Part shown: positions 1-64,000 of the stretch, in pieces
Layout: each line of letters begins with the position of its first letter
Numbering within the stretch: position 1 is the first letter of the stretch
Source of the DNA: Porpolomopsis calyptriformis
Taxonomy: Eukaryota > Basidiomycota > Agaricomycetes > Agaricales > Hygrophoraceae
Reading direction: 5' to 3'
Length of the DNA stretch: 64,000 bases
Assembly: GCA_951640195.1 (NCBI GenBank)
Contig: OX621163.1
Span: 3,968,001 to 4,032,000 of the forward strand
Notes under the pieces: model-generated
Database searches by the model: none
Told to the model about the DNA's origin: nothing
What the model saw: only the letters and a program-made list of their open reading frames with translations
Position numbers and translations under genes: made by a program

Positions 1-482
1 ATGAAAAAATGGCAAGATTATGGATTTTTCATGTTCTTGTTGGAATCTATATATTCCGGTCATATTCTGGTCATATTCCAAACACATTCCCTGCCTGACC
101 AGTGTTTCACTTGAAATATGACAAGCCCCAAATGGGCACATTTGGGCCAATATAATGAGCACAAATAGTTCAATGGTTATATTGTGAAACTAAGTTAAGC
201 CTGAGAAGTCGTGAGTTCGAATGAGGATAAAAGTAAATTTAAGCACAATGTGAAAAAAAGGAAAACCACTTCTAGATTATATATACACCACACACCTGTG
301 ATAGCTACCAATTATATTCAAATATAAATATAATTGGGTGAATTTCATTTTTTTTTGTCAAACATCCTATTGCAACAAGCGGTACTGATTACATAAGATT
401 ACCGGAATATGTGTGTAATCTTGCTAAAACTTGATCATTCTATAAAGAACATGAAAAATCCATAATCTCTCCATTTTTTCAT
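1..482. mobile_element. Short terminal-inverted-repeat element (MITE-like)
   Basis: Positions 1-38 and 445-482 are inverted copies of each other with 36 of 38 matching bases; the outer end reads ATGAAAAAATGG. The interior is AT-rich and has no convincing reading frame, so the unit looks like a non-autonomous DNA element of about 0.48 kb. Because the window starts exactly at the left repeat, the element may extend further and its target-site duplication cannot be seen. It adjoins the decayed pol of element C, so it probably interrupted or truncated that element. Alternative: a larger transposon with an internal deletion. Confidence 0.6.
166..223 (+). other. tRNA-like box A and box B inside the inverted-repeat element
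   Basis: TAGTTCAATGG (166-176) fits an RNA polymerase III box A and GAGTTCGAATG (213-223) resembles a box B; the spacing fits an internal tRNA-type promoter. The intervening bases do not fold into an evident full cloverleaf. This could be a decayed tRNA-derived SINE caught in the element, or chance. Confidence 0.35.
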
Positions 483-545
483 CATATTCTCACAATTATT
501 TACATATTCTCAACAAATAATCCACTTCCATAATCTGGCGTCTCC

Positions 546-912
546 ATGCAGTGATCACGATTGGTAGGAGGAGTTCAAGGGTTCGTAGACACCAGCGTCG
601 ATTTTTCACTGGATAACTTTGCATACTTTGTGGTAGATACCTGGGGGAATTGGGATATTCTTTTGTACCCAAGGTATATGTGGTACTACTGGGAGATCGA
701 CAGGAGGGAAAAAGTCGGATCTGAAACATCCTCATTCGGAGTCATTCCAGGTGAAGGCGAGATCTTGCTTTCTCATGAAATCATGAAGGAGAGCCCTTTC
801 CTGAGGCCAAAGGAAATCTCTGGGGTGAGCTTTATCGAAAAGCTCCATTTGTTCAATCATATATCTTTCAGTTGGAGTAAATGTCAGGGGGTTCAGGTTG
901 AGTGTTAGCATG
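546..912 (-). pseudogene. Element C pol fragment (N-terminal reverse transcriptase region)
   Basis: The - strand translation resembles the region just before and at the start of reverse transcriptase in element B: DFLWPQERALLHDF, then VPHIPWVQKNIPIPPGIYHK and DAGVYEPLNSSY. Two in-frame stops are visible, both TGA. The frame continues directly from 17751 when element A and one copy of its GCATG duplication are removed, giving LADM followed by LTLNLNP. So this is the far half of element C, split by element A. Homology stops near 546; 484-545 is unassigned, and the rest of the polymerase lies outside the window or was deleted. Confidence 0.75.
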
Positions 913-1280
913 TGTTATGTCGGCAGAGGGACTCAGGTCACTTGATGTAAATCACAGAGAGACCAGCGCATAAACTGGTGGTGACAACGTTAAAGGACAA
1001 ATCTAAGGGAGATACAAGCGTTCTGTACTCTACTTATATCTACCCAGGCCTGGGCTGTGATTGTGATAACCACAATGACGATCCATGGAACAGCTGATTA
1101 ATGCGCAGCACTACACAGCCTTGCGCAGCTACTGTGGAGCATGTCTTCATCAGCCAATGGCTTTATCACCTCTGATCTATGAGGAGATAAGATAAAAGAT
1201 TAGATAAGGAGAGATAAGATAAGATTAGATAAGACAAAAAAGGAAAGTTGGTGGGGCAACAAAACGAAGTGACCGTAACA
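913..1280 (-). repeat. 3' LTR of element A
   Basis: This 368-bp LTR begins TGTTATG and ends GTAACA, so the ends form the usual TG/CA inverted pair. It contains runs of GATAAGATAAG. The purine-rich GAGGAGAGGGTGA, read on the - strand at 1281-1293, lies directly inside it and fits the polypurine tract for plus-strand priming. The 5-bp site GCATG lies just outside. Confidence 0.92.
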
Positions 1281-1343
1281 TCACCCTCTCCTCAAATTCG
1301 CGTCCACGCAACGTTAGAACAGGCATTGGAGATACCTTGAGCA

Positions 1344-1730
1344 GTCTCATAGTAACCACCGAGGTGCGTAGCAGGGAGAGGTTGGGAGGTGGTATTGGTA
1401 CCGTTGATGAATCCCTAGAGTGGACAAGGGAGAGACTAGTTGGTACATTCGGAGCATTTGACCTTGGTCATCCAGTCGCAGGACAGCAGTTACAGCGTTG
1501 ACGGGACTGGATTTGTAGATCCATGCTCGACGAGTGGATGGAGGCAAGCGGGGGAGGAAGACTGAACCATCGAAATCGCGTTCGAGTAATTGGTTGACTT
1601 CTGTTGGGTGGAGCAGGATGAGAACGTCGATGTTATCACTGACCTTTGGCGATTTGTAGTCCTCGCCAGTGGAGTCCATGATTGGGTCGTTATCAGGTGA
1701 AATATAAATACTTCACTTCTAGAACTACTG
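1344..1730 (-). pseudogene. Element A pol C-terminal domain, ASCH/PUA-like
   Basis: The open stretch includes PTEVNQLLERDFDGSVFLP, then RRAWIYKSSPVNAVTAVLRL, and ends CYAPRWLL. The pattern of a helix that would bind near the start, a basic strand, and a WIY.SSPV.AV strand resembles ASCH-type PUA-fold domains, which are thought to bind RNA. The same domain follows the chromodomain in element D (about 32,690-33,008), so it is an original part of this retrotransposon family. In A it is separated from the chromodomain by the 1735-2665 insertion. The fold assignment is by eye and tentative; relation between the A and D copies is clear. Confidence 0.6.
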
Positions 1731-1734
1731 GAGT

Positions 1735-2665
1735 TGTACATTAATCAAGTAAGTCCTAGTTGTTCGGGGGAGATGTGAATTGATTGAGTAATGGACACTT
1801 CCTCCTTTGATGGGGCTTGAGTAATCCTTGGCTAGGATGTACAGATGAACAGGCTATCCAAACTCAATGGATAGTATTGACTAGGAGAACAAGAATGAAG
1901 TCAACGGCTGACTTAGAAGAATATGTATCACAGTGAGGTCTCTCCAATAAGGACTGAGACTTAGAGAATGTGATGAATAAGCAGGGGCTGAGGTAAGATA
2001 AGATAGTCCTTAGTGGCTATCTTCAACTTACAGAAATACATCAAGGGGTGATTCCTAAGTTGGTTCTCAACGTAAGAGGGCTTAGGTGAAATCACACAGG
2101 GTATAAGCTTAATAGACTAGATTGGATTGGATGTATTGACTACAGACAAGTAGTATCAATAAGGGGTAGTACTAGGTACTGAGTACTAGGGGTGAGTTCA
2201 AGGGACAAGGGGGAGGGGGGATAAAGTGGGGTAAAAGTGAACTAGAAGTGAACTGAACTCCTCACTGGTGAAAAGGGGGCCCTTTATATATGTTTGAGAA
2301 CAATGGGCAATGAGAACAATAGGAAATAAGAATAATGGATAAAAGAACAATGAGGAGTTTGAATTGTGACTCACTCTGAGTCAGACAATGAGGAGAACAA
2401 TGGAGGAGATTAATATGAGTCATAGTGACTCAGAGAACAATGGAGTGATGACAGAACAATAGACAAATGGGATATGAGTCATTCTGACTCAGAGAACAAT
2501 AGGGAAGAATGCTATTGTCCATGATAAGATAGCATAGGTAAAGATAGTAGTGTATCTTATCTGAGATAAGATAATATGTGAGGGACAGTGATATCTTATC
2601 TAAGATAAGATAAGATAAGATAAGATGAAGGATATTTGAGCCATGGATGCTACTTGCTGAATGCA
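1735..2665. mobile_element. Insertion in element A, probably a solo LTR
   Basis: About 0.93 kb separates the chromodomain end from the C-terminal domain, which are adjacent in element D. The left end TGTACATTAATCAAG and the right end CTTGCTGAATGCA form an imperfect inverted pair starting TG and ending CA. The interior has no coding signal and holds repeats of GATAAGATAAG, AACAATGG and GTGACTCAGAG, like a LTR promoter region. No matching target duplication is visible (GGAGT on the left, TGATC on the right), so the exact ends are uncertain. Confidence 0.45.
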
Positions 2666-2692
2666 TGATCTTTGGTCAAGTTTGATACCAAA

Positions 2693-4411
2693 TCAGTTTG
2701 GGATCATGACATCGTATAGACATTCGTTGATTCTCAAGAAGTCATCCATTCGGATTACACGAAGTTGGAGCTGAGGGGCTGGTCGATCGGAATGGAGAGC
2801 GTGGAACTCATCGACCGATTCTTGGGTGTTCTTGATGTTTGACTCAGGTTCCCAGGTGTTTTCTTCATTGGTATAGCCTTTCCAGTGTACCAAGTATTGG
2901 AGTTTTCCTCGTCGTAGATGGGAGTCTAAGATTTCATCGACGACATATTCAGAGTCACCTTCCAGTTGGATTGGGGGAGGAGGGGCAGGTTTTTTCTGAT
3001 TGGGAAATAAAGGGGAGCGATAGGGGGAGAGGTAGGATTCATTGAAGACCGGGTGGAGTCCCAGCCATTCATGGGGGAGATCGAGTTTGTAGGCAGAATG
3101 GCCAACCTTCTCAATGACCTTGAAGGGACTGAAGCGTTTGTTGTCGAGCTTCTTCATTGGTCGTTTGGTCTTGATGTTGGTGGCAGCCAACCATACTTTA
3201 TCTCCTGGCAAGTATTCCTGTGTGGTTCGGACATGTTTATCATAGGCAGTCTTCATAGTCTCATTTGCTCTCTTGAGGGTGGCCTCAGCTTCTTGATAGA
3301 CGTTTCTCATTTGATGAGCAAATTGGGTCGCAGATTCATTTCGGACTTCTCTTGCAGTGTCGTTTCCCTTCCAGGGGTTCTGGCCATAATTGACGTAGAA
3401 AGGGGTTTGTCGTGTGGCTGTGTGGACCGAGTTATTGTATGAGAACTCAGCCAGCGTGAGCCATTCCTTCCAATTGTCCTGGCGATGATTGATGAAAACA
3501 CGAAGGTACTGTTCGAGTGTCTGGTTCATTCGTTTGGATTGGCCGTCGGTCTGGGGATGGTAAGCTGTGGAAACATTCTGGGAGGTGCCTAGAAGGTGGA
3601 AGAGATCAGTTATGAATTTGGAAATGAATCGCAGATTGCGATCGTTGATGATACATCAGGGAACACCATGATCTCGGATGACGCGGTCCTGAATGATTTT
3701 CGTGAACCCTTCGGAGTTCAACTCGATGTGGGTGGCTTCGAATTTAACAGCCTTCAAGAAGTGATCAACAATTGTGAGAATCGCATTGTAGCCCTGACAT
3801 TCGGGTATGGGGCCAACAAGATCAACTGTGATCATATCCCAGGGTCAAGGAGGAGGATCGAAGGGATGGAGGGGGGTTTTCGCAGGTAATCGGGATGCCT
3901 TTGTGCATTGGCATGTTTCACAACCACAAACATAGGTTTCAACGTCTCTCCTGATGGTGGGCCACCAGTAGTTGCAACATACAGCTTCAGAAGTCTTGAA
4001 GGAGCCATAATGTCCGGAGAGAGGATTGTCGTGGTATTGAGCAATGATTTCGCTGCAGAGTGGGGTATCCTTTGAGACATAGGTCCGGTCCAGGAAGGTT
4101 TTAATACCATCGTCTTGGGTTTTCCAATCAGTTTTACGTTTTTCCTGAAGGAGTGTGACTTGTTTTTCTTCGTTTTGGTATGAATTTCGAATCCGGGAAT
4201 GGAAATTAGTGGGTTCAATCTTGTGTTGAACCTGGCGGAGATCTACGATAGGGTGATCCAAGGTAGGAAAGAGATTAGTCAGCAGTAAAATAACGTCATT
4301 GTTGTCGTTCACCCCCCTCTCAAAACCTGGTCGTCTCAACAGGATATCGGCCTTGGAGTTGGCCCTGCCGGCGACATGGTGGAGAGTGAAGTGATAGTCC
4401 TGAAGCTCCAT
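2693..4411 (-). pseudogene. Element A integrase with C-terminal chromodomain
   Basis: Integrase catalyses insertion of the retrotransposon cDNA. From the right, the translation shows RNase H end (FTLHHVAGRANSKADIL), a His/Cys zinc-binding region (SGHYGSFKTSEAVCCNYWWP, CGCETCQCTK), a catalytic core with the typical TAYHPQTDGQS, a GPF-like region (RFSPFKVIEKVGHSAYKL) and a chromodomain (EYVVDEILDSH, YLVHWKGYTNEENTWEP). The chromodomain identifies a chromovirus; known members use it to bind histone marks and target heterochromatin. One stop (TGA, where Arg fits) sits near 3845. The frame is otherwise long and open, so decay is moderate. Confidence 0.9.
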
Positions 4412-5810
4412 GAGCCACCTGGCTTGGCACCTGTTCAGCTTCTGGGGTAGCTTGAAGTATTGGAGATTGGCATGATCCGTCCAAACCTCAAAGACTTACT
4501 CAGCAGACAACAGCCATTTGCGGAATTCCTAGAGTGCAGTCATGATTGCGAGTAACTCGCGGTCATAAATCTGGTAATTTCATTCCGTGGGGGTAAAGGC
4601 CTTAGAGACATAGGCGATGGGCTTCCAAACGTTGTCTTGTTTTTGCGATAATATAGCACCCAATGCATAGTCTGAAGCATCAGTTTCTACACAGAGTAAA
4701 TCGTTATCATTAGCGATCGAGAGAACGGGAGAGGTCGTAATGATTGTCTTCAGGGTGTCGAAGGCATCCTGACATTCAGGGGTCCAGTCGAAAGGAGTGT
4801 TTCCAGTTAACGTATTGAGAGGTCAGGCAATCCCAGCGAAGTGATGGATGAATCAACGATAGAAGTTGCAGAACCCAAGAAAAGCTTGGACATCTTGCTT
4901 ACATTCAGGGGTTGGCCAATCGGTGATTCCTTGGACCTTGACAGGGTCCATCTTGACGTGGCCTTCTGACACGATGACACCGAGGTATTCCACTTGGCAT
5001 TGGTCGAAGTCGCACTTCTCTGGCTTGAGGTAGAGTTTATGTTCACGAAGTGTGGTCATAACTTCGTAAACATGTTGGTGGTGCATTTCGAGATCCTTGT
5101 CGAAGATGAGGATGTCATCTATGTAGACTAGGACATGTCCTTCAATGATTTGGATGTGGAAGATGTCGTTCATCATGTTTTGGAATGTCGCAGGCGCGTT
5201 TGGTGAGACCGAAGAACATGACAAGGGGTTTGAACAAGCCGTGGTTGGTCTGGAATGCGGCCTTATGTTTGTCTCCTTCCTTGATCCTTACGTTGTTGTA
5301 TCCCCATCGAATGTCTAGTTTGGTGAAGTAGCGGGCGTTCCGCAGGGTGTTAATCAACTTGTTGATCAAAGGGAGGGGGTATCTGTTCTTGACAGTCATA
5401 TCGTTTAGCTTTCGGTAATCCTGAATAGGGCATAGTCGACCATCTTTCTTCTTGATGAAGAAGAATGGGGAAGCAATGGGGGAGATTGATTTTCGAATTC
5501 GTCCAGTGCAGAGGTTCTCTTCTAAGAACTCATCCAATTGAGCGCGTTCATCCACAGAGAGTGGGTAGACCTTACAATCAAGCTTCTCTTCAGTTCCAGG
5601 GAGAAGTTCGATTGCATGGTCCCAGGGACAGCTTGGGGGGAGTTCATCGAAGTCTTCCTTGGTGAAGACGTCTTGGAATTCATGGAGATATTCGGGTACG
5701 ATTTCCTTCCAGTTGCAGTCTTTCTTCTGGGCTTCCCAAGCCTTAATCGCGAGATCCTGAGACTTTGTTCCCATCAAGTGAATCTGGATGGTGGGATTGA
5801 AATCAACCAT
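4412..5810 (-). pseudogene. Element A reverse transcriptase and RNase H
   Basis: Reverse transcriptase motifs appear in order: SPFFFIKKKDGRLCPIQDYR, KLNDMTVKNRYPLP, YFTKLDIRWGYNNVRIKEGD, and the active-site loop VYIDDILIF with both aspartates present. RNase H follows with ETDASDYALG and VFEVWTDHANLQYF. One extra base after FFGLT (near 5200) shifts the frame across the palm domain, so an intact polymerase cannot be made. Further stops occur at about 4,850, 4,820, 4,580, 4,530 and 4,500. Several are TGA where Arg fits; one TAG and one TAA fit Gln. Confidence 0.88.
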
Positions 5811-6720
5811 GAGTAGTTGATCACCATCCTCAAGGGTGAGTTCATTGACATCGACAGAATCTGGGAGAGGAGAGGGATGACAGTCAGGGGGACATCAATC
5901 GAGAACAAGAGAATTGGCCTTCCAATCAATGGAGGGATTATGGACCTTTAGCCAATCGTGTCCAAGGAAAATCTGAGACTTGCCGAGGTTCATGACACTG
6001 AAGTTGATCCGTTTGATGTGGGTTCTGACCTTAAGCTCAAGCGCGACCATTTCGGAGATGGGTCCCTCGGAATTGGGTTGTCCATCGGCATTGTGTACCG
6101 GAATAGGTCAAGCGAGTTTGGTTGTATGGAGGTCGTTCTTGTGAACATACTTGATATCAATACACGAACCTTCGCAGCCGCTATCAACAAGAGCAGTTGC
6201 GATATGTTCAGCGCAATTATTCAAGGTGGTGATGACAGTCTTAAGGGTTAATTGATTCCTGGAGCCTGAGCTACAAACAAACACATGAGGTTCCTTGAGT
6301 TCATTGAGGGCTTGGATGGCGTTCTCCGTTGAAAGGGCATTGATCTGATTGATCGTGGTTTGAGTCATCTCCAATGATCGGGCAGGGTGAGACCATTTTG
6401 AGAGAATGGGGATTGCGTAATTAGCCTGTTCCTTAATAGCGTTAATGATTTCCAAGGGGGAAGAAAGAGAGTTGACATCGATTAAATTGACTGAAGGGAG
6501 AGACAATGATTCGGGAATGGGAGAGTCAGGGAATTCGGGGCACTCAGTGCTTACATCTGGCATAGACAGTGGGGGACAATTTTCATTGATGGGCTTGTTG
6601 GTGTCTAGTGTTGTACATGCTGTCGTACTGACGCAAAGAATGGAAAGGGGAGAAGGGGTAACAAAGGGGGTGTCCAATACTGTCTGTTCACAATGCTAGA
6701 GTAGGCATGATTCCATCGAA
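5811..6720 (-). pseudogene. Element A aspartic protease region
   Basis: The retropepsin core is ATALVDSGCEGSCID, with the catalytic DSG triad intact, followed by the second-strand region FLGHDWLKVHNPSIDW. Retropepsins of this type cleave the Gag-Pol polyprotein. A linker rich in Ser and Pro precedes it. Two TGA stops (near 6108 and 5900) interrupt the path into reverse transcriptase; both are at positions where Arg fits. Confidence 0.8.
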
Positions 6721-6787
6721 TAGAGTGAGCGCATCTCTATCGACCGTCGCCAAAATCCTGTTCATCGTTGTCGGGAGCGGGCTTGGG

Positions 6788-8198
6788 TCAGTTGTGTTCC
6801 TCTATGGAAAGGAAGTTCATCAACTCGGAGATCTCGTTGATGGTTAGTTCATGTTGGAGTGCACGAACGTTAACCTTCTTGAGCTCCTGTAGGCATTCCC
6901 GACGGAAATGGCCTACTTGTCCACAGTTGTAACACCTGTTAGTCTGGCGCGTCTTGCTCAGGTCCATGGGTAGGCCCTGTCCTCCATGGATGGTGCCAGA
7001 TGGCACTTGCTTGTCCTGGGGAGGTGGGGGATGGAAGCATGGGGCAGAGGGGCGGAAGGCTGGGCAAGAAGGGGGGGCCGATGGGCATTGACGACGTTCC
7101 TGATCGTGGAAACATTCCAACAATTGGCCGATGGCCATGACCTTGTCGTGGTATCTGGGGTAGGTGGTGGGGAGTGGAGGCGACATATACATTTGACGAA
7201 TGATGCTCTGGTTAGCATTCTTTTCGAGGATCCGGATGCATTCTTTATCCTGGCCAACGAGGCCAGCTTGGCGGAACAAGAGTTCCAACTTGACAAACCA
7301 ATCCACGATACCTAAGCGTCCTTGTGAGAAATGTTCCACTTCTTCACAGGCACGTTGCTCCGTGGCATGGTTGGTGAAGACAACATCCAAGACGTCCACG
7401 AAATCCTTCCAGAGGGCAAGGGGGAGGAGGTTACCAGTAACGGGGTCTGTTCGACCAAAGAAGGCGTCCACGTACTGTTGAGCCCATTCGGCGGCAATGC
7501 CTTCTTTCATATATGACAAGGTTACCAGTATCATCTTCTCAGGGTCGGTGACTTCGCTGCCGCGAAGGAAGATGATAACTTGGTGGAACTAATTCTTGTA
7601 AAGTTTTTTATCACCATTGAAGACGTCTGGTTGAGCGAGCTTGATGGTTTTCGATATGGAGGCCATGGGAGCTGTTGGTTGCGTGGGGGGAAGTGGGTTC
7701 GGATTCGAAGGCGGTGGGGGAGACGAAGAAGGGGAAGGAGCCAGAGAGAAATGAGGGGAAGGATTCTGTTTGGGGGAGGGAGACCTTCTTGGTGGAGGAG
7801 AGTCTTTCGGTTTCCAGGGGGTTTCCGGAAGTGGTCGTTGCGGGGTAGCAGAGGTGGTCGCCTTCGAGGGAGAAGGAGAAGAAGACGAGCGAGACAGAGG
7901 TTGAGGTGGTGTCTGAAGGAAACGAGGATGTCCAAACACAAAAGGTGGGGGAGTTTCTGTGGGTCGTGGAGAAGGAGCAGGGAGAGTGGTGGGTCCAAGA
8001 ATGGAGTAGACGGAAGGAGTTGAGGGGTCGAGAATCTGAGATGATAGGGGTGAGAATATCTCAGTAGTGTCGACGGCGTCCTGGAACTCTAGTTCATCAT
8101 CTGTGAGGCCGAAGCTTGGTCGGTGGGAACCTGCACAGGGAGGTGTGGTGACAGATTATCTCGGACGTGGATCTCTTGAATGTGACTGGAGGATCCGC
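6788..8198 (-). pseudogene. Element A gag, C-terminal part with zinc knuckle
   Basis: The translation shows a Pro/Ser-rich segment, then a capsid-like helical region (PDVFNGDKKLYKN, GIAAEWAQQYVDAFFG), a Pro-rich linker and a CCHC knuckle CYNCGQVGHFRREC, the nucleic-acid-binding module of nucleocapsid. A TAG stop lies near 7590 and at least one frameshift near 8090. Element B inserted at 8198/8199; on its other side the frame continues at 16757. The CCGC target duplication supports that join. Confidence 0.88.
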
Positions 8199-8743
8199 TG
8201 TAGGAGATCCACTCTCCCTACGAATGGAAAACCTCTCCATCACACACGAGCTCAACCTCACCAAATCCGTATACACATATCCCAAAAGCTCGACCCCTCT
8301 GACCTTCCGATAAACGTTCCAATACTGTCCGCCTCTAACCGGAGGACTTCCGAAACCACGAACTCCTTCGGAAACACCTCAAACCGATCGGAAAGTCTCT
8401 TTTCTTTGTTTTCCTTATCTTATCTACTTTTTCCTATCTTTCTTTCACCTATCTACCTAATTTCCACTCACATATTCTTACAAAGGAACTATCCTTTGAA
8501 CACATACCTACAAAGAAGTTCCTTTATTCACCTCCTCTATATATATCAAGTAGATAATCACTAAAGAAGACAGACACACACCTTCCCCAATACATACCTT
8601 CCCTTCCTACCAAATATATCAAGCCTTGATAAGCTTGAAACCCCTAAACCCCATCATCTGATTACTGAATAAGTTCCTACGTGTTCCAATACCCCTTGGA
8701 CGAACGAGAGGAATCTCCCCCAAGATCCCTCACGCCTTCTACA
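8199..8743 (+). repeat. 5' LTR of element B
   Basis: 545 bp with TG/CA ends and an inverted terminal TGTAG/CTACA. It carries a TATA-like CTATATATATC near 8537 in the region expected for the LTR promoter. The copy at 16208-16752 has the same length and differs by a small number of substitutions, mainly transitions. Confidence 0.93.
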
Positions 8744-8747
8744 TAAT

Positions 8748-8765
8748 TGGAGCCCACCGCGAGGG
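8748..8765 (+). promoter_or_regulatory. Primer-binding site of element B
   Basis: TGGAGCCCACCGCGAGGG begins 5 nt after the LTR. It starts TGG, complementary to the CCA end of a tRNA, as expected for minus-strand priming. Almost the same sequence stands next to the 5' LTR of element C (20455-20472, - strand). The priming tRNA was not identified. Confidence 0.75.
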
Positions 8766-8849
8766 GTTCTAACACGTCCGCTTTTCAGTATTCTACCACT
8801 CCGCCGCTCCGCATGCCTCAACCGCTCTTCACAATCCTTACCCATCCTC

Positions 8850-9788
8850 CCAACATCTACACCCACCTCCGACTCCTCGGATGAGCTCATTATCGAAGCC
8901 CTTATCAACCCCTCAACCTCAGCTTCCCTTCTCAACACCCCTTCGGAAGGAAACATAGACCTTCCACCTGCAAGCAAAACACCCCTCACCACACTCCCCA
9001 ACACCATACCTATTCCCACTCCCTCAACATCTTTCCCCGCCATGGCCAACCCAGCTCGAATACCTTTCCGACACTCTTCCGGTGCCCCCGTCTTCAACGG
9101 AAACCCCACACACCTCAACTGATACTTCTCCGACATCGACATGATGTACACAACCCTCGGGATGAACCCTACTGACGAAGAACGAATCACTCACACTCTG
9201 TATTTCCTAGACAACGACGTTGCTCTCCTTTGGGAAACGCTTTGCCCCGGAGTAACTAACCCCTGGACATGGAACTCCTTCAGAGATGACATCTGAACAC
9301 TCTACCCCAGTTCCAACACCAATGACACCCTGCACAACGTCGCGGACCTCGAATGATTCACTCAGGAAACCACCTCCAAAGGGGTGTACACCCGAGGCGA
9401 TCTAGGAGAGTACTTCCGAGAGTTCACCCGGATCTCATCCCACCTTTTACGGACCAACCGGATCGATCAATGGACCGTCGACAGATTATTTGCCCAAGGC
9501 TTCGGAATATCTACCCTGCGCCGGATTGAACACAGACTATCCATCACCATGCCGAATCATCACCCCGACGAGCCATATCCCATGAAAGACATCAACAATG
9601 CCGCCCAGTTCCTCCTTTGTTCCACTTCCCCAATCACTTCACTGCCACCCATCACCCCCACCACATCCCGCACAACCCCCAAAACAGAGTCAAGTGATAC
9701 CATCACCATGGCAAATCTCATGACCACCATGATGAAAAACCAAACCGATCGACCCCGGAATTACCCGACTCTGACGGAAACCCACCCC
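8850..9788 (+). pseudogene. Element B gag, capsid region
   Basis: A retroviral-type capsid is suggested by GAPVFNGNPTHLN followed by YFSDIDMMYTTLGM, ITHTLYFLDNDVALLWE and EYFREFTRISSHLL. The conserved frame is broken at four TGA codons (near 9122, 9294, 9355 and 9788), each where Arg fits (for example LN-stop-YFSDI and LE-stop-FTQE), consistent with CGA to TGA change. The start is unclear; ATG at 9042 gives MANPARIP, but the frame is open further upstream. Confidence 0.8.
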
Positions 9789-10964
9789 TGACAGCAGACT
9801 AACCCGTGCATCTTTTGCAGATCTCCAAATTGTTGGATCCAGACATGTGTTATGGCTGAAGAGTTTATAAGAGCTGGGAAGTGCATCCGGAATGATCGAA
9901 GACAAATGGTTCTCCCAAACGGCAACTACCTCCCTCGGGACATCACTGGCAACACCCTCTCAGAGAAATTCAACAATTGGCATGGTGCCAATCCCGGAAA
10001 CCTCGCCTCACCGGCCCCCGTCATCACTGCTGCCATCATTGAGATGATTCCCCCCTCAGATCCACATTCTACATATGATACAACCACCTCCCCACTCCCC
10101 TTCTTCCCGGAAGATATCCTGTCTTCATCTGAAGACGACAACACACTCACGGTCCTCCATACTATACTCGGAAACGAGATCGCCAAAAAGGCGGAACGAA
10201 ACAAGAACCGGAAAACCCCTCCTCCCAAACCTGGACCAACATCAAAACCCATCATCGAAATCCCGCCTTCTAACATACACAACCTGATCAAATCCGTTCC
10301 AACCCCACAACCCAAAGAACCCCAATTCCGGTTCTACTCTCCTGCCAAAGATCCAGTCCTGACGGACCAACTTTACAACAATGTCCTTGGAGCCACTGTC
10401 ACCACCACGGTCGGACACCTCCTGGCATCACATTCGGATGTCCAGAAAAGGATCAAAGATCACACCACCAGCAAACGTATCCCCGTCAACCTATCGGATG
10501 ACTCAGATGACCCTGTTTCTAGCTTCTATACCACGCTAAACTCACCCGACAAAGACACTATTGTAGCCGACAACGCTTCCACCATCCGAGTAATCGACGT
10601 CCTCCTAGACGGAAAACAGAAAGAGGAAGCACTCCTCAACACCGGAAGCGCGATAACCGTCATTCGGAAAGATGTCTGGGAACGACTTGGTATCCCGATC
10701 CAATCCGATCTTATCATGCACATGGAGTCATCACACTCCACCGTCGCCCCCACCCTAGGAGTTCTTAAAAACCTCCCGGTTGTCATCGGACCCTGTACCT
10801 TCTACATGCAGGTGCAGGTAGCAGAAAAACTACCTTGCGACATGATTCTCGGACAGCCTTTCTATCTCCTCATGAACCTAGATAGCAAGATCGATCCGGA
10901 CGGCTCACAACATATCAACATCATGGATCCGAACACCGGAAAGAGGATTAAAGTATCTACATGA
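9789..10964 (+). pseudogene. Element B nucleocapsid and aspartic protease
   Basis: After the TGA at 9788 comes a short Cys pair (NPCIFC and NCWIQTC), probably the remains of a zinc knuckle. The protease core reads EALLNTGSAITVI, so the catalytic Asp of D-T/S-G is replaced by Asn; GAC to AAC after CTC is a CpG transition. The second-strand motif ILGQPFYLLMNLDS is kept. The frame overlaps the next reading frame by four bases at 10961-10964, a join that may once have used framesh​ifting or may be a later indel. Confidence 0.8.
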
Positions 10965-13339
10965 CCACGAGCCTGGAAGCCCAACAAGAAACTCATCCCC
11001 ACGGGTTTTTAAATGTTGAGAGTACGGATTATACCCAAAACCCTGTTCCAGTTCCCACACCTTCGCCATCTGTACTCTCGGGTCCCATCTCTTACCAAAC
11101 TTTGATTCCACCGACGCCCTCCACACCCAACAACGTATCTGTTTCCCCACACACGACCTCTGTTTCCCCGACTCCCCCGAACAACATCATCCGCTCCTGC
11201 ATATCGGAACGATCTCAGGATGACCTAAACAATGATCACCCCTGCGGACAGGCAGCAACCTTCGACATCCCTCTCTCCGACATCCCAGACTCCCTTCTCA
11301 CTCCCGTATCAGTACATGAATCTTCCTTAGCTGATTATGTCGCAGATATCAATGAATATGATTACACCCATGCCACATACGCTGGAAAGAAATATAAGAA
11401 AGTAGCGGACCGTGTCCTGCCTATCAAGGGAACGCTACCCGAAGAATTCCGCATCATCCGACGTCAACACCCCGATCCATTGGCTAACCTTCCGACACTT
11501 CCCTTCCATCCACCGCCATTTACACCAGGCTCCGTCTACACCCAAGAATGGAAAGATAAACACAACATCAATCCTGACGGATTCCTATGGCCCGAAGAAG
11601 AAACCCTTGCACACCACGTAATCAAAACCCAGGAACAAGCATTCGCCTGGGAGGAGACTGAGAAAGGTCATTTTCTAGAAGAGTTCTTTGACCCGATCCT
11701 CCTCCCCACTATAGAACATGTCCCTTGGGTTCTTAAAAACATTCCAATCCCACCCGGAATCTTTGACGCGGTCCTTAAAGTCATCCGCGAAAAGATTTCC
11801 GCTGGCGTGTATGAAGAGTCTAACTCATCCTATCGCTCCCAATGGTTCTGCGTGCTCAAGAAAGATGGGAAATCTCTCCGACTTGTCCACGATCTCAAAC
11901 CCCTTAACAAAGTCTCAATCCGCAACTCCGCAGTTCCTCCGCTCACAGAACAATTCGCAGAATCCTTCGCCAGAAGAGCCTGCTACAGGTCCCTTGACCT
12001 ATTCATATCCTTTGACCAATGCGACCTCGACCTCCGATCCCGAGACCTCACCACCTTCCAAACACCACTCGGAGCCAAACATCTAACCTCTATCCCTATG
12101 GGATATACCAACTCAACACAAATTATGCACGGAGATGTCACCCACATCCTCCAAGCAGAAATCCCTCATGTTGCAAGCCCCTTCATAGATGACGTACCTG
12201 TTAAAGGCCTGGAAACCCGTTACGAACTCCCGGAAGGACTCTTCGAGACTATTCCACAAAACCCACACATCCGAAGGTTCGTATGGGAACATCTCAACAA
12301 CCTCAACCGAGTCCTTCACCGGATGAAAATCCTCGGTGGAACCTTCAATGGAAAGAAGACCACAGTATGTGCCCCCGCTGTCGTAGTCGTCAGACACATA
12401 TGCTGTTATGAAGGAAGAATTCCGGATGAATCCCGAGTACAGAAGATCCGAGACTGGCCCATCTGCCAAGAGCTTACCCACATCCGATCTTTCTTAGGGA
12501 CCTGCGGAGTCCTCCGAATCTTCATCAAAGACTTCGCGCATCACGCCCAACCCCTTGTAAATCTCACCAAAAAGGACGTCCCCTTCCGCTTCGAAGAAGA
12601 AGAAATCCGATCCATGGAAACCCTTAAAAACGCCATCATCAACTCCCCCGCTCTCAAACCTATCGATTACCACTCCGGACGACCCGTCATTCTAGCCGTC
12701 AACTCATCTGTGTATGCCGCCGGATTCATATTGCAACAACAAGGAGAAGATAGCAAGCACTACCCATCCCGATTCGGATCAATTACCTGGAATGAACGTG
12801 AGTCCCAATACTCACAAGCCAAGCTCGAACTATACGGACTATTCCGTGCCCTCCAGGCATATCGAATATGGCTCATTGGTCTTCCGAAATTCACAGTAGA
12901 AGTCAATGCCAAATACATTAAAGGCATGCTCAACAATCTGGACATTCAGCCCAATGCAGCCGTCAACCGATGGATAGCCGGAATCCTCCTATTCAACTTC
13001 AACCTTGTCCACATTCCTGCCCATTTGCACTCTGGTCCTGACGGACTGTCCCGAAGACCTCCCGCTCCCGAAGACGATCCCTCCGACGATGATCATGAGG
13101 AATGGATCGACCGATCCTACGCCTTCGTGGTAGAGCTCATCAACTGGAATCGACTCAAAATCGTCCTGAACCGTTCACACATTGCATCACCTTACCTATC
13201 TTCACTAAACAACCTCTCGGAACCTCCCACCTTCTCTGTCCTCACTGCTACAGACAGCCCACTACCCCTTCCTCAATTGGAAAAAGCCCTTTCGCGAGAT
13301 GCATACCTTCGGACCATTCACAACTTTCTTATCACCTGA
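10961..13339 (+). CDS. Element B reverse transcriptase-RNase H polyprotein segment
   Basis: This is the longest open frame of the nest (about 790 residues). Motifs in order: VPWVLKNIPIPPGIFDAVL, WFCVLKKDGKSLRLVHDLKP, TFQTPLGAKHLTSIPMGYTN, and an active-site loop SPFIDDVPVKG in which Phe replaces the usual Tyr but both Asp are kept. RNase H follows (VILAVNSSVYAAGFILQQQ, with Asn where the first catalytic Asp is expected) and ends HIPAHLHSGPDGLSRRP. The N-terminal 130 residues are low-complexity Pro/Ser. It makes the DNA copy of the element RNA; the RNase H change suggests loss of function. The frame ends at a TGA where Arg fits. Confidence 0.88.
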   Translation: MTTSLEAQQETHPHGFLNVESTDYTQNPVPVPTPSPSVLSGPISYQTLIPPTPSTPNNVSVSPHTTSVSPTPPNNIIRSCISERSQDDLNNDHPCGQAATFDIPLSDIPDSLLTPVSVHESSLADYVADINEYDYTHATYAGKKYKKVADRVLPIKGTLPEEFRIIRRQHPDPLANLPTLPFHPPPFTPGSVYTQEWKDKHNINPDGFLWPEEETLAHHVIKTQEQAFAWEETEKGHFLEEFFDPILLPTIEHVPWVLKNIPIPPGIFDAVLKVIREKISAGVYEESNSSYRSQWFCVLKKDGKSLRLVHDLKPLNKVSIRNSAVPPLTEQFAESFARRACYRSLDLFISFDQCDLDLRSRDLTTFQTPLGAKHLTSIPMGYTNSTQIMHGDVTHILQAEIPHVASPFIDDVPVKGLETRYELPEGLFETIPQNPHIRRFVWEHLNNLNRVLHRMKILGGTFNGKKTTVCAPAVVVVRHICCYEGRIPDESRVQKIRDWPICQELTHIRSFLGTCGVLRIFIKDFAHHAQPLVNLTKKDVPFRFEEEEIRSMETLKNAIINSPALKPIDYHSGRPVILAVNSSVYAAGFILQQQGEDSKHYPSRFGSITWNERESQYSQAKLELYGLFRALQAYRIWLIGLPKFTVEVNAKYIKGMLNNLDIQPNAAVNRWIAGILLFNFNLVHIPAHLHSGPDGLSRRPPAPEDDPSDDDHEEWIDRSYAFVVELINWNRLKIVLNRSHIASPYLSSLNNLSEPPTFSVLTATDSPLPLPQLEKALSRDAYLRTIHNFLIT

Positions 13340-14644
13340 AGACGCCCACCCAACACCTCGGACGAACAATATAAACAACTGCTACGCACCGCCTCCGACT
13401 TCTTTGTATTCGACGACCATCTCTAGCGCAAACGACCCAACGGAAGACACCAGCTCACCATCCCGGAACCTCACAGACTGGATATCATCCAGCAGGCTCA
13501 TGACAGACTAGGCCATAAAGGCCCCTTTATCACCCGAAACCGATTACTTGACTGCTTCTGGTGGCCCTACATTGATCACGACATCCGATGGTTCATCCGA
13601 ACTTGTCATCAATGTCAGATCCGCCAAACCAAATGGATCTTCATCCCTCCGACGGTTCCCACACCTGCTCACCTATTCCGACGCGCCCACATCGACACCA
13701 TGTTCCTACCCAAGTCCAACAGCTATAAACTCCTTCTGCATGCCCGCTGTTCCCTCTCCGCTTATCCGGAATGGCGCCCGCTGAGAACGGAATCAGCTAG
13801 GGCTATCGGATCCTTCATTTTCAAAGAACTTCTATATCAATGGGGTGCTCTTGAAGAGATAATCACGGACAATGGAGCCCCATTCATCAAAGCACTTGAA
13901 TACCTCACCGCGCAATACAGAATCAATCACATCCGAATCTCCCCATACAACTCCCGAGCCAATGGACTCATTGAGAGACCTCATAGATCCGTCTGGGAAG
14001 CGCTCATGAAAGCCGCCGATGGTGTCGAATCCAAGTGGTACAACGTTCATCATTCCGTCCTATGGGCAGAACGCGTATCTATTCAAAGATCCACCGGATT
14101 CTCTCCTTACCAGATAGTCTATGGAACCGATCCTCTCTTTCCCTTCGATCTCACCCAGGCTACCTTCCTAGTTCCCCCGATGGATGCCCCGATGTCCCCA
14201 GCTGATCTACTGGCTATCCGAGCCCGTCAGCTTCAAAAATGAGAGGAAGACCTAGCCCAGATCAAGCAACGATTACTGGATTCACGATTTAAATCAATTC
14301 GGGATTTCGAGAAACGCCACGGAAAGCAAATCTGGGACTACAACTTTAAACCCAGAGCTCTTGTCCTCATCTGCAACTCTTCAACCGAACTGGAACTCAA
14401 TCGGAAATCGAAGCCGCGATATCTAGGACCAATGCTGATCGTGAAACGAACCTCCCGTGGCGCCTACATCATTTCGGAACTTGATGGAGCAGTTTCCAAA
14501 CTCCCGATTGCTACCTTCCGCATTCTGCCGTACTTCCCCCGCTCGCATGCATCACTCCCGATCACACGGATCATCCCACAGAATAACTCCTTGCCAGATG
14601 GACATGTCTCGGATGACTCCAATTCATCCTCGGAAACTGACTGA
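13340..14644 (+). pseudogene. Element B integrase
   Basis: The zinc-binding region reads IIQQAHDRLGHKGPFITRN followed by CFWWPYIDHDIRWFIRTCHQC (written here in two parts), then a core with EIITDNGAPF and ISPYNSRANGLIERPHRS carrying the expected D and E. The C-terminal part has KSKPRYLGPMLIVKRTSRG, a GPY-like motif, without a chromodomain. Frame interruptions: TGA at 13339 and 14242 (Arg fits) and a TAG near 13425 (Trp or Gln). It would insert the cDNA into the genome if intact. Confidence 0.85.
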
Positions 14645-14744
14645 CACATACCGGGACTTGTCCTTACTTAGTCTCACTTAGCACTCACCCTCTTGCTCAT
14701 TTTCATCTAACTTCTTCACCATTCTTCTATTCTAAACAGGACTA

Positions 14745-16070
14745 TTACATAGCCCATTTCTTTCCCTTCCCCTTCTTTTCTGACCCCTTTTCCATCCATA
14801 CCATCAATCCATCCGTCTGCTTGTCCATCTTGGCCTGCGCTCTCCTCCAACCCTCCAATGCCTCGGCTTCCCTCATAATGGCCTTCTGGACTGCGTTCCG
14901 CTTCTCCTCCAACCCCACTGCCCAATCCTCTACCGCCTTCTCCATCTTTCCCCCAATCTCCCGAAGCTCCGAGAGCCTCCGGTGCCCTTCCCGCACCATC
15001 CCGCTGTCCACACTCGCCTGCCGTGCCCTCTTCCGGACATGGGTGTCCATCTCCTCCTCGCTCTCACCCTCGTCTTCGCTCCGGTCCTCCTCACCCTCCG
15101 AATCCACCACCATCACCTCCCTCACGTTCCCCTTCGTCTCCCCGGACCCTTGGACTCGCCTTACCGGCCTCAGAACCGCCTTCGGAGGCTGCTTCTGCCT
15201 CGGCTTCACCTCCACACTCGCCTTCCGCTTCGACCTGCTGGACTTCGAACACGACGCGTGGTCCCGCACACACGGACCACACGCCCCACCTCCCAGATAT
15301 TTGATGCATGGGACCAGCCGCTTGGCGCAGCAGTCGCATGCCGGCTCATGACACTAAAACATGTATATTAGATCATACACACTATGGAAATAAAAACATA
15401 CTTACCTGCATGGTGGATTTGACCTGTCTGCCTTTCTTCGATGATTCCTCCCCCGCCCCGACCTCATCCTCACCGTTCCCGACCCGCTCCGACGTCTCCG
15501 TCGCTGTTCCTCCCCTCTCTGTCGTTATGACCGAAGGCTCCTCCGATGCCTTCGATCCGGCCCCCAGCATCTTCTCCCAGCGGGCCCTTGCTTGCTCAAC
15601 CCGCTCCCGCTTCTCCTTCTCCTCCTCCTCGATCCTCCTCTCCTCCTCCGTCTTTTCCATCGTCTTCTCCGCTACCTCCTCGGCCTCCCACCTCTCCTCC
15701 GCGATTGCCTCAGCCCGCGCCTCTTCCTCTATCGCCCTCTCCTTCTCCTCCATTGCCTTCCTTTCCACCTTCCACTCCTCCCCGTGCTTCTCGTATGCCT
15801 CACTTATCTCCTCCGCGAGATCCTCCACCACTCAGGGAATCTCCTCCCCACCCTCTATCATCTCCGGAAGTCTCACTAGAAAATTTGTCTATACACACTG
15901 ATCAGCCCAGCATCAGACATACCAGGCAAAAAACTTACTGCGCGATCCGCATTCTCTAGCACCCAGGTGTCGTACCCGGAGCTCTCTGGCCCCCCAGGAC
16001 GGAGGACCGATGCGTCTTGAAGCTTGATGACCAGACTCTTGAAGTCTGTCTGTTCGTTGTTGTTGGACAT
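14745..16070 (-). CDS. Spliced antisense gene inside element B (zinc-cluster/coiled-coil protein)
   Basis: Read against B, three exons are suggested: 16070-15939, 15888-15406 and 15353-14745, with introns of about 50 nt starting GTAAGT and ending TAG. The predicted product is about 400 residues: start MSNNNEQTDFKSLVIKLQ, a long Glu/Arg/Lys coiled coil, a Cys-rich region HEPACDCCAKRLVPC plus GGACGPCVRDHASCS, a basic stretch SRSKRKASVE that could be a nuclear signal, an acidic stretch, and a second helical region. One TGA interrupts exon 2 (EIP-stop-VVEDL, Arg fits). The gene starts about 140 bp from the 3' LTR, which may supply its promoter. Function unknown; the layout resembles fungal zinc-cluster proteins. 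Confidence 0.65.
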
Positions 16071-16207
16071 CGTCGAGGTTGTTATTCAAGAGAGAAAATG
16101 GTGACATGTCACATACAATCACACGTAAAATGCAGTCAACAAAATCACATGACTCGACTCTATTCTCACACCAACCGGGGACGGCTGGTATCTAACTACC
16201 CTGGATA
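16071..16207. other. Spacer between antisense gene start and 3' LTR of B
   Basis: About 140 bp with no reading frame. It would contain the polypurine tract of B and the 5' leader of the antisense gene; no clear polypurine run was recognised. Confidence 0.4.
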
Positions 16208-16752
16208 TGTAGGAGATCCACTCTCCCTACGAACGGAAAACCTCTCCATCACACACGAGCTCAACCTCACCAAATCCGTATACACATATCCCAAAAGCCC
16301 AACCCCTCCGACCTTCCGATAAACATTCTGATAACGTCTGCCTCTAACCAGAGGACTTCCGAAACCACGAACTCCATCGGAAACACCTCAAACCGATCGG
16401 AAAGTCTCTTTTCTTTGTTTTCCTTATCTTATCTACCTTTTCCTATCTTCCTTTCACCTATCTACCTAATTTCCACTCACATATTCTTACAAAGGAACTA
16501 TCCTTTGAACACATACCTACAAAGAAGTTCCTTTATTCACCTCCTCTATATATATCAAGTAGATAATCACTAAAGAAGACAGACACACACCTTCCCCAAT
16601 ACATACCTTCCCTTCCTACCAAATATATCAAGCCTTGATAAGCTTGAAACCCCTAAACACCATCATCTGATTACTGAATCAGTTCCTACGTGTTCCGATA
16701 CCCCTTGGACGAATGAGAGGAATCTCCCCCAAGATCCCTCACGCCTTCTACA
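16208..16752 (+). repeat. 3' LTR of element B
   Basis: 545 bp, direct copy of 8199-8743, followed by the CCGC target-site copy at 16753-16756. Confidence 0.93.
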
Positions 16753-16756
16753 CCGC

Positions 16757-17294
16757 AACGGTAGAAAATGCAGATGGAAGAGGCAAGAAAGTTGGCAACG
16801 AGAACTGGGGAATGAAAGATCCTGACTTGAACGTGATTAAACATTTGTGGTTCGATTGCGAGATATTGGTCAAGACCGTCGTCTGAATCTAGGGGAGACA
16901 GGGCAGTATAATACAAGTTTAAGGAAAGGGAAGAACGAGACGAGGTGGGGGAAAGGTTGGCGGAAACGGGAGAGGTGATGTCGAAGGTGAGGTGGGAAAA
17001 CTCGAGTGTAAGAGCTTCGAGTTGGGTTCGTTTGACTTCTAGAGTATCGACAGCCTGTTGTTCCGAGTAGCTGATGAGTGTACTGGACAAGGCCTGAGGG
17101 GATTGATGAGGTGGGGAGTAGGATGGGGGTGGAGTTGAGGGAGAACGATCCAGGGTGGTGATCACTCTTGATACCGTGCGGGGATGTACTGAAGTGTCTC
17201 CTGTGGTTCTCAAGGCAAGAGAGGATGGGTCGGTCGAGGGAGCCTGTCGAGATTCCGGATAGGCAACAGCAATGGCTTTCACTTGATAACTCAA
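16757..17294 (-). pseudogene. Element A gag, N-terminal part
   Basis: Start of Gag of element A, reading MSYQVKAIAVAYPE by an ORF start, then a Ser/Thr/Pro-rich stretch and a helical segment (QAVDTLEVKRTQLEALTLEF). It runs into element B at FYRCG and continues at 8198. No capsid motif is in this part. Its distance from the 5' LTR (about 80 bp) fits a leader with the primer-binding site, though no TGG-type site was recognised there. Confidence 0.7.
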
Positions 17295-17377
17295 TGAGAA
17301 AGCGGTTGGTGTCAGACGAATCTTGACTAGAGGCCTTTGTGAAGAGAAGCGAGGTGAGTGGATGAGATTTGTCCTTC

Positions 17378-17745
17378 TGTTATGTCAGCAGAGGGACTCA
17401 GGTCGCTTGACGTAAATCACAGAGAGACCAGCGCATAAACTGGTGGTAACAACGTTAAAGGACAAATCTAAGGGAGATACAAGCGTTCTGTACTCTACTT
17501 ATATCTACCTGGGCCTGGGCTGTGATTGTGATAACCACAACGACGATCCATAGAACAGCTGATTAATGCGCAGCACTACACAGCCTTGTGCAGCTACTGC
17601 GGAGCATGTCTTCATCAGCCAATGGCGTTATCACCTCTGATCTATGAGGAGATAAGATAAAAGATTAGATAAGGAGAGATAAGATAAGATTAGATAAGAC
17701 GAAAAAGGAAAGTTGGTGGGGCAACAAAACGAAGTGACTGTAACA
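17378..17745 (-). repeat. 5' LTR of element A
   Basis: Direct copy of 913-1280, same length (368 bp), followed by the target-site copy GCATG at 17746-17750. Confidence 0.92.
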
Positions 17746-17750
17746 GCATG

Positions 17751-18690
17751 TCTGCAAGTGGATTGCCAAGGATTTTTCAAATGATTCAGAACTTGTTGGG
17801 GAGTTCAGCTACTACAGAGCGAACTTTTTTTGAGATAGGTTTGTATTTCTTTTTCAATGCGAGGAAGGTTGCAATTTCCATTGATCGATTGAGATGGTTA
17901 GAATCAGAAGGTCAATCGCTAGTTGATCGAGATTTAGAGATAAGGTCAGGGAGGTCACAAGCAGATAAATAAGTATGGGAAACTGTTGAAACTTTATTTA
18001 ATACACATAGAGGTGTATAGGAATTAACAGATAGCATAGATGTAGTGTGGTCGTAATCTAGAATTATCACAATCTCTCCTTGATCAGGAATCAAATCCTC
18101 GATGAGCAAAAATCTGAACGATGCTTTGGTAGACCTTGTGGAACCGTTGGAATCGTGACAGTCCTTCCGCTATTTGGATCGCAAATAGTGATCATCTGGT
18201 TTTCATCAGCGAAATTCTTAATGAGGCTTTGAGCTAAAATGTCGAACAGTCTTCCAAGCAAGATATCGTAGGCGGGAGCGTGAATGACATGGATCTGTAG
18301 GTAGAGGGTTATGTTGCTAATTTGACAGGGGACATTCCTCGCAAGACCTAAGGATTGGTCTATTTCACCATTGGCTGATTGCATATTGAGTTGAATGGTT
18401 GGGTCATAGATTAGTCCTAAATCGTGACAAATAGCTTTGGACATAGTGATTATCTGTGATCCAGGATTGACAATACATTCGATCATTTCTTTATGATCGA
18501 TCAATATGACAATCAATTGGAGAGCATGTGATTCCTTTGCGACGGTAACAGTGTGAGGAGTTTTGTCAGATGAGAGAGTGTTTAGATACGATTCATAAGG
18601 GTTGGGAACAGTGATGGAACAATTGTCGTCATCGCAATAAGGGAGGGCGTCATTCGGAATTACTTCTACTTCGACAGTTTTGACTGCAAT
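17751..18690 (-). pseudogene. Element C protease and start of pol
   Basis: The protease core reads IECIVNPGSQIITMSKAI, with Asn in place of the catalytic Asp (GTC-GAT to GTC-AAT, a CpG transition). The later strand motif APAYDILLGRLFDILA is kept. After this comes KKKYKPISKKVRSVVAELPN, typical of the linker before reverse transcriptase, and then LADM at the element A insertion; the frame resumes at 912. Stops are frequent, so this copy is dead. Confidence 0.8.
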
Positions 18691-20300
18691 CAGTCAACTA
18701 GGAGGCTGAGTCTGTTTAGGGGTTACCACCTCTTGAACCTTTGATTGAACTTCAGGAGAGAGGGATAGCAACTCTTCAGGGGATAGCGTGATGCAAGGGG
18801 TTTTTATTGAATGAGTATAGACATCAGAGGTGATTTTCAAGTCTTGAATTGGCACTTGAGTGTGGTATGAGGGGTCTTTGTCTCTCTTCACCATCGGAGA
18901 GCCAAAGTTTCGGATGTGGGGCAGTATGTAGTTGGACTCTTTTGCTTTCGAGAATGGATGTTCCAGTGTAGTTGGTTGAGTCAGGGTGGTTGCAATTGGA
19001 GCGCTCGATGGTTTGTCAGTCACTTTCTCTTTTTCAGGTTCTTGTCATTGAGGCCAAATGATCTCTACTCCATCAAACGTCTTTTTGCTCCTTAATACAA
19101 AAATCTCTTTTTCAAGAGCAGTGATCCATTCGTTTGTGGATAGTTGGTACATTTCAGTTGCTGGATCGCGGTTGATACCTGCTGAAATTCCGTACATCAT
19201 TCCAGCAGTCAGAGTTGGGTTTTGCTTATACCATTTGTCCATTTGTTCTTTCAAGGTTTTTCCCAGCATTTGCTGGGGGACAAACCTGTCATTCAGGAGT
19301 ACGATCCTTCCTTCGAAGTTTTTCTTGCATTGCCTGTTTTGGATATATTTGCGCCAGGTCAGGCAGCTTCCAATGAAGTGATCAGGACTTCCACAGAAGA
19401 TGCAGGTTTTCGGCTCGAATGGGTCAGAAGCGTTAGGTTGTCATTCTGATGATTGTGGCAATTGAGGGGGCAGGTTTCATTTCAGGGGACCTCTATTGTC
19501 CAGGGTTTTGACTAGTGTAGTCATTAGTTTCTCCATGAAGACACTGAGGTCTTCTTGTTTAGTGGCGGAGGTAGTAGTCATCATCAAAGTTGTAGTTTCA
19601 TGCAGTAAGAAAGTGTTCGGAGATATTCCATACAGAATGAAATGGGCTGCCTCATTGATATCATTTACCCTGTAAGGATCATTGGGGAAGTGATTGGGGA
19701 ACTTGATTTCCAGTCATTGAATGATCCTAGACCAGAGTTCAGGTTGGAATCCTCGGATGAAAGCGTGACTTTGTTCCGCTTCAGAGATTCTGTTCTTCGA
19801 TCGCAGGAATTTGGTGATCACAAGGAATGATCGGAAGTATGCCCTGAGTTTGTTTGTATTCATAATCCCTAGCTGAAGCTGTTCTCTGACTATCTTGTCC
19901 ATGTCAGCAATGGACTACTTTCAATCATCTTCCGATCCTGGGTAGAGTTTATAGATGGCGGCGACGAATTCATCAAACGTGTGTCTGGCTTGGAACTCCG
20001 TTTGGTATTCCCAGAGTTCAGAGGTATCAATGTCGATGTATTTGCAGGCGTAAGTCTTCTTAGCATCGTCGTCGTTGATGCTACAGTTAGTGAAAAGTCC
20101 TCTGAGGTCTTAGAAGTATCTTCGAAGTTCTCGAGGTTGTTCAGGGTTGAATTTCAGGGCAGTCAAGTGACCGTGAGCAGGCATAACAAGATTTGGTGGA
20201 GTCATCATAGTCGTTGTAGAAATCGAAGATAATAATGAAAGGAATATAGTAGAGGATGATTCATCAGGTGAATCAGGTTGGTTGATCAAAGTGGAATTTC
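18691..20300 (-). pseudogene. Element C gag with CCHC zinc knuckle
   Basis: Begins near 20212 with MMTPPNLVMPAHGHLTALKF and runs through a capsid-like region (FLVITKFLRSKNRISEAEQS, RGFQPELWSRIIQ). A perfect CCHC knuckle, CIFCGSPDHFIGSC, lies near 19390. Downstream is MLGKTLKEQMDKWYKQNP and a variable linker. Several stops (TGA and TAG) interrupt it. It lies directly after the 5' LTR and primer-binding site of C, in normal retrotransposon order. Confidence 0.8.
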
Positions 20301-20454
20301 GATTTATTGGAGAGTTGAGAAGTGTTGTTTGGGTTGGATTGATGTTCCAAGTAAATCTATCTCATAAGGTTGTGCTTCGAGTGACTTGATTGTGCATCAG
20401 GAATGGTGGTTTAAAGGACTGAGTCGAAGGAATCTTTTAAGATTTTTTAGTGGG

Positions 20455-20472
20455 CCCTTGCAGTGGGCTCCA
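20455..20472 (-). promoter_or_regulatory. Primer-binding site of element C
   Basis: On the - strand TGGAGCCCACTGCAAGGG stands 3 nt inside the 5' LTR. It matches the site of element B except for two transitions, so both families appear to use the same tRNA primer. Confidence 0.72.
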
Positions 20473-20475
20473 AAA

Positions 20476-21072
20476 TGATACATCTGCTTCATGTATGAGA
20501 ACTGAACACAGAACAAGGTGCGAGGATGACTATAAAGAGTCTTGACACAGTCTATGATCGATGATCATGGAAAGGAAGTCTTCGATCATTCGCGAACATG
20601 ATCGATCAGGGAATCAGAAGAATCAGAAGATCGAAAGAGGAAGTCAAGAAGAAGTCTTAGAGAGGATCTAGACTCGAGAGTGAGAGAGAAGTGAATATCT
20701 AACTTGTTGGATCACTAGCTACAATATACAGTATATATATCTTCTAGTACAAGGATCCCTTTGAATGTATATGATAAAAGGGGAGCCTCTCTAATGATCT
20801 AAGGGGAAAGTAGTGAATGGGAATGAAAAAGGAGAAATAGAAGAGAATTGATTCCTTTGAATAGTGTCTTCCCTTTGATATACAAACTTTCATTCATGTT
20901 CGGAAAGCTTCAATCGCATTCGGAGAGTTCAATGAATCTCAAACTTGTTTGGGACATTCAGGAGCTTTCGGGGGTATTCGGAGGGTTTGAGTTCATATTT
21001 GAAGGACTTGATAGGCATCTAGTATTTGTATAGTTGAATATACAGTGCTCAGGGGATGGAGGGGTCGTATCA
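20476..21072 (-). repeat. 5' LTR of element C
   Basis: 597 bp; ends TGATAC and GTATCA form an inverted pair. A TATA-like AGTATATATATC lies near 20731. Directly beyond 21072 the sequence is in the middle of the reverse transcriptase of element D, so C inserted into D. The partner 3' LTR would be left of position 1. Confidence 0.8.
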
Positions 21073-21813
21073 CTGATTATCTTCATAAATTTCAAGATGT
21101 CTTTACCAAGAAAGACTTTGATGAATTACCACCTCCTTGCCTTAGGATCACGCAATTGAACTACTCCTAGGAACCAAAGAGAAGCTTGATTGCAAGATCT
21201 ACCCCCTTAGTGTGGATGAACATTTGCAACTTGATGAATTCCTTGAAGAAAATCTCTAAACTGGATGAATCCACCCCTCCATCTCTCCCATCGCTTCCCC
21301 CTTCTTCTTCATCAAGAAGAAAGATGGCCAACTATGCCCAATCCAGGATTACTGCAAGTTGAATAACATGACTATTAAGAATCATTACCCCCTCCCTCTG
21401 ATCACTAAGTTAATTGACACTCTAGAAAACACCTACTATTTCACCAAGTTAGACATCCATTGGGGCTATAACAATGTATGCATCAAAGAAGGAGATGAGT
21501 ACAAGGCTGCTTTCAGGACCAATTGTGGCCTATTCGAACCCCTAGTTATGTTTTTCAGTCTCACGAACTCACCTGCAACATTTCAGATGATGATAAACAA
21601 CATCTTCCATGTTCGGATCCACCAAGGTCATGTACTCATTTATATTAATAATATACTGATCTTCAATAAGGATCTCAAAATGTACCATCAGCATGTTCAT
21701 GAAGTTATATCCTTACTTCACAAACACAAGCTCTATCTCAAACCTGATAAATGCAAATTCAATTAAAAACAAGTGGAATACCTTGGAGACATTGTCTCCA
21801 AAGGTCAGGTCAA
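21073..21813 (+). pseudogene. Element D reverse transcriptase fragment (part 1)
   Basis: Close relative of the element A polymerase: YLHKFQDVFTKKDFDELPP, ASPFFFIKKKDGQLCPIQDY, YFTKLDIHWGYNNVCIKEGD, then HVLIYINNILIFNKD. Both catalytic aspartates of the YIDD loop are Asn, so no activity is possible. Stops of TGA and TAA type are frequent. It is cut on the left by the LTR of C and on the right by element E at 21813; the frame resumes at 28767 (KIDLIKVQGIT). Confidence 0.85.
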
Positions 21814-22172
21814 TGTTAGACAGCAGTCTAGGGTTGATTGCAAGGTTTTACTTCAGGCTCTGGGTGTAGGGTTTTAAAGGATTGGAAGACTACTGATTGG
21901 GGTGTTAATGAAAGAAACAGACTTATCCTAAGTCTATCTACTGCTAGCTTTATATACTAGCTAAGTATGAGTCATACTGACTATGTGTGAGTTGTAACAA
22001 CTATGGATGAGTCATGTAGATAAGGAAAGTGATGGTAGACTAAATATAGATATGGCTTGGTCACCTTCTATTACTTAGCAGAGCTTGGGTGGCTAAGCAG
22101 CTATTGATGTAAACTGTCTGATGTAAATAGAGATAGACGAGTAAAGGAAAAAGAAAAAATATATCTCTGACA
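21814..22172 (-). repeat. 3' LTR of element E
   Basis: 359 bp, direct copy of 28403-28761. The adjoining internal sequence at 22173-22190, read on the - strand, contains CCCTTTTGTGGAGGTGAA, the likely polypurine region. Confidence 0.93.
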
Positions 22173-22329
22173 TTCACCTCCACAAAAGGGAAATTCATCC
22201 TGAATTTTGAGAAGACCCTTCGAAGCGAAGGAAGGGTGTCAAGGGGAGGTGTAAAGGGATAGTAGAGGTGGGTAGAGGGGTAATGAGATGGGTGAGCAAT
22301 GAAGAGGAGGGATGAGTGGATAGTTGTCA

Positions 22330-23220
22330 GATCAAAGACTATCCACTAGGTATACTTTTCCTCAACTCTCCAGTAGATATCACCTTCTCTAACCACACAT
22401 CCAGAAGGGAGGCGTAAGGAATACTGTTTGTTTGGAAACAGCATCCGGTCCCTAGGTCGCACCATTATAAACTGGGGGTTGAAGCAGGTGTCCATCTGGG
22501 TCAAACCAGTGGTAACGGCTGTCCAACTCCCAGGCACGTCGCAACCAAGTTTCAGCCAGCTCCCTACACATCACAGCATTCTCCTCCAGGTCAAGGATCC
22601 TTTCGTACTTGGCATCCATCATCGAGTGGTACCCGTTCCGGGCAGTATAGAGTCAGTCAGCAACGCGATGGATGCGGTGCGAGATGGGGTCTTCGGGGAT
22701 AGTGGGGGTGGTGACGTCGGATTCATCCTGGTCCGGTATAACCATCAAAAGTTGGCGCCCAACTTGGTACGCCTCCAGCCAATCTTCAAGTTGATTCTTC
22801 TTGTCATCAAAGTCGCTGTCCTTGTCGAACGTGTACCAGTGACAGTCATAGTTAAGTTCGCATCGACGTGCTCCAGAGATAAAAGGGACATAGGTTCCGG
22901 GGCACCCAGATAGGTGCTCGACCTTGGCAAAGGGGAGCCCTTGGTAGTTACAATTTCATCCCAGCTTGTCAATAGTATCGGTACGTCATTTCGGCTTCTT
23001 GAACCATTGGGTAACCAAGACACTGTCGGACAAGGAAGAGGAGGAAGAAGAATCGGGGGGGGAGGTTGGAGGTAGAAGCGGTGGGGTTCCCTCAGGGTGG
23101 ATGCCTCCCAGTCGACTTGCGGGCATAAAGAACTTGGCAGGGCATTTCATGCTTCTTTTGATGATTGTCGGGAAGGGGAAGTCCTTATAGTCGTCGGAGA
23201 TTGAAAAGGAGAAAAAGAGA
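22330..23220 (-). pseudogene. Extra reading frame of element E beyond the chromodomain
   Basis: No ATG-initiated frame covers it, but the - strand translation is open for long stretches: YVPFISGARRCELNYDCHWY, NQLEDWLEAYQVGRQLLMV, SMMDAKYERILDLEENAVM and CRELAETWLRRAWELDS. Amino-acid composition is protein-like (Trp, Cys, Tyr), unlike chance translation. It lies between chromodomain and 3' LTR in sense orientation, the same place where A and D carry their ASCH-like domain, though no similarity to that domain was seen. Function unknown. Confidence 0.5.
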
Positions 23221-23259
23221 TTTAATGATCGTGATGTCAGTAGTATTCATGAAAGAGAG

Positions 23260-24525
23260 TTAAGTCACCGCTTGAATAGACTTTTCATAATTCATCAAGA
23301 TGTCTTTTGCATGCTTGAGGTTCCATCGTGGTTCCCAGGTAGCTGCCTCTATTGGGTAGCCTTTCCATTTGATTAAGTATTGTCGATTTCGTTTTCCTGG
23401 GGTGTGATTCAAAATACGTTCCACTTCATACTCGGGTTCCCCTTTGATCACGTCCGGAGGTGGTCAGAGGTTATCATCTTCCTCAATGGGGGGATCGAGA
23501 TTCTCCTCTAGAGCCTTGAGTAGTGAAACGTGAAACACGGGGTGGATCCTCCACGATAGCGGTAGCTTTAGTCGGTAAGCCACAGGCGATACTTGTTTTA
23601 GAATTATAAAAGGTCCGAGCCGGTGGACATCCAGTTTCTTTGCGGGCCGGCCAGTTTTCAAATTCTTGGCATCAAGCCAGACCCTTTGTCCTTCGTAAAA
23701 CGTGGGTTCCTTTTGATGTTTTTGATCAGCATAGAGCTTCATTGAGTTAGCAGTCTTTTGAAGAGACTCTTCAGCATTCTCTCTAGCTCTAGTAAGCTGC
23801 ACGTAAAACTCGTTGGCATCGGGATTTGAGGTTTGGGTTAGAACTGATAAGGGGGTGTGAGGATGTCGACCATATTCAAGCCAGAAGGGGGATTGGTGAG
23901 TGGAGGAATGTTCTCAGTTGTTATAAGCAAACTCTGCCGGGGCTAACCAGTCTTTCCAATCGTCTTGCATGAAGTTAGTGTAGAGCCATACGTACTGCTC
24001 TAACTCTTGATTGGTTCGTTCAGTTTGTCCATCTGTTTGGGGGTGATAGGTGGTAGAAAGCCCAGAAGTGGTTCCTAGGAGTTCGTTCAATGACGTAGCG
24101 AACTTCGATGAGAATTGGGTTCCTCGATCAGTAATGATCTTCTCTGGCCATCCATGGTGCTTCCAGACATGTTCTTGAAATAGCGCAGCAGTTCCTTTAG
24201 CAGACAGGTTTCCAGTTGTTGGGATGAAGTGAGCCCATTTGGTGAATCTGTCTACCACAACTAGAATGGCATCGAATCCTTTTGAGTTAGGGAGTTCCAC
24301 GATAAGATCAGCAGTGATCTGTTGCCACGGTTTAGTAGGAGGGGGTAACGGTTGGAGAAGTCCAGTGGGTTTCTGTGGATAAACCTTGGTCTGTTGACAA
24401 GCAAGGCAGGACTTCACGTAATTGGTGATATCTTGTGGGGCACCTTCCCATGTGTAATTATGGAGGAGCAGTTCCTTCGTCTTCTCAATGCGGGGATGGC
24501 CACTAGTGGGTGTGTCGTGGGTCAA
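23260..24525 (-). pseudogene. Element E integrase with chromodomain
   Basis: Motifs in order: zinc-binding HDTPTSGHPRIEKTKELLL and SCLACQQTK; catalytic core TADLIVELPNSKGFDAILVV, ITDRGTQFSSKFATSLNELL and TYHPQTDGQTERTNQELEQY; GPF/Y region HRLGPFIILKQVSPVAYRLK; chromodomain YEVERILNHTPGKRNRQYLI followed by KWKGYPIEAATWEP. The D,D,E residues are all present. Two or three TGA codons (YNN-stop-EHS, DNL-stop-PPP) fit former Arg. Apart from these the enzyme looks intact. Confidence 0.92.
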
Positions 24526-26834
24526 TCAAATAATTTCTGTGCACAAAGATACGTCCTTTGGCACAACTATATGATCTCCAGCATCGCGCACAATGCCATC
24601 TACGTGGGTGTATCCGGAAGAGGGATCTTCAATTTTGGCCATGATCTCAGGGGGTAGGGGGGAATGGAAGCAAAGCTTGGATAAAAAGTTGGGGGATGAT
24701 AAACTGATGATTGCATTGATGAAAAGCGCATTGACAAAAAGTTCTTTTGGCAGAAGGACCTTGTCCTCCACCTCCTCATAAGACTCCAGGTAATGATCTG
24801 GACATTTGGAGAGTCCATCAGCCTTATTCTTGATTCTAGGCTGGTAGCTGATTCTGAACCAAAAGTGAGCTAAAAATTCAGACCATCTAGCCTGGCGTCT
24901 AGAGAGTTGGTGACTGGTCATGAAGTATTGGAGGGACTGGTTGTCAGTCTTGATCATAATGGGTTGCCATGTCCCTTGCAGGAGGTATCTCCATTCATTC
25001 AAGGCAGATATGATGGCTAAAAGCTCTTGGTCATGGGTAGGGTAATTTCGTTCAGCTGGGAGGAGGGTCTTGGAGTAGAAGCCAATGGGGTGCCAATCTT
25101 CTTCATCATTCTCTTTCTGGGTCAAGACTGCACCCAGGGCAACACCAGAGCATCTGTCTCCAGAAGGTAAGGAAGGTCTGGCTTCGGGGTCCTCAAAACA
25201 GGAGCAGAGGTAAGTGCATTCTTGAGGGTATCAAAAGCACGTTGTTGCCAAGGGGTCCAAATCCATTCTTGATCCTTTCGTAAGAGCTCATTAAGAGGAC
25301 GAGCAATCAGGGAGTAATCCTTGATAAACCTTTGCCAAAAGTTGGCAGTGCCAAGGAAGGATTGAAGGTCTCATTTCTTCTGGGGGATAGGCCAGGTTCT
25401 GATCGCCTCAACCTTCTTGGGGTTAATAGCAATGTGGCCTTTAGAGATCATCATCCCCAGATAAATCACTTCCTTTTTCTCGAACTGGCACTTGACGGGT
25501 TTGCAGGACAATTGATTCTTCTCCATGATCTCTAGAGTTCGTTCTGTCCAATAGGTGAGTTCAGTAAGGTCCTTTCCCATGATCAAGATATCGTCAATAT
25601 AGATGTGGACCTGTTTGGAATCGATAACCTCTTTGAAGAGAACGTCGATCATTCGTTGAAAGGAGGCAGGCGAGTTTCGCATTCCAAAGAACATGACAGT
25701 GGGCTTGAACAGCCCTCATCGAGTGTTGAAGGCTCCTTTCCATTCGTCTCCTTCTTTGATACGAATATTGTTAAAGCCCCATCAGATATCCATGACTGTG
25801 AACAGTTCCACTTCTGATAACTTGGTTTGTTGAATAATCTCAGAGATGAGAGGTAAGGGATAGGCGTCTGGGATTGTGTAAGCATTCAGATAGCAATAGT
25901 CTTGGATTGGACGCAGTCCAGCATCTTGTCCTTGGGCATTAACTTCTTCACCTTTGGCAGCAAAGAAGAATGAGGCAGCTTGTTTGGAGTTTGATCATCG
26001 TATTCGTCCACTTGCAAGTTGTTCCTCCAGGAACTCATTCAGCTTCCCCTGTTCGTACTCAGTGAGTTTGTACACCTTTCTGATCTTGGGTCTAAAGGTA
26101 GGTTCGAGATCAATCGCATGGTTAAATTCTGGTCATCGTGGGGGAAGTTCATCGAAGGTGGTCTTCATAAACACCTTCCAGTACCTCCAGTATTTCTTCG
26201 GCACATACTTCTTCATATCTTCCTCCACAGTAGTGGGTCTTGCATGGTCTCCCAGTGAGACCAATCTGATAATCTTGGTGTAGGAGTTGCCATTCAATGT
26301 AGAGCCTACTCGTAACACTATCACTCCAGCCTGAGAAGTCTTGGTTGGGGCCACAGTCTGACGTGAAGTCAGTGTTCCAGCCTTCCAGTCAACCAGGGGA
26401 TCGTTACGTTTGAGCCACGGGTAGCCAAGGATAACCTGTATCATATCTCCTAAATTCATCACTTCCAAATGGGTTCATTCCCTAGGAAAATCTGGCGTCT
26501 CCATCCACAGGTCTACAGCATATTCGATGGGACCTCCTTGGTTGTCTGTCCCATCTGCGTTCCGCATGGGGATTGGTCCTTCCAATTGATAAAAAGGGAT
26601 ATTGCACTCCTGCATGAAGTTCCAGTTTATAAAGCATCCAGAGGCGCCAGAGTCTATCAATGCACTGGCGGCAATTCGTCTACCAGTGTCTGTGGTTTCC
26701 AACCAAAGGGGTATGGTTAAAGCTTCTTCGCTCAAATCAAGTGCACTAAGAATTTGAGAAATAGATTGCATAGGGGTAGTGGTACACATAGAAAAGGAGT
26801 CCGCAATGCATGAGCTATTGTCCGGACCGTTCAA
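24526..26834 (-). pseudogene. Element E protease, reverse transcriptase and RNase H
   Basis: Protease core ASALIDSGASGCFINWNFM has the DSG triad. Reverse transcriptase shows GLRPIQDYCYLNAYT, MDI-stop-WGFNNIRIKEGD, PTVMFFGMRNSPASFQRMID and the active loop VHIYIDDILIMGKD with both Asp. RNase H shows YPTHDQELLAIISAL and IMIKTDNQSLQYFM. There are about seven TGA stops (for example NTR-stop-GLF, PQKK-stop-DLQSF) and one frameshift near 25150. All stops fit Arg codons changed by CGA to TGA. These enzymes would mature the polyprotein and copy the RNA. Confidence 0.9.
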
Positions 26835-28270
26835 AAACCCTGTTTCTCCAAAGCTCTCTTCAGCTCTTCTTTCCTCTTAGGCTCCCAGTTGACGATACCA
26901 CACTTCTCGAAATCTTGACGAGAATCTTCATTAGAGTTGACCTCCTCAATTGAGGCTGAGGTCTCCAGAACTTGAATGTTTCTCCCTCGACTAGGTTTCT
27001 TTCCTCCACGACCTCTAGCTGCTGGGGTGAAGGAGTGGCTTCCAGAACCAGAAGTACTCATCCTAGGAGCATTAGGACAAGAACTGGCAAAGTGGCCAAA
27101 TCGTCCACAGTTGAAACATGCTCCTTTGGGAATTCCTCCTAGTGAAGCAGGCTTTTCTTCTTGTTTGATTCTGGGGGCAGCAGGGTTGGAATAGGTGGAG
27201 GGACCAGCAGGTGGTCCTTGTCGGTAGGGGGTGTTGGTGATACGAGTGTTACGAGTCTGGGGCTTAGAAGATGTTCTAGCCAAAAATTCTTGATGTCGTC
27301 TGTCAAGTTCTGCAGCACGAGACTGCCATTCAAAGAGGGTGGTGGGTTGACAATCTGAGAGGTAGATCTGTCCCAAAAGGGAGGGGTTGAGTCCGTCTTT
27401 ATATAAAGTCACTGAAGCTTCTTGTCCATATCCAGTATCATGGGCCCATCAATTGAAATTGATGTTGTACTCCTCTGCGCTCTTGTTGAACTGCTTGACA
27501 TCCTTGATCTTCAGTTGAGCAGTTGACTTGGGGTCCAAGTCTCCAAAGTCTCGGGTGAGGGCTTGTTCAAAGACAGCCCAATCGGCACCAACCCAGTTCA
27601 ACGTTGTGTAAGCGTCTACTTGACGCTCAGCCCATGGTTCTGTGTTTCCTCCAATCATAAATGACAAGGTATAGATAATCTTGTTGGCCTCTGAGATTCC
27701 TTGTCGTCCCAAATGGTTCAGCTTCACTTGACGCAGGAAGTTGCAAAGCTTGGTGGGATCACCAGAGAATTCATCAGGAGGGTTCATTTTGATCTTGGCA
27801 GGGGCGGGGGCAGGGGCAGGGGCAGGGACAGGTTGGGGGAATACTGGGGGTGCTTGGAAGGGTTGGGGAAATGGCCCAAGAGGGGCAGGGACAGGTTGGG
27901 GGCCTATGAGGTTGGCCATTAATACTTGAAGTTGTTGTTCGATTCTATGACTCACTTGCGCTTGGTCTTGTTGGACCTGCAGCAATTGTTGATAATCCTG
28001 CTTCATAATCTCGAAGGCTACATGTGGATCTTCCTCTTCATCCTCATCATTGTCCTCAGCTCAACCTTTCCCTTTTGAGTGAGAGGGACCTGCTTGTTCT
28101 TCTTCTTCTTCTTCTTGTTCTTGGGCAGGGTCAACCATCTCGTCATGGGAGGGAGCTGGGACAGGAGGGAGAGAGCCTTCCTGGGAGAGAGGGATAGTGG
28201 ATGATGAATGAGTCAAAACCATTGGTGGAACGGTGGCAGTTGGATATTGGGGGGCTTGATGGGAATACAA
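26831..28270 (-). pseudogene. Element E gag with zinc knuckle
   Basis: N-terminal low-complexity part with a run of Glu (28,061-28,270), then coiled-coil EIMKQDYQQLLQVQQDQAQ, a repeated Pro-Ala segment (PAPAPAPAPAK), capsid-like PPDEFSGDPTKLCNFLRQVK and DRRHQEFLARTS, and the CCHC knuckle CFNCGRFGHFASSC. Two TGA codons (after KGKG and EYNINFN) interrupt it; Arg fits both. Gag packages the element RNA. Order and spacing to the 5' LTR are normal. Confidence 0.9.
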
Positions 28271-28402
28271 GGGGAGAGAGCAAGCCTAATCGATGTTGAT
28301 GTCTGGGTGGTGAAATTGATCTGGTGGGTGAAGACCTTCAGTGCTGGCCAGACAGAGTAGGGGTTGTATAGCGTGGAGTGAGCAAGAAGGAAGTCTGTTT
28401 CT

Positions 28403-28761
28403 TGTTAGACGGCAGTCTAGGGTTGATCGCAAGGTTTTACTTCAGGCTCTGGGTGTAGGGTTTTAAAGGATTAGAAGACTACTGATTGGGGTGTTAATGA
28501 AAGAAACAGACTTATCCTAAGTCTATCTACTGCTAGCTTTATATACTAGCTAAGTATGAGTCATACTGACTACGTGTGAGTCGTAACAACTATGGATGAG
28601 TCATGTAGATAAGGAAAGTGATGGTAGACTAAATATAGATATGGCTTGGTCACCTTCTATTACTAAGCGGAGCTTGGGTGGCTAAGCGGCTATTGATGTA
28701 AACTGTCTGATGTAAATAGAGATAGACGAGTAAAGGAAAAAGAAAAAATATATCTCTGACA
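28403..28761 (-). repeat. 5' LTR of element E
   Basis: 359 bp, TGTTAGAC to TCTGACA, with a TATA-like CTTTATATACTAG. Followed by target-site copy GTCAA at 28762-28766. Confidence 0.93.
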
Positions 28762-28766
28762 GTCAA

Positions 28767-28897
28767 GATAGATCTGATTAAGGTCCAAGGAATTACTAAC
28801 TAGCTGACTCCAACTTGCAAATGCAATGTTCAATTATTCCTCAGATTCTGCAATTTCTACTGTCATTTTATCCATTATTTCACTGGAATTGCCCACC
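28767..28897 (+). pseudogene. Element D reverse transcriptase fragment (part 2)
   Basis: Continuation of D between elements E and F: KIDLIKVQGIT, VQLFLRFCNFYCHFIHYFTG, ending in GIAH at the F insertion. The same stretch in element A reads KMDPVKVQGITDWPTPECK and AFLGFCNFYR, which confirms identity. Confidence 0.85.
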
Positions 28898-30596
28898 TGT
28901 TATGAAATTGGCATTCACTCTCTTAAAGTTCCACTCTTTTCTTTTCTTTTCTGTGTCTGTTCTCTTTGGAAGGGGGCTGTCTTTATTGGCGGCAGGAGCT
29001 ATTTGTACAAAAGGGGGAGTCCATGTCTGACTAACTAATCAAACTAGTCCGTCTTAGCAATCTCCTGCACCATGCTATCCCTCAAGAACTCTATGAAACT
29101 CGAAACTACTTGACCATCTAATGCGGCCAACTTATTACCCCAATAAATTGCCACATTGGTATCTCCACCAGAAGCCTACAGCTCAGCAGCCTTCCCCTCG
29201 ACAAAACCCATTGCAATCTTCCTCGCCTCTTCACCCAACCAATCGTTGGTAGGACTCCACAACAAACTAGGAGGAACTTCCTCTTCCTCAATCTTGACAT
29301 TAACATTAGTTGACGACAAGGACAAATCTTCAACTAAAAGATAAAGGGTTAGCAATCATGAAGAAGAGTGAGAGAGTTGAGGGCATTACCACTAGATAGA
29401 GGACTTAATGGACCAGGCATCCAAGGGTAGAAAGGGGGACTGGCAGCCCAGTCCTCAGGCTTAGGATCAGCAAAGGGGAGGGGATGCCCCCAACGATTGG
29501 AACTCCAATCAACTCACTCCTCTAAAGGGAGCTTGGAACTAGGGGGAGGGGTATCATCATCCCAAGCTAAAAAGAGAAAAGCCTATTATCAACAAACACA
29601 GACTAATAAAGACAAAACAAGATAGATACCAAGTGGATCCTCCATCAAGCCACAAACATGCTAGATCAGCTAGCGAACATACGGACACTTCCTGACTTTG
29701 TGCTGGCTACTGCAAGCAAAACAAGAGAAGGAGGACCAACAGAGGTTGGCATCAGAAGGGGTGCGCTGAAGGTAGTAGTGGAAAGAATCGCAATCAAGGA
29801 AGACAGGAGTGGTGCGGTGCACCACTCCAGACTGCTTGAAGAATCGGACGTAGTGGCCTTGGTGGGAGGGAGTTATGATGATTGACAAGGATTGAACTGA
29901 AGCATAGGGATACAACTCCACACCTTTTATATGCCCACGAACAAGGGGAGGACCAAAAGGGGGTTCCTCAGTCAAAGAAGAGAAACCTGATACGCCAGGC
30001 AAGAGATAGAAACAACGGCAATCTCATGACCAGAAGAACAATAGGAACCAGTCATAGGACAACACAGCCTCATACTGCGGAAGGGCTATGCCCAATAGAG
30101 TTGAGTCATCAGAAGTACACAGCCTTCCGCAGTATGACTAGGAACAATGACAAACCTTGAATCGGAGGCTGTGAACAATAGAAAATGGGGTGACTGCGGA
30201 GGCTGACTCATAATGACTCCTATTTTAGAAATACTATATAAACCCTGAGGGCGAAGTGGATCATCACTTCGTCCTCCTGTGAGATTACTTGTAGTAGCAC
30301 GAACGCAATCAGAATCATCAGACTTCCTTTCCATCAGAATAAGGAAAGAGAAACATAAACTCAAAAACTATTGAGCCAACTGTTCATGCCTATATTCCCT
30401 AAACTCTCAGCAGAGGCATGTAACGGATTTAACCCACAACAGAACTTCTTTGTAGAAGTCAAACTTAACACTGAAGGAATCATTACCCTTTACGAAGACG
30501 TTCCTGTCAGAACCTTTTTCTATATCCTCCTGGACTTATTAAGCTCCAAGGCCTGCCTTGTGATTAATGAGAAGACTTGCAACTACAGTTGTGACA
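28898..30596. mobile_element. Element F: 1.7-kb insertion with TG...CA ends
   Basis: It begins TGTTATGAAATTGG and ends GTTGTGACA, flanked by CCACC on both sides (28893-28897 and 30597-30601). Removing it joins GIAH to LLNILTGNTPF, the correct reverse transcriptase to RNase H link of D. No internal direct LTR pair was seen. Two readings are possible: a very long solo LTR, or a non-autonomous retroelement. A + strand TATA-like ACTATATAAACC near 30234 and a decayed spliced - strand gene (29045-30010) lie inside. Confidence 0.8.
29045..30010 (-). pseudogene. Decayed spliced gene carried by element F
   Basis: The - strand encodes PSHQGHYVRFFKQSGVVHRT, then CDSFHYYLQRTPSDANLCW and a Cys/His cluster CFACSSQHKVRKC close to a CCHC knuckle (C-x2-C-x3-H-x4-C). 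After two stops and a probable intron (GTATCT...TTTTAG) follows WDDDTPPPSSKLPLEE, a second intron (GTAATG...TTTTAG) and an acidic tail VEDLSLSSTNVNVKIEEEE, with LLWSPTNDWLGEEARKIAMG further on. The Cys cluster suggests a nucleic-acid-binding, gag-like product. Not recognised as a known family. Confidence 0.5.
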
Positions 30597-30601
30597 CCAC
30601 C

Positions 30602-33008
30602 TTCTTAATATTTTAACTGGGAACACTCCTTTTGAATAGACTGATCAATATCAGGATGCCTTCGATGTCCTCAACACTATCATTACCTCCACTCCCATTC
30701 TTTCTATCGCTAATGATTATGACTTACTCTGTGTTGAGACTGACGCCTCTGAATATGCTCTAGGCACTATACTCTCACAAAAACAAGAAAACATCTAGAA
30801 GCCCATCAGATTTCTCTCGAAATCATTCAGTCCTGCAGAATGAAATTATCAAATCTATGATCACGAATTGCTCACCATAATGACTGCTCTGCAAGAATTT
30901 TGCAAGCATCTGTTGTCTGCCAAACAGGTCTTTGAGGTTTGGACTAATCACGCCAACCTCCAGTACTTCAAGAAGCCACAGAAGCTCAATAGACATCAAG
31001 CTCACTAGCTTATGGAGTTACAGGACTTTCACTTCACCCTTCATCATGTTGCTGGTAAGGCCAACTTGAAGGCTGACATCCTGTCAAGACAACCAGGTTT
31101 TGAAAGGGGGGTGGATGATAATGATGACATGATTCTTTTGCCCAATTTTCTTTTTTCTGTTCCTTCTCACCCTGTAATAGACCTCCAACCAGTGCAATTT
31201 GATATTGAACCTGACCATTTTCACTCACGTATCAAGAATTCTTACTATAACAAGGAATATTCTGTCACGCTTCCTCAAAGAAAACATGAAAATGCTTGGA
31301 AAACCTAAGACAATGGTATCCTCACCTTCAATGATTGAATCTATATGTTGGTCGACAAACCTCTCCATGGCAAAATCATTGCCTGATATCACAACAATCC
31401 CCTATCCAGACATTACAGTGTTGCCAAGACCTCTAAAGTTCTATGTCACAATTACTAGTGGCCCATGATCTGTTGAGATATGAAACAGCACATCTCCAGC
31501 TGTGAGACCGTCAATCCACCAAGGCCTCTTGATTACCTGTGAAGACCCCTTTACATCCCTTCAATCCCCCAACTCACCCCTGGGACACAATCACTGTTGA
31601 CCTTATTGGACCTATCCCTGAATGTTAAGGATACAATGCCATCCTGATGATTATCGACTCATTCTCAAAGGCAGTCAAGTTTGAGCCCATGCACATCAAA
31701 CTCAACTCTGAAGGCTTCGCTAAGATCATTTGAGATCATGGAATCCACAATTCATATCAAAATACATAACCAACCTCTTCCGCCTCTTAGGCACCACCCA
31801 AAACATTTCCACCACTTATCATCCACAAACTAATGGCCAGTCTGAACAGATGAATCAGATGCTTGAGCAGTACTTAGGCACCTTCATTAACCACCATCAG
31901 GACAATTGGAAGGAATGGTTAGCTCTAGCTGAGTTTTCTTATAATAACTCTATCCATGCTGCTACCACTTGAACTCCCTTCTATGTCAGTTACAGTTAAC
32001 ACCCCTGGTCAGGAAACAATACTTGAAGAGAGGTCCAAAACAAATCTGCCACCCAATTCACTGAATGAATGAAATACATCCATTGAGAAGCTGAGTCTAC
32101 CCTTCAACAGGCTAATGAGAAAATGAAGATTAGTTATGACAAATGATCCCATCCTGCTCATAAATACTCTCCTGGAGACAAGGTCTGGCTTGCCACTATG
32201 AACATCAAAACCAATAGAGCTATGAAGAAACTCAACAACAAACGTTTTAGGCCCTTCAAGGTTGTTGAGAAGATTGGTTGTTCAGCTTACTGACTTGAAC
32301 TCCCCCACAAGGGGATGGGCTTACACCTGGTCTTTAACAAATCCTACCTGTCCCCTTACAGTCATCCCTCTTTTCCAAATCAAAAAGCTCCTCCTCCTCC
32401 TCCCCCTCTCCAATTGGATGATGAAATCGAGTATGTTATTGAGAAAATTCTAGACTCCTGAATCCACCAAAAACAACTCCAGTATCTGGTACACTGGGAA
32501 GGTTACACTAACAAGGAAAACACCTAGCAATCTGCATCCAATGTTGAACATGGTCAGGAGTTGGTCAATGAATTCCATGCTCTGAATCCAAAATGACCAG
32601 CTCCAAGACTTCAAATTTGTGTTATCCAGATGGACAATTTCTTTGGCATTGACAATTGACTCTATGATCTAGTCACCAACTCCTATAGCAAAGGCTACAA
32701 TCTGCCAAAGGCATCTGATAATATTGACATCATCATTCCACTCACACCTATTGAAGTTGATCGCATCCTGGATTCTGATTTCAACACCTCTGTTCTCCTC
32801 CCCCATCTTCCCTCCCACATATATCAAGTATGGATCTATGAAGAAGGCCCAGTTGATGCTGTCATTTTCATCCTACAGCTTGATAATCAAGGTCAGATGC
32901 TCCATACTTACTAGCTCACCCTCCCCCTTTCAGCTCTGGACATCCAACAATGTTATAGTTACTACCTCCTAGTCATCCCTTGTTATGCTCCCTGCTGGCT
33001 TTTATAAG
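30602..33008 (+). pseudogene. Element D RNase H, integrase, chromodomain and ASCH-like domain
   Basis: Heavily decayed copy of the element A family. RNase H: LLCVETDASEYALGTILSQK; linker FTLHHVAGKANLKADILSRQ; integrase core TTYHPQTNGQSEQMNQMLEQ; GPF region RFRPFKVVEKIGCSAY; chromodomain EYVIEKILDS and YLVHWEGYTNKENT; C-terminal domain TPIEVDRILDSDF and VWIYEEGPVDAVIFILQL. Stops are numerous: TGA mostly for Arg, TAA for Gln, TAG for Trp. In A the last domain is separated by an insertion, here it follows the chromodomain directly, which shows the original order. Confidence 0.87.
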
Positions 33009-33073
33009 ACTGTTCAAGACATCTCCAATGCCTACGTTAACCTTGTGTGGACATGATTCTGAAGGGAGAGTGA

Positions 33074-33419
33074 TATTATAATGCATCCTGTTTTTCATTT
33101 TATCTTATCGCAACCTTCCCTAAACTTATCTTATCCCTCCACCACCTTCCTTTATTATTCATTACCTTGTAGATTAGAGGGATTATTGCTATTAGTTGGC
33201 AGTGACACCATCCAAAGTTGCACAGCAGCTGAGTCAGCCATTCTATAGATTGCAGTTGAGTTATAGTATTCAAACTCAGACTAGTTAAGTAGTGTAGTTA
33301 GAGTTTGTAAGCTTAGTTTCGATCTCAACATAGATACCCCCCTTCTTGCTATTCAGAAGAAGTCTCTGGTTTGTTCATTGAGCACTCCAAGCTGACCGGG
33401 AGATCACTGTGCCTTAACA
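33074..33419 (+). repeat. Decayed 3' LTR of element D
   Basis: The purine tract GAAGGGAGAGTGA at 33061-33073 is the counterpart of the tract beside the element A LTR. The LTR has lost its canonical start (TATTATAATG instead of TGTTAC) and ends near GTGCCTTAACA. It shares patches with the LTR of A, such as CTTATCTTATC and TTGCACAGCAGCTGA, with strong divergence. The right boundary is approximate. Confidence 0.6.
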
Positions 33420-33749
33420 TGTACCATAACACAGTCATATTGTGGATAATTGAAAAAACATGGATTGAAGTGCAGGAGATCTGATTGGAGCTACCAGTCA
33501 ACTGTAGACTCATAATGGACAGTGAGGAAGCGATGTTCTACCACCTGGGAATACTGTTGAATACTGGGAGCAAAGAAGTGACAAAATACCTTACTAAATC
33601 ATTAGATTCAAATCTGACTCATTTGTTGTTTAGAAGCAGAATGTTATGGGTTGACAAAAATGTATTCATAAAATTCATCAGCTTTTGCCTGAAGTTCTGG
33701 AATCCATTGTTGCCTTGTCAATCCTGTTCCAATATTTGAAGAGTGCATG
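33420..33749. other. No recognisable feature
   Basis: A short open frame (33485-33739) has no recognisable motif and no codon evidence; I see nothing else here. Confidence 0.5.
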
Positions 33750-35897
33750 GTCATTGGGCTGATCCCAATGAGATATGACCTAGAACTTTATCAGGTGTAG
33801 CAGATTCTTTATCACCATTGTTATCTTCATTGTTCATATTATCAATCTCATCATGAATGAGGGTAGCAATGTAACACCAATGGTCAGCTCTCAAAATATG
33901 TAAGCTAATATAAGCTATTTAGGATAATAGCTGAGATAAAAAAACAATACCTGCTCAGCAACATTCTTGAAGTTTGTCTGTAGCTTATAAGATGTCTTCA
34001 ATGGGCCATGAAGACTCTCACTTGGTTTTGTGTTGTAATTTCAAGTCACACCTTTTACCTTGATGTCATTAAAAAGATGCTGATTTGAATGCATCTTTGG
34101 GAATTCCTATGATTTGCCACTTGTCATTTTATATTTCTGATGAGAGTTAGTACTTGAAAACAGACCAATGAGAATGGCTCACTACCATTAAAGATGAGAA
34201 CTTGAGCTGCACCTCACAGCCTGCTTGAATCATCTTGGTAGTATAGACTTCAAACCCAGCATACATGTCTAATTCAAGATAACTCTGCAAGCACCACAAC
34301 AATAAGTAGGCATCAGGATCCTGTGTCTGATTGAAGATATTGTAGATTGCAAAAAGGATAATCTGCAAGGGGTATTAGAATAGAAATCAACAGATGTTAG
34401 TATTTACCTTTAAAATATCTTTGTATTTTGATGCATCCATGAACAAGAGCCCAATCACTTGTTCAAAGTGGTTGAGGTTGTGCCAGCGAGGGATAAGGGA
34501 TACCCTGTAATCACACAAGAATACATCAATCAGTGGGATAAGAATGTACTGGTAATCAACCTGTTGAACTGCATCCCACCCAAGACTATCAACATACATC
34601 TGTATCTTAGGCCAAAGGTGCTTTCCACCTAGGCTAGCATGATTTGCATGCATGCAATCCCAGCTGAGTGCCACATAAGGATCAGAGTTATCAACAGACC
34701 AAAAGACATTCTATAATAATGTAGTCAGATATCCTCATATAAATGACAGACATACATCAATTTCCTTAAGACCATAATCCTTCAAGTAATTGTTACTATC
34801 TGTGTAACTCATTTCTTTTGCCTGGCTGACAAGAGCTTGAGCCTGAAGAGCTGTGTGGAGTGGATATATAGTTGATAGATTGGATTGTTTATCATTTGGA
34901 ACCAGGCAGATGGGGCAAGGGTAGAGTCCTCCCAAACCATGGGTAAGTGCCATAATGCATCTAATTGAAAATGACATTATGATAGTAGATAGCAGAATCA
35001 AGTTCAACAAACATACTATTCTTCATAGTCTGCCAATAAGATAAGAATGGATGGAAAAAGGTGCTGCTCTATCTGATCACCACATCTGTAATGAAATCCA
35101 GTTTTTAAATAGGGTATAATCGACTCTAGTATCAGTTCCATAGACTTATGCTATACAACATGCTTGAAATTGGTAAAACCTGTCTTTTTTGTCTTGCCTG
35201 CATCTTCATCTATCTGTGCCGATAGAAGTTAATGTGGGAATGATAATAATGCAACCAATGCAACTTACAATTAGTAGCTATCCTACTACATGCCCTCCTC
35301 CAACTCCTTTTCCATTCCTCACTTCCACTGGTAAGTTGGCACATCAAGTGATAACAGGGTATCCCTTTTCTATCCCAAATGAAGAGAGCTTGGTTTTGTC
35401 TGTGTAAATGATGAAACAAAGAGGTTTTCTGCCAGTGGGAAGTTAGAACTATGAAAAAGTTGAGATAAATGCAATATATAGCTAACCTATCATGTACTTG
35501 AATATCCCACATTCTATTTGCAGTCCATGGCTCATGGATGAATTGAACAAATGAAGTGCCATTGAATTTTGAAAGTCGTTGTGCATCCCAGGCAAATAAA
35601 GGTGCAAGTTGTGGGTTTGAAAGAAGATCTAGTCCCCAATCCCAAAGTGGGTGAAAATGAACATTATAGCTCCTTGTCTGATTCTTATACTGAACAGGGA
35701 TAGTCTTCTTGTTGAACTAGATTACTAGGTGAGCATTAGCAGGAATACCGTGACTCTCAAATGAAATAATAATAGGCCTTCATGAGTTTATTCAATGCAT
35801 TTTCCCACATCTTGGAGACATCAGCATGATTTTGAAAGCTGAAGGAGGTCTTCTCCTTGATACAGTGATGGACAAGTTTGATTAGTGCATCAGTGAG
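33750..35897 (-). pseudogene. Plavaka-like (CACTA superfamily) transposase remnant
   Basis: The - strand carries, in order: FVQFIHEPWTANRMWDIQ-type start (35,510-35,560), GRKPLCFIIYTDKTKLSSFG, KGYPVIT-stop-CANLPVEVRN, GGLYPCPICLVPND, YPLHTALQAQALVSQAKEMS, DPYVALSWDCMHANHASLGG and KHLWPKIQMYVDSLGWDAV. This block order is characteristic of basidiomycete Plavaka transposases, cut-and-paste enzymes of the CACTA group. Stops and intervening insert-like gaps break it into pieces; the Arg of PVITRCANLP is a TGA. No terminal inverted repeats were found. The right end stops at the LTR at 35902. Confidence 0.78.
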
Positions 35898-35901
35898 ATC
35901 A

Positions 35902-36312
35902 TGTTATAAACTGGTCACTGTCGAGACAGTTTTACTTCAGGTGCTCTGTCCTAGATGATGATGAGGGTCTCAAGTCCTAGTTATTGGGGTAGCTAATGAG
36001 GAATCAGACTTAAAGTCTGAGTACAACTAACTACAAGTTTATATACTGACTATGCTGCTGCAGATGAGTCAGTGTTATATGAGGTTTACATGTGATGAGT
36101 AAGAGATAAGCATGATAAGAAACTTGGAACATGTGAAGAAATGAAACATGATGAGTTGGAAATGAAAAGTATCCTACTTTGGGTAAATGAAAGTTATAAG
36201 GCTATGGGGAATCCCATGAGGCAATTGTGGGGAATCCCAAGCAAGATAAGAGAAGTCCAACTAAACTACAGTGACAAACACAGATAGAGAAGGAAAATTT
36301 ACATCCATAACA
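35902..36312 (+). repeat. LTR copy, left member of an inverted pair
   Basis: 411 bp starting TGTTATAAACTGG and ending ATCCATAACA. It is the inverse of 36760-37171. No target-site duplication was seen (GATCA outside, TACAC inside). Confidence 0.8.
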
Positions 36313-36759
36313 TACACCTCACTTTTCAGGAAATTTGACTCGAATTTCAGACTTGGGTGATATTAGTTATTTCGATCTCTGAGGCCTGGGTCTGGATTTC
36401 CTTAGTGGTTAGGGCCTCTTCAATGACTACTAAAAGGGAAGCAATGGGATCAACTTCTGAAGTCAGCTGGGTGGGGGCAGGGGCAGTGGTGATGTTGTCA
36501 TCATCTGGGTACTCTAAATCGAGATTGATGGGGTTCTCAACTGAACTCCCTTACTCAATGAGAGTTTCTCTCATCGGAAGGTCTTGGTGTGTCAAGCCTT
36601 CAATGGCTCAATAGTCTTCCAGCATTCACTAGTAGCAGGGTCAAATTTTGTAACTATTAAAATAACCTGTTAAATCTTTGTCTACTTGTTGAAATTTAGC
36701 ACCATATTTAGACACCTGGAAAATTATGCATTTTATATAGCAACAAATAAAAGTAAAAC
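36313..36759 (-). other. Internal segment between the inverted LTRs (retrotransposon 3' end)
   Basis: Next to the left LTR, the - strand reads GAAAAGTGAGGTGTA, a plausible polypurine tract, and further in an acidic Ser/Thr-rich translation (SLLVVIEEALTTKEIQTQAS) like the tail of a pol protein. So this is probably a few hundred bases of the 3' end of one retrotransposon. No catalytic motif is present. Confidence 0.45.
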
Positions 36760-37171
36760 TGTCATGGACGTAATTTTTCCTTCTCTCTCTATGTTTGTCA
36801 TTGTAGTTAGTTGGACTCATCTTATCTTGCTTGGGATTCCCCACAATTGCACTATGGGATTCCCCATAGTCTTATCTTTTTCATTTACCTAAAGTAGGAT
36901 ATATTTCATTTCCGACTACTTATGTTTCATCCTTTCACATGCTCCGCATTGTTATCATGCTTATCTTTTACTTACCACATGTATTCCTCATTGTAACACT
37001 GACTCATCCACAGTAGTGTAGTCAGTATATAAACACCTAGTTAGTTGTACTCAGACCTTAAGTCTGATTCCTCATTAGACACCCCAATAACTAGGACTTG
37101 AGACCATCATCATCGTCTTGGACAGAGCACCCAGAAGTAAAACCATCTTGACAGCAACCAGTTTATAACAG
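36760..37171 (-). repeat. LTR copy, right member of an inverted pair
   Basis: 412 bp in opposite orientation to 35902-36312 with clear similarity along the whole length (for example AGTCCTAGTTATTGGGG on the - strand). Confidence 0.8.
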
Positions 37172-39660
37172 CAATATGACATTGTGATCCACCAAGCTTG
37201 GGTAGCAGATATTGGTTCATTCTTCCCTCAGAATTTTTAGCATGCCCTTTGGCAGTCTATTGTTAATTGTGCAGTACTTGAATACCAGCTGTCAATGGAA
37301 CATTTGCTTCACCCTCCCACATCTTCTCACCCTTCATAGGGTACTAGCTCAGTAGGTAATTCTATATGGCCCTTTCAGGGGTAGGGGTGGGGCTCCTTTT
37401 GGGGCAAGATATCAGGTCCTACAGGCCACATCAGCTGCTTTATCTGTGGTGGTACTTCCCATGTGGGCTGTCATTGTCAATCCTCTGATAATGGCTTCCT
37501 GTCTGTCCAGGATGGCCTCTGGAAATCAGCTACAGGTGTCACAGTTTGCTTTGGATTCAATGGCAGTTATGGGTGCTCAAAAGAACCTTGCCCACATTTT
37601 CATGTGTGCTTGAGGTGTGGGTCTGCCAAACATTCTGTGCAATCCCACTCACCACAGTGAATATTTCCCCATCATCACTCCCTTGCTCCCTGATCATTGG
37701 GAGATAATTCTCCATCACTTCAAGCTTCTTAATAAATTTGCTAATATTCCCTTGGGTCTGTGTTATGGCTTCCATCTGGGTATCTCCTCCTGCATTACTT
37801 CTGTCTACTCACCTCCAAATCATAAGTCTGCCCTGGAAAATGCAGGGATTGTGGACCTGCATATTGAGAAAGAGTTTACTGCTAGCTGTTATTCAAAAGG
37901 TTACCTGCCAACAGAGTTCGTTAGACTGTTTGGCATATACTATACCTCTCCTCTAGGTGTCACATTCTCGGGCACCCCACTTAAACCACATGTCATACAA
38001 GATTATTCATTTCCCTGTCAGAACCCCTTGATATCATCCATCAACTCTGAAATTGACTCTTCAACCTTTTCATTTAACTAGAATACTTTCATTGACTGCT
38101 ACTTGGCAGTTATTTCCGCACCACCAGGGACACAAGTGGTAGTGTATGACATAGATGCTGCCCACTGCTGTATGCCTGTAATGCCAGAGGATTGATTGCA
38201 TGTCTATATTAACTGGAAGGGCTTGATCTGTATAGACTATTGCTGCTTATTTGGATGCTCTAGCTCTTGCGGGATATTTGGGAGCCCTGCAGATCCAATC
38301 CATTGTATCTGCATCCTAGCTAGTGTGTCATTAATCATTAAGTGGGCAGATAACTTCACTTTCTAGCATTTCCCTTCATCTGGAAGTGACCCTTACCTGT
38401 ATCCATATGATGAGAAACTAATCATGGAAGTGGCTGAGTTTCTAGGCTGCCCTTGGTCAGCCACTAAATGCACTCCATTCAAGACAATATTCTCATATTT
38501 GGGATTTATCTGGGACCTAGGAGTAAAAACAGTCTCACTTCCTAATTCCAAATGGGTCAAGTTCCTTGTGAAACTGGTACCTTAGATGTTTGGATCCTCC
38601 ATATCACATGCACAAGCACAATCTCTGGTCAGGTCACTAAACCACTGCAGCCTGATTATCCTCAGTAGTTGCACATATCTACCTTCTTTGTATTGGTTTC
38701 TAGCTGCGTTCCCTGAGGACAAGCCATTTGTTTTGTATCACATTCCTGCCAGTGTAGTGGAAGATATTCTGTAGTGGATTGAGGCTCTTCATCACAACTG
38801 GGTTAGGATTTCCTTATCCAGACTAGGAACTATATCTAGCTCACAAATCTATATAGATACCTCAACCTCTTGGGGTATTAGTCTCATCATGGATAGTACC
38901 TGGTTAGTGTGGCCTCTATTACTAGGCTAGAAGTCAGAAGGGTGCGATATAGGCTAGGTAGAATTCATAGCCCTGGAGCTATATCTTCTTACATTGGTCA
39001 AAGCAAACCTACAGGATATGACCTTTATCATCCACTTGGATAATGCAGGAGTGGTAGGTTCATTCAAAGTAGGCTCATCTCATAGTATAGAACAGAACCT
39101 AGTTGTTAGATGGCAGTCTAGGGTTAATCATAAGGTTTTACTTCAGGCTCTGGGTGTAGGGTTTTAGAGGGTTGGCTAACTACTGATTGGGGGTGTTAAC
39201 AAAAGAAACAGACTTATCCTAAGTCTATCTACTGCTAGCTTTATATACTAGCTAAGTATGAGTCATACTGACTATGTGTGAGTCGTAACGACTATGGATG
39301 AGTCATATAGATAAGGAGAGTGATGGTAGACTAAATATAGATATGGCTTGGTCACCTTCTATTACTAAGTGGAGCTTGGGTGGCTAAGCGGTTATTGATG
39401 TAAACTGTCTGATGTAAATAGGAATAGACGAGTAAAGGAAAAAGAAAAAATATATCTCTGACACTAGTGCTTCAATGTATTATCCTTCTCACACACAAGC
39501 ATAGGATCCATGTTGTGCCCAAGTGGATTGCATCTCAGGATAATCTGGCAGATGCACCTTCCTGTGGTGTATTCCCTTCATCCCCCCTTATACCTCACCC
39601 ACCTATAGTCCCGTATGTCCTGTCTATGTTTGTTGGTCCTTGTTATCAACCTGTAAATAA
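37172..39660 (+). pseudogene. DIRS/Ngaro-like retroelement, reverse transcriptase part
   Basis: A Cys-rich Gag end (CFGFNGSYGCSKEPCPHFHV, CLRCGSAKHSVQSH) is followed by a reverse transcriptase unlike that of gypsy elements: PPGTQVVVYDIDAAHC, LICIDYCCLFGCSSSCGIFG, IIKWADNFTF, PFKTIFSYLGFIWDLGVKTV, then RNase H-like YIDTSTSWGISLIMDSTWLV and IIHLDNAGVVGSF. This pattern fits tyrosine-recombinase retroelements seen in mushrooms. The second Asp of the active-site WADD is Asn, and stops are frequent. A solo LTR (39104-39463) splits the end; VVPKWIASQDNLADA follows it. No recombinase domain was seen downstream. Confidence 0.72.
39104..39463 (+). repeat. Solo LTR of family E
   Basis: 360 bp closely matching the LTRs of element E, here alone, with perfect 5-bp duplication CTAGT at 39099-39103 and 39464-39468. 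A solo LTR arises by recombination between the two LTRs of a full element. It interrupts the RNase H region of the DIRS-like element. Confidence 0.93.
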
Positions 39661-40380
39661 ATAATAACTGTATATTCTCCTCCTATTGTAAAGTAAGCTA
39701 AATGAAGTCAGACTATCAAACCAAATTATTGCTGAGTCTAGACTAGGCTTGTCCTAAGTGGGACTAAACCAAACTAGAATATTATTTTACAACTATATTT
39801 TACAACTATATGATACAACATAATGTGGCAATATGTTGCATTATATAGTTATAAATATAACACTATGTAGCACTATGTAGCACTATGTATAGTCCTTCAT
39901 AACTATATGAATGAAATATGTGTATAATTTCATATTAACATCTGTATAATGCTAAAATATATATATTAGAGTGGCAGAATTTAGCATAAGGTGTAATATT
40001 ACAAGATGTATACCATTATGTAGCATTTTATAAATATACAGATGTGCAAACCTGTGTACAGATGTGCAAACTTGTGCACAGATATGAAAACTTGTGCACA
40101 GATATGAAAACTTGTGTGCAAATATGTATAATTATGCTAAGTTATGTGTAATTATGCTAAGTTGTGCATAATTATACAAAATTGTGTGCAGAAATATTAA
40201 TTTATGTAAAATTATGTATAGATGTGTAAATTTATGTGCAGATATATAAATATCTATGCATGACTATGCACAAGGATCTAAGAGGATAAACATGATTTTT
40301 GTCCAGTATGGTCCTTCATAGTTACAGTAGTGGTGAAGAGATTGATGTAAATGACAACTAGCCTGTTCATATGTAAATAT
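39661..40380. repeat. AT-rich stretch with degenerate 20-bp tandem repeats
   Basis: No gene is visible. From about 40,030 to 40,250 imperfect units of about 20 bp follow each other, such as CAGATATGAAAACTTGTGCA repeated in varied form. Near 39870 TAGCACTATG recurs three times. Confidence 0.6.
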
Positions 40381-40441
40381 TCACTCTTGGGTTCGAACCC
40401 AAGACATAGCACTATCTACTTTCGGCCTTATCTCCGGAGAC

Positions 40442-40527
40442 GGCCGACTGCTAGTAAGTGTGTGGGTTCGATAACTAAAGGCTATCGTGGACAAGTCCTT
40501 TCGCTCATGAAAGGCAGGCAGTCGGCC
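40442..40527 (+). ncRNA. Degenerate hammerhead-like hairpin
   Basis: GGCCGACTGC (40442-40451) pairs perfectly with GCAGTCGGCC (40518-40527). Inside are GTCCTTTCGC and a GAAA in positions that align with the intact hammerhead at 40739-40797, but the CTGATGA core reads GTGGACAAG, so cleavage is not expected. It seems to be a decayed relative, or an unrelated stem. Confidence 0.35.
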
Positions 40528-40738
40528 ATCATGGTCCAATGTGAATGTAGAGGAAGTAGGGCGCACTTCACCATTCAGTCTGCACCCCCCTTGACTACCC
40601 ACCTGTTCGGGGTCAAAGACCTCTACCTTCCGTTCATGGTCGGTTTGAGTGGACCGTTCATGGTTGTTGGGTCATTCATGACCTGATGCTGGACTCCCCC
40701 TCAGCAATCTAAGTTGGGTACACAGTATAGCCATAAGG

Positions 40739-40797
40739 GCTGGTATGGGCAAGCGGTTAAGCCCACTGATGAGCCCCTTCGCACGGGTGAAACCAGC
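40739..40797 (+). ncRNA. Type III hammerhead self-cleaving ribozyme
   Basis: All conserved parts are present and correctly spaced: stem III GCTGGT (40739-40744) with ACCAGC (40792-40797); cleavage position A40745; stem I TGGGC (40746-40750) with GCCCA (40761-40765) around loop AAGCGGTTAA; core CTGATGA (40766-40772); stem II GCCC (40773-40776) with GGGT (40785-40788) around an 8-nt loop; and GAAA (40789-40792), of which the last A pairs with U40744. Cleavage would be expected after A40745. Such ribozymes in eukaryotes mostly belong to retroelements that make circular or multimeric RNAs. No protein gene overlaps it. Activity has not been tested. Confidence 0.88.
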
Positions 40798-40985
40798 TAG
40801 TCCCGCCACTATGCCAATTAACCAATAAAACAAAGTCTTACCTAGCATGCAAGTCATGAGGGTGCCAATGGCATCATCTCATTGAAGGTATCACATCCTC
40901 AACGCCATTAACAACCTGTAAATCAGTGGAATGAAACTAAAATTTAATATCAACTCATCGAAATTTCGTATCTGGTGTGCCGCAC
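40798..40985. other. No recognisable feature
   Basis: Contains CCAATAAAACAAAG about 20 nt after the ribozyme, which could be a polyadenylation signal. The - strand VVNGVEDVIPSM near 40,900 could belong to the RasGEF piece but cannot be assigned. Confidence 0.3.
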
Positions 40986-40989
40986 CTTC

Positions 40990-41270
40990 AAGCCAACTTA
41001 TGATACCTGTTGAAGTTAAGGAGCTTTTTGCTGGGAGTCGTAGGAGACGTTCTATAAGAAGGGTTGCCCTCACGACAGAAGGTGAGATCTGTCAGGTAAC
41101 GTCCTTTGCGCCAATAACCTCAGTCAAGAAATTAGTTAAGGGAGCTAGCAACGTACCCAAGAATGGGACGGCAGGAGGAGCAGTATTACGAAGTTTGGAG
41201 CAATACTCATGATAGATATGCCAATGGGCTGCAAGTCTTCTCAAAGAGGTTAGCTGTATCTTGTTTTCTA
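40990..41270 (-). pseudogene. RasGEF catalytic-domain fragment
   Basis: The - strand translation shows LRRLAAHWHIYHEYCSKLRN, TAPPAVPFLG, a probable intron (GTACGT...GCAAAG), then RYLTDLTFCREGNPS and KKLLNFNRYHKLA. These are hallmarks of the C-terminal half of the CDC25-type RasGEF domain, which loads GTP on Ras. A stop follows directly after HKLA where the family normally continues, and the N-terminal domain is absent. It abuts the broken end of the fatty-acid synthase, so it is a gene fragment, not a full gene. Confidence 0.78.
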
Positions 41271-41390
41271 GGGAAGACCCTGTCCGACAACATCAATAAT
41301 GCCAAAAAGGTTTCAGGAAGGCTGTGATGAGATCAGCTCTATTCAAGTCCGCCGTCAGTCTCGGAAGCTTGAGCATCATAGAAAGCGCAC

Positions 41391-44300
41391 CATGGTCGGT
41401 ACCGACACCTATTGCTGTGCCAGTTTCAGTGAGGACGTGTGATATTTCCGAGATCGCCTTTGTGTTGGCGGTATCCATCTCTATGGTTGTCGTCATTTTC
41501 TCGGGGAACACGTAGCTACCGGTCTTCGGGTTGAGAGTCGCTCTCGCCATGGAGTTCAACAAAACGCGGCGTTCCAAGTCAACGCTGTACGGGGGAACCT
41601 CCTTGATCTTCACAAGCGAATTTGAAGTCATCATCTCGCTCATCGCCCGGTACGATTGAAGGGCGCGAATACGATTTCTAGCTTTGTAAGACTCGTATGC
41701 GGAAGGTTCGAGTACACCAAACAAATATCGGGGGTGAACAACCAAAGCCGTGCCGCCAACTTGACCAAATCCAAAGGAGGACTAGGAACACGAGGGTGAG
41801 ATGGTTTTCGGATAAGCTAAGAGTTTCATACCATCACTCCTGCGCGAATACCGTCGGTGTGAATAGATTTCGAAGGGAACATTAGGAAGCGATGAGCTTG
41901 GAAGTGAGCGTCGACGTTGCTGTGCATAGTCAGAAAGGTGTATTTAAGTACATGATCGGATCCTACTCACTCGCTATTGCGGTTTCCAGGAATAATGCCG
42001 GAGCTAACGGTTTGCAAGAGACCCATCAATTGCCATGATGCTGATCCTCCTTTCGAGTGTCCCAGTAAACTCTTCTGCGCCATGATGGGGATGGCATTAC
42101 CAGGGGTACGAGTAATGGAGGTGAAAATATCGTTCCAGATGTGTGTCTCGTTTTCTTCCTGTAGCTTCTGTGAGTCTCTCGATTCATCGGAAAGAGGATA
42201 AACTCACATTAGCACCGGTGCTGGTTCCATGGATCGACAGAACGACAATGTCATCAGCGGTTAAGCCCCAAACAGCAAGCGCACGACGCAGCGGTGCTAC
42301 TCGTGGGTCGGATCCTTCAAGCATGCCGTACATAGCTAACACATCTTCCTCTTGGCGGTCGGCTTCCTTCTCGATATCGGCCACCCGTGAAGAGAAGTAT
42401 TCGTCGTCGACAGGCTCTCCTCGGCTCTTACATGCTTCGAGCTCCTCACGAAGTTGTGAGTGCTCGTGTGAAAGCCATTGAGAGATTTGAGTGCGTCTAA
42501 ACGTGATTTGACGAGAACGGTAGGCTACGTCGAGGAGCGGTAGGGGGTGTTTCGATGCTACCTCCCTAGCAATTGTCAGTACCCCACAACCAGGGGCTGG
42601 AATAGACCGTCCTGCTTTATCACTGAATAGTGGTGTCAGTCTCTATACCAGTGCGAATCAGCTTATACCTACGTCGAGGTGGAAGTGAATGCAATGACGC
42701 CACGAATCGGAGCTTCAAGTGCCAGGGCAGTTTTGGCAGTCATGACAATGTGTATCCCAGTTCCTTGTGCCTCCATGAACTGAGCGGTTTGAACGCATGA
42801 ATATCAGAAGAACAGATATGGTCAAATTTGTCTTACCCCTGCACGAGTTGTTGTTGCTGGACGGGACATCTCCGTAGGCTCCCGACCCATCGCAAACTCT
42901 GTTTCTGCACTGCTTGTCGCCTTCATGTTGGCGAACTCGTAAGAGCCCTCTTCGCAAATGTCGTCAAAGCCACCAGCGATCATGACTTTAGCTTTTCCGG
43001 ACAGGAGGGTATCGCATGCGATCTCAAGGGGCTGTAGTGCCGTTGCGCTGCGAGAGGGATCACGTCAGCGGGAAATTACACGGAGAGGAAACACGAACCA
43101 GGCTCCCACGGGGACTTTAACAGGGCCACTCGAGGACATTAATAACAAGTTCACCCAGCCAGCCGTGGTATTAATGAAACTAAAATGGGACGCTGAGAAA
43201 TGGGATGACCGTACTGGAAAAAGGACTCACGTCTCTTGAAGGATGTCATTCTGCACTTCCTTCTCTTCTCGGCGATCCTTGAACATCTTTCCCAGACTCT
43301 CAGTTCCACCCATGCCACTTCCAAGGCAAGTCCCGACCTCCGAGGGATGCATGTGCTTGTATAGTTCGTATGGGTCTGTGATGCGGGACATATTGAGAGC
43401 CTCCGCTGTGCAGACAAGAGCCCACAGGGTAGCTCGATCCGTTTGAGCAATGATATCATCAGGAATGCCGTATCGACCAGCGTGCCAACCTGTCGGGACT
43501 TGACCAGCCACTGTACGGCTGAACTTGAAAGCTTTTGGGACGAAGATGCATGCACCCTTCTTGAATTTCACAAACCACTGGCCGCTTTCACCAGCCCAGA
43601 TATCGCACTTGTCACCATGTTGGTATTTGAAGTTTTCGGCCTCGGCTTCCGCGACTTCAATGGGTTCCAAGTCATGGATTAGCTCAACCTCCTGGTTGAA
43701 GATTTTCTTTTTGGGGTTGTAACCTCGGAAAAGGTCAGGTTCTAGGATGCAAGCGTAAGCTTTTGAAGGGGGAATCAGCATACTTTACTCACCGATGAGG
43801 CGGACTCCGGCATGACTTAGGATTTCTTTTTCGTAGCGTCCTCTGACATCCTTATCATCCACTGGCTCGTTGGTTTTGCTGTCAACCCAGCCGACATACA
43901 AAGACCCATCCTTTAGGCGACCGTCGAAGTGTTTTATGTAGCCCATCATCCACGCCATTTCAATACACCCTTCGATGGTGAATTCACCTCTTGCTTCCAT
44001 CTCCCATCGTGTTCTGGAGCTACCCCAAGGACCGACTTCAGCGAAGCCCGTGACAACGATGACTCTGTCCAGATCAATCATACCCCGTAGCTGGGATACA
44101 TCTTTCAGTGAGTCGACCGACTCCAAAGCGGGGAAATCGAATCGGAAATTCGCCAGGGGGACCACGTTTACGGTCTGCAAAAGTCTTTCCGCCTCAACGC
44201 CATTGACAACCTGAAAATCGGCGGAACTATCTCTCGCGATAGCACGGCGAAGTTCGCTCTTCTTATTGAGGTTGATACGGATGCGGGTTGTGATATCTGC

Positions 44301-47247
44301 AAGGTGCGGAAGCCGAGCCATTCCACCGTTGAGGTCTGCCCAAATCGGCTCCACTTGAGTAATGCTGAATAGCAGCGGATGCATAAGACCCAGAATATTG
44401 AACGCCATTTCTTTCGCCGAGAAGGTGCGAACGCCATAACTTTCCAACTCATGTGCGACAATATTGGCGGGGCTCATCAAGCCCGTACCACGGGTCCATC
44501 TAATGGGAGCAAATTTAGATAGATGATGACAAAAGCGTCGACATTCACTCACCCAATGACAGCACCCGCCAGGCAGAGGTACTCACCCCAACTTTCCGAG
44601 CTCCAGCGATTAAACAGCGTCTCGAGAGAAATTTTTGACTCGGAGTAGAGACCATCATTCCCAAAAAGACCATGGTTGGGCGAAAGCGGTAATATGACTT
44701 GGGTAGGCCGTGTGACGAAATCTCGACTGGCTTTCTTGTTTTTGACAGCGCCGAGAATTCGAAGGAGGTTGACCAACATGATACGATGGGCAAGTTCAGA
44801 CTTGTCGTCGACACCATCAATCTCTCGTCCATTTTCAGGAACAGCGGCGAATGGGAGAATATAGTCGAGATCGAGCCCTAACGTAGCATAGATGTAGTCA
44901 ACTAGAGCTTCGACGTCTTGCTTAGAACCCTGATTGAATGGGACGACAATCAAAGCGGAACCGCGACTTCCAAAGCTCTGGAAGATCGATTGGTAATACT
45001 CGACAGTGGCGCGACTGTAACGGGATGTGGTGACCACAACATGTGCACCGCCAGAGAGCAGCCCTTTCAAAATCTCGACACCGATAGAACCCTTGCCGAC
45101 GCCAGTTAACAGAGCATTCTTGTCCTTGAATGTCGTACCTGAGGTAGCAATTTCGTGGAGGATATCCAAGTAGACACTCGTCAGGTTGCTGCTATATTCC
45201 CAATTAGTGCCGACTCTGCGTTTCAAGTGCAACAAGGGAATCTTGTCGGCCGATACGAATGAAACGCTTGTAATTTGAGGGCGAAGGAATTGAGATGATG
45301 ATCTCCGGCTTCGGGTTCCAACGCGGCTACGAGGATCAGGTCCTTTACGTAGAGAACGAACCACCCCTTCATAAAGCGCCTTGATGCGATTCTTCTGCTC
45401 TTGGCTAATTCCAGGTTGCGATTTTACAACCGTCCAGAGTTTAAGAACATCGTCCTGAACCTTTTGGATATTTACGGCTCCCGAGACAGTGTCACCACTC
45501 GCCATTTCTTCTACGTACGCTTCAAGCTTGCGGACATTCTCGCGAACGACTTCCGAGTACACAATATCGCCCTTTTCCGTGACTTCGGTACGAGGCGCGG
45601 TGGGAAGGGTAACTTCAGGGACCAGTTAGAAGAGAAAAGTAGACAATATCTAAGCGCGACTAACCATCCTTGTAAACCGGTGGCCTTCCGATGACCTCTT
45701 TAGTGTTATCGAGGAGTTGTTGCCCGAATTCTTTGGCCAACTTGTAGTTTTCGCCTCGAGTAACGTCACATTGGTCAATGTTGTATTGCATATAGACAAG
45801 GAAGTCCGGATCGGCACGATTGAGGAGAGAAATGGCACGCGCAGTAATATCGCGATCTACGGTGGCGAGTCGTCCGAAAATAACGTTGTAATACATAAGC
45901 AGAGCATCTTGTCGAGCCCAGTTCCAGGAAGAATCAAAGCGCCGTGCCTTGAGTGGATCAAAGATTGGCTGGATACCATCGATATAGGTGTCGCCGTGCT
46001 CCTTCGCGATGCTGTCTAACCGGGCTTGAAGAGCGATCGAATGTGCCTTTTCTTTATCAAATGCAATTTCACCCGAGCGTGAGTCGCGTTTGAGGTAGCG
46101 CATATAGAGTTCGACGTGCTGGGCTGCAAACCGTTCCTGCTCTGCCTGGAATTTCAAAAACTCCTCACTATTTATCACGGCTCCTCCAGCTGCCCCAGCT
46201 GCTCCACCTCCCGAACTGCCTGGAGACAGAGAAATCCCGGACCTCTTAGCATATATCGCCACGATGCCGTCCAGCCAGGTCTTGGCTTCAGCTTCTGAAC
46301 CAAGCCGCTTCGCAGGTTCTAGGGTGGTTCCAAGCAACAAAATGCCGTCTGACCGCGAAGGTCCCAGACCCCAACTCTTGGCAAGGTAAGACTTGATGGC
46401 AGAAGAATTAAACCCGCCAGGCATCTTACCACCAATCATACGAGAGACCAACGCGTTGGAATGTTTTCCAAGGGTGCCGGAAAATCCCATCCCCAATGCG
46501 GACGCCAGTTCTTCGAGCGGCATTTCTTTGGCTTTCTCAGGGGCAGACGCAAATTCCAACTGTAGGTCGCCTAGTATCTCGTTTTGTAGTGTGGACTTCC
46601 CGCCTACAAGGTCTTTGATGCTCTTTGAAAGGGTACTTCATCTACTTTTTTTTGAGCTTTTGGGCAATGACAACGGTCAAGATCTCAATGGATTTCAGAG
46701 GAACATCCTCCACCATGGTGACGGAAGCAGATGGAGCGGAAATCGACGCAATTGTAACCGGAGCGGTACTGGGAGCCGGGGGTGCAGTTTGAGGAGCTTC
46801 TTCGACTACTACAACGGCTTCAGGCTCATCTTCGAATTGGTAGTATATTTCCTTCCCGTTCTGTGCATGACAAAGAATCGACCGAGAGCGGCCGGTGGAA
46901 TCATCTCGGGCCTCGTATTTGGCCTTGAGTGTACGTTTAGCCATGCCGGTCAACGTTGGAGAAGGGCCAAGCTCGATGAACCTTTCGAACGCGAAATCTG
47001 CGAACAACAGGTCCTGTGTCTCGATCCATCGAACAGGGGAAGCAAATTGGTATGCGAGGAGTTCCACAAGAATGATATACGCCAACTTTTGACGTTGCGC
47101 TGGGTCAGCCCAGCCGTCCTCGTCCCACCTCCCCAAAACTTTGTCAAGGCGTGGAGACGATGTTTGGTCGTAGGTTAGCTGGGCATACTCGCGAGAGACT
47201 TCGAATGGCTTAGCGATAAGGTTAGGGATATACTTTCCGACGAGCAC
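41391..47247 (-). other. Domain map: alpha-type half of the fatty-acid synthase
   Basis: The start of yeast Fas2 is recognisable (ELLAYQFASPVRWIETQDLL, ELGPSPTLTGMAKRTLKAKY). The ACP has DLVGGKSTLQNEILGDL, with the Ser that takes phosphopantetheine, but two small indels just before it (AAAAAAAA run and CCCTTT) break the frame near 46,640-46,620. Ketoreductase: LLTGVGKGSIGVEILKG and GLYSESKISLETLFNRW (44,550-45,560) intact. Ketosynthase: PVGAC with the catalytic Cys codon split by a 50-nt intron (43098-43049), HGTSTGAN and LLGHSKGG with both His. The C-terminal transferase ends at IGVGTD, keeping one metal ligand but losing the RNFT and KEAVFKSLG parts. Confidence 0.85.
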
Positions 47248-50200
47248 GTCGGGATTCAGGTGATCGGCCTTGAGCTTTTTTGAAAGATCTGCAATATGGA
47301 TATTAGTTATCAGAATTCAGGTAGCGGTTGAGTTATCCTACAAGCTCGGAATGGCATGACCCCAGCCCAAAGATAGCGGGAATGGAAAGGTACATCAATA
47401 CCAGGGAGGGGGATTGTTGCAAAACCACGTTCGAGCTTTATATGGCCTTCGACTTTTTGCTGTTCTTTAGCTCGTTCGAAACAACTCTTGACGATCTCTC
47501 CCAGCATCTCTTTGACCCTCTCAACAGTGTATGTTTCAGTGAGCTGCATAAACTTTGTTAGCCACATTTAGTTTAACACTTGAATTAATTTCACCTTGGC
47601 AATGTCAATTTTTTGGACTTTCAAATAATTGAGGACATTCGTCATCGTTTCAAGTGCCACGAGCTCCCCAGCACAAACGTATTGTTGACCCTGCAAGATT
47701 ACCGAAAGATCAACACCAGTTAAAGGTACACCAAACGCAACACACCTCGACATTGTAATTGACGATTTCAAGGAGACAGCTAGTTGATAGAGCGATGCTG
47801 TCAACTACCTCACGCAGGGCTGCATCGCCGAATGTCTTCGAGATTCGACTCGGGTTGACGGCACACATGGCGTAATTAGACCGGTTTTCGGAGTCTCGCT
47901 CCACAGCACGCTGCATTGTGATTCCACGGTAGAAGACAACGTCAACAAGAGACAAAATGGGAAGGACGTCTGTGATCGAGGCCAGTGCGGAATACTCGCC
48001 CAAAGAGTGTCCGGCAAAAGCACAGTCCTTCTGCACGAGACCCTTCATCCGAAGGTCCTCGAATGCGGCCTTCTCGGTAACGACGAGAGCGATCTGTGCA
48101 AATTGGGTAGCAAAGAGCAGTCCATTCGGATGACTAAATGTATATTTGGGAGTGCGAACGTCGATATCGGCGAAGAGGGGGAGAGTCTTGACGTTACCGT
48201 CCTTGTCCATTGTGTCGTATGTCATATCGATGTATCGTTGGCGAATGGCTTGACCTTTGATTCCACCAAAGTGAATAGTTTTCTCCTTCGGGTTGTCTTT
48301 GACTATCTCCACGATAGAGAATCCATACACATTGCGGAGATGAGCATCGGCACTCTCCCACACTGCGCGGGCGGCAGGGGAACTATTGTAAAGATCCATA
48401 CCCATACCTGGTTCTTGAGATCCTTGGCCGGTGAATACAGACGGTGGTGGGCTGTGCAACCTCCGCTGAGCCTTCAAGAACCTTCTCGCCACGACTATTT
48501 CCTGTCTCGATTTGGACGACGATGTGACCATCCCGCATAGCAACATGTTTGATACTGACGGTCAATTCGTCACCGGGCAGGACCATCCCCACAAACGTAA
48601 CATTATAGCTTTGAGAAACAAAATCCGTCAATAATTCCGTCTCAGTGATAAGTACCACGCACGCAAGGACCCGTTCGGAGTGACCTTCCGCAACAACATT
48701 CTCGACGTGGCAACGTGTTGCAGCACTAGTCCACAAACCATGTGTGATGGTGCCGGGGAGAGACGCATAGTCAGAGAAGTACGGGTTCACGTGGATGGGG
48801 TTGAAATCACCCGAGACGTCAGAGTGTGGTTCGTTAGTAAGGGGGGCACTGAATACGGCTTTGGCGGGGCTGGTCAGTGAGTAACCGCCGTTCGCCAAGG
48901 GCACCGCAAGCCCTTGAGGGCTGCCGTGACGTTGCAAGTACGCGAGGACGGGGTTACCTTTACAATCGTCCTGTTGGAAGTCCACAGATCCGACCTTGAC
49001 CAAGCGTCTCAGAAGGTCTCTAACGAAGACGCTGCCAGAGACCGAGACATCGCAGTATGAGGTCTTGTCCTTGAATGAAACTTGCCACTCGATACGGAAA
49101 ATAAGCCATGTGCCAGCCAGGAGTGGTCTAGATTCATCATCCCATTTGAACCATTCCTTCGACTGCAGCACCCCAACGGCAGCGTCGTTTGCAAGCTCAA
49201 CTAGATAGTCGGGTTCCTCCGTTGTCTCAAATGTATTCTGGTAGTCGGAGAAGCGACCACGATAAAGAAATGCCGATACTACCTCGATAACTGGTTTGTC
49301 GCCACGACGAACATAACCTTTCACCTTGACTATCTTGCCCTCGTTCGCATTTGTGACCGAGACGATTCGAGCTTCCGCCTTGCAGACATCCCCAACTTGA
49401 AGTGGTTTCGCACCATCGACCATGCGGAAGCCGTTGGAAAGGTGGACAAGTTTAAGGAGATCTCCATCAATTGCAAATGGGAATATCGACTTTATGATTG
49501 CCTGTGGACCACCGTCAAAGTACCATAAATATTTATGAATATGAGACTTGCCTGCCATCCAGTCACGATTGCGAAGTCCATAGGCGCCTGAACCTTCGTG
49601 TTCCTAACGGTGTTGAAGGCCTCGCCTTGATTGCCAACAACACCACAAAATCTTGCTACGTCAGTGACATCAATTGTGACTTCGGGGCCAACGAATACAT
49701 CGTGGATGTCAAGGTTAGGGAGGACAGCTTCATCGCCAAACCAAAGCTTCCAGTAAAATTCCTTGATCCGAGTGTTGCGGCCCTCCGCGATTTCATGAAT
49801 TGGAACTGAGCCCATGGAAGGCTTATACACAAATCGTAAGTGGAGAGGAACTGAGACTCCCTGACGTTCTTCGAAAACCGTAATATTGATCAGCTTTGAT
49901 TGGGCGTCATATTGAATTTCTACTGCTTTGAAGGCCGGCGTTTGAACGTTATTCGACCGGGCGGCACCATAGACGGTGACGGAAACAGGGGATGAATCCA
50001 ACAAGGTAACGACAACTCTTTGTCCAGAACGAGGAGCAAGGAGTCGATGAATGGGGTTACTGACATACGATGAACCTTGCACAATGGTCGGTGAGCAGAA
50101 AAGAGCCCGCAACCATCCGATTTGGGGGCCAGCTAACGTCTCTAACCACAGGGACTGCTCAGGTGCCGCAGTACCCATCACTTGGAAGTTTCGGCCTCTG

Positions 50201-53192
50201 TCTCCACTCGCTGGATGTTGAACGGCACCAGGAAGTCCGGAGAAGCAGCCTTGGGTTTTACAGCCAGGTAGTCGACAGAGGGGATTTTGGATTCGTCGCC
50301 GCCATAACGGTGCTCTACAAGCTTCTGGATGAGAGATGAATTGACGCTATCAAGTAGATCCTTGATGGCTGGATCCTTGACTTTAGAATGTTTCACAGCC
50401 ACCGGTCCTTGCAAGATGCAAACTCGTTGAGGGTCTTGATCAAAAACGCCTTCGATATCCTCAGCTGCCCACAAAGAGTCCTGTCGGAAGGTCACACCTA
50501 ATTAGAACAATCTGTCGATAATTCTGGTTGGGTCACATACCTTCTTAAACCATACTTCGAAATTGGCATCCAGCACGGGAATGAAGGGTACGGGTTTTTG
50601 TCCAAGTCTCTGAGAGATGGCCAAGAAATATGCCTTATCTTCTGAGGCCAAAGGTTGCTCCCTGGCTAACGGATATGCTCTGAAGAACAAATCGACGAAC
50701 GGTAGGGGGTCGTCGAGCGTTGCAAAGCTCTGCAAAAGTGATGGTTTGTCGCCACCGCCATTCACGCCTGCAAAACGTTCCTCTACTCTCCTCAACCAGT
50801 CACCCGTCAAATTCCTCAAGGACGTATCCACCCATCGGTTCTCGTGCTTCACGAACATGAGTCTCACCATCCTCAATACCACCTCTTCATATGTCATAGC
50901 ACCAAGATCGGTTGCAACGCTATCGTCCTTCTTCCATCCAAACCATGGCTTGCTGAAGTCTTTGTTTAATTTCTCTATAACTTCCGCTCTACGCTCTGTT
51001 AGCCATGCCATGCGTTTTTCCTTTGGTAGGCTGAATACGGTGTCGTCGAACTCTTTCCACAACTTGACGCCCCGTGTCGCAATCTTATGAATCGGCTCTC
51101 CGAGCTCGGACCGCACAGTGAAATCCCCCCCGTCGGCTTCACGTATGTACCTTCCCAGCCCCTGTCCTCCACACCAGGGGCCGCAACGATCAAGTCTTTC
51201 ACTGACGAGCTTGTGTGCGCTTCTTTCGCAACCATGACACGGCTTGCGAATAGAAAGCCGTCGAAGGGCATGGGCTGGACGTCGTACGAGACAGACTAGT
51301 CCCCGGTTAGGTATGGCCACACATCATCAGCGGCACCAAAACCAGATCCGGCTACAAGGGAGATATTTTTTTGCTGGCAAATGAAGCGATACGTTGCAAG
51401 AATAGGTTGATGAAAGTCCTCGAATGAATGGTGCCCATCGGCCCGCCCGCCAGTCCATTGTAAAATGATGGGGAAGTCGGGATTTGAAGCAGCAATGTTG
51501 ACAACCTGTCGAATGCCATCGGTACTACCAGGCTTGAATGCGACGTGCTTAATCCCAGCGTTCCTCAGCCCCTCAATAATCTCGGCAGCTTTCTCCGTAG
51601 TCGGAATGCCGGCGGCAACGCAAAACCCTTCTATAGGCAGCCCTTCTTGCCGTAACTGTTGCCATAGAGGGAGCTGGAAACCGAACTGACGAGGGTTGAT
51701 GTAAAGGGAGTTGAGTGTGATGCCAATCCCGGCGGGGATCTTCGTCTGTATTTCGGAAACTTTGGCACGCAATGCAGCAGCGCTGTAGTGCCCTCCGCCA
51801 GCAAGTTCAACATGGTATCCAGCCTCAAGAACAGCACTGACGAAACCAGCTTTTACAGTGGTGGGGGTCATACCGGCAACCATGATCGGCGGTTTGCCCA
51901 AGAGACGAGAAAACGGGGTATCGAGATGTATCACACCATCGCTATTGATGGATTAGAGAATAACGGAAGATATCGGTATCATTAAACGAACCTTGTCCGC
52001 ACCAAGCCCGGCGCCCATTGCTCACTCCATCGATCCTCGAACTTGACGCATTGCGTATCGTAGAGCTCAACATCACCCTTGCCTTTATCCCCAACAACAA
52101 TAACCCGAACTCCTCGTCCATCTAGATTGCGCGCAGTGAGAGGTCCGATCCCGCTCAAGCCGCCAGGACCAAAATCAATCGCATGGGTCGCTGCCTTCGG
52201 GAAGTTGGTCGCAACTGACCAGTGAATGGGTAACGTAAATATTTGATCGCAGAGTAAACGCGTGATCGACCCTGAAAACAGTCGCAAATCTGAACCTGTG
52301 CAACCGGCTCGTCATTATGTCGAAGGTGAAAGAGACGACAAAACGCACCATCCTCGGTGTGAAAAACTGGTATCTGCAGGTCCTCGGGCTTCCAGAGATC
52401 CTCTCCCCCGAGATCCTCTACACAGAGCTTTTCTCCCGCGCCGGCAAGATATGTGCTGTGATACGGGACGCCAACAACTAAGAAACGAATGGAAAATACA
52501 GACTTGCGTTGTGAAAATGGCGTTTTGCTCTGATCGATCCCGTTGGGTGCACGAACATTCCTCAAATTCGTTACAAGTCCACACAACGAGCGCGTTGGTC
52601 CAGTGATAACAAATGCGCGTGGCCCATTATGCAAAGATACTGTCAACTTGGCGTTTTCGGGGAGGTGGGAGTTCGTCTTCTTCACGTGTGGCTCCAAGTC
52701 CTTTAACGAGAGGCCAGTCACAGAAAGCATAGGGCTCGGCACGCCCTCTCCACCCTCAACTGTGTCCTGGACAATACTCGGCTCTAGAGACGTTACGGGA
52801 AATGCTTGTTGTCCACGCAAACCAGAGAAAAACAGCCACCGAATCGCTTTACGAGCATTGTCCATGAAGGACTCGAAAGAGCTAGATGCGGCGATGGCTA
52901 CGGCTGATACTAGGCGTTGCGAATGACCAGTCGCGCCAGCAATACGATCACGGAGTTCACCTGGAGTGAGACCAGAGACACGGCAGACAACCAGGTACTG
53001 GGCAAGTTGTGTGAGGCCAATGAGAGGTGAAGAAATAGGGATAGATGCGAGATAGATGGTAGAAGGGCGAGGAATGGTTTTAGAGAGCCAAGCGACGACC
53101 TCCATGCCATGAGGGTAGAAGAGTGTATCTTGACGAGCAACTGCGAGGGGTTGGAGAACCTCGTTGACCATGGATGTAAGGAAAGAGGTCAC
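46950..53192 (-). other. Domain map: beta-type half of the fatty-acid synthase
   Basis: Acyltransferase: LASIPISSPLIGLTQL and the nucleophile region GATGHSQRLVSA, with Arg for the usual Gly after GHSQ (52,940-53,000). Enoyl reductase: PPIMVAGMTPTTVKAGF, QWTGGRADGHHSFEDFHQP (51,300-51,960), broken by the TAG stop and the frameshift at TGGI/TVRSE. Dehydratase: MDFAIVTGWQA, GDLLKLVHLSNGF, VSGDFNPIHVNPYFSDYA with the catalytic His (48,780-49,560). Malonyl/palmitoyl transferase: [16 protein letters not shown] (48,430) and [14 protein letters not shown] (48,000) with its Ser. The dehydratase-transferase link has lost two bases, so the GQGSQ part is out of frame. No stop codon separates it from the alpha-type half, hence a fused gene. 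Confidence 0.85.
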
Positions 53193-53195
53193 AAA

Positions 53196-53213
53196 CGTGC
53201 TATATATAGCACG
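53196..53213. promoter_or_regulatory. 18-bp perfect palindrome at the MFE-2 / synthase junction
   Basis: CGTGCTATATATAGCACG is its own reverse complement. It lies at the junction between the dehydratase piece of MFE-2 and the truncated synthase. It contains a TATA-like core and could act as a promoter, but the synthase frame appears to run through it, so it may simply mark the breakpoint. Confidence 0.35.
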
Positions 53214-53224
53214 ACTAACCCGAC

Positions 53225-54122
53225 TTTGCGTTTTTACTGAGCGTGACAGCCGCCGCTTTGCCTTTATCGAGAACTTCCATTAATCCGACACTGGCCCATT
53301 CACGTCTCGTACTTCACGAGTCAAGACTAACCGAACCTCGTTCACCAACTCGCCGCTGGTGGGAATACTGCCTCTCATAGCCAAGTACTGTTCTCCATGG
53401 AGTAATTTCGCCTGAAGCAGAGTCGGTGTCGGAAGCAAGGTATTAGCAGTTGACTAACTGGGTTGAAGTTGGGGAGCCAGCCCAACGGGATGCCAGCGCT
53501 GGCAAGGAACTGAGGGATAACTCCAAAAGTGGGAAGGGCACTGGATTCATCGTGTCCCTCATACGTCCATTGGAGTTCCTTTGCTGCCGCACCAATTCCT
53601 ATGTCATACAGGATTACATCTCGCTCGGTGTAGTTGGATCGATGTGGACCCCTTTAGCGTCCCTGACAAGTTGCGAATCTTCTTGATTCCGTATTTGACG
53701 CCTTCTCGCGCCACGGTTTTGGTGAATCCGATGAGACCTCATAAATGTTTGCGAGTGAGTCCGTCACAAAAAACGATGACGATAACACCGGGGTTATAAT
53801 AAATTACGCCCAGACGAGTTTCATTGAGAAAAACTCACCCCTTGTCTTGTAAACTACTGGCATTGTTGATCAGGATGGTCACCGCGCCGAACGCATCAAG
53901 TGCAGACTGTATAACAGCACCCCCGTCTGTCACCGAGGACGTATTTGCGACCGCCTTGCTGCCGGCTGTAGAATGGAATTAACTTGTCGGATATTGCAGG
54001 ACATGGATTGACAAACACTTGATGACCTCGTCAACAACTTTCTGGGCAGCGGCAGCACTGACGTCGCTAACGACGACATTCGCGCCGCGAGAAGCGAAGA
54101 GCTCTGAATAACTGGTTGAAGT
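53225..54122 (-). pseudogene. Peroxisomal multifunctional enzyme 2 (FOX2/MFE-2) remnant
   Basis: From the right: SYSELFASRGANVVVSDVSA and DAFGAVTILINNAS, parts of a short-chain dehydrogenase with the NNA motif; then GLIGFTKTVAREGVKYGIKK from the later helix; then the hydratase part YTERDVILYDIGIGAAAKEL, LPTFGVIPQFLASAGIP, and GSIPTSGELVNEV and EVLDKGKAAAVT. This enzyme carries out the second and third steps of peroxisomal beta-oxidation. The Rossmann start, most of the dehydrogenase and the second dehydrogenase domain are lost, and a stop follows YGIKKIRNL. Identity of the pieces is clear; together they cannot be functional. Confidence 0.8.
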
Positions 54123-54233
54123 GAGTGGTGGTGAGTGCGCGGGCAAAACGACTTATACAGTATATGGATCGGTTCATGTTGAAGGAAAGCCTCGCGTACT
54201 CTGCCTGTTTTGCTCGTGTTCGTCACCATTATA

Positions 54234-55262
54234 ATGGCTCCCAAATCATTTCTATCCACTGTCCGTTCTGTATTCTCAAAGTTTTTCGTAGCGAACAATC
54301 CAATGTCCACCGACCACTTGCTCTTGCCTGGGGAGGATCAGTCACTCCCCGTCTCGGTGCTCAGCCAATTTGTAAAGAGCAAGGAAAACCTCGACTTGGC
54401 TAACTCAGCTTTCGTCCGCCAGGCGACTCACTTCAAGCAGTCTTCTACTGTCTTCCACGAATCAGTCCTCCTCGACATTGACATCGTCGACATTGATGGA
54501 TCACCCATCGCTAAGACTTTTTTTCACGCTGAACGAGCAGGAGGAGACGGCCCAGTCGGAAACTGCTCACCCTCCAGCTCATCCACCTCGCTTGCTTCCT
54601 TGTCCGAAAATACCATAAAAGCAAAGGATACACTCTTACTTCCTGGCTCAAAAGCCCGGGATAAATATTCATTCGATGACTACCTAGCTAAAGATCACAT
54701 ACGACTCAGGACCATCCGACTGTCCAAGGCGATGTCGGTTGCGCAACTGATGGTTATGCTGATGGTCCTGCATGACCACTGGCCCCATTACGTTCTCTTC
54801 ACCTCCCAGTGTTATTTGTTTGCAGGGGCAGTTTGTGAGATGTTGCGGATCGAGTTTGGTGGCTACGTTGTTGATGATGGGAATAATGTGAAGGCAGGAA
54901 GGTTCAAGTCTGTGCAGGTCACAGAATCACCTCCCGATGTTACGGAGGTCCTTGAAAAGTACCGCGCGGAGTGGGAAAGGTTTTGTAAGAAGACCCTCGA
55001 GGCAGAGGGACGGGTGGAGCAGCAGCACCAGGAAGAGTTGGCAAGACGTGAGCGGCAGCTCCAGGAAGAGGTAGCGAGACGCGAGGAGGCGGAGCGGCAG
55101 CATGAGGAAGCGGTAGCAAGACGCGAGGAGCAGCACAAGGAAGAGGTAGCGAGACGCGAGGAGGCGGAGCGGCAGCATGAGGAAGCGGTAGCAAGACGCG
55201 AGGAGCAGCACAAGGAAGAGTTGGCATATCTGAAGGGGCTGCTCCAACAACAAAGTCAGTAA
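54234..55262 (+). CDS. Coiled-coil protein of unknown function
   Basis: Open frame of about 342 residues from ATG 54234 (MAPKSFLSTVRSVFSKFF); an earlier ATG at 54210 adds eight residues. The middle has KDHIRLRTIRLSKAMSVAQL, YVLFTSQCYLFAGAVCEMLR, a pattern I have seen in uncharacterised mushroom proteins near transposons. The C-terminal 100 residues form a Glu/Arg-rich coiled coil, containing a 25-residue unit (from EEVARREEAERQHEEAV) repeated exactly twice as a 75-bp duplication. No signal peptide or membrane segment is evident. It is the only open + strand gene in the gene-fragment area; a continued exon after 55262 (intron GTTTGT?) is possible. Function unknown. Confidence 0.6.
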   Translation: MAPKSFLSTVRSVFSKFFVANNPMSTDHLLLPGEDQSLPVSVLSQFVKSKENLDLANSAFVRQATHFKQSSTVFHESVLLDIDIVDIDGSPIAKTFFHAERAGGDGPVGNCSPSSSSTSLASLSENTIKAKDTLLLPGSKARDKYSFDDYLAKDHIRLRTIRLSKAMSVAQLMVMLMVLHDHWPHYVLFTSQCYLFAGAVCEMLRIEFGGYVVDDGNNVKAGRFKSVQVTESPPDVTEVLEKYRAEWERFCKKTLEAEGRVEQQHQEELARRERQLQEEVARREEAERQHEEAVARREEQHKEEVARREEAERQHEEAVARREEQHKEELAYLKGLLQQQSQ

Positions 55263-55329
55263 CACTTTTTTAATATTCTTAATATTGTATCCAATTTTTT
55301 ATTGCAGGTTTGTCTCAAGCAGGGTAATA

Positions 55330-56850
55330 TCCACAGTTCCTTTGAGCGTTGCCATCTCCCCCTCGACAAGTATCTCAATCTTCTGTGTAAGGTCGCCCTT
55401 GGCTACAGCGGTGGTGACATGGGCAATCGAGCGAACTTGATCGGTTAAACTTGAGCACATTCGATTGACCTTTTATAAGAATGAGATAAGGCAACCGTAC
55501 ATCCACATAAAAACTCAAAAATAGACACTTACATTCCTGACAAGCTCGAACCAAACACCTTCCACGTCTGGAACATGCGCTTGCCCCCCGAGCTTCCCTT
55601 GACTGCCTACTTCCAGTGTCACCCTCGTCACTTCCGCCGCCAACGCACGGAGTCGCACGACCATACCGTTCACGGTGTTCTTCAAATCTAAGATCTCGCC
55701 GCGTCCACTTCGATCTGCTTGGACAAGTCTCCTAGTGCGACTGCCTTGGTGACTTTTGCAATCGACCGGACTTGACTAGTGAGATTAGCGGCAAGGTTGT
55801 TGACTACGCCTGTGAGTTCTCGCCAGGTTCCTTCGACGTCGAGGACAAGAGCTTGTCCGCCGAGTTTACTAAATAGTAATTCTGCATGTTGCAGCCAACG
55901 AGGGGTGGTAAAAGATCACTTACCCTTCTGTGCCGACCTATTGACTGACTCGAGTAACCTCCTTAGCGAACTGTCCCAATTTATCGACCTATGTACAATA
56001 TAACGGTAGCGTACAATGGAATTATGATAGAGTAATTCGCACCATAGTATTGATAACGTCTTTGAGTTGGACCATGACAACGCCCTGTACTGGCACGGTT
56101 ATCTTCTGAGATAAGTCACCCCTAGCGACGGCGTTACAAACACGAGCGACATCTTGGACTTGTGCATTGAGCAACCGCAGCTCCTCGACGGCACTCATCC
56201 CGCTCTCGAACGCAACGGAAGACAAACCGACAGAAGGGTCGGTGTACACATGTCTCATGGTGGTGGCGTCGGTGGTGACCCTCCCGCAGGTCGGGCAGGT
56301 GGAGTGATGTCCATGGGAAAAGGCCGGCGCGGAGGCCGTTGTGGTGTAAAGGTATCGGGTGTGCTTGGTTGGGGCAAAGCCTGTGAGGTTTTCGAGGGAG
56401 GAATGTTCCGGGCGGCCATTTGGGGGTGGACAGGGGATGGTGGATGGATGGTCGTCATCTCGTGGTTCCATTTCGACGTCCTGTTCGGTGGTGCCATTAT
56501 TGTTGCTTGGATGGGACTCACCGTTGGCGATGATGTGATGATAGATAGAATGCGGTGAAAGCTCGTTGGTGAAGGAGGGTATATCACCCACACTTCGTCT
56601 CTTTTTTGTATCTGGTCCGTTCAATTGCCAGCTCTCGGACGCTTTAATGGAAGCAAGCGTGTCTTCTGCAGTGTACATCCGTCTCGCCATTGCACTGAGC
56701 GACCTGAGGATGATATCCATCTGTTTATCTGTGGGGCCATCGTATCTGGGGATTGGAGCCGCCGAAGGACCAAGCTCATAGATGGACAAGAGAGCGACAA
56801 GATACGGGATGGTGATTGATTGTCGACGATGTTGGTCATCGTCAACGACA
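55330..56850 (-). pseudogene. Group III (Nik1/Os-1 type) histidine kinase, N-terminal HAMP part
   Basis: The first exon encodes YELGPSAAPIPRYDGPTDKQ and a low-complexity part, then tandem HAMP repeats start: [75 protein letters not shown] arrays are the osmosensing and fungicide-target part of cytosolic hybrid kinases upstream of the HOG pathway. There are at least three introns. A TAG stop (VSQ-stop-VGTEG) and a frameshift at EVDA/GEIL break the frame, and the gene ends after the third repeat; the kinase and receiver domains are absent. Confidence 0.8.
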
Positions 56851-56913
56851 GCGAGGAGGAGGAGGGTAATAAGCTCAACACGTGCAGAACCGTTTCCTCA
56901 TCTTATCTCTCAC

Positions 56914-57113
56914 CATGTCTTCCAATTCCAAAACCTCTCCTCAATCAACGCACAAAATCCTACGAATTCTTCGGTCCTCCGGGCGCCCTTTTCGTCACCC
57001 TCTCCGTCCCCTTCACAACCTACTTCCTCTACTTTGCCTGCTCAGAGCATTCAGGCGGTTGCCCACCCCGCCTCCCACTCGAGACACTCAAACACAGCCG
57101 GCCTTGGCTCTGA
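56914..57113 (+). pseudogene. C-14 sterol reductase (ERG24-type), first-exon fragment
   Basis: ATG 56914 gives MSSNSK; after a one-base shift the frame continues LNQRTKSYEFFGPPGALFV, TLSVPFTTYFLYFACSEHSG and GCPPRLPLETLKH, the first membrane segment region of the ergosterol-pathway C-14 reductase. It stops at TGA 57111. It lies head-to-head with the Nik1 fragment and tail-to-tail with the TRAPPC11 fragment, so its ends are breakpoints. The rest of the gene is absent. Confidence 0.7.
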
Positions 57114-57740
57114 TTCTGCCCGTTTATCGGACTGTACTTTTTGAATAACTCGTATGACTTTGTGTACAGCTGCAGTTGACAACGAGGAAAAAAACAGGGG
57201 CAATTGTCTTTGAACCGGCTGCGCAATGAGTTGGCCAAGAGGATGATACGGACCTCCAAGATGATCGTTAGATGATCCACCTTCTTCTCGTTCACGAATC
57301 CGGGGGAGGTCTGCAGGGCCCGCACCATAATCAGATCAACCAGACATCGTCCGATATTTGCATGCTTACCTCCATCTTCAGAGCGGCCAGAAAACGTTCC
57401 CTTCTCAATTGTGTACCGAGCTGCCATGTGATAATAGTAACCAGGATGTTGCAATGCATGACTCGCATTTATCCCAGCGTTGGCTTGGATGGTCAAAGGT
57501 ACGGAAGAGCGTGAGGTGGAGGATAAGGATACAGGGGCGGGGAGATGAGATGGGATGGTGAGTGTGGATTGCGTGCCCTGCTCGAGATTCGGCAAAGACA
57601 CGGTATCTGGAGTATCGAAAATACTGTTTGAAACTTGAGGAGTGACGAGGAAAGGATGATACGCAACTGTCTTGCCATCCAGCTCCAAAACTCGTACGTC
57701 TCTTCACCAATCCCCCAACCACGCGAAAAGTCGGCAAAGC
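57090..57740 (-). pseudogene. TRAPPC11 (foie gras domain) internal fragment
   Basis: The - strand encodes FADFSRGWGIGEETYEFW, SWMARQ, intron, YRVFAE, then with a one-base shift LEQGTQSTLTIPSHLPAP, HALQHPGYYYHMAARYTIE, intron, SPGFVNEKKVDHLTIILE, intron, LYTKSYELFKKYSPINGQ. These steps match the foie gras region of TRAPP complex subunit 11, a vesicle-transport factor. The frame stops at the junction with sterol reductase sequence near 57090. The frameshift and missing ends mark it as a gene fragment. Confidence 0.72.
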
Positions 57741-58109
57741 GGGGGGCGTGAGTATTGTGATGCGAGAGCGCAAGCGTGTGCTCGTTATTTGGTCTGTCGG
57801 CCGTACGACCCAAAGGGCCGTCTCGGTCCTTCAGAGGGCGGGGACGGGGACGTGGGTGGTGACAGGTGGTGGTCAGGACGGGGTTGAGCGGAGAGGGGTC
57901 GTGGTGGGGTGAGGGCAAGGGCACACCCCAAGAACGGGCACGTCTGCCCATTCTGGGGGTGCTCCCTCCACCCCTCTTGTGTCGGCCGGGATTCGCGAGG
58001 GGATGGGGGACGGGGGCAAGGAGGAGGCGGCGGCGGCGGCGATGGTGGTGGTGGTGGTGAGGGTGTTTGCTGATGTAAGTGCCAATGGGCGCTCGGTCGT
58101 GGTGGGGGC

Positions 58110-58365
58110 TGCAAGGCCCCGAAAGAATGGGCCCTAGATGGTCCTCTCTGCTAGCTAATGCCTGCTTGTAGAGCGTCTCAGCCTCGTCGTGTCGTCCCTG
58201 TGAGTTGTAAACGCCCGCGAGGTTGTGCGTCGACGTAAGTGTGGATGGGTGGTCAGCGCCCGCTTGAAGAGGGCCTAAGCCTCGTCGTACCGTCCTTGTG
58301 AGTTGTAAGCGCCCGCTCGAAGAGGGCCCCAGCCTCATCGTATCGTCCCTGTGACGGATAAACAA
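58110..58365 (-). pseudogene. Kinesin-light-chain-type TPR fragment
   Basis: The - strand has HPSTLTSTHNLAGVYNSQGR followed by HDEAETLYKQALASREDHLG, a 42-residue TPR unit of the kind found in fungal NLR-type and kinesin-light-chain proteins. Neighbouring DNA repeats part of the unit (AGTTGTAAACGCCCGC and variants), but frames differ. No start or end of a gene is visible. Confidence 0.65.
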
Positions 58366-58789
58366 GCGCGAGGTTGTCCATCGACGTAAGCGCGGGGGGG
58401 TGGGGTGGTTGGCGCGTCGCCAACGTAAGCGTGGGTGGGTGGTCGGCGTCTCGTCAACGAGGGGGTGGGGATCAAGGGCGAGGCCCTAACGCCCACCCAT
58501 CTCGGTCGCCGGTCGGGGGTCGGGGGTCATTGGTGGTGGTGGAGATGGTGGTGGAGGCGTGATGGTGGTGATGGTGGTGGTGACAATGGTGGTGGTGGTG
58601 GTGGTGATGGTGGTGGTGGTGTAGGGACAAGCCGCGCGAAACGGGTGAGCCGTAATGCTCACCCGTCTCACACTCAGGAGACCCCCCCCCCCACCTCGTG
58701 TGGAGGTGAAGGGGTTGTGGGGGGTCGGGACGTGGTGGGGGGGCGAGGGGAGGTGGTAGAGGTGGTGGTGGTGCTCAGGTACCACGAGT
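58366..58789. repeat. GC-rich stretch with TGG microsatellite
   Basis: GGTGGTGGTGAT-type triplets run from about 58,500 to 58,625 and recur near 58,740. Long frames across it are composition artefacts. Confidence 0.75.
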
Positions 58790-59360
58790 CACCGCGAACG
58801 AGTGGGCATCTCCGCCCGTTCATTCCGTGCGCTGGGCGACTCGCTAGGTCATCCCGGTCGTGCGTGGGACGGGGGCGAGGGCGAGGGCGGTCGGGACGCG
58901 GTGGGACAGCGAGGGGTGGTCGTGGGCACCACGACTCACCGCCAACGAGCGGGCATCTCCGCCCGTTCGTTTCGTGCCCTGGGCGACTCGCTAGGTCGTC
59001 CCTGTCATGCGTGGGACGAGGGCGAGGGCGTGGGGGGTCGGGACGCGGTGGGACGGCGAGGGGTGGTGGTGGTGGTGGTGGTCAGGCACCACGAGGCATC
59101 ACGGACGAACGGGCATGACCGCCCGTTCGTTTCGTGCGCCTGGGGTCGTCTAGGTCGTGCCTAGGGCGGGGACGACATCGCCGGGGGTCGGGATGCGGTT
59201 GAGCAGCGAGGGGGGATGGTGGGGGGGGACCAAGGGAACACCGCCAGAAAGGGCACGTCTGCCCATTCTGGGGGTGCTCCCTCCACCGCTGTTGTGTCGG
59301 CCGGGATTCGCGAGGGGTTGGGGGACGGGGGCAAGGAGGAGGAGGTGGCGGCGGTGATGG
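58790..59360. repeat. GC-rich minisatellite, unit about 140-160 bp, each with a hairpin
   Basis: About four units can be aligned. Each begins with a stem around a six-base loop: GAGTGGGC/GCCCGTTC near 58,800, GAGCGGGC/GCCCGTTC near 58,947, GAACGGGC/GCCCGTTC near 59,107 and a variant near 59,240. Between stems is a G-rich part (GTCGGGACGCGGTGGGAC). A further copy of the last unit is at about 57,930-58,030. Confidence 0.7.
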
Positions 59361-59404
59361 TGGTGGTCCTGGATGAAGGGGTGGTAGTGGTTAGCAGTTG
59401 GCAG

Positions 59405-59640
59405 CAAATAACAGCACGAAAAGAGTAGACCTTGAAGGTCTACAAGTCTGATGCTCACTAGGGCCGAAGCAGGGTGTGGCATCAGCAAAAGTGCAAAACT
59501 ATGCCAATGTCAGGTGACTCATCCAAGCCGTCATCAGAGAAAAAGGTCATACGCAGGGAAGTCTCCGCCGAAGGCGGCTGAAAAAATAGGCAGGGGTTTC
59601 AAAACCCTATCTTGAGATTCACGCAGGGAGATCAAGGAGT
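59405..59640 (+). other. Hairpin-rich segment, possible structured RNA
   Basis: Four near-perfect stems follow one another: GTAGACCTT/AAGGTCTAC, CTGATGC/GCATCAG, CCGCC/GGCGG around GAA, and GGGTTT/AAACCC. ACGCAGGGA occurs twice (near 59,554 and 59,622). No match to tRNA, 5S, U6 or RNase P was recognised. Confidence 0.35.
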
Positions 59641-59962
59641 AGCCATGCCCGAAGACGTTTCTACAAATACCAGTACTACATATCTACATATCTACGCAAT
59701 TACATGTGGTTGATATTAGATCCGAAGAAGAAAACAAGGAGGGAGAGGACTGCGTACTGCTGAATAAACACCCCCTGTTTTACTCTCACCGACACAGAAC
59801 ATGTCCATCTTCGAGACCCACTCTATTATCGCTATCCTCAAAAGCACACTCGAGACCAGCAAACAGAAAAGGTTTGAACAAAACTGGAAGGAAGCTGTAT
59901 GTTAAATTTTATTGTAATAACAAAAACATAGGTACGATCACTCACCGGCACCTTTAAAGGTT
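59641..59962. other. No recognisable feature
   Basis: Leader of the transposase-like gene; a small ORF here has no recognisable motif. Confidence 0.4.
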
Positions 59963-62060
59963 TTGGCTCGTGTCAAAAGTTGGCAAAAAAATGGGGGCGA
60001 ACAGCATCCCTTCCTAGAACAGCTGGAATGGGAAGGCAACATGGTTGAATACGTGAATTTCATTTATGCAAGGACACGCGTACATGGGAATGCTGCTAAA
60101 GACGCAGTCCCTGCATTGCTTGACAAACGTATTCCACTGCTAGGGCCTCGCTTTGTCCCTCCACCATATCTGTATCTGCAGAAACATCAGATGGCACCCA
60201 AAATTGAACCTGTGATTGCTCACCTCAAACCATTGAATGTAATTCACCCCGTCTACTTCATTAACATTAGCTTCTGCCCTTTGTGTGGGTCTAAGGACAC
60301 ATCCTGGGATGGGTGGAATACTAAAGGATCCCGAGACGTTCATGGAGTTAACCAAGAGGAAATGGCACTCAGCTTCCAGTTGCGATGCAAAGCCTGCCGC
60401 AGAGATGGACAGTTCTGTACTGCAACAACAAACCCAGGCTTTTGGGAGAAATGGGAGCACTGGAAGGTTCCACGTAAGAGAGAATTTTATAGTGATAATA
60501 CAGCGGGACTTACTGTGTGTATTACAGGCGGCATCCCACAGTTCTTTAAGCGATGTGCTGTCACTCATGAATTATTTGACTTTATTGTTGAGCTACGTCC
60601 TTCAGAGACTTCAGCAGGGTTGGCGATGCACATAAAGCGTACGTTTTATATGCTACAATGCATTCAGCTCACAATACTTATCTGCCATAGAGTTTCACTT
60701 ACTGGAACATCGCAAGCTTTTTCTCGAATATCTCCAAGTATTCCAGTCACGACAGCCAACCCTTTCAACCACTTCCACTCAAACCATTCCATGGAATAGG
60801 TGACACAACTGTTGCAACGAGGGCTGGATATGTATACGACACTAAATCAATTAGTGAAGATATGGTCAGTGAGGTGTATATAGAGTACAGCAAATGCACG
60901 CGGCAGCAGGAGTCCGATGAGTATGTGCGCTCACTAGCAGGTATACTTCCATTTGTGTTCTGGCAGTGTCACACTAACCAACCTATATCAGCAATCAGCC
61001 TGTCCCTTGACCACACCTTCTGGTGCACCTTGAAAGCCTCAGTTGCGAACTCCAAAAAGACCCGATTCAGCCCCCTCAAAGCCCTGCTGAGTGTCATCAA
61101 CGAAGCTAATGAGATTGTAGCTTAGGTAAGTGTATCATCATTAACTCACATTTGCGAGCACTAATGTTATGTTCCACAGCAATTCTGCCAAAGCCAGGCT
61201 AACGGAGAAATCGGTGAGGTCTTGGAGGGCCTGAAGAAGAGGTGTGAGCTTATCGGTGTACCTTACCCCAACATTGTGGTTGCCGACAACTGTTGTCACA
61301 TCCGGAGCGAAGTTACGCAATACCTTCCCAGTGCAGATGTGGTGCTCGACATGTACCACTTCATGATGAGGTATGTGAGCCTTTAAAACATGTTTACGCA
61401 AGGCTCACTAAGAAAGATAGATACCTTACATGTATTACCGGTGGGGCAAAACACGCCTATAGGAAGGACATCGCCAATGCCATTTTGAAGACACGAGCAG
61501 TTGGTCAGAAACCTGCTACATATTGGCCAAAGGATGAGCAGGCGAGGCGGCTACAGTTTGTGTATGACAGGTATGCAGGGAAGGGGGTATGGTTGGCAGC
61601 AGCACCAAAGGTACTTCCTTGCTATCAATTGGTTTGTTGAGCGCACTAAAAACTCATAATCAGGTACACAGTGATCAATTGCAGCATGTACTGAAGGGGT
61701 GTCTGTACCGCCGCAGACAAGATATACCATGCGATGGCAGCCAGATTGAAGGCTCTCACAAAGGGTGGAATGCGCTCCAACATGCGTATACAAGCGGTAT
61801 TGTGATGTTCACTGCCCTATGTCATGACTTTGTGCTCCGACGCAACATTCGAGTTGCCAGCATGGGTCGTTATCGTTAACCATCGGCCTTTATCCAGTCA
61901 GTGTATGGGTCCCATCACGTTCAACTTGCAAATTTCACAGCGCACCTTTGGAATTCAATCATTGAACAATCCCCATCCACTGATCTCTCACCACTCCCGA
62001 CCTTTCCGGTTACACAGACCAACAAGGCATTCGGTGTGATTGATTCTACCTATGCTGCTA
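59963..62060 (+). pseudogene. DDE-like transposase with N-terminal Cys cluster, decayed
   Basis: Exons separated by introns of about 50 nt encode NISFCPLCGSKDTSWDGW and LRCKACRRDGQFC (zinc-binding), GIPQFFKRCAVTHELFDFI, SLDHTFWCTLKAS, YPNIVVADNCCHIRSEVTQ, DVVLDMYHFMMR and CDGSQIEGSHKGWNALQHAY. The spaced Asp residues (LDHTF, VVADN) with later acidic residues look like the RNase H fold of a cut-and-paste transposase. I cannot name the superfamily. A TAG (EIVA-stop before an intron) and a frameshift near 60,750 show it is inactive. The C-terminal exon dissolves near 62,060, just before the satellite. Confidence 0.65.
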
Positions 62061-62261
62061 CCTAACTATATTATCGGCTTACTGGGGTGCCCAGTAACTT
62101 TTAGTCAAAAGCGCTATTTACTGAGAAGGCCATTAGATAGCCCTCACTCTCCCGATCACCAAGAGGATTTTTTTTTCACTTGGAACTTCCTGGTTGCCGC
62201 ACTAGGAGGTGTTTTGTCCCTCCAGAGTACCGCGTTAGAGGGGGCACGAGGAGCAAGCAGC

Positions 62262-64000
62262 TGAATCACCCTTTACCCCCCTTGCAACTGACTCTTACTG
62301 GGGGTCAATTCGGGGTTATTTGGGTGCAGGAATTCAATGGAATTAACCCCGAGTGGATAGGACCACTGGTTGCTGCTGCAGAGCCACTAGTCTTACCCTA
62401 CCCTTTGCAATAGGCAACTGTGATTGCTCAACATCCCCCCCTAGTAACTGACTCTTACCGGGGGTCAATTCGGGGTTAATCAACTGTAGGAATTCAATGG
62501 AATTGACCCCAAGTGGATAGAGCCACTGGTTACCACTGCAGAGCCACTAGTCTCCTCTTACCCCCTTATAAGAGGCAGCCACTATTGCTCATCATCCCCC
62601 CTAGTAACTGACTCTTACTGGGGGCCAATTCGGGGTTAAGCTGCTGTAGGAATCCAATGGAATCGATCCCAAGTGGATTGGGCAACTGGTTGCCACTGTA
62701 GAGCCACTAGTCTTCCTCCCCTCTTATAATAGGTAATTACATTGCTCAACATCCCCCCTAGTAACTGACTCTTACTGGGGGTCAATTCGGGGTTATTTCA
62801 CTGCAGTAATTCAATGGAACCAATTCCAAGTCGATTGGGTGACTGGTTGCCACTGTAGAGCCACTAGTCTTCCTCCCCTCTTATAATAGGTAATTACATT
62901 GCTCAACATCCCCCCTAGTAACTGACTCTTACTGGGGGTCAATTCAGGGTTATTCTGCTGTAGGAATTCAATGGAATCAATCCCAAGTTGATTGGGTCAC
63001 TGGTTGCCACTATAGAGCCACTAGTCTTCCTTCCCCCTTAAAATAGGTAATTACATTGCTCAACATCCCCCCTAGTAACTGACTCTTACTGGGGGTCAAT
63101 TCAGGGTTATTCCGCTGTAGAAATTCAATGGAATCAATCCCAAGTTGATTGGGTGACTGGTCGCCACTGTAGAGCCACTAGTCTTCCTTCCCCCTTAAAA
63201 TAGGTAATTACATTGCTCAACATCCCCCCTTGTAACTGACTCTTACTGGGGGTCAATTCAGGGTTATTCCGCTGTAGGAATTCAATGGAACCAATCCCAA
63301 GTTGATTGGGTGACTGGTCGCCACTGTAGAGCCACTAGTCTTCCTTCCCCCTTAAAATAGGTAATTACATTGCTCAACATCCCCCCTTGTAACTGACTCT
63401 TACTGGGGGTCAATTTAGGGTTAATCCGCTGTAGGAACTCAATGGAATCAATCCCAAGTTGATTGGGTGACTGGTTGCCACTATAGAGCCACTAGTCTTC
63501 CTCCCCCCCTTATAATAGGTAATTACATTACTCAACATCCCCCCTAGTAACTGACTCTTACTGGGGGCCAATTCGGGGTTATTCTGCTGTAGGAATTCAA
63601 TGGAATCAATTCCAAGTGGATTGGGCAACTGGTTGCCACTGTAGAGCCACTAGTCTTCCTCCTCCTTATAATAGCTAATCACTATTGCTCAACATCCCCC
63701 CTAGTAACTGACTCTTACTGGGGGTCAATTCAGGGTTATCCCGCTGTAGGAATTCAATGGAACCAACCCCAAGAGGATTGGGTGACTGGTTGGCACTGTA
63801 GAGCCACTAGTCTTCCTCCCCCCCCTTATAATAGGTAATTACATTACTCATCATCCCCCCTAGTAACTGACTCTTACTGGGGGCCAATTCGGGGTTATTC
63901 TGCTGTAGGAATTCAATGGAATCAATTCCAAGTTGATTGGGTGACTGGTTGCCACTGTAGAGCCACTAGTCTTCCTCCTCTCTTATAATAGGTAATTACA
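62262..64000. repeat. Satellite array, period 157-160 bp, at least 11 units
   Basis: The marker GTAACTGACTCTTACTGGGG recurs at steps of 160, 160, 157, 157, 157, 157, 157, 158, 157 and 159 bp to the end of the window, with AGAGCCACTAGTCTTCC and ATTCAATGGAATC in each unit. Units are highly similar except the first three, which are more divergent. The array continues past position 64000. Nothing coding is present. Confidence 0.93.

Follow-up and report, generated by a model that had tools for sequence, protein, structure and literature searches.

A type III hammerhead ribozyme motif in a repeated non-coding sequence beside a fungal fatty acid synthase gene

Does a short stretch of fungal nuclear DNA with the hallmarks of a hammerhead ribozyme hold a genuine one and, if so, which element carries it? 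Both questions are raised by positions 40739-40797 of the window, i.e., the whole 64-kb stretch of Porpolomopsis calyptriformis DNA analyzed here (C1:3968001-4032000 in the genome coordinates used). Our preferred answer, to which we give a probability of roughly 70%, is that an old, structured repeat of about 420-440 nt ends, on its 3′ side, in a genuine type III hammerhead and reached its 12 copies through duplication of a block with a fatty acid synthase (FAS) gene.

Positions 40739-40797 are a complete type III hammerhead, composed as follows:

40739-40797, plus strand: type III hammerhead ribozyme (from sequence, Rfam match, chance test, and pair swaps in two diverged loci)
40739-40744 with 40792-40797, plus strand: stem III, 6 pairs, U16.1-A15.1 included
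40746-40750 with 40761-40765, plus strand: stem I, 5 pairs
40751-40760, plus strand: loop I, AAGCGGTTAA, D-arm/A-box-like
40766-40772, plus strand: core CTGATGA
40773-40776 with 40785-40788, plus strand: stem II, 4 pairs
40777-40784, plus strand: loop II, CTTCGCAC
40789-40792, plus strand: GAAA

The type III class is defined by CUGANGA...GAAA, a UH at the cut site, and three helices of which stem III is open, and the window copy has all of these. Its cleavage triplet is GTA, with the predicted cut after A40745, and stem II is closed by a G-U pair instead of the usual G-C. The native fold (-18.9 kcal/mol) lies only 0.3 kcal/mol above the predicted minimum (-19.2 kcal/mol), and the 59-nt ribozyme is not unusually stable (z -0.62). 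Loops I and II may touch through GCGG/UCGC (40751..40784). Judged by its sequence, this copy should be able to cut itself.

Rfam's type III model (RF00008) matches 40742-40794 with 25.6 bits and an E of 0.0039 when 601 bases are compared with 4227 families, and no Rfam match anywhere in the 64-kb window reaches a curated cut-off. Across the genome (33,544,692 bases on 17 contigs; 68 of 6333 candidates scored), the Hammerhead_3 search yields 13 matches at E ≤ 10 and zero at E ≤ 0.001. Twelve of the 13 score 28.3 bits (E 0.0087) over the full 54 positions and the last one 26.1 bits. The covariance-model check proposed by the sequence-only reading (an earlier interpretation of this DNA) thus gave a divided result: every genome-wide match at E ≤ 10 comes from the ribozyme family, but the best score of 28.3 bits stays under the RF00008 gathering score of 48.5 bits (Rfam 15), which is a database threshold and sets no structural requirement.

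A score below the cut-off would suit a chance product, or a tRNA-like or other RNA that merely resembles a hammerhead. We consider this highly improbable. A mechanical descriptor (the 7-base core, GAAA, UH, and at least 4 pairs in every stem) finds one match in the window and none in 120 first-order Markov windows that share its composition and dinucleotide make-up (15.36 million strand-bases), from which we conclude that the ribozyme is not a product of chance. The CTGATGA...GAAA pattern alone is at chance level, with 3 occurrences in the window versus 2.48 expected, so it is the stems that carry the signal. Together with the sequence itself and the Rfam match, this chance test bears out the earlier claim of a complete type III hammerhead, its coordinates and its cut site. 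Genome-wide, CTGATGA...GAAAC occurs 66 times versus 33 for the reversed control, and 12 of the 66 come from the ribozyme family. The remaining matches were considered as extra hammerheads and rejected: by eye, they include repeated short motifs with stem II unpaired.

Searching the genome with 40350-40830 (481 bases) retrieves 12 copies at about 100% identity, identical or nearly so, together with a fragment of 125 bases and, on C4, a relative at 67% identity; a search with this relative then uncovers a third locus on C11. The ribozyme pattern is found in exactly these 14 places (12 copies, C4, and C11) and nowhere with the reversed control. There are, in other words, three independent loci, one of them in 12 copies, and the search for further genome copies that had been advised was successful in both near-identical and diverged sequences. 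C4 and C11 fail the mechanical descriptor even when stems of 3 pairs are allowed, and the C4 copy goes unmatched by Rfam at E ≤ 5 in 801 bases as well as in the genome-wide search at E ≤ 10.

The three loci can be compared base by base. Window and C4 agree at every core base, and their ribozymes differ in H17, in one swapped stem I pair, in the loops, and in the closing pair of stem II. At H17, the cut-site base, the window has A and C4 has U, and either is allowed. For the stem I pair, the window has U-A where C4 has A-U and C11 has G-U; in stem III, one pair reads C-G in the window and C4 but U-A in C11. Stem II is closed by G-U, A-C, and G-C, respectively; G-U and A-C are unusual at this position and may slow cleavage. 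In C11, the core base G12 is replaced by A and stem I contains a U-C mismatch, so the C11 ribozyme is probably inactive. As a natural core mutant, C11 offers a control for a ribozyme that can be tested directly. The native fold of the C4 copy (-16.9 kcal/mol) lies 3.4 kcal/mol above the predicted minimum (-20.3 kcal/mol). The GCGG/UCGC match between the loops is kept in the window and C4 and lost in C11, and random loops reach a match of this type in 4.5% of cases; the earlier suggestion that the loops allow a tertiary contact is thus upheld in two of the three loci.

Aligned over the three loci, 95.7% of cells pair, compared with 19-49% when the partners are slid. Double-sided changes are seen in 2 of 16 pairs, a number that 121 of 500 shuffles also reach (range 85-160). 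Covariation thus supports selection without proving it, as there are three sequences and the shuffle control is not beaten. C4 (67% identity) and C11 have retained the ribozyme region, and much else of the repeat has drifted. The bases immediately flanking the ribozyme are conserved too (CTAAGTTGGGTA upstream, CTAGTCCC downstream), so that something besides the ribozyme is conserved on both sides, which is a point in favor of mere resemblance. On the other hand, the base swaps preserve pairing, and 15.4 million random strand-bases gave no match, both of which speak against it.

Which element, then, carries the genuine hammerhead that we favor? Its surroundings are made up of the following parts:

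39036-40320, strand unassigned: end of an unrelated repeat/retroelement that adjoins the FAS block and lies outside the ribozyme repeat (copy comparison)
40321-57789, strand unassigned: part of a large duplicated block with the FAS gene and the ribozyme repeat (copy comparison; truncated at 57789 here)
about 43-53 kb, minus strand: fungal type I fatty acid synthase gene (Pfam domains, PDB matches)

The sequence-only reading had rightly recognized a fungal setting with LTR elements, as fungal genes and Ty3-like retroelement pieces lie elsewhere in the window (16-28 kb). It had also made the ribozyme part of a transposon at the junction, which we reject. The retroelement ends at 40320, and all four partial copies fetched (two on C8, C9:504820, and C1:3596665) stop at that same base and continue into different sequence (8-14 of 40 bases alike). 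This fixed end, with other sequence beyond it, identifies the neighbor as a later insertion and not the carrier. Among the matches listed, 39036-40320 is complete at three places (the window, C9:100104, and C9:1951197) and partial elsewhere, and none of the four places with the partial copies fetched is a ribozyme hit; the ribozyme is not linked to the neighboring retroelement. Left of 40321, nine of the 12 copies share one different flank, and it is in the remaining three (the window, C9:100104, and C9:1951197) that the retroelement end lies there.

Some side observations concern this neighbor. A solo-LTR-like repeat of about 360 bp (39103-39463) recurs at 95-97% identity in at least 33 further places. 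At C9:1951197 the insert, a 1285-bp retroelement end, has a copy of the block stretch 40321-40474 on either side, a duplication of 154 bases that is far longer than usual target-site duplications (TSDs); in the fetched locus (L038) the duplicate stretches lie at 464-617 and from about 1895, in minus-strand reading. By eye, the sequence that adjoins the retroelement copies at C9:505340-505480 and C1:3596580-3596720 is the usual left flank of the block in reverse complement (TGTAACAGATATGTTACA...); judged from these two junctions, this flank is either a preferred target or a repeat in its own right.

To the right of 40321, the window and each of the 11 other copies share about 99.9% identity over the 6.1-9.4 kb fetched. 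Among the matches listed, several block copies extend up to 8.8 kb past 49000, and the seven others compared at 57789 continue alike where the window copy stops. The FAS gene within the block is recognized by its domains (acyl carrier, helical, acyl transferase, MaoC, and meander) and by PDB sequence matches to FAS alpha and beta. Block copies with the repeat are located on C1, C4, C7, C9, C13, and C15, and FAS without the repeat on C8 and C12. Seven of the 12 copies are no more than about 101 kb away from a contig end, including one on C15, a contig of only 112 kb. On C8 the FAS copy stops at 41326, and on C12 it stops at 41077, after an interruption of some 205 bases at 41325. Both copies end short of the repeat position and hence provide no empty site for it. 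Given the near-identity over kilobases around the repeat, we regard the 12 copies as products of block duplication. Taking them as proof of recent hopping was considered and rejected, as the flanks are common for kilobases on the right and, in nine of 12 copies, on the left too. No reverse transcriptase, such as a Penelope-like element or Terminon would carry around the ribozyme, was found in a Pfam scan of 20 of the 22 frames of at least 150 aa between 40.3 and 62 kb; other block copies reach further.

The block shows further features of its own. With at least 14 copies at 99-100% identity, the type I FAS region represents an unusual amplification of a large metabolic gene. A 0.4-kb stretch (40944-41324) matches C10:1193423-1193814 with 89% identity, which gives the impression that the FAS block has picked up part of a gene. 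The stretch 55333-57789 has at least five more matches (C6, C8, C9:1712037, C13:1542657, and C15:101297), none of which, among the matches listed, extends to 49000-55332, and may hence be a repeat of its own. Past the block cut, 57790-59200 is G-rich and minisatellite-like with a 147-bp tandem repeat.

Within the block, the limits of the carrier itself are set by the extent of its clear similarity to C4 and C11:

40386-40806, plus strand: non-coding repeat with the ribozyme as its 3′ end (similarity to C4 and C11)
40386-40403, plus strand: palindromic hairpin, T-arm-like, with an exact B box (corresponding position in all three loci)
40390-40400, plus strand: B box, GGTTCGANNCC
40409-40461, plus strand: structured hairpin, outer stem GCACU/AGUGU, inner stem CGGCC/GGCCG (same fold predicted for C4)

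The repeat measures 421 nt in the window and about 438 nt at C4 and is shortened at C11; similarity between window and C4 is strongest at its two ends. For the hairpin at 40409-40461, z is -3.7 in the window and -2.1 at C4, where the outer stem reads GUACU/AGUAC through one C-G to U-A change. The hairpin was not seen at C11, where the B box, the ribozyme, and some of the 3′ half are retained. About 55 bases separate the end of the C11 repeat from a start-like ATG (by eye) downstream, that of a PWP2-like gene whose next exon gave the PWP2 match. Rfam returned no result for the 5′ block of the repeat. Direct repeats flanking the element, another feature whose search had been proposed, offer no support: TSD candidates (CACT on either side of the window repeat, CCAC at C4 with shifted ends only, none at C11) do not exceed chance, as matches of at least 4 bases occur in 77% of random pairs. 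Overall, the repeat resembles a small non-autonomous element, SINE-like or retrozyme-like, whose spread has ceased and which would originally have been mobile.

The B box suggests that the repeat may be transcribed by Pol III. If so, it could be a SINE, i.e., a tRNA-related short element, with an RNA trimmed by its own hammerhead, as exemplified by the schistosome Sm-alpha repeat; we hold this to be possible but doubtful. An exact 5′ B box is present in all three loci, and no second one occurs within the 64-kb window. Moreover, stem-loop I is D-arm-like and in two loci resembles an A box (1 mismatch), and a TTTTT run lies downstream of the C11 element. However, neither the window nor C4 has a convincing A box before the B box; the A-box-like match comes 3′ of the latter, whereas a normal Pol III gene has the opposite order; and A-like sites with 1 mismatch abound (105 in the 64-kb window, both strands). 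ARAGORN predicts no tRNA in the window or at the three loci, and no T run directly follows the repeat in the window or C4. In a bolder version, which we deem quite improbable, stem-loop I would double as D-arm/A box and the T-arm hairpin would form the other end of the RNA, making it a tRNA-mimicking, self-trimming RNA gene or SINE of a previously undescribed class; its ribozyme end would meet the tRNA-like end in a folded or circular RNA.

The sequence-only reading had pictured an element that makes circular RNA. This comes close to a retrozyme, a non-autonomous retroelement whose self-cleaved RNA is ligated into a circle and spread by reverse transcription, a life cycle that requires two ribozymes per transcript or a circular template. 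The descriptor, run on both strands of the 12 fetched block copies (6.6-9.9 kb), finds one hammerhead in each, and the closest two of the 14 family places are 53 kb apart. With single hammerheads this far apart and TSDs at chance level, a circular-RNA cycle is unsupported, and we consider a retrozyme unlikely. Neither the pair of LTRs with a hammerhead each that marks plant-type retrozymes (12 fetched block copies) nor the tandem type I hammerheads of the metazoan type are seen; here, the ribozyme is type III and single. Still, the repeat is non-coding and similar in size to the plant LTRs of about 350 bp that contain type III hammerheads, and a solo LTR would appear single, just as many single Jatropha hammerheads are solo LTRs according to the relevant passages of PMC4918200.

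Very unlikely, in our estimation, is an endogenized viroid-like or mycoviral RNA with a hammerhead. Its size would fit, as fungal viroid-like circular RNAs of 157-450 nt have been described (PMC9875651). On the other hand, Rfam finds no minus-strand hammerhead around the repeat in the window or at C4, and three exact patterns have 0 matches in a viral contig collection, which need not hold such RNAs. A genome contig collection likewise gave 0 matches to the exact pattern, the contig collections being of viruses and prokaryotes.

We thus return to the reading that we prefer, a genuine hammerhead at the 3′ end of an old structured repeat. Under this reading, a plus-strand transcript starting near the T-arm-like/B-box hairpin would fold and cut itself after A40745, by which the downstream RNA would be removed and the transcript would acquire a fixed 3′ end. 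Hammerhead cleavage leaves a 2′,3′-cyclic phosphate and a 5′-OH. The 12 near-identical copies would have been made when the large FAS block around the repeat was duplicated.

Fungal hammerheads are already known, and the ribozyme type found here is not new. In the literature surveyed, as far as the sources' relevant sections go, fungal nuclear hammerheads are mainly database hits whose carriers are little described. In Pleurotus ostreatus, an Rfam 11 search gave five Hammerhead_3 matches, for which the section concerned describes no carrier element (PMC5040776). By description only, both cases share the type III model, a fungal nuclear genome, and several copies, whereas the family found here is under the Rfam 15 cut-off. 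The hammerheads of Yarrowia lipolytica are linked to interspersed repeats (PMC3088659, PMC4870747) and resemble ours in their fungal nuclear genome and several repeat-linked copies; going by the pertinent descriptions, type I was searched there (PMC4870747), as opposed to type III and block duplication here. Plant LTR retrozymes likewise place a type III hammerhead within a short, non-coding repeat, a few hundred bases in length, but here no LTR pair or second nearby ribozyme was found, and the passages on them in PMC4918200 make no mention of a T-arm/B-box hairpin. Metazoan non-LTR retrozymes are also short non-coding repeats with a hammerhead, but according to the part of PMC7229834 concerned these are type I, in tandem copies, and in animals, whereas ours is type III and single. 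Helenus TRIMs, found in fungi too, have LTRs with tRNA-like sequence and hence share a short repeat with a tRNA-like B box, but the relevant sections mention no hammerhead (PMC10886601), and no LTR pair was found here.

For a carrier with a second tRNA-like end, searches of the openly licensed literature on fungal hammerheads gave no counterpart. Three diverged loci in one nearly chromosome-scale genome define such a carrier, with the tRNA-like end conserved in addition to the ribozyme end. If our reading is true, the repeat would be either a fungal counterpart to the retrozymes of plants and animals or a self-trimming SINE.
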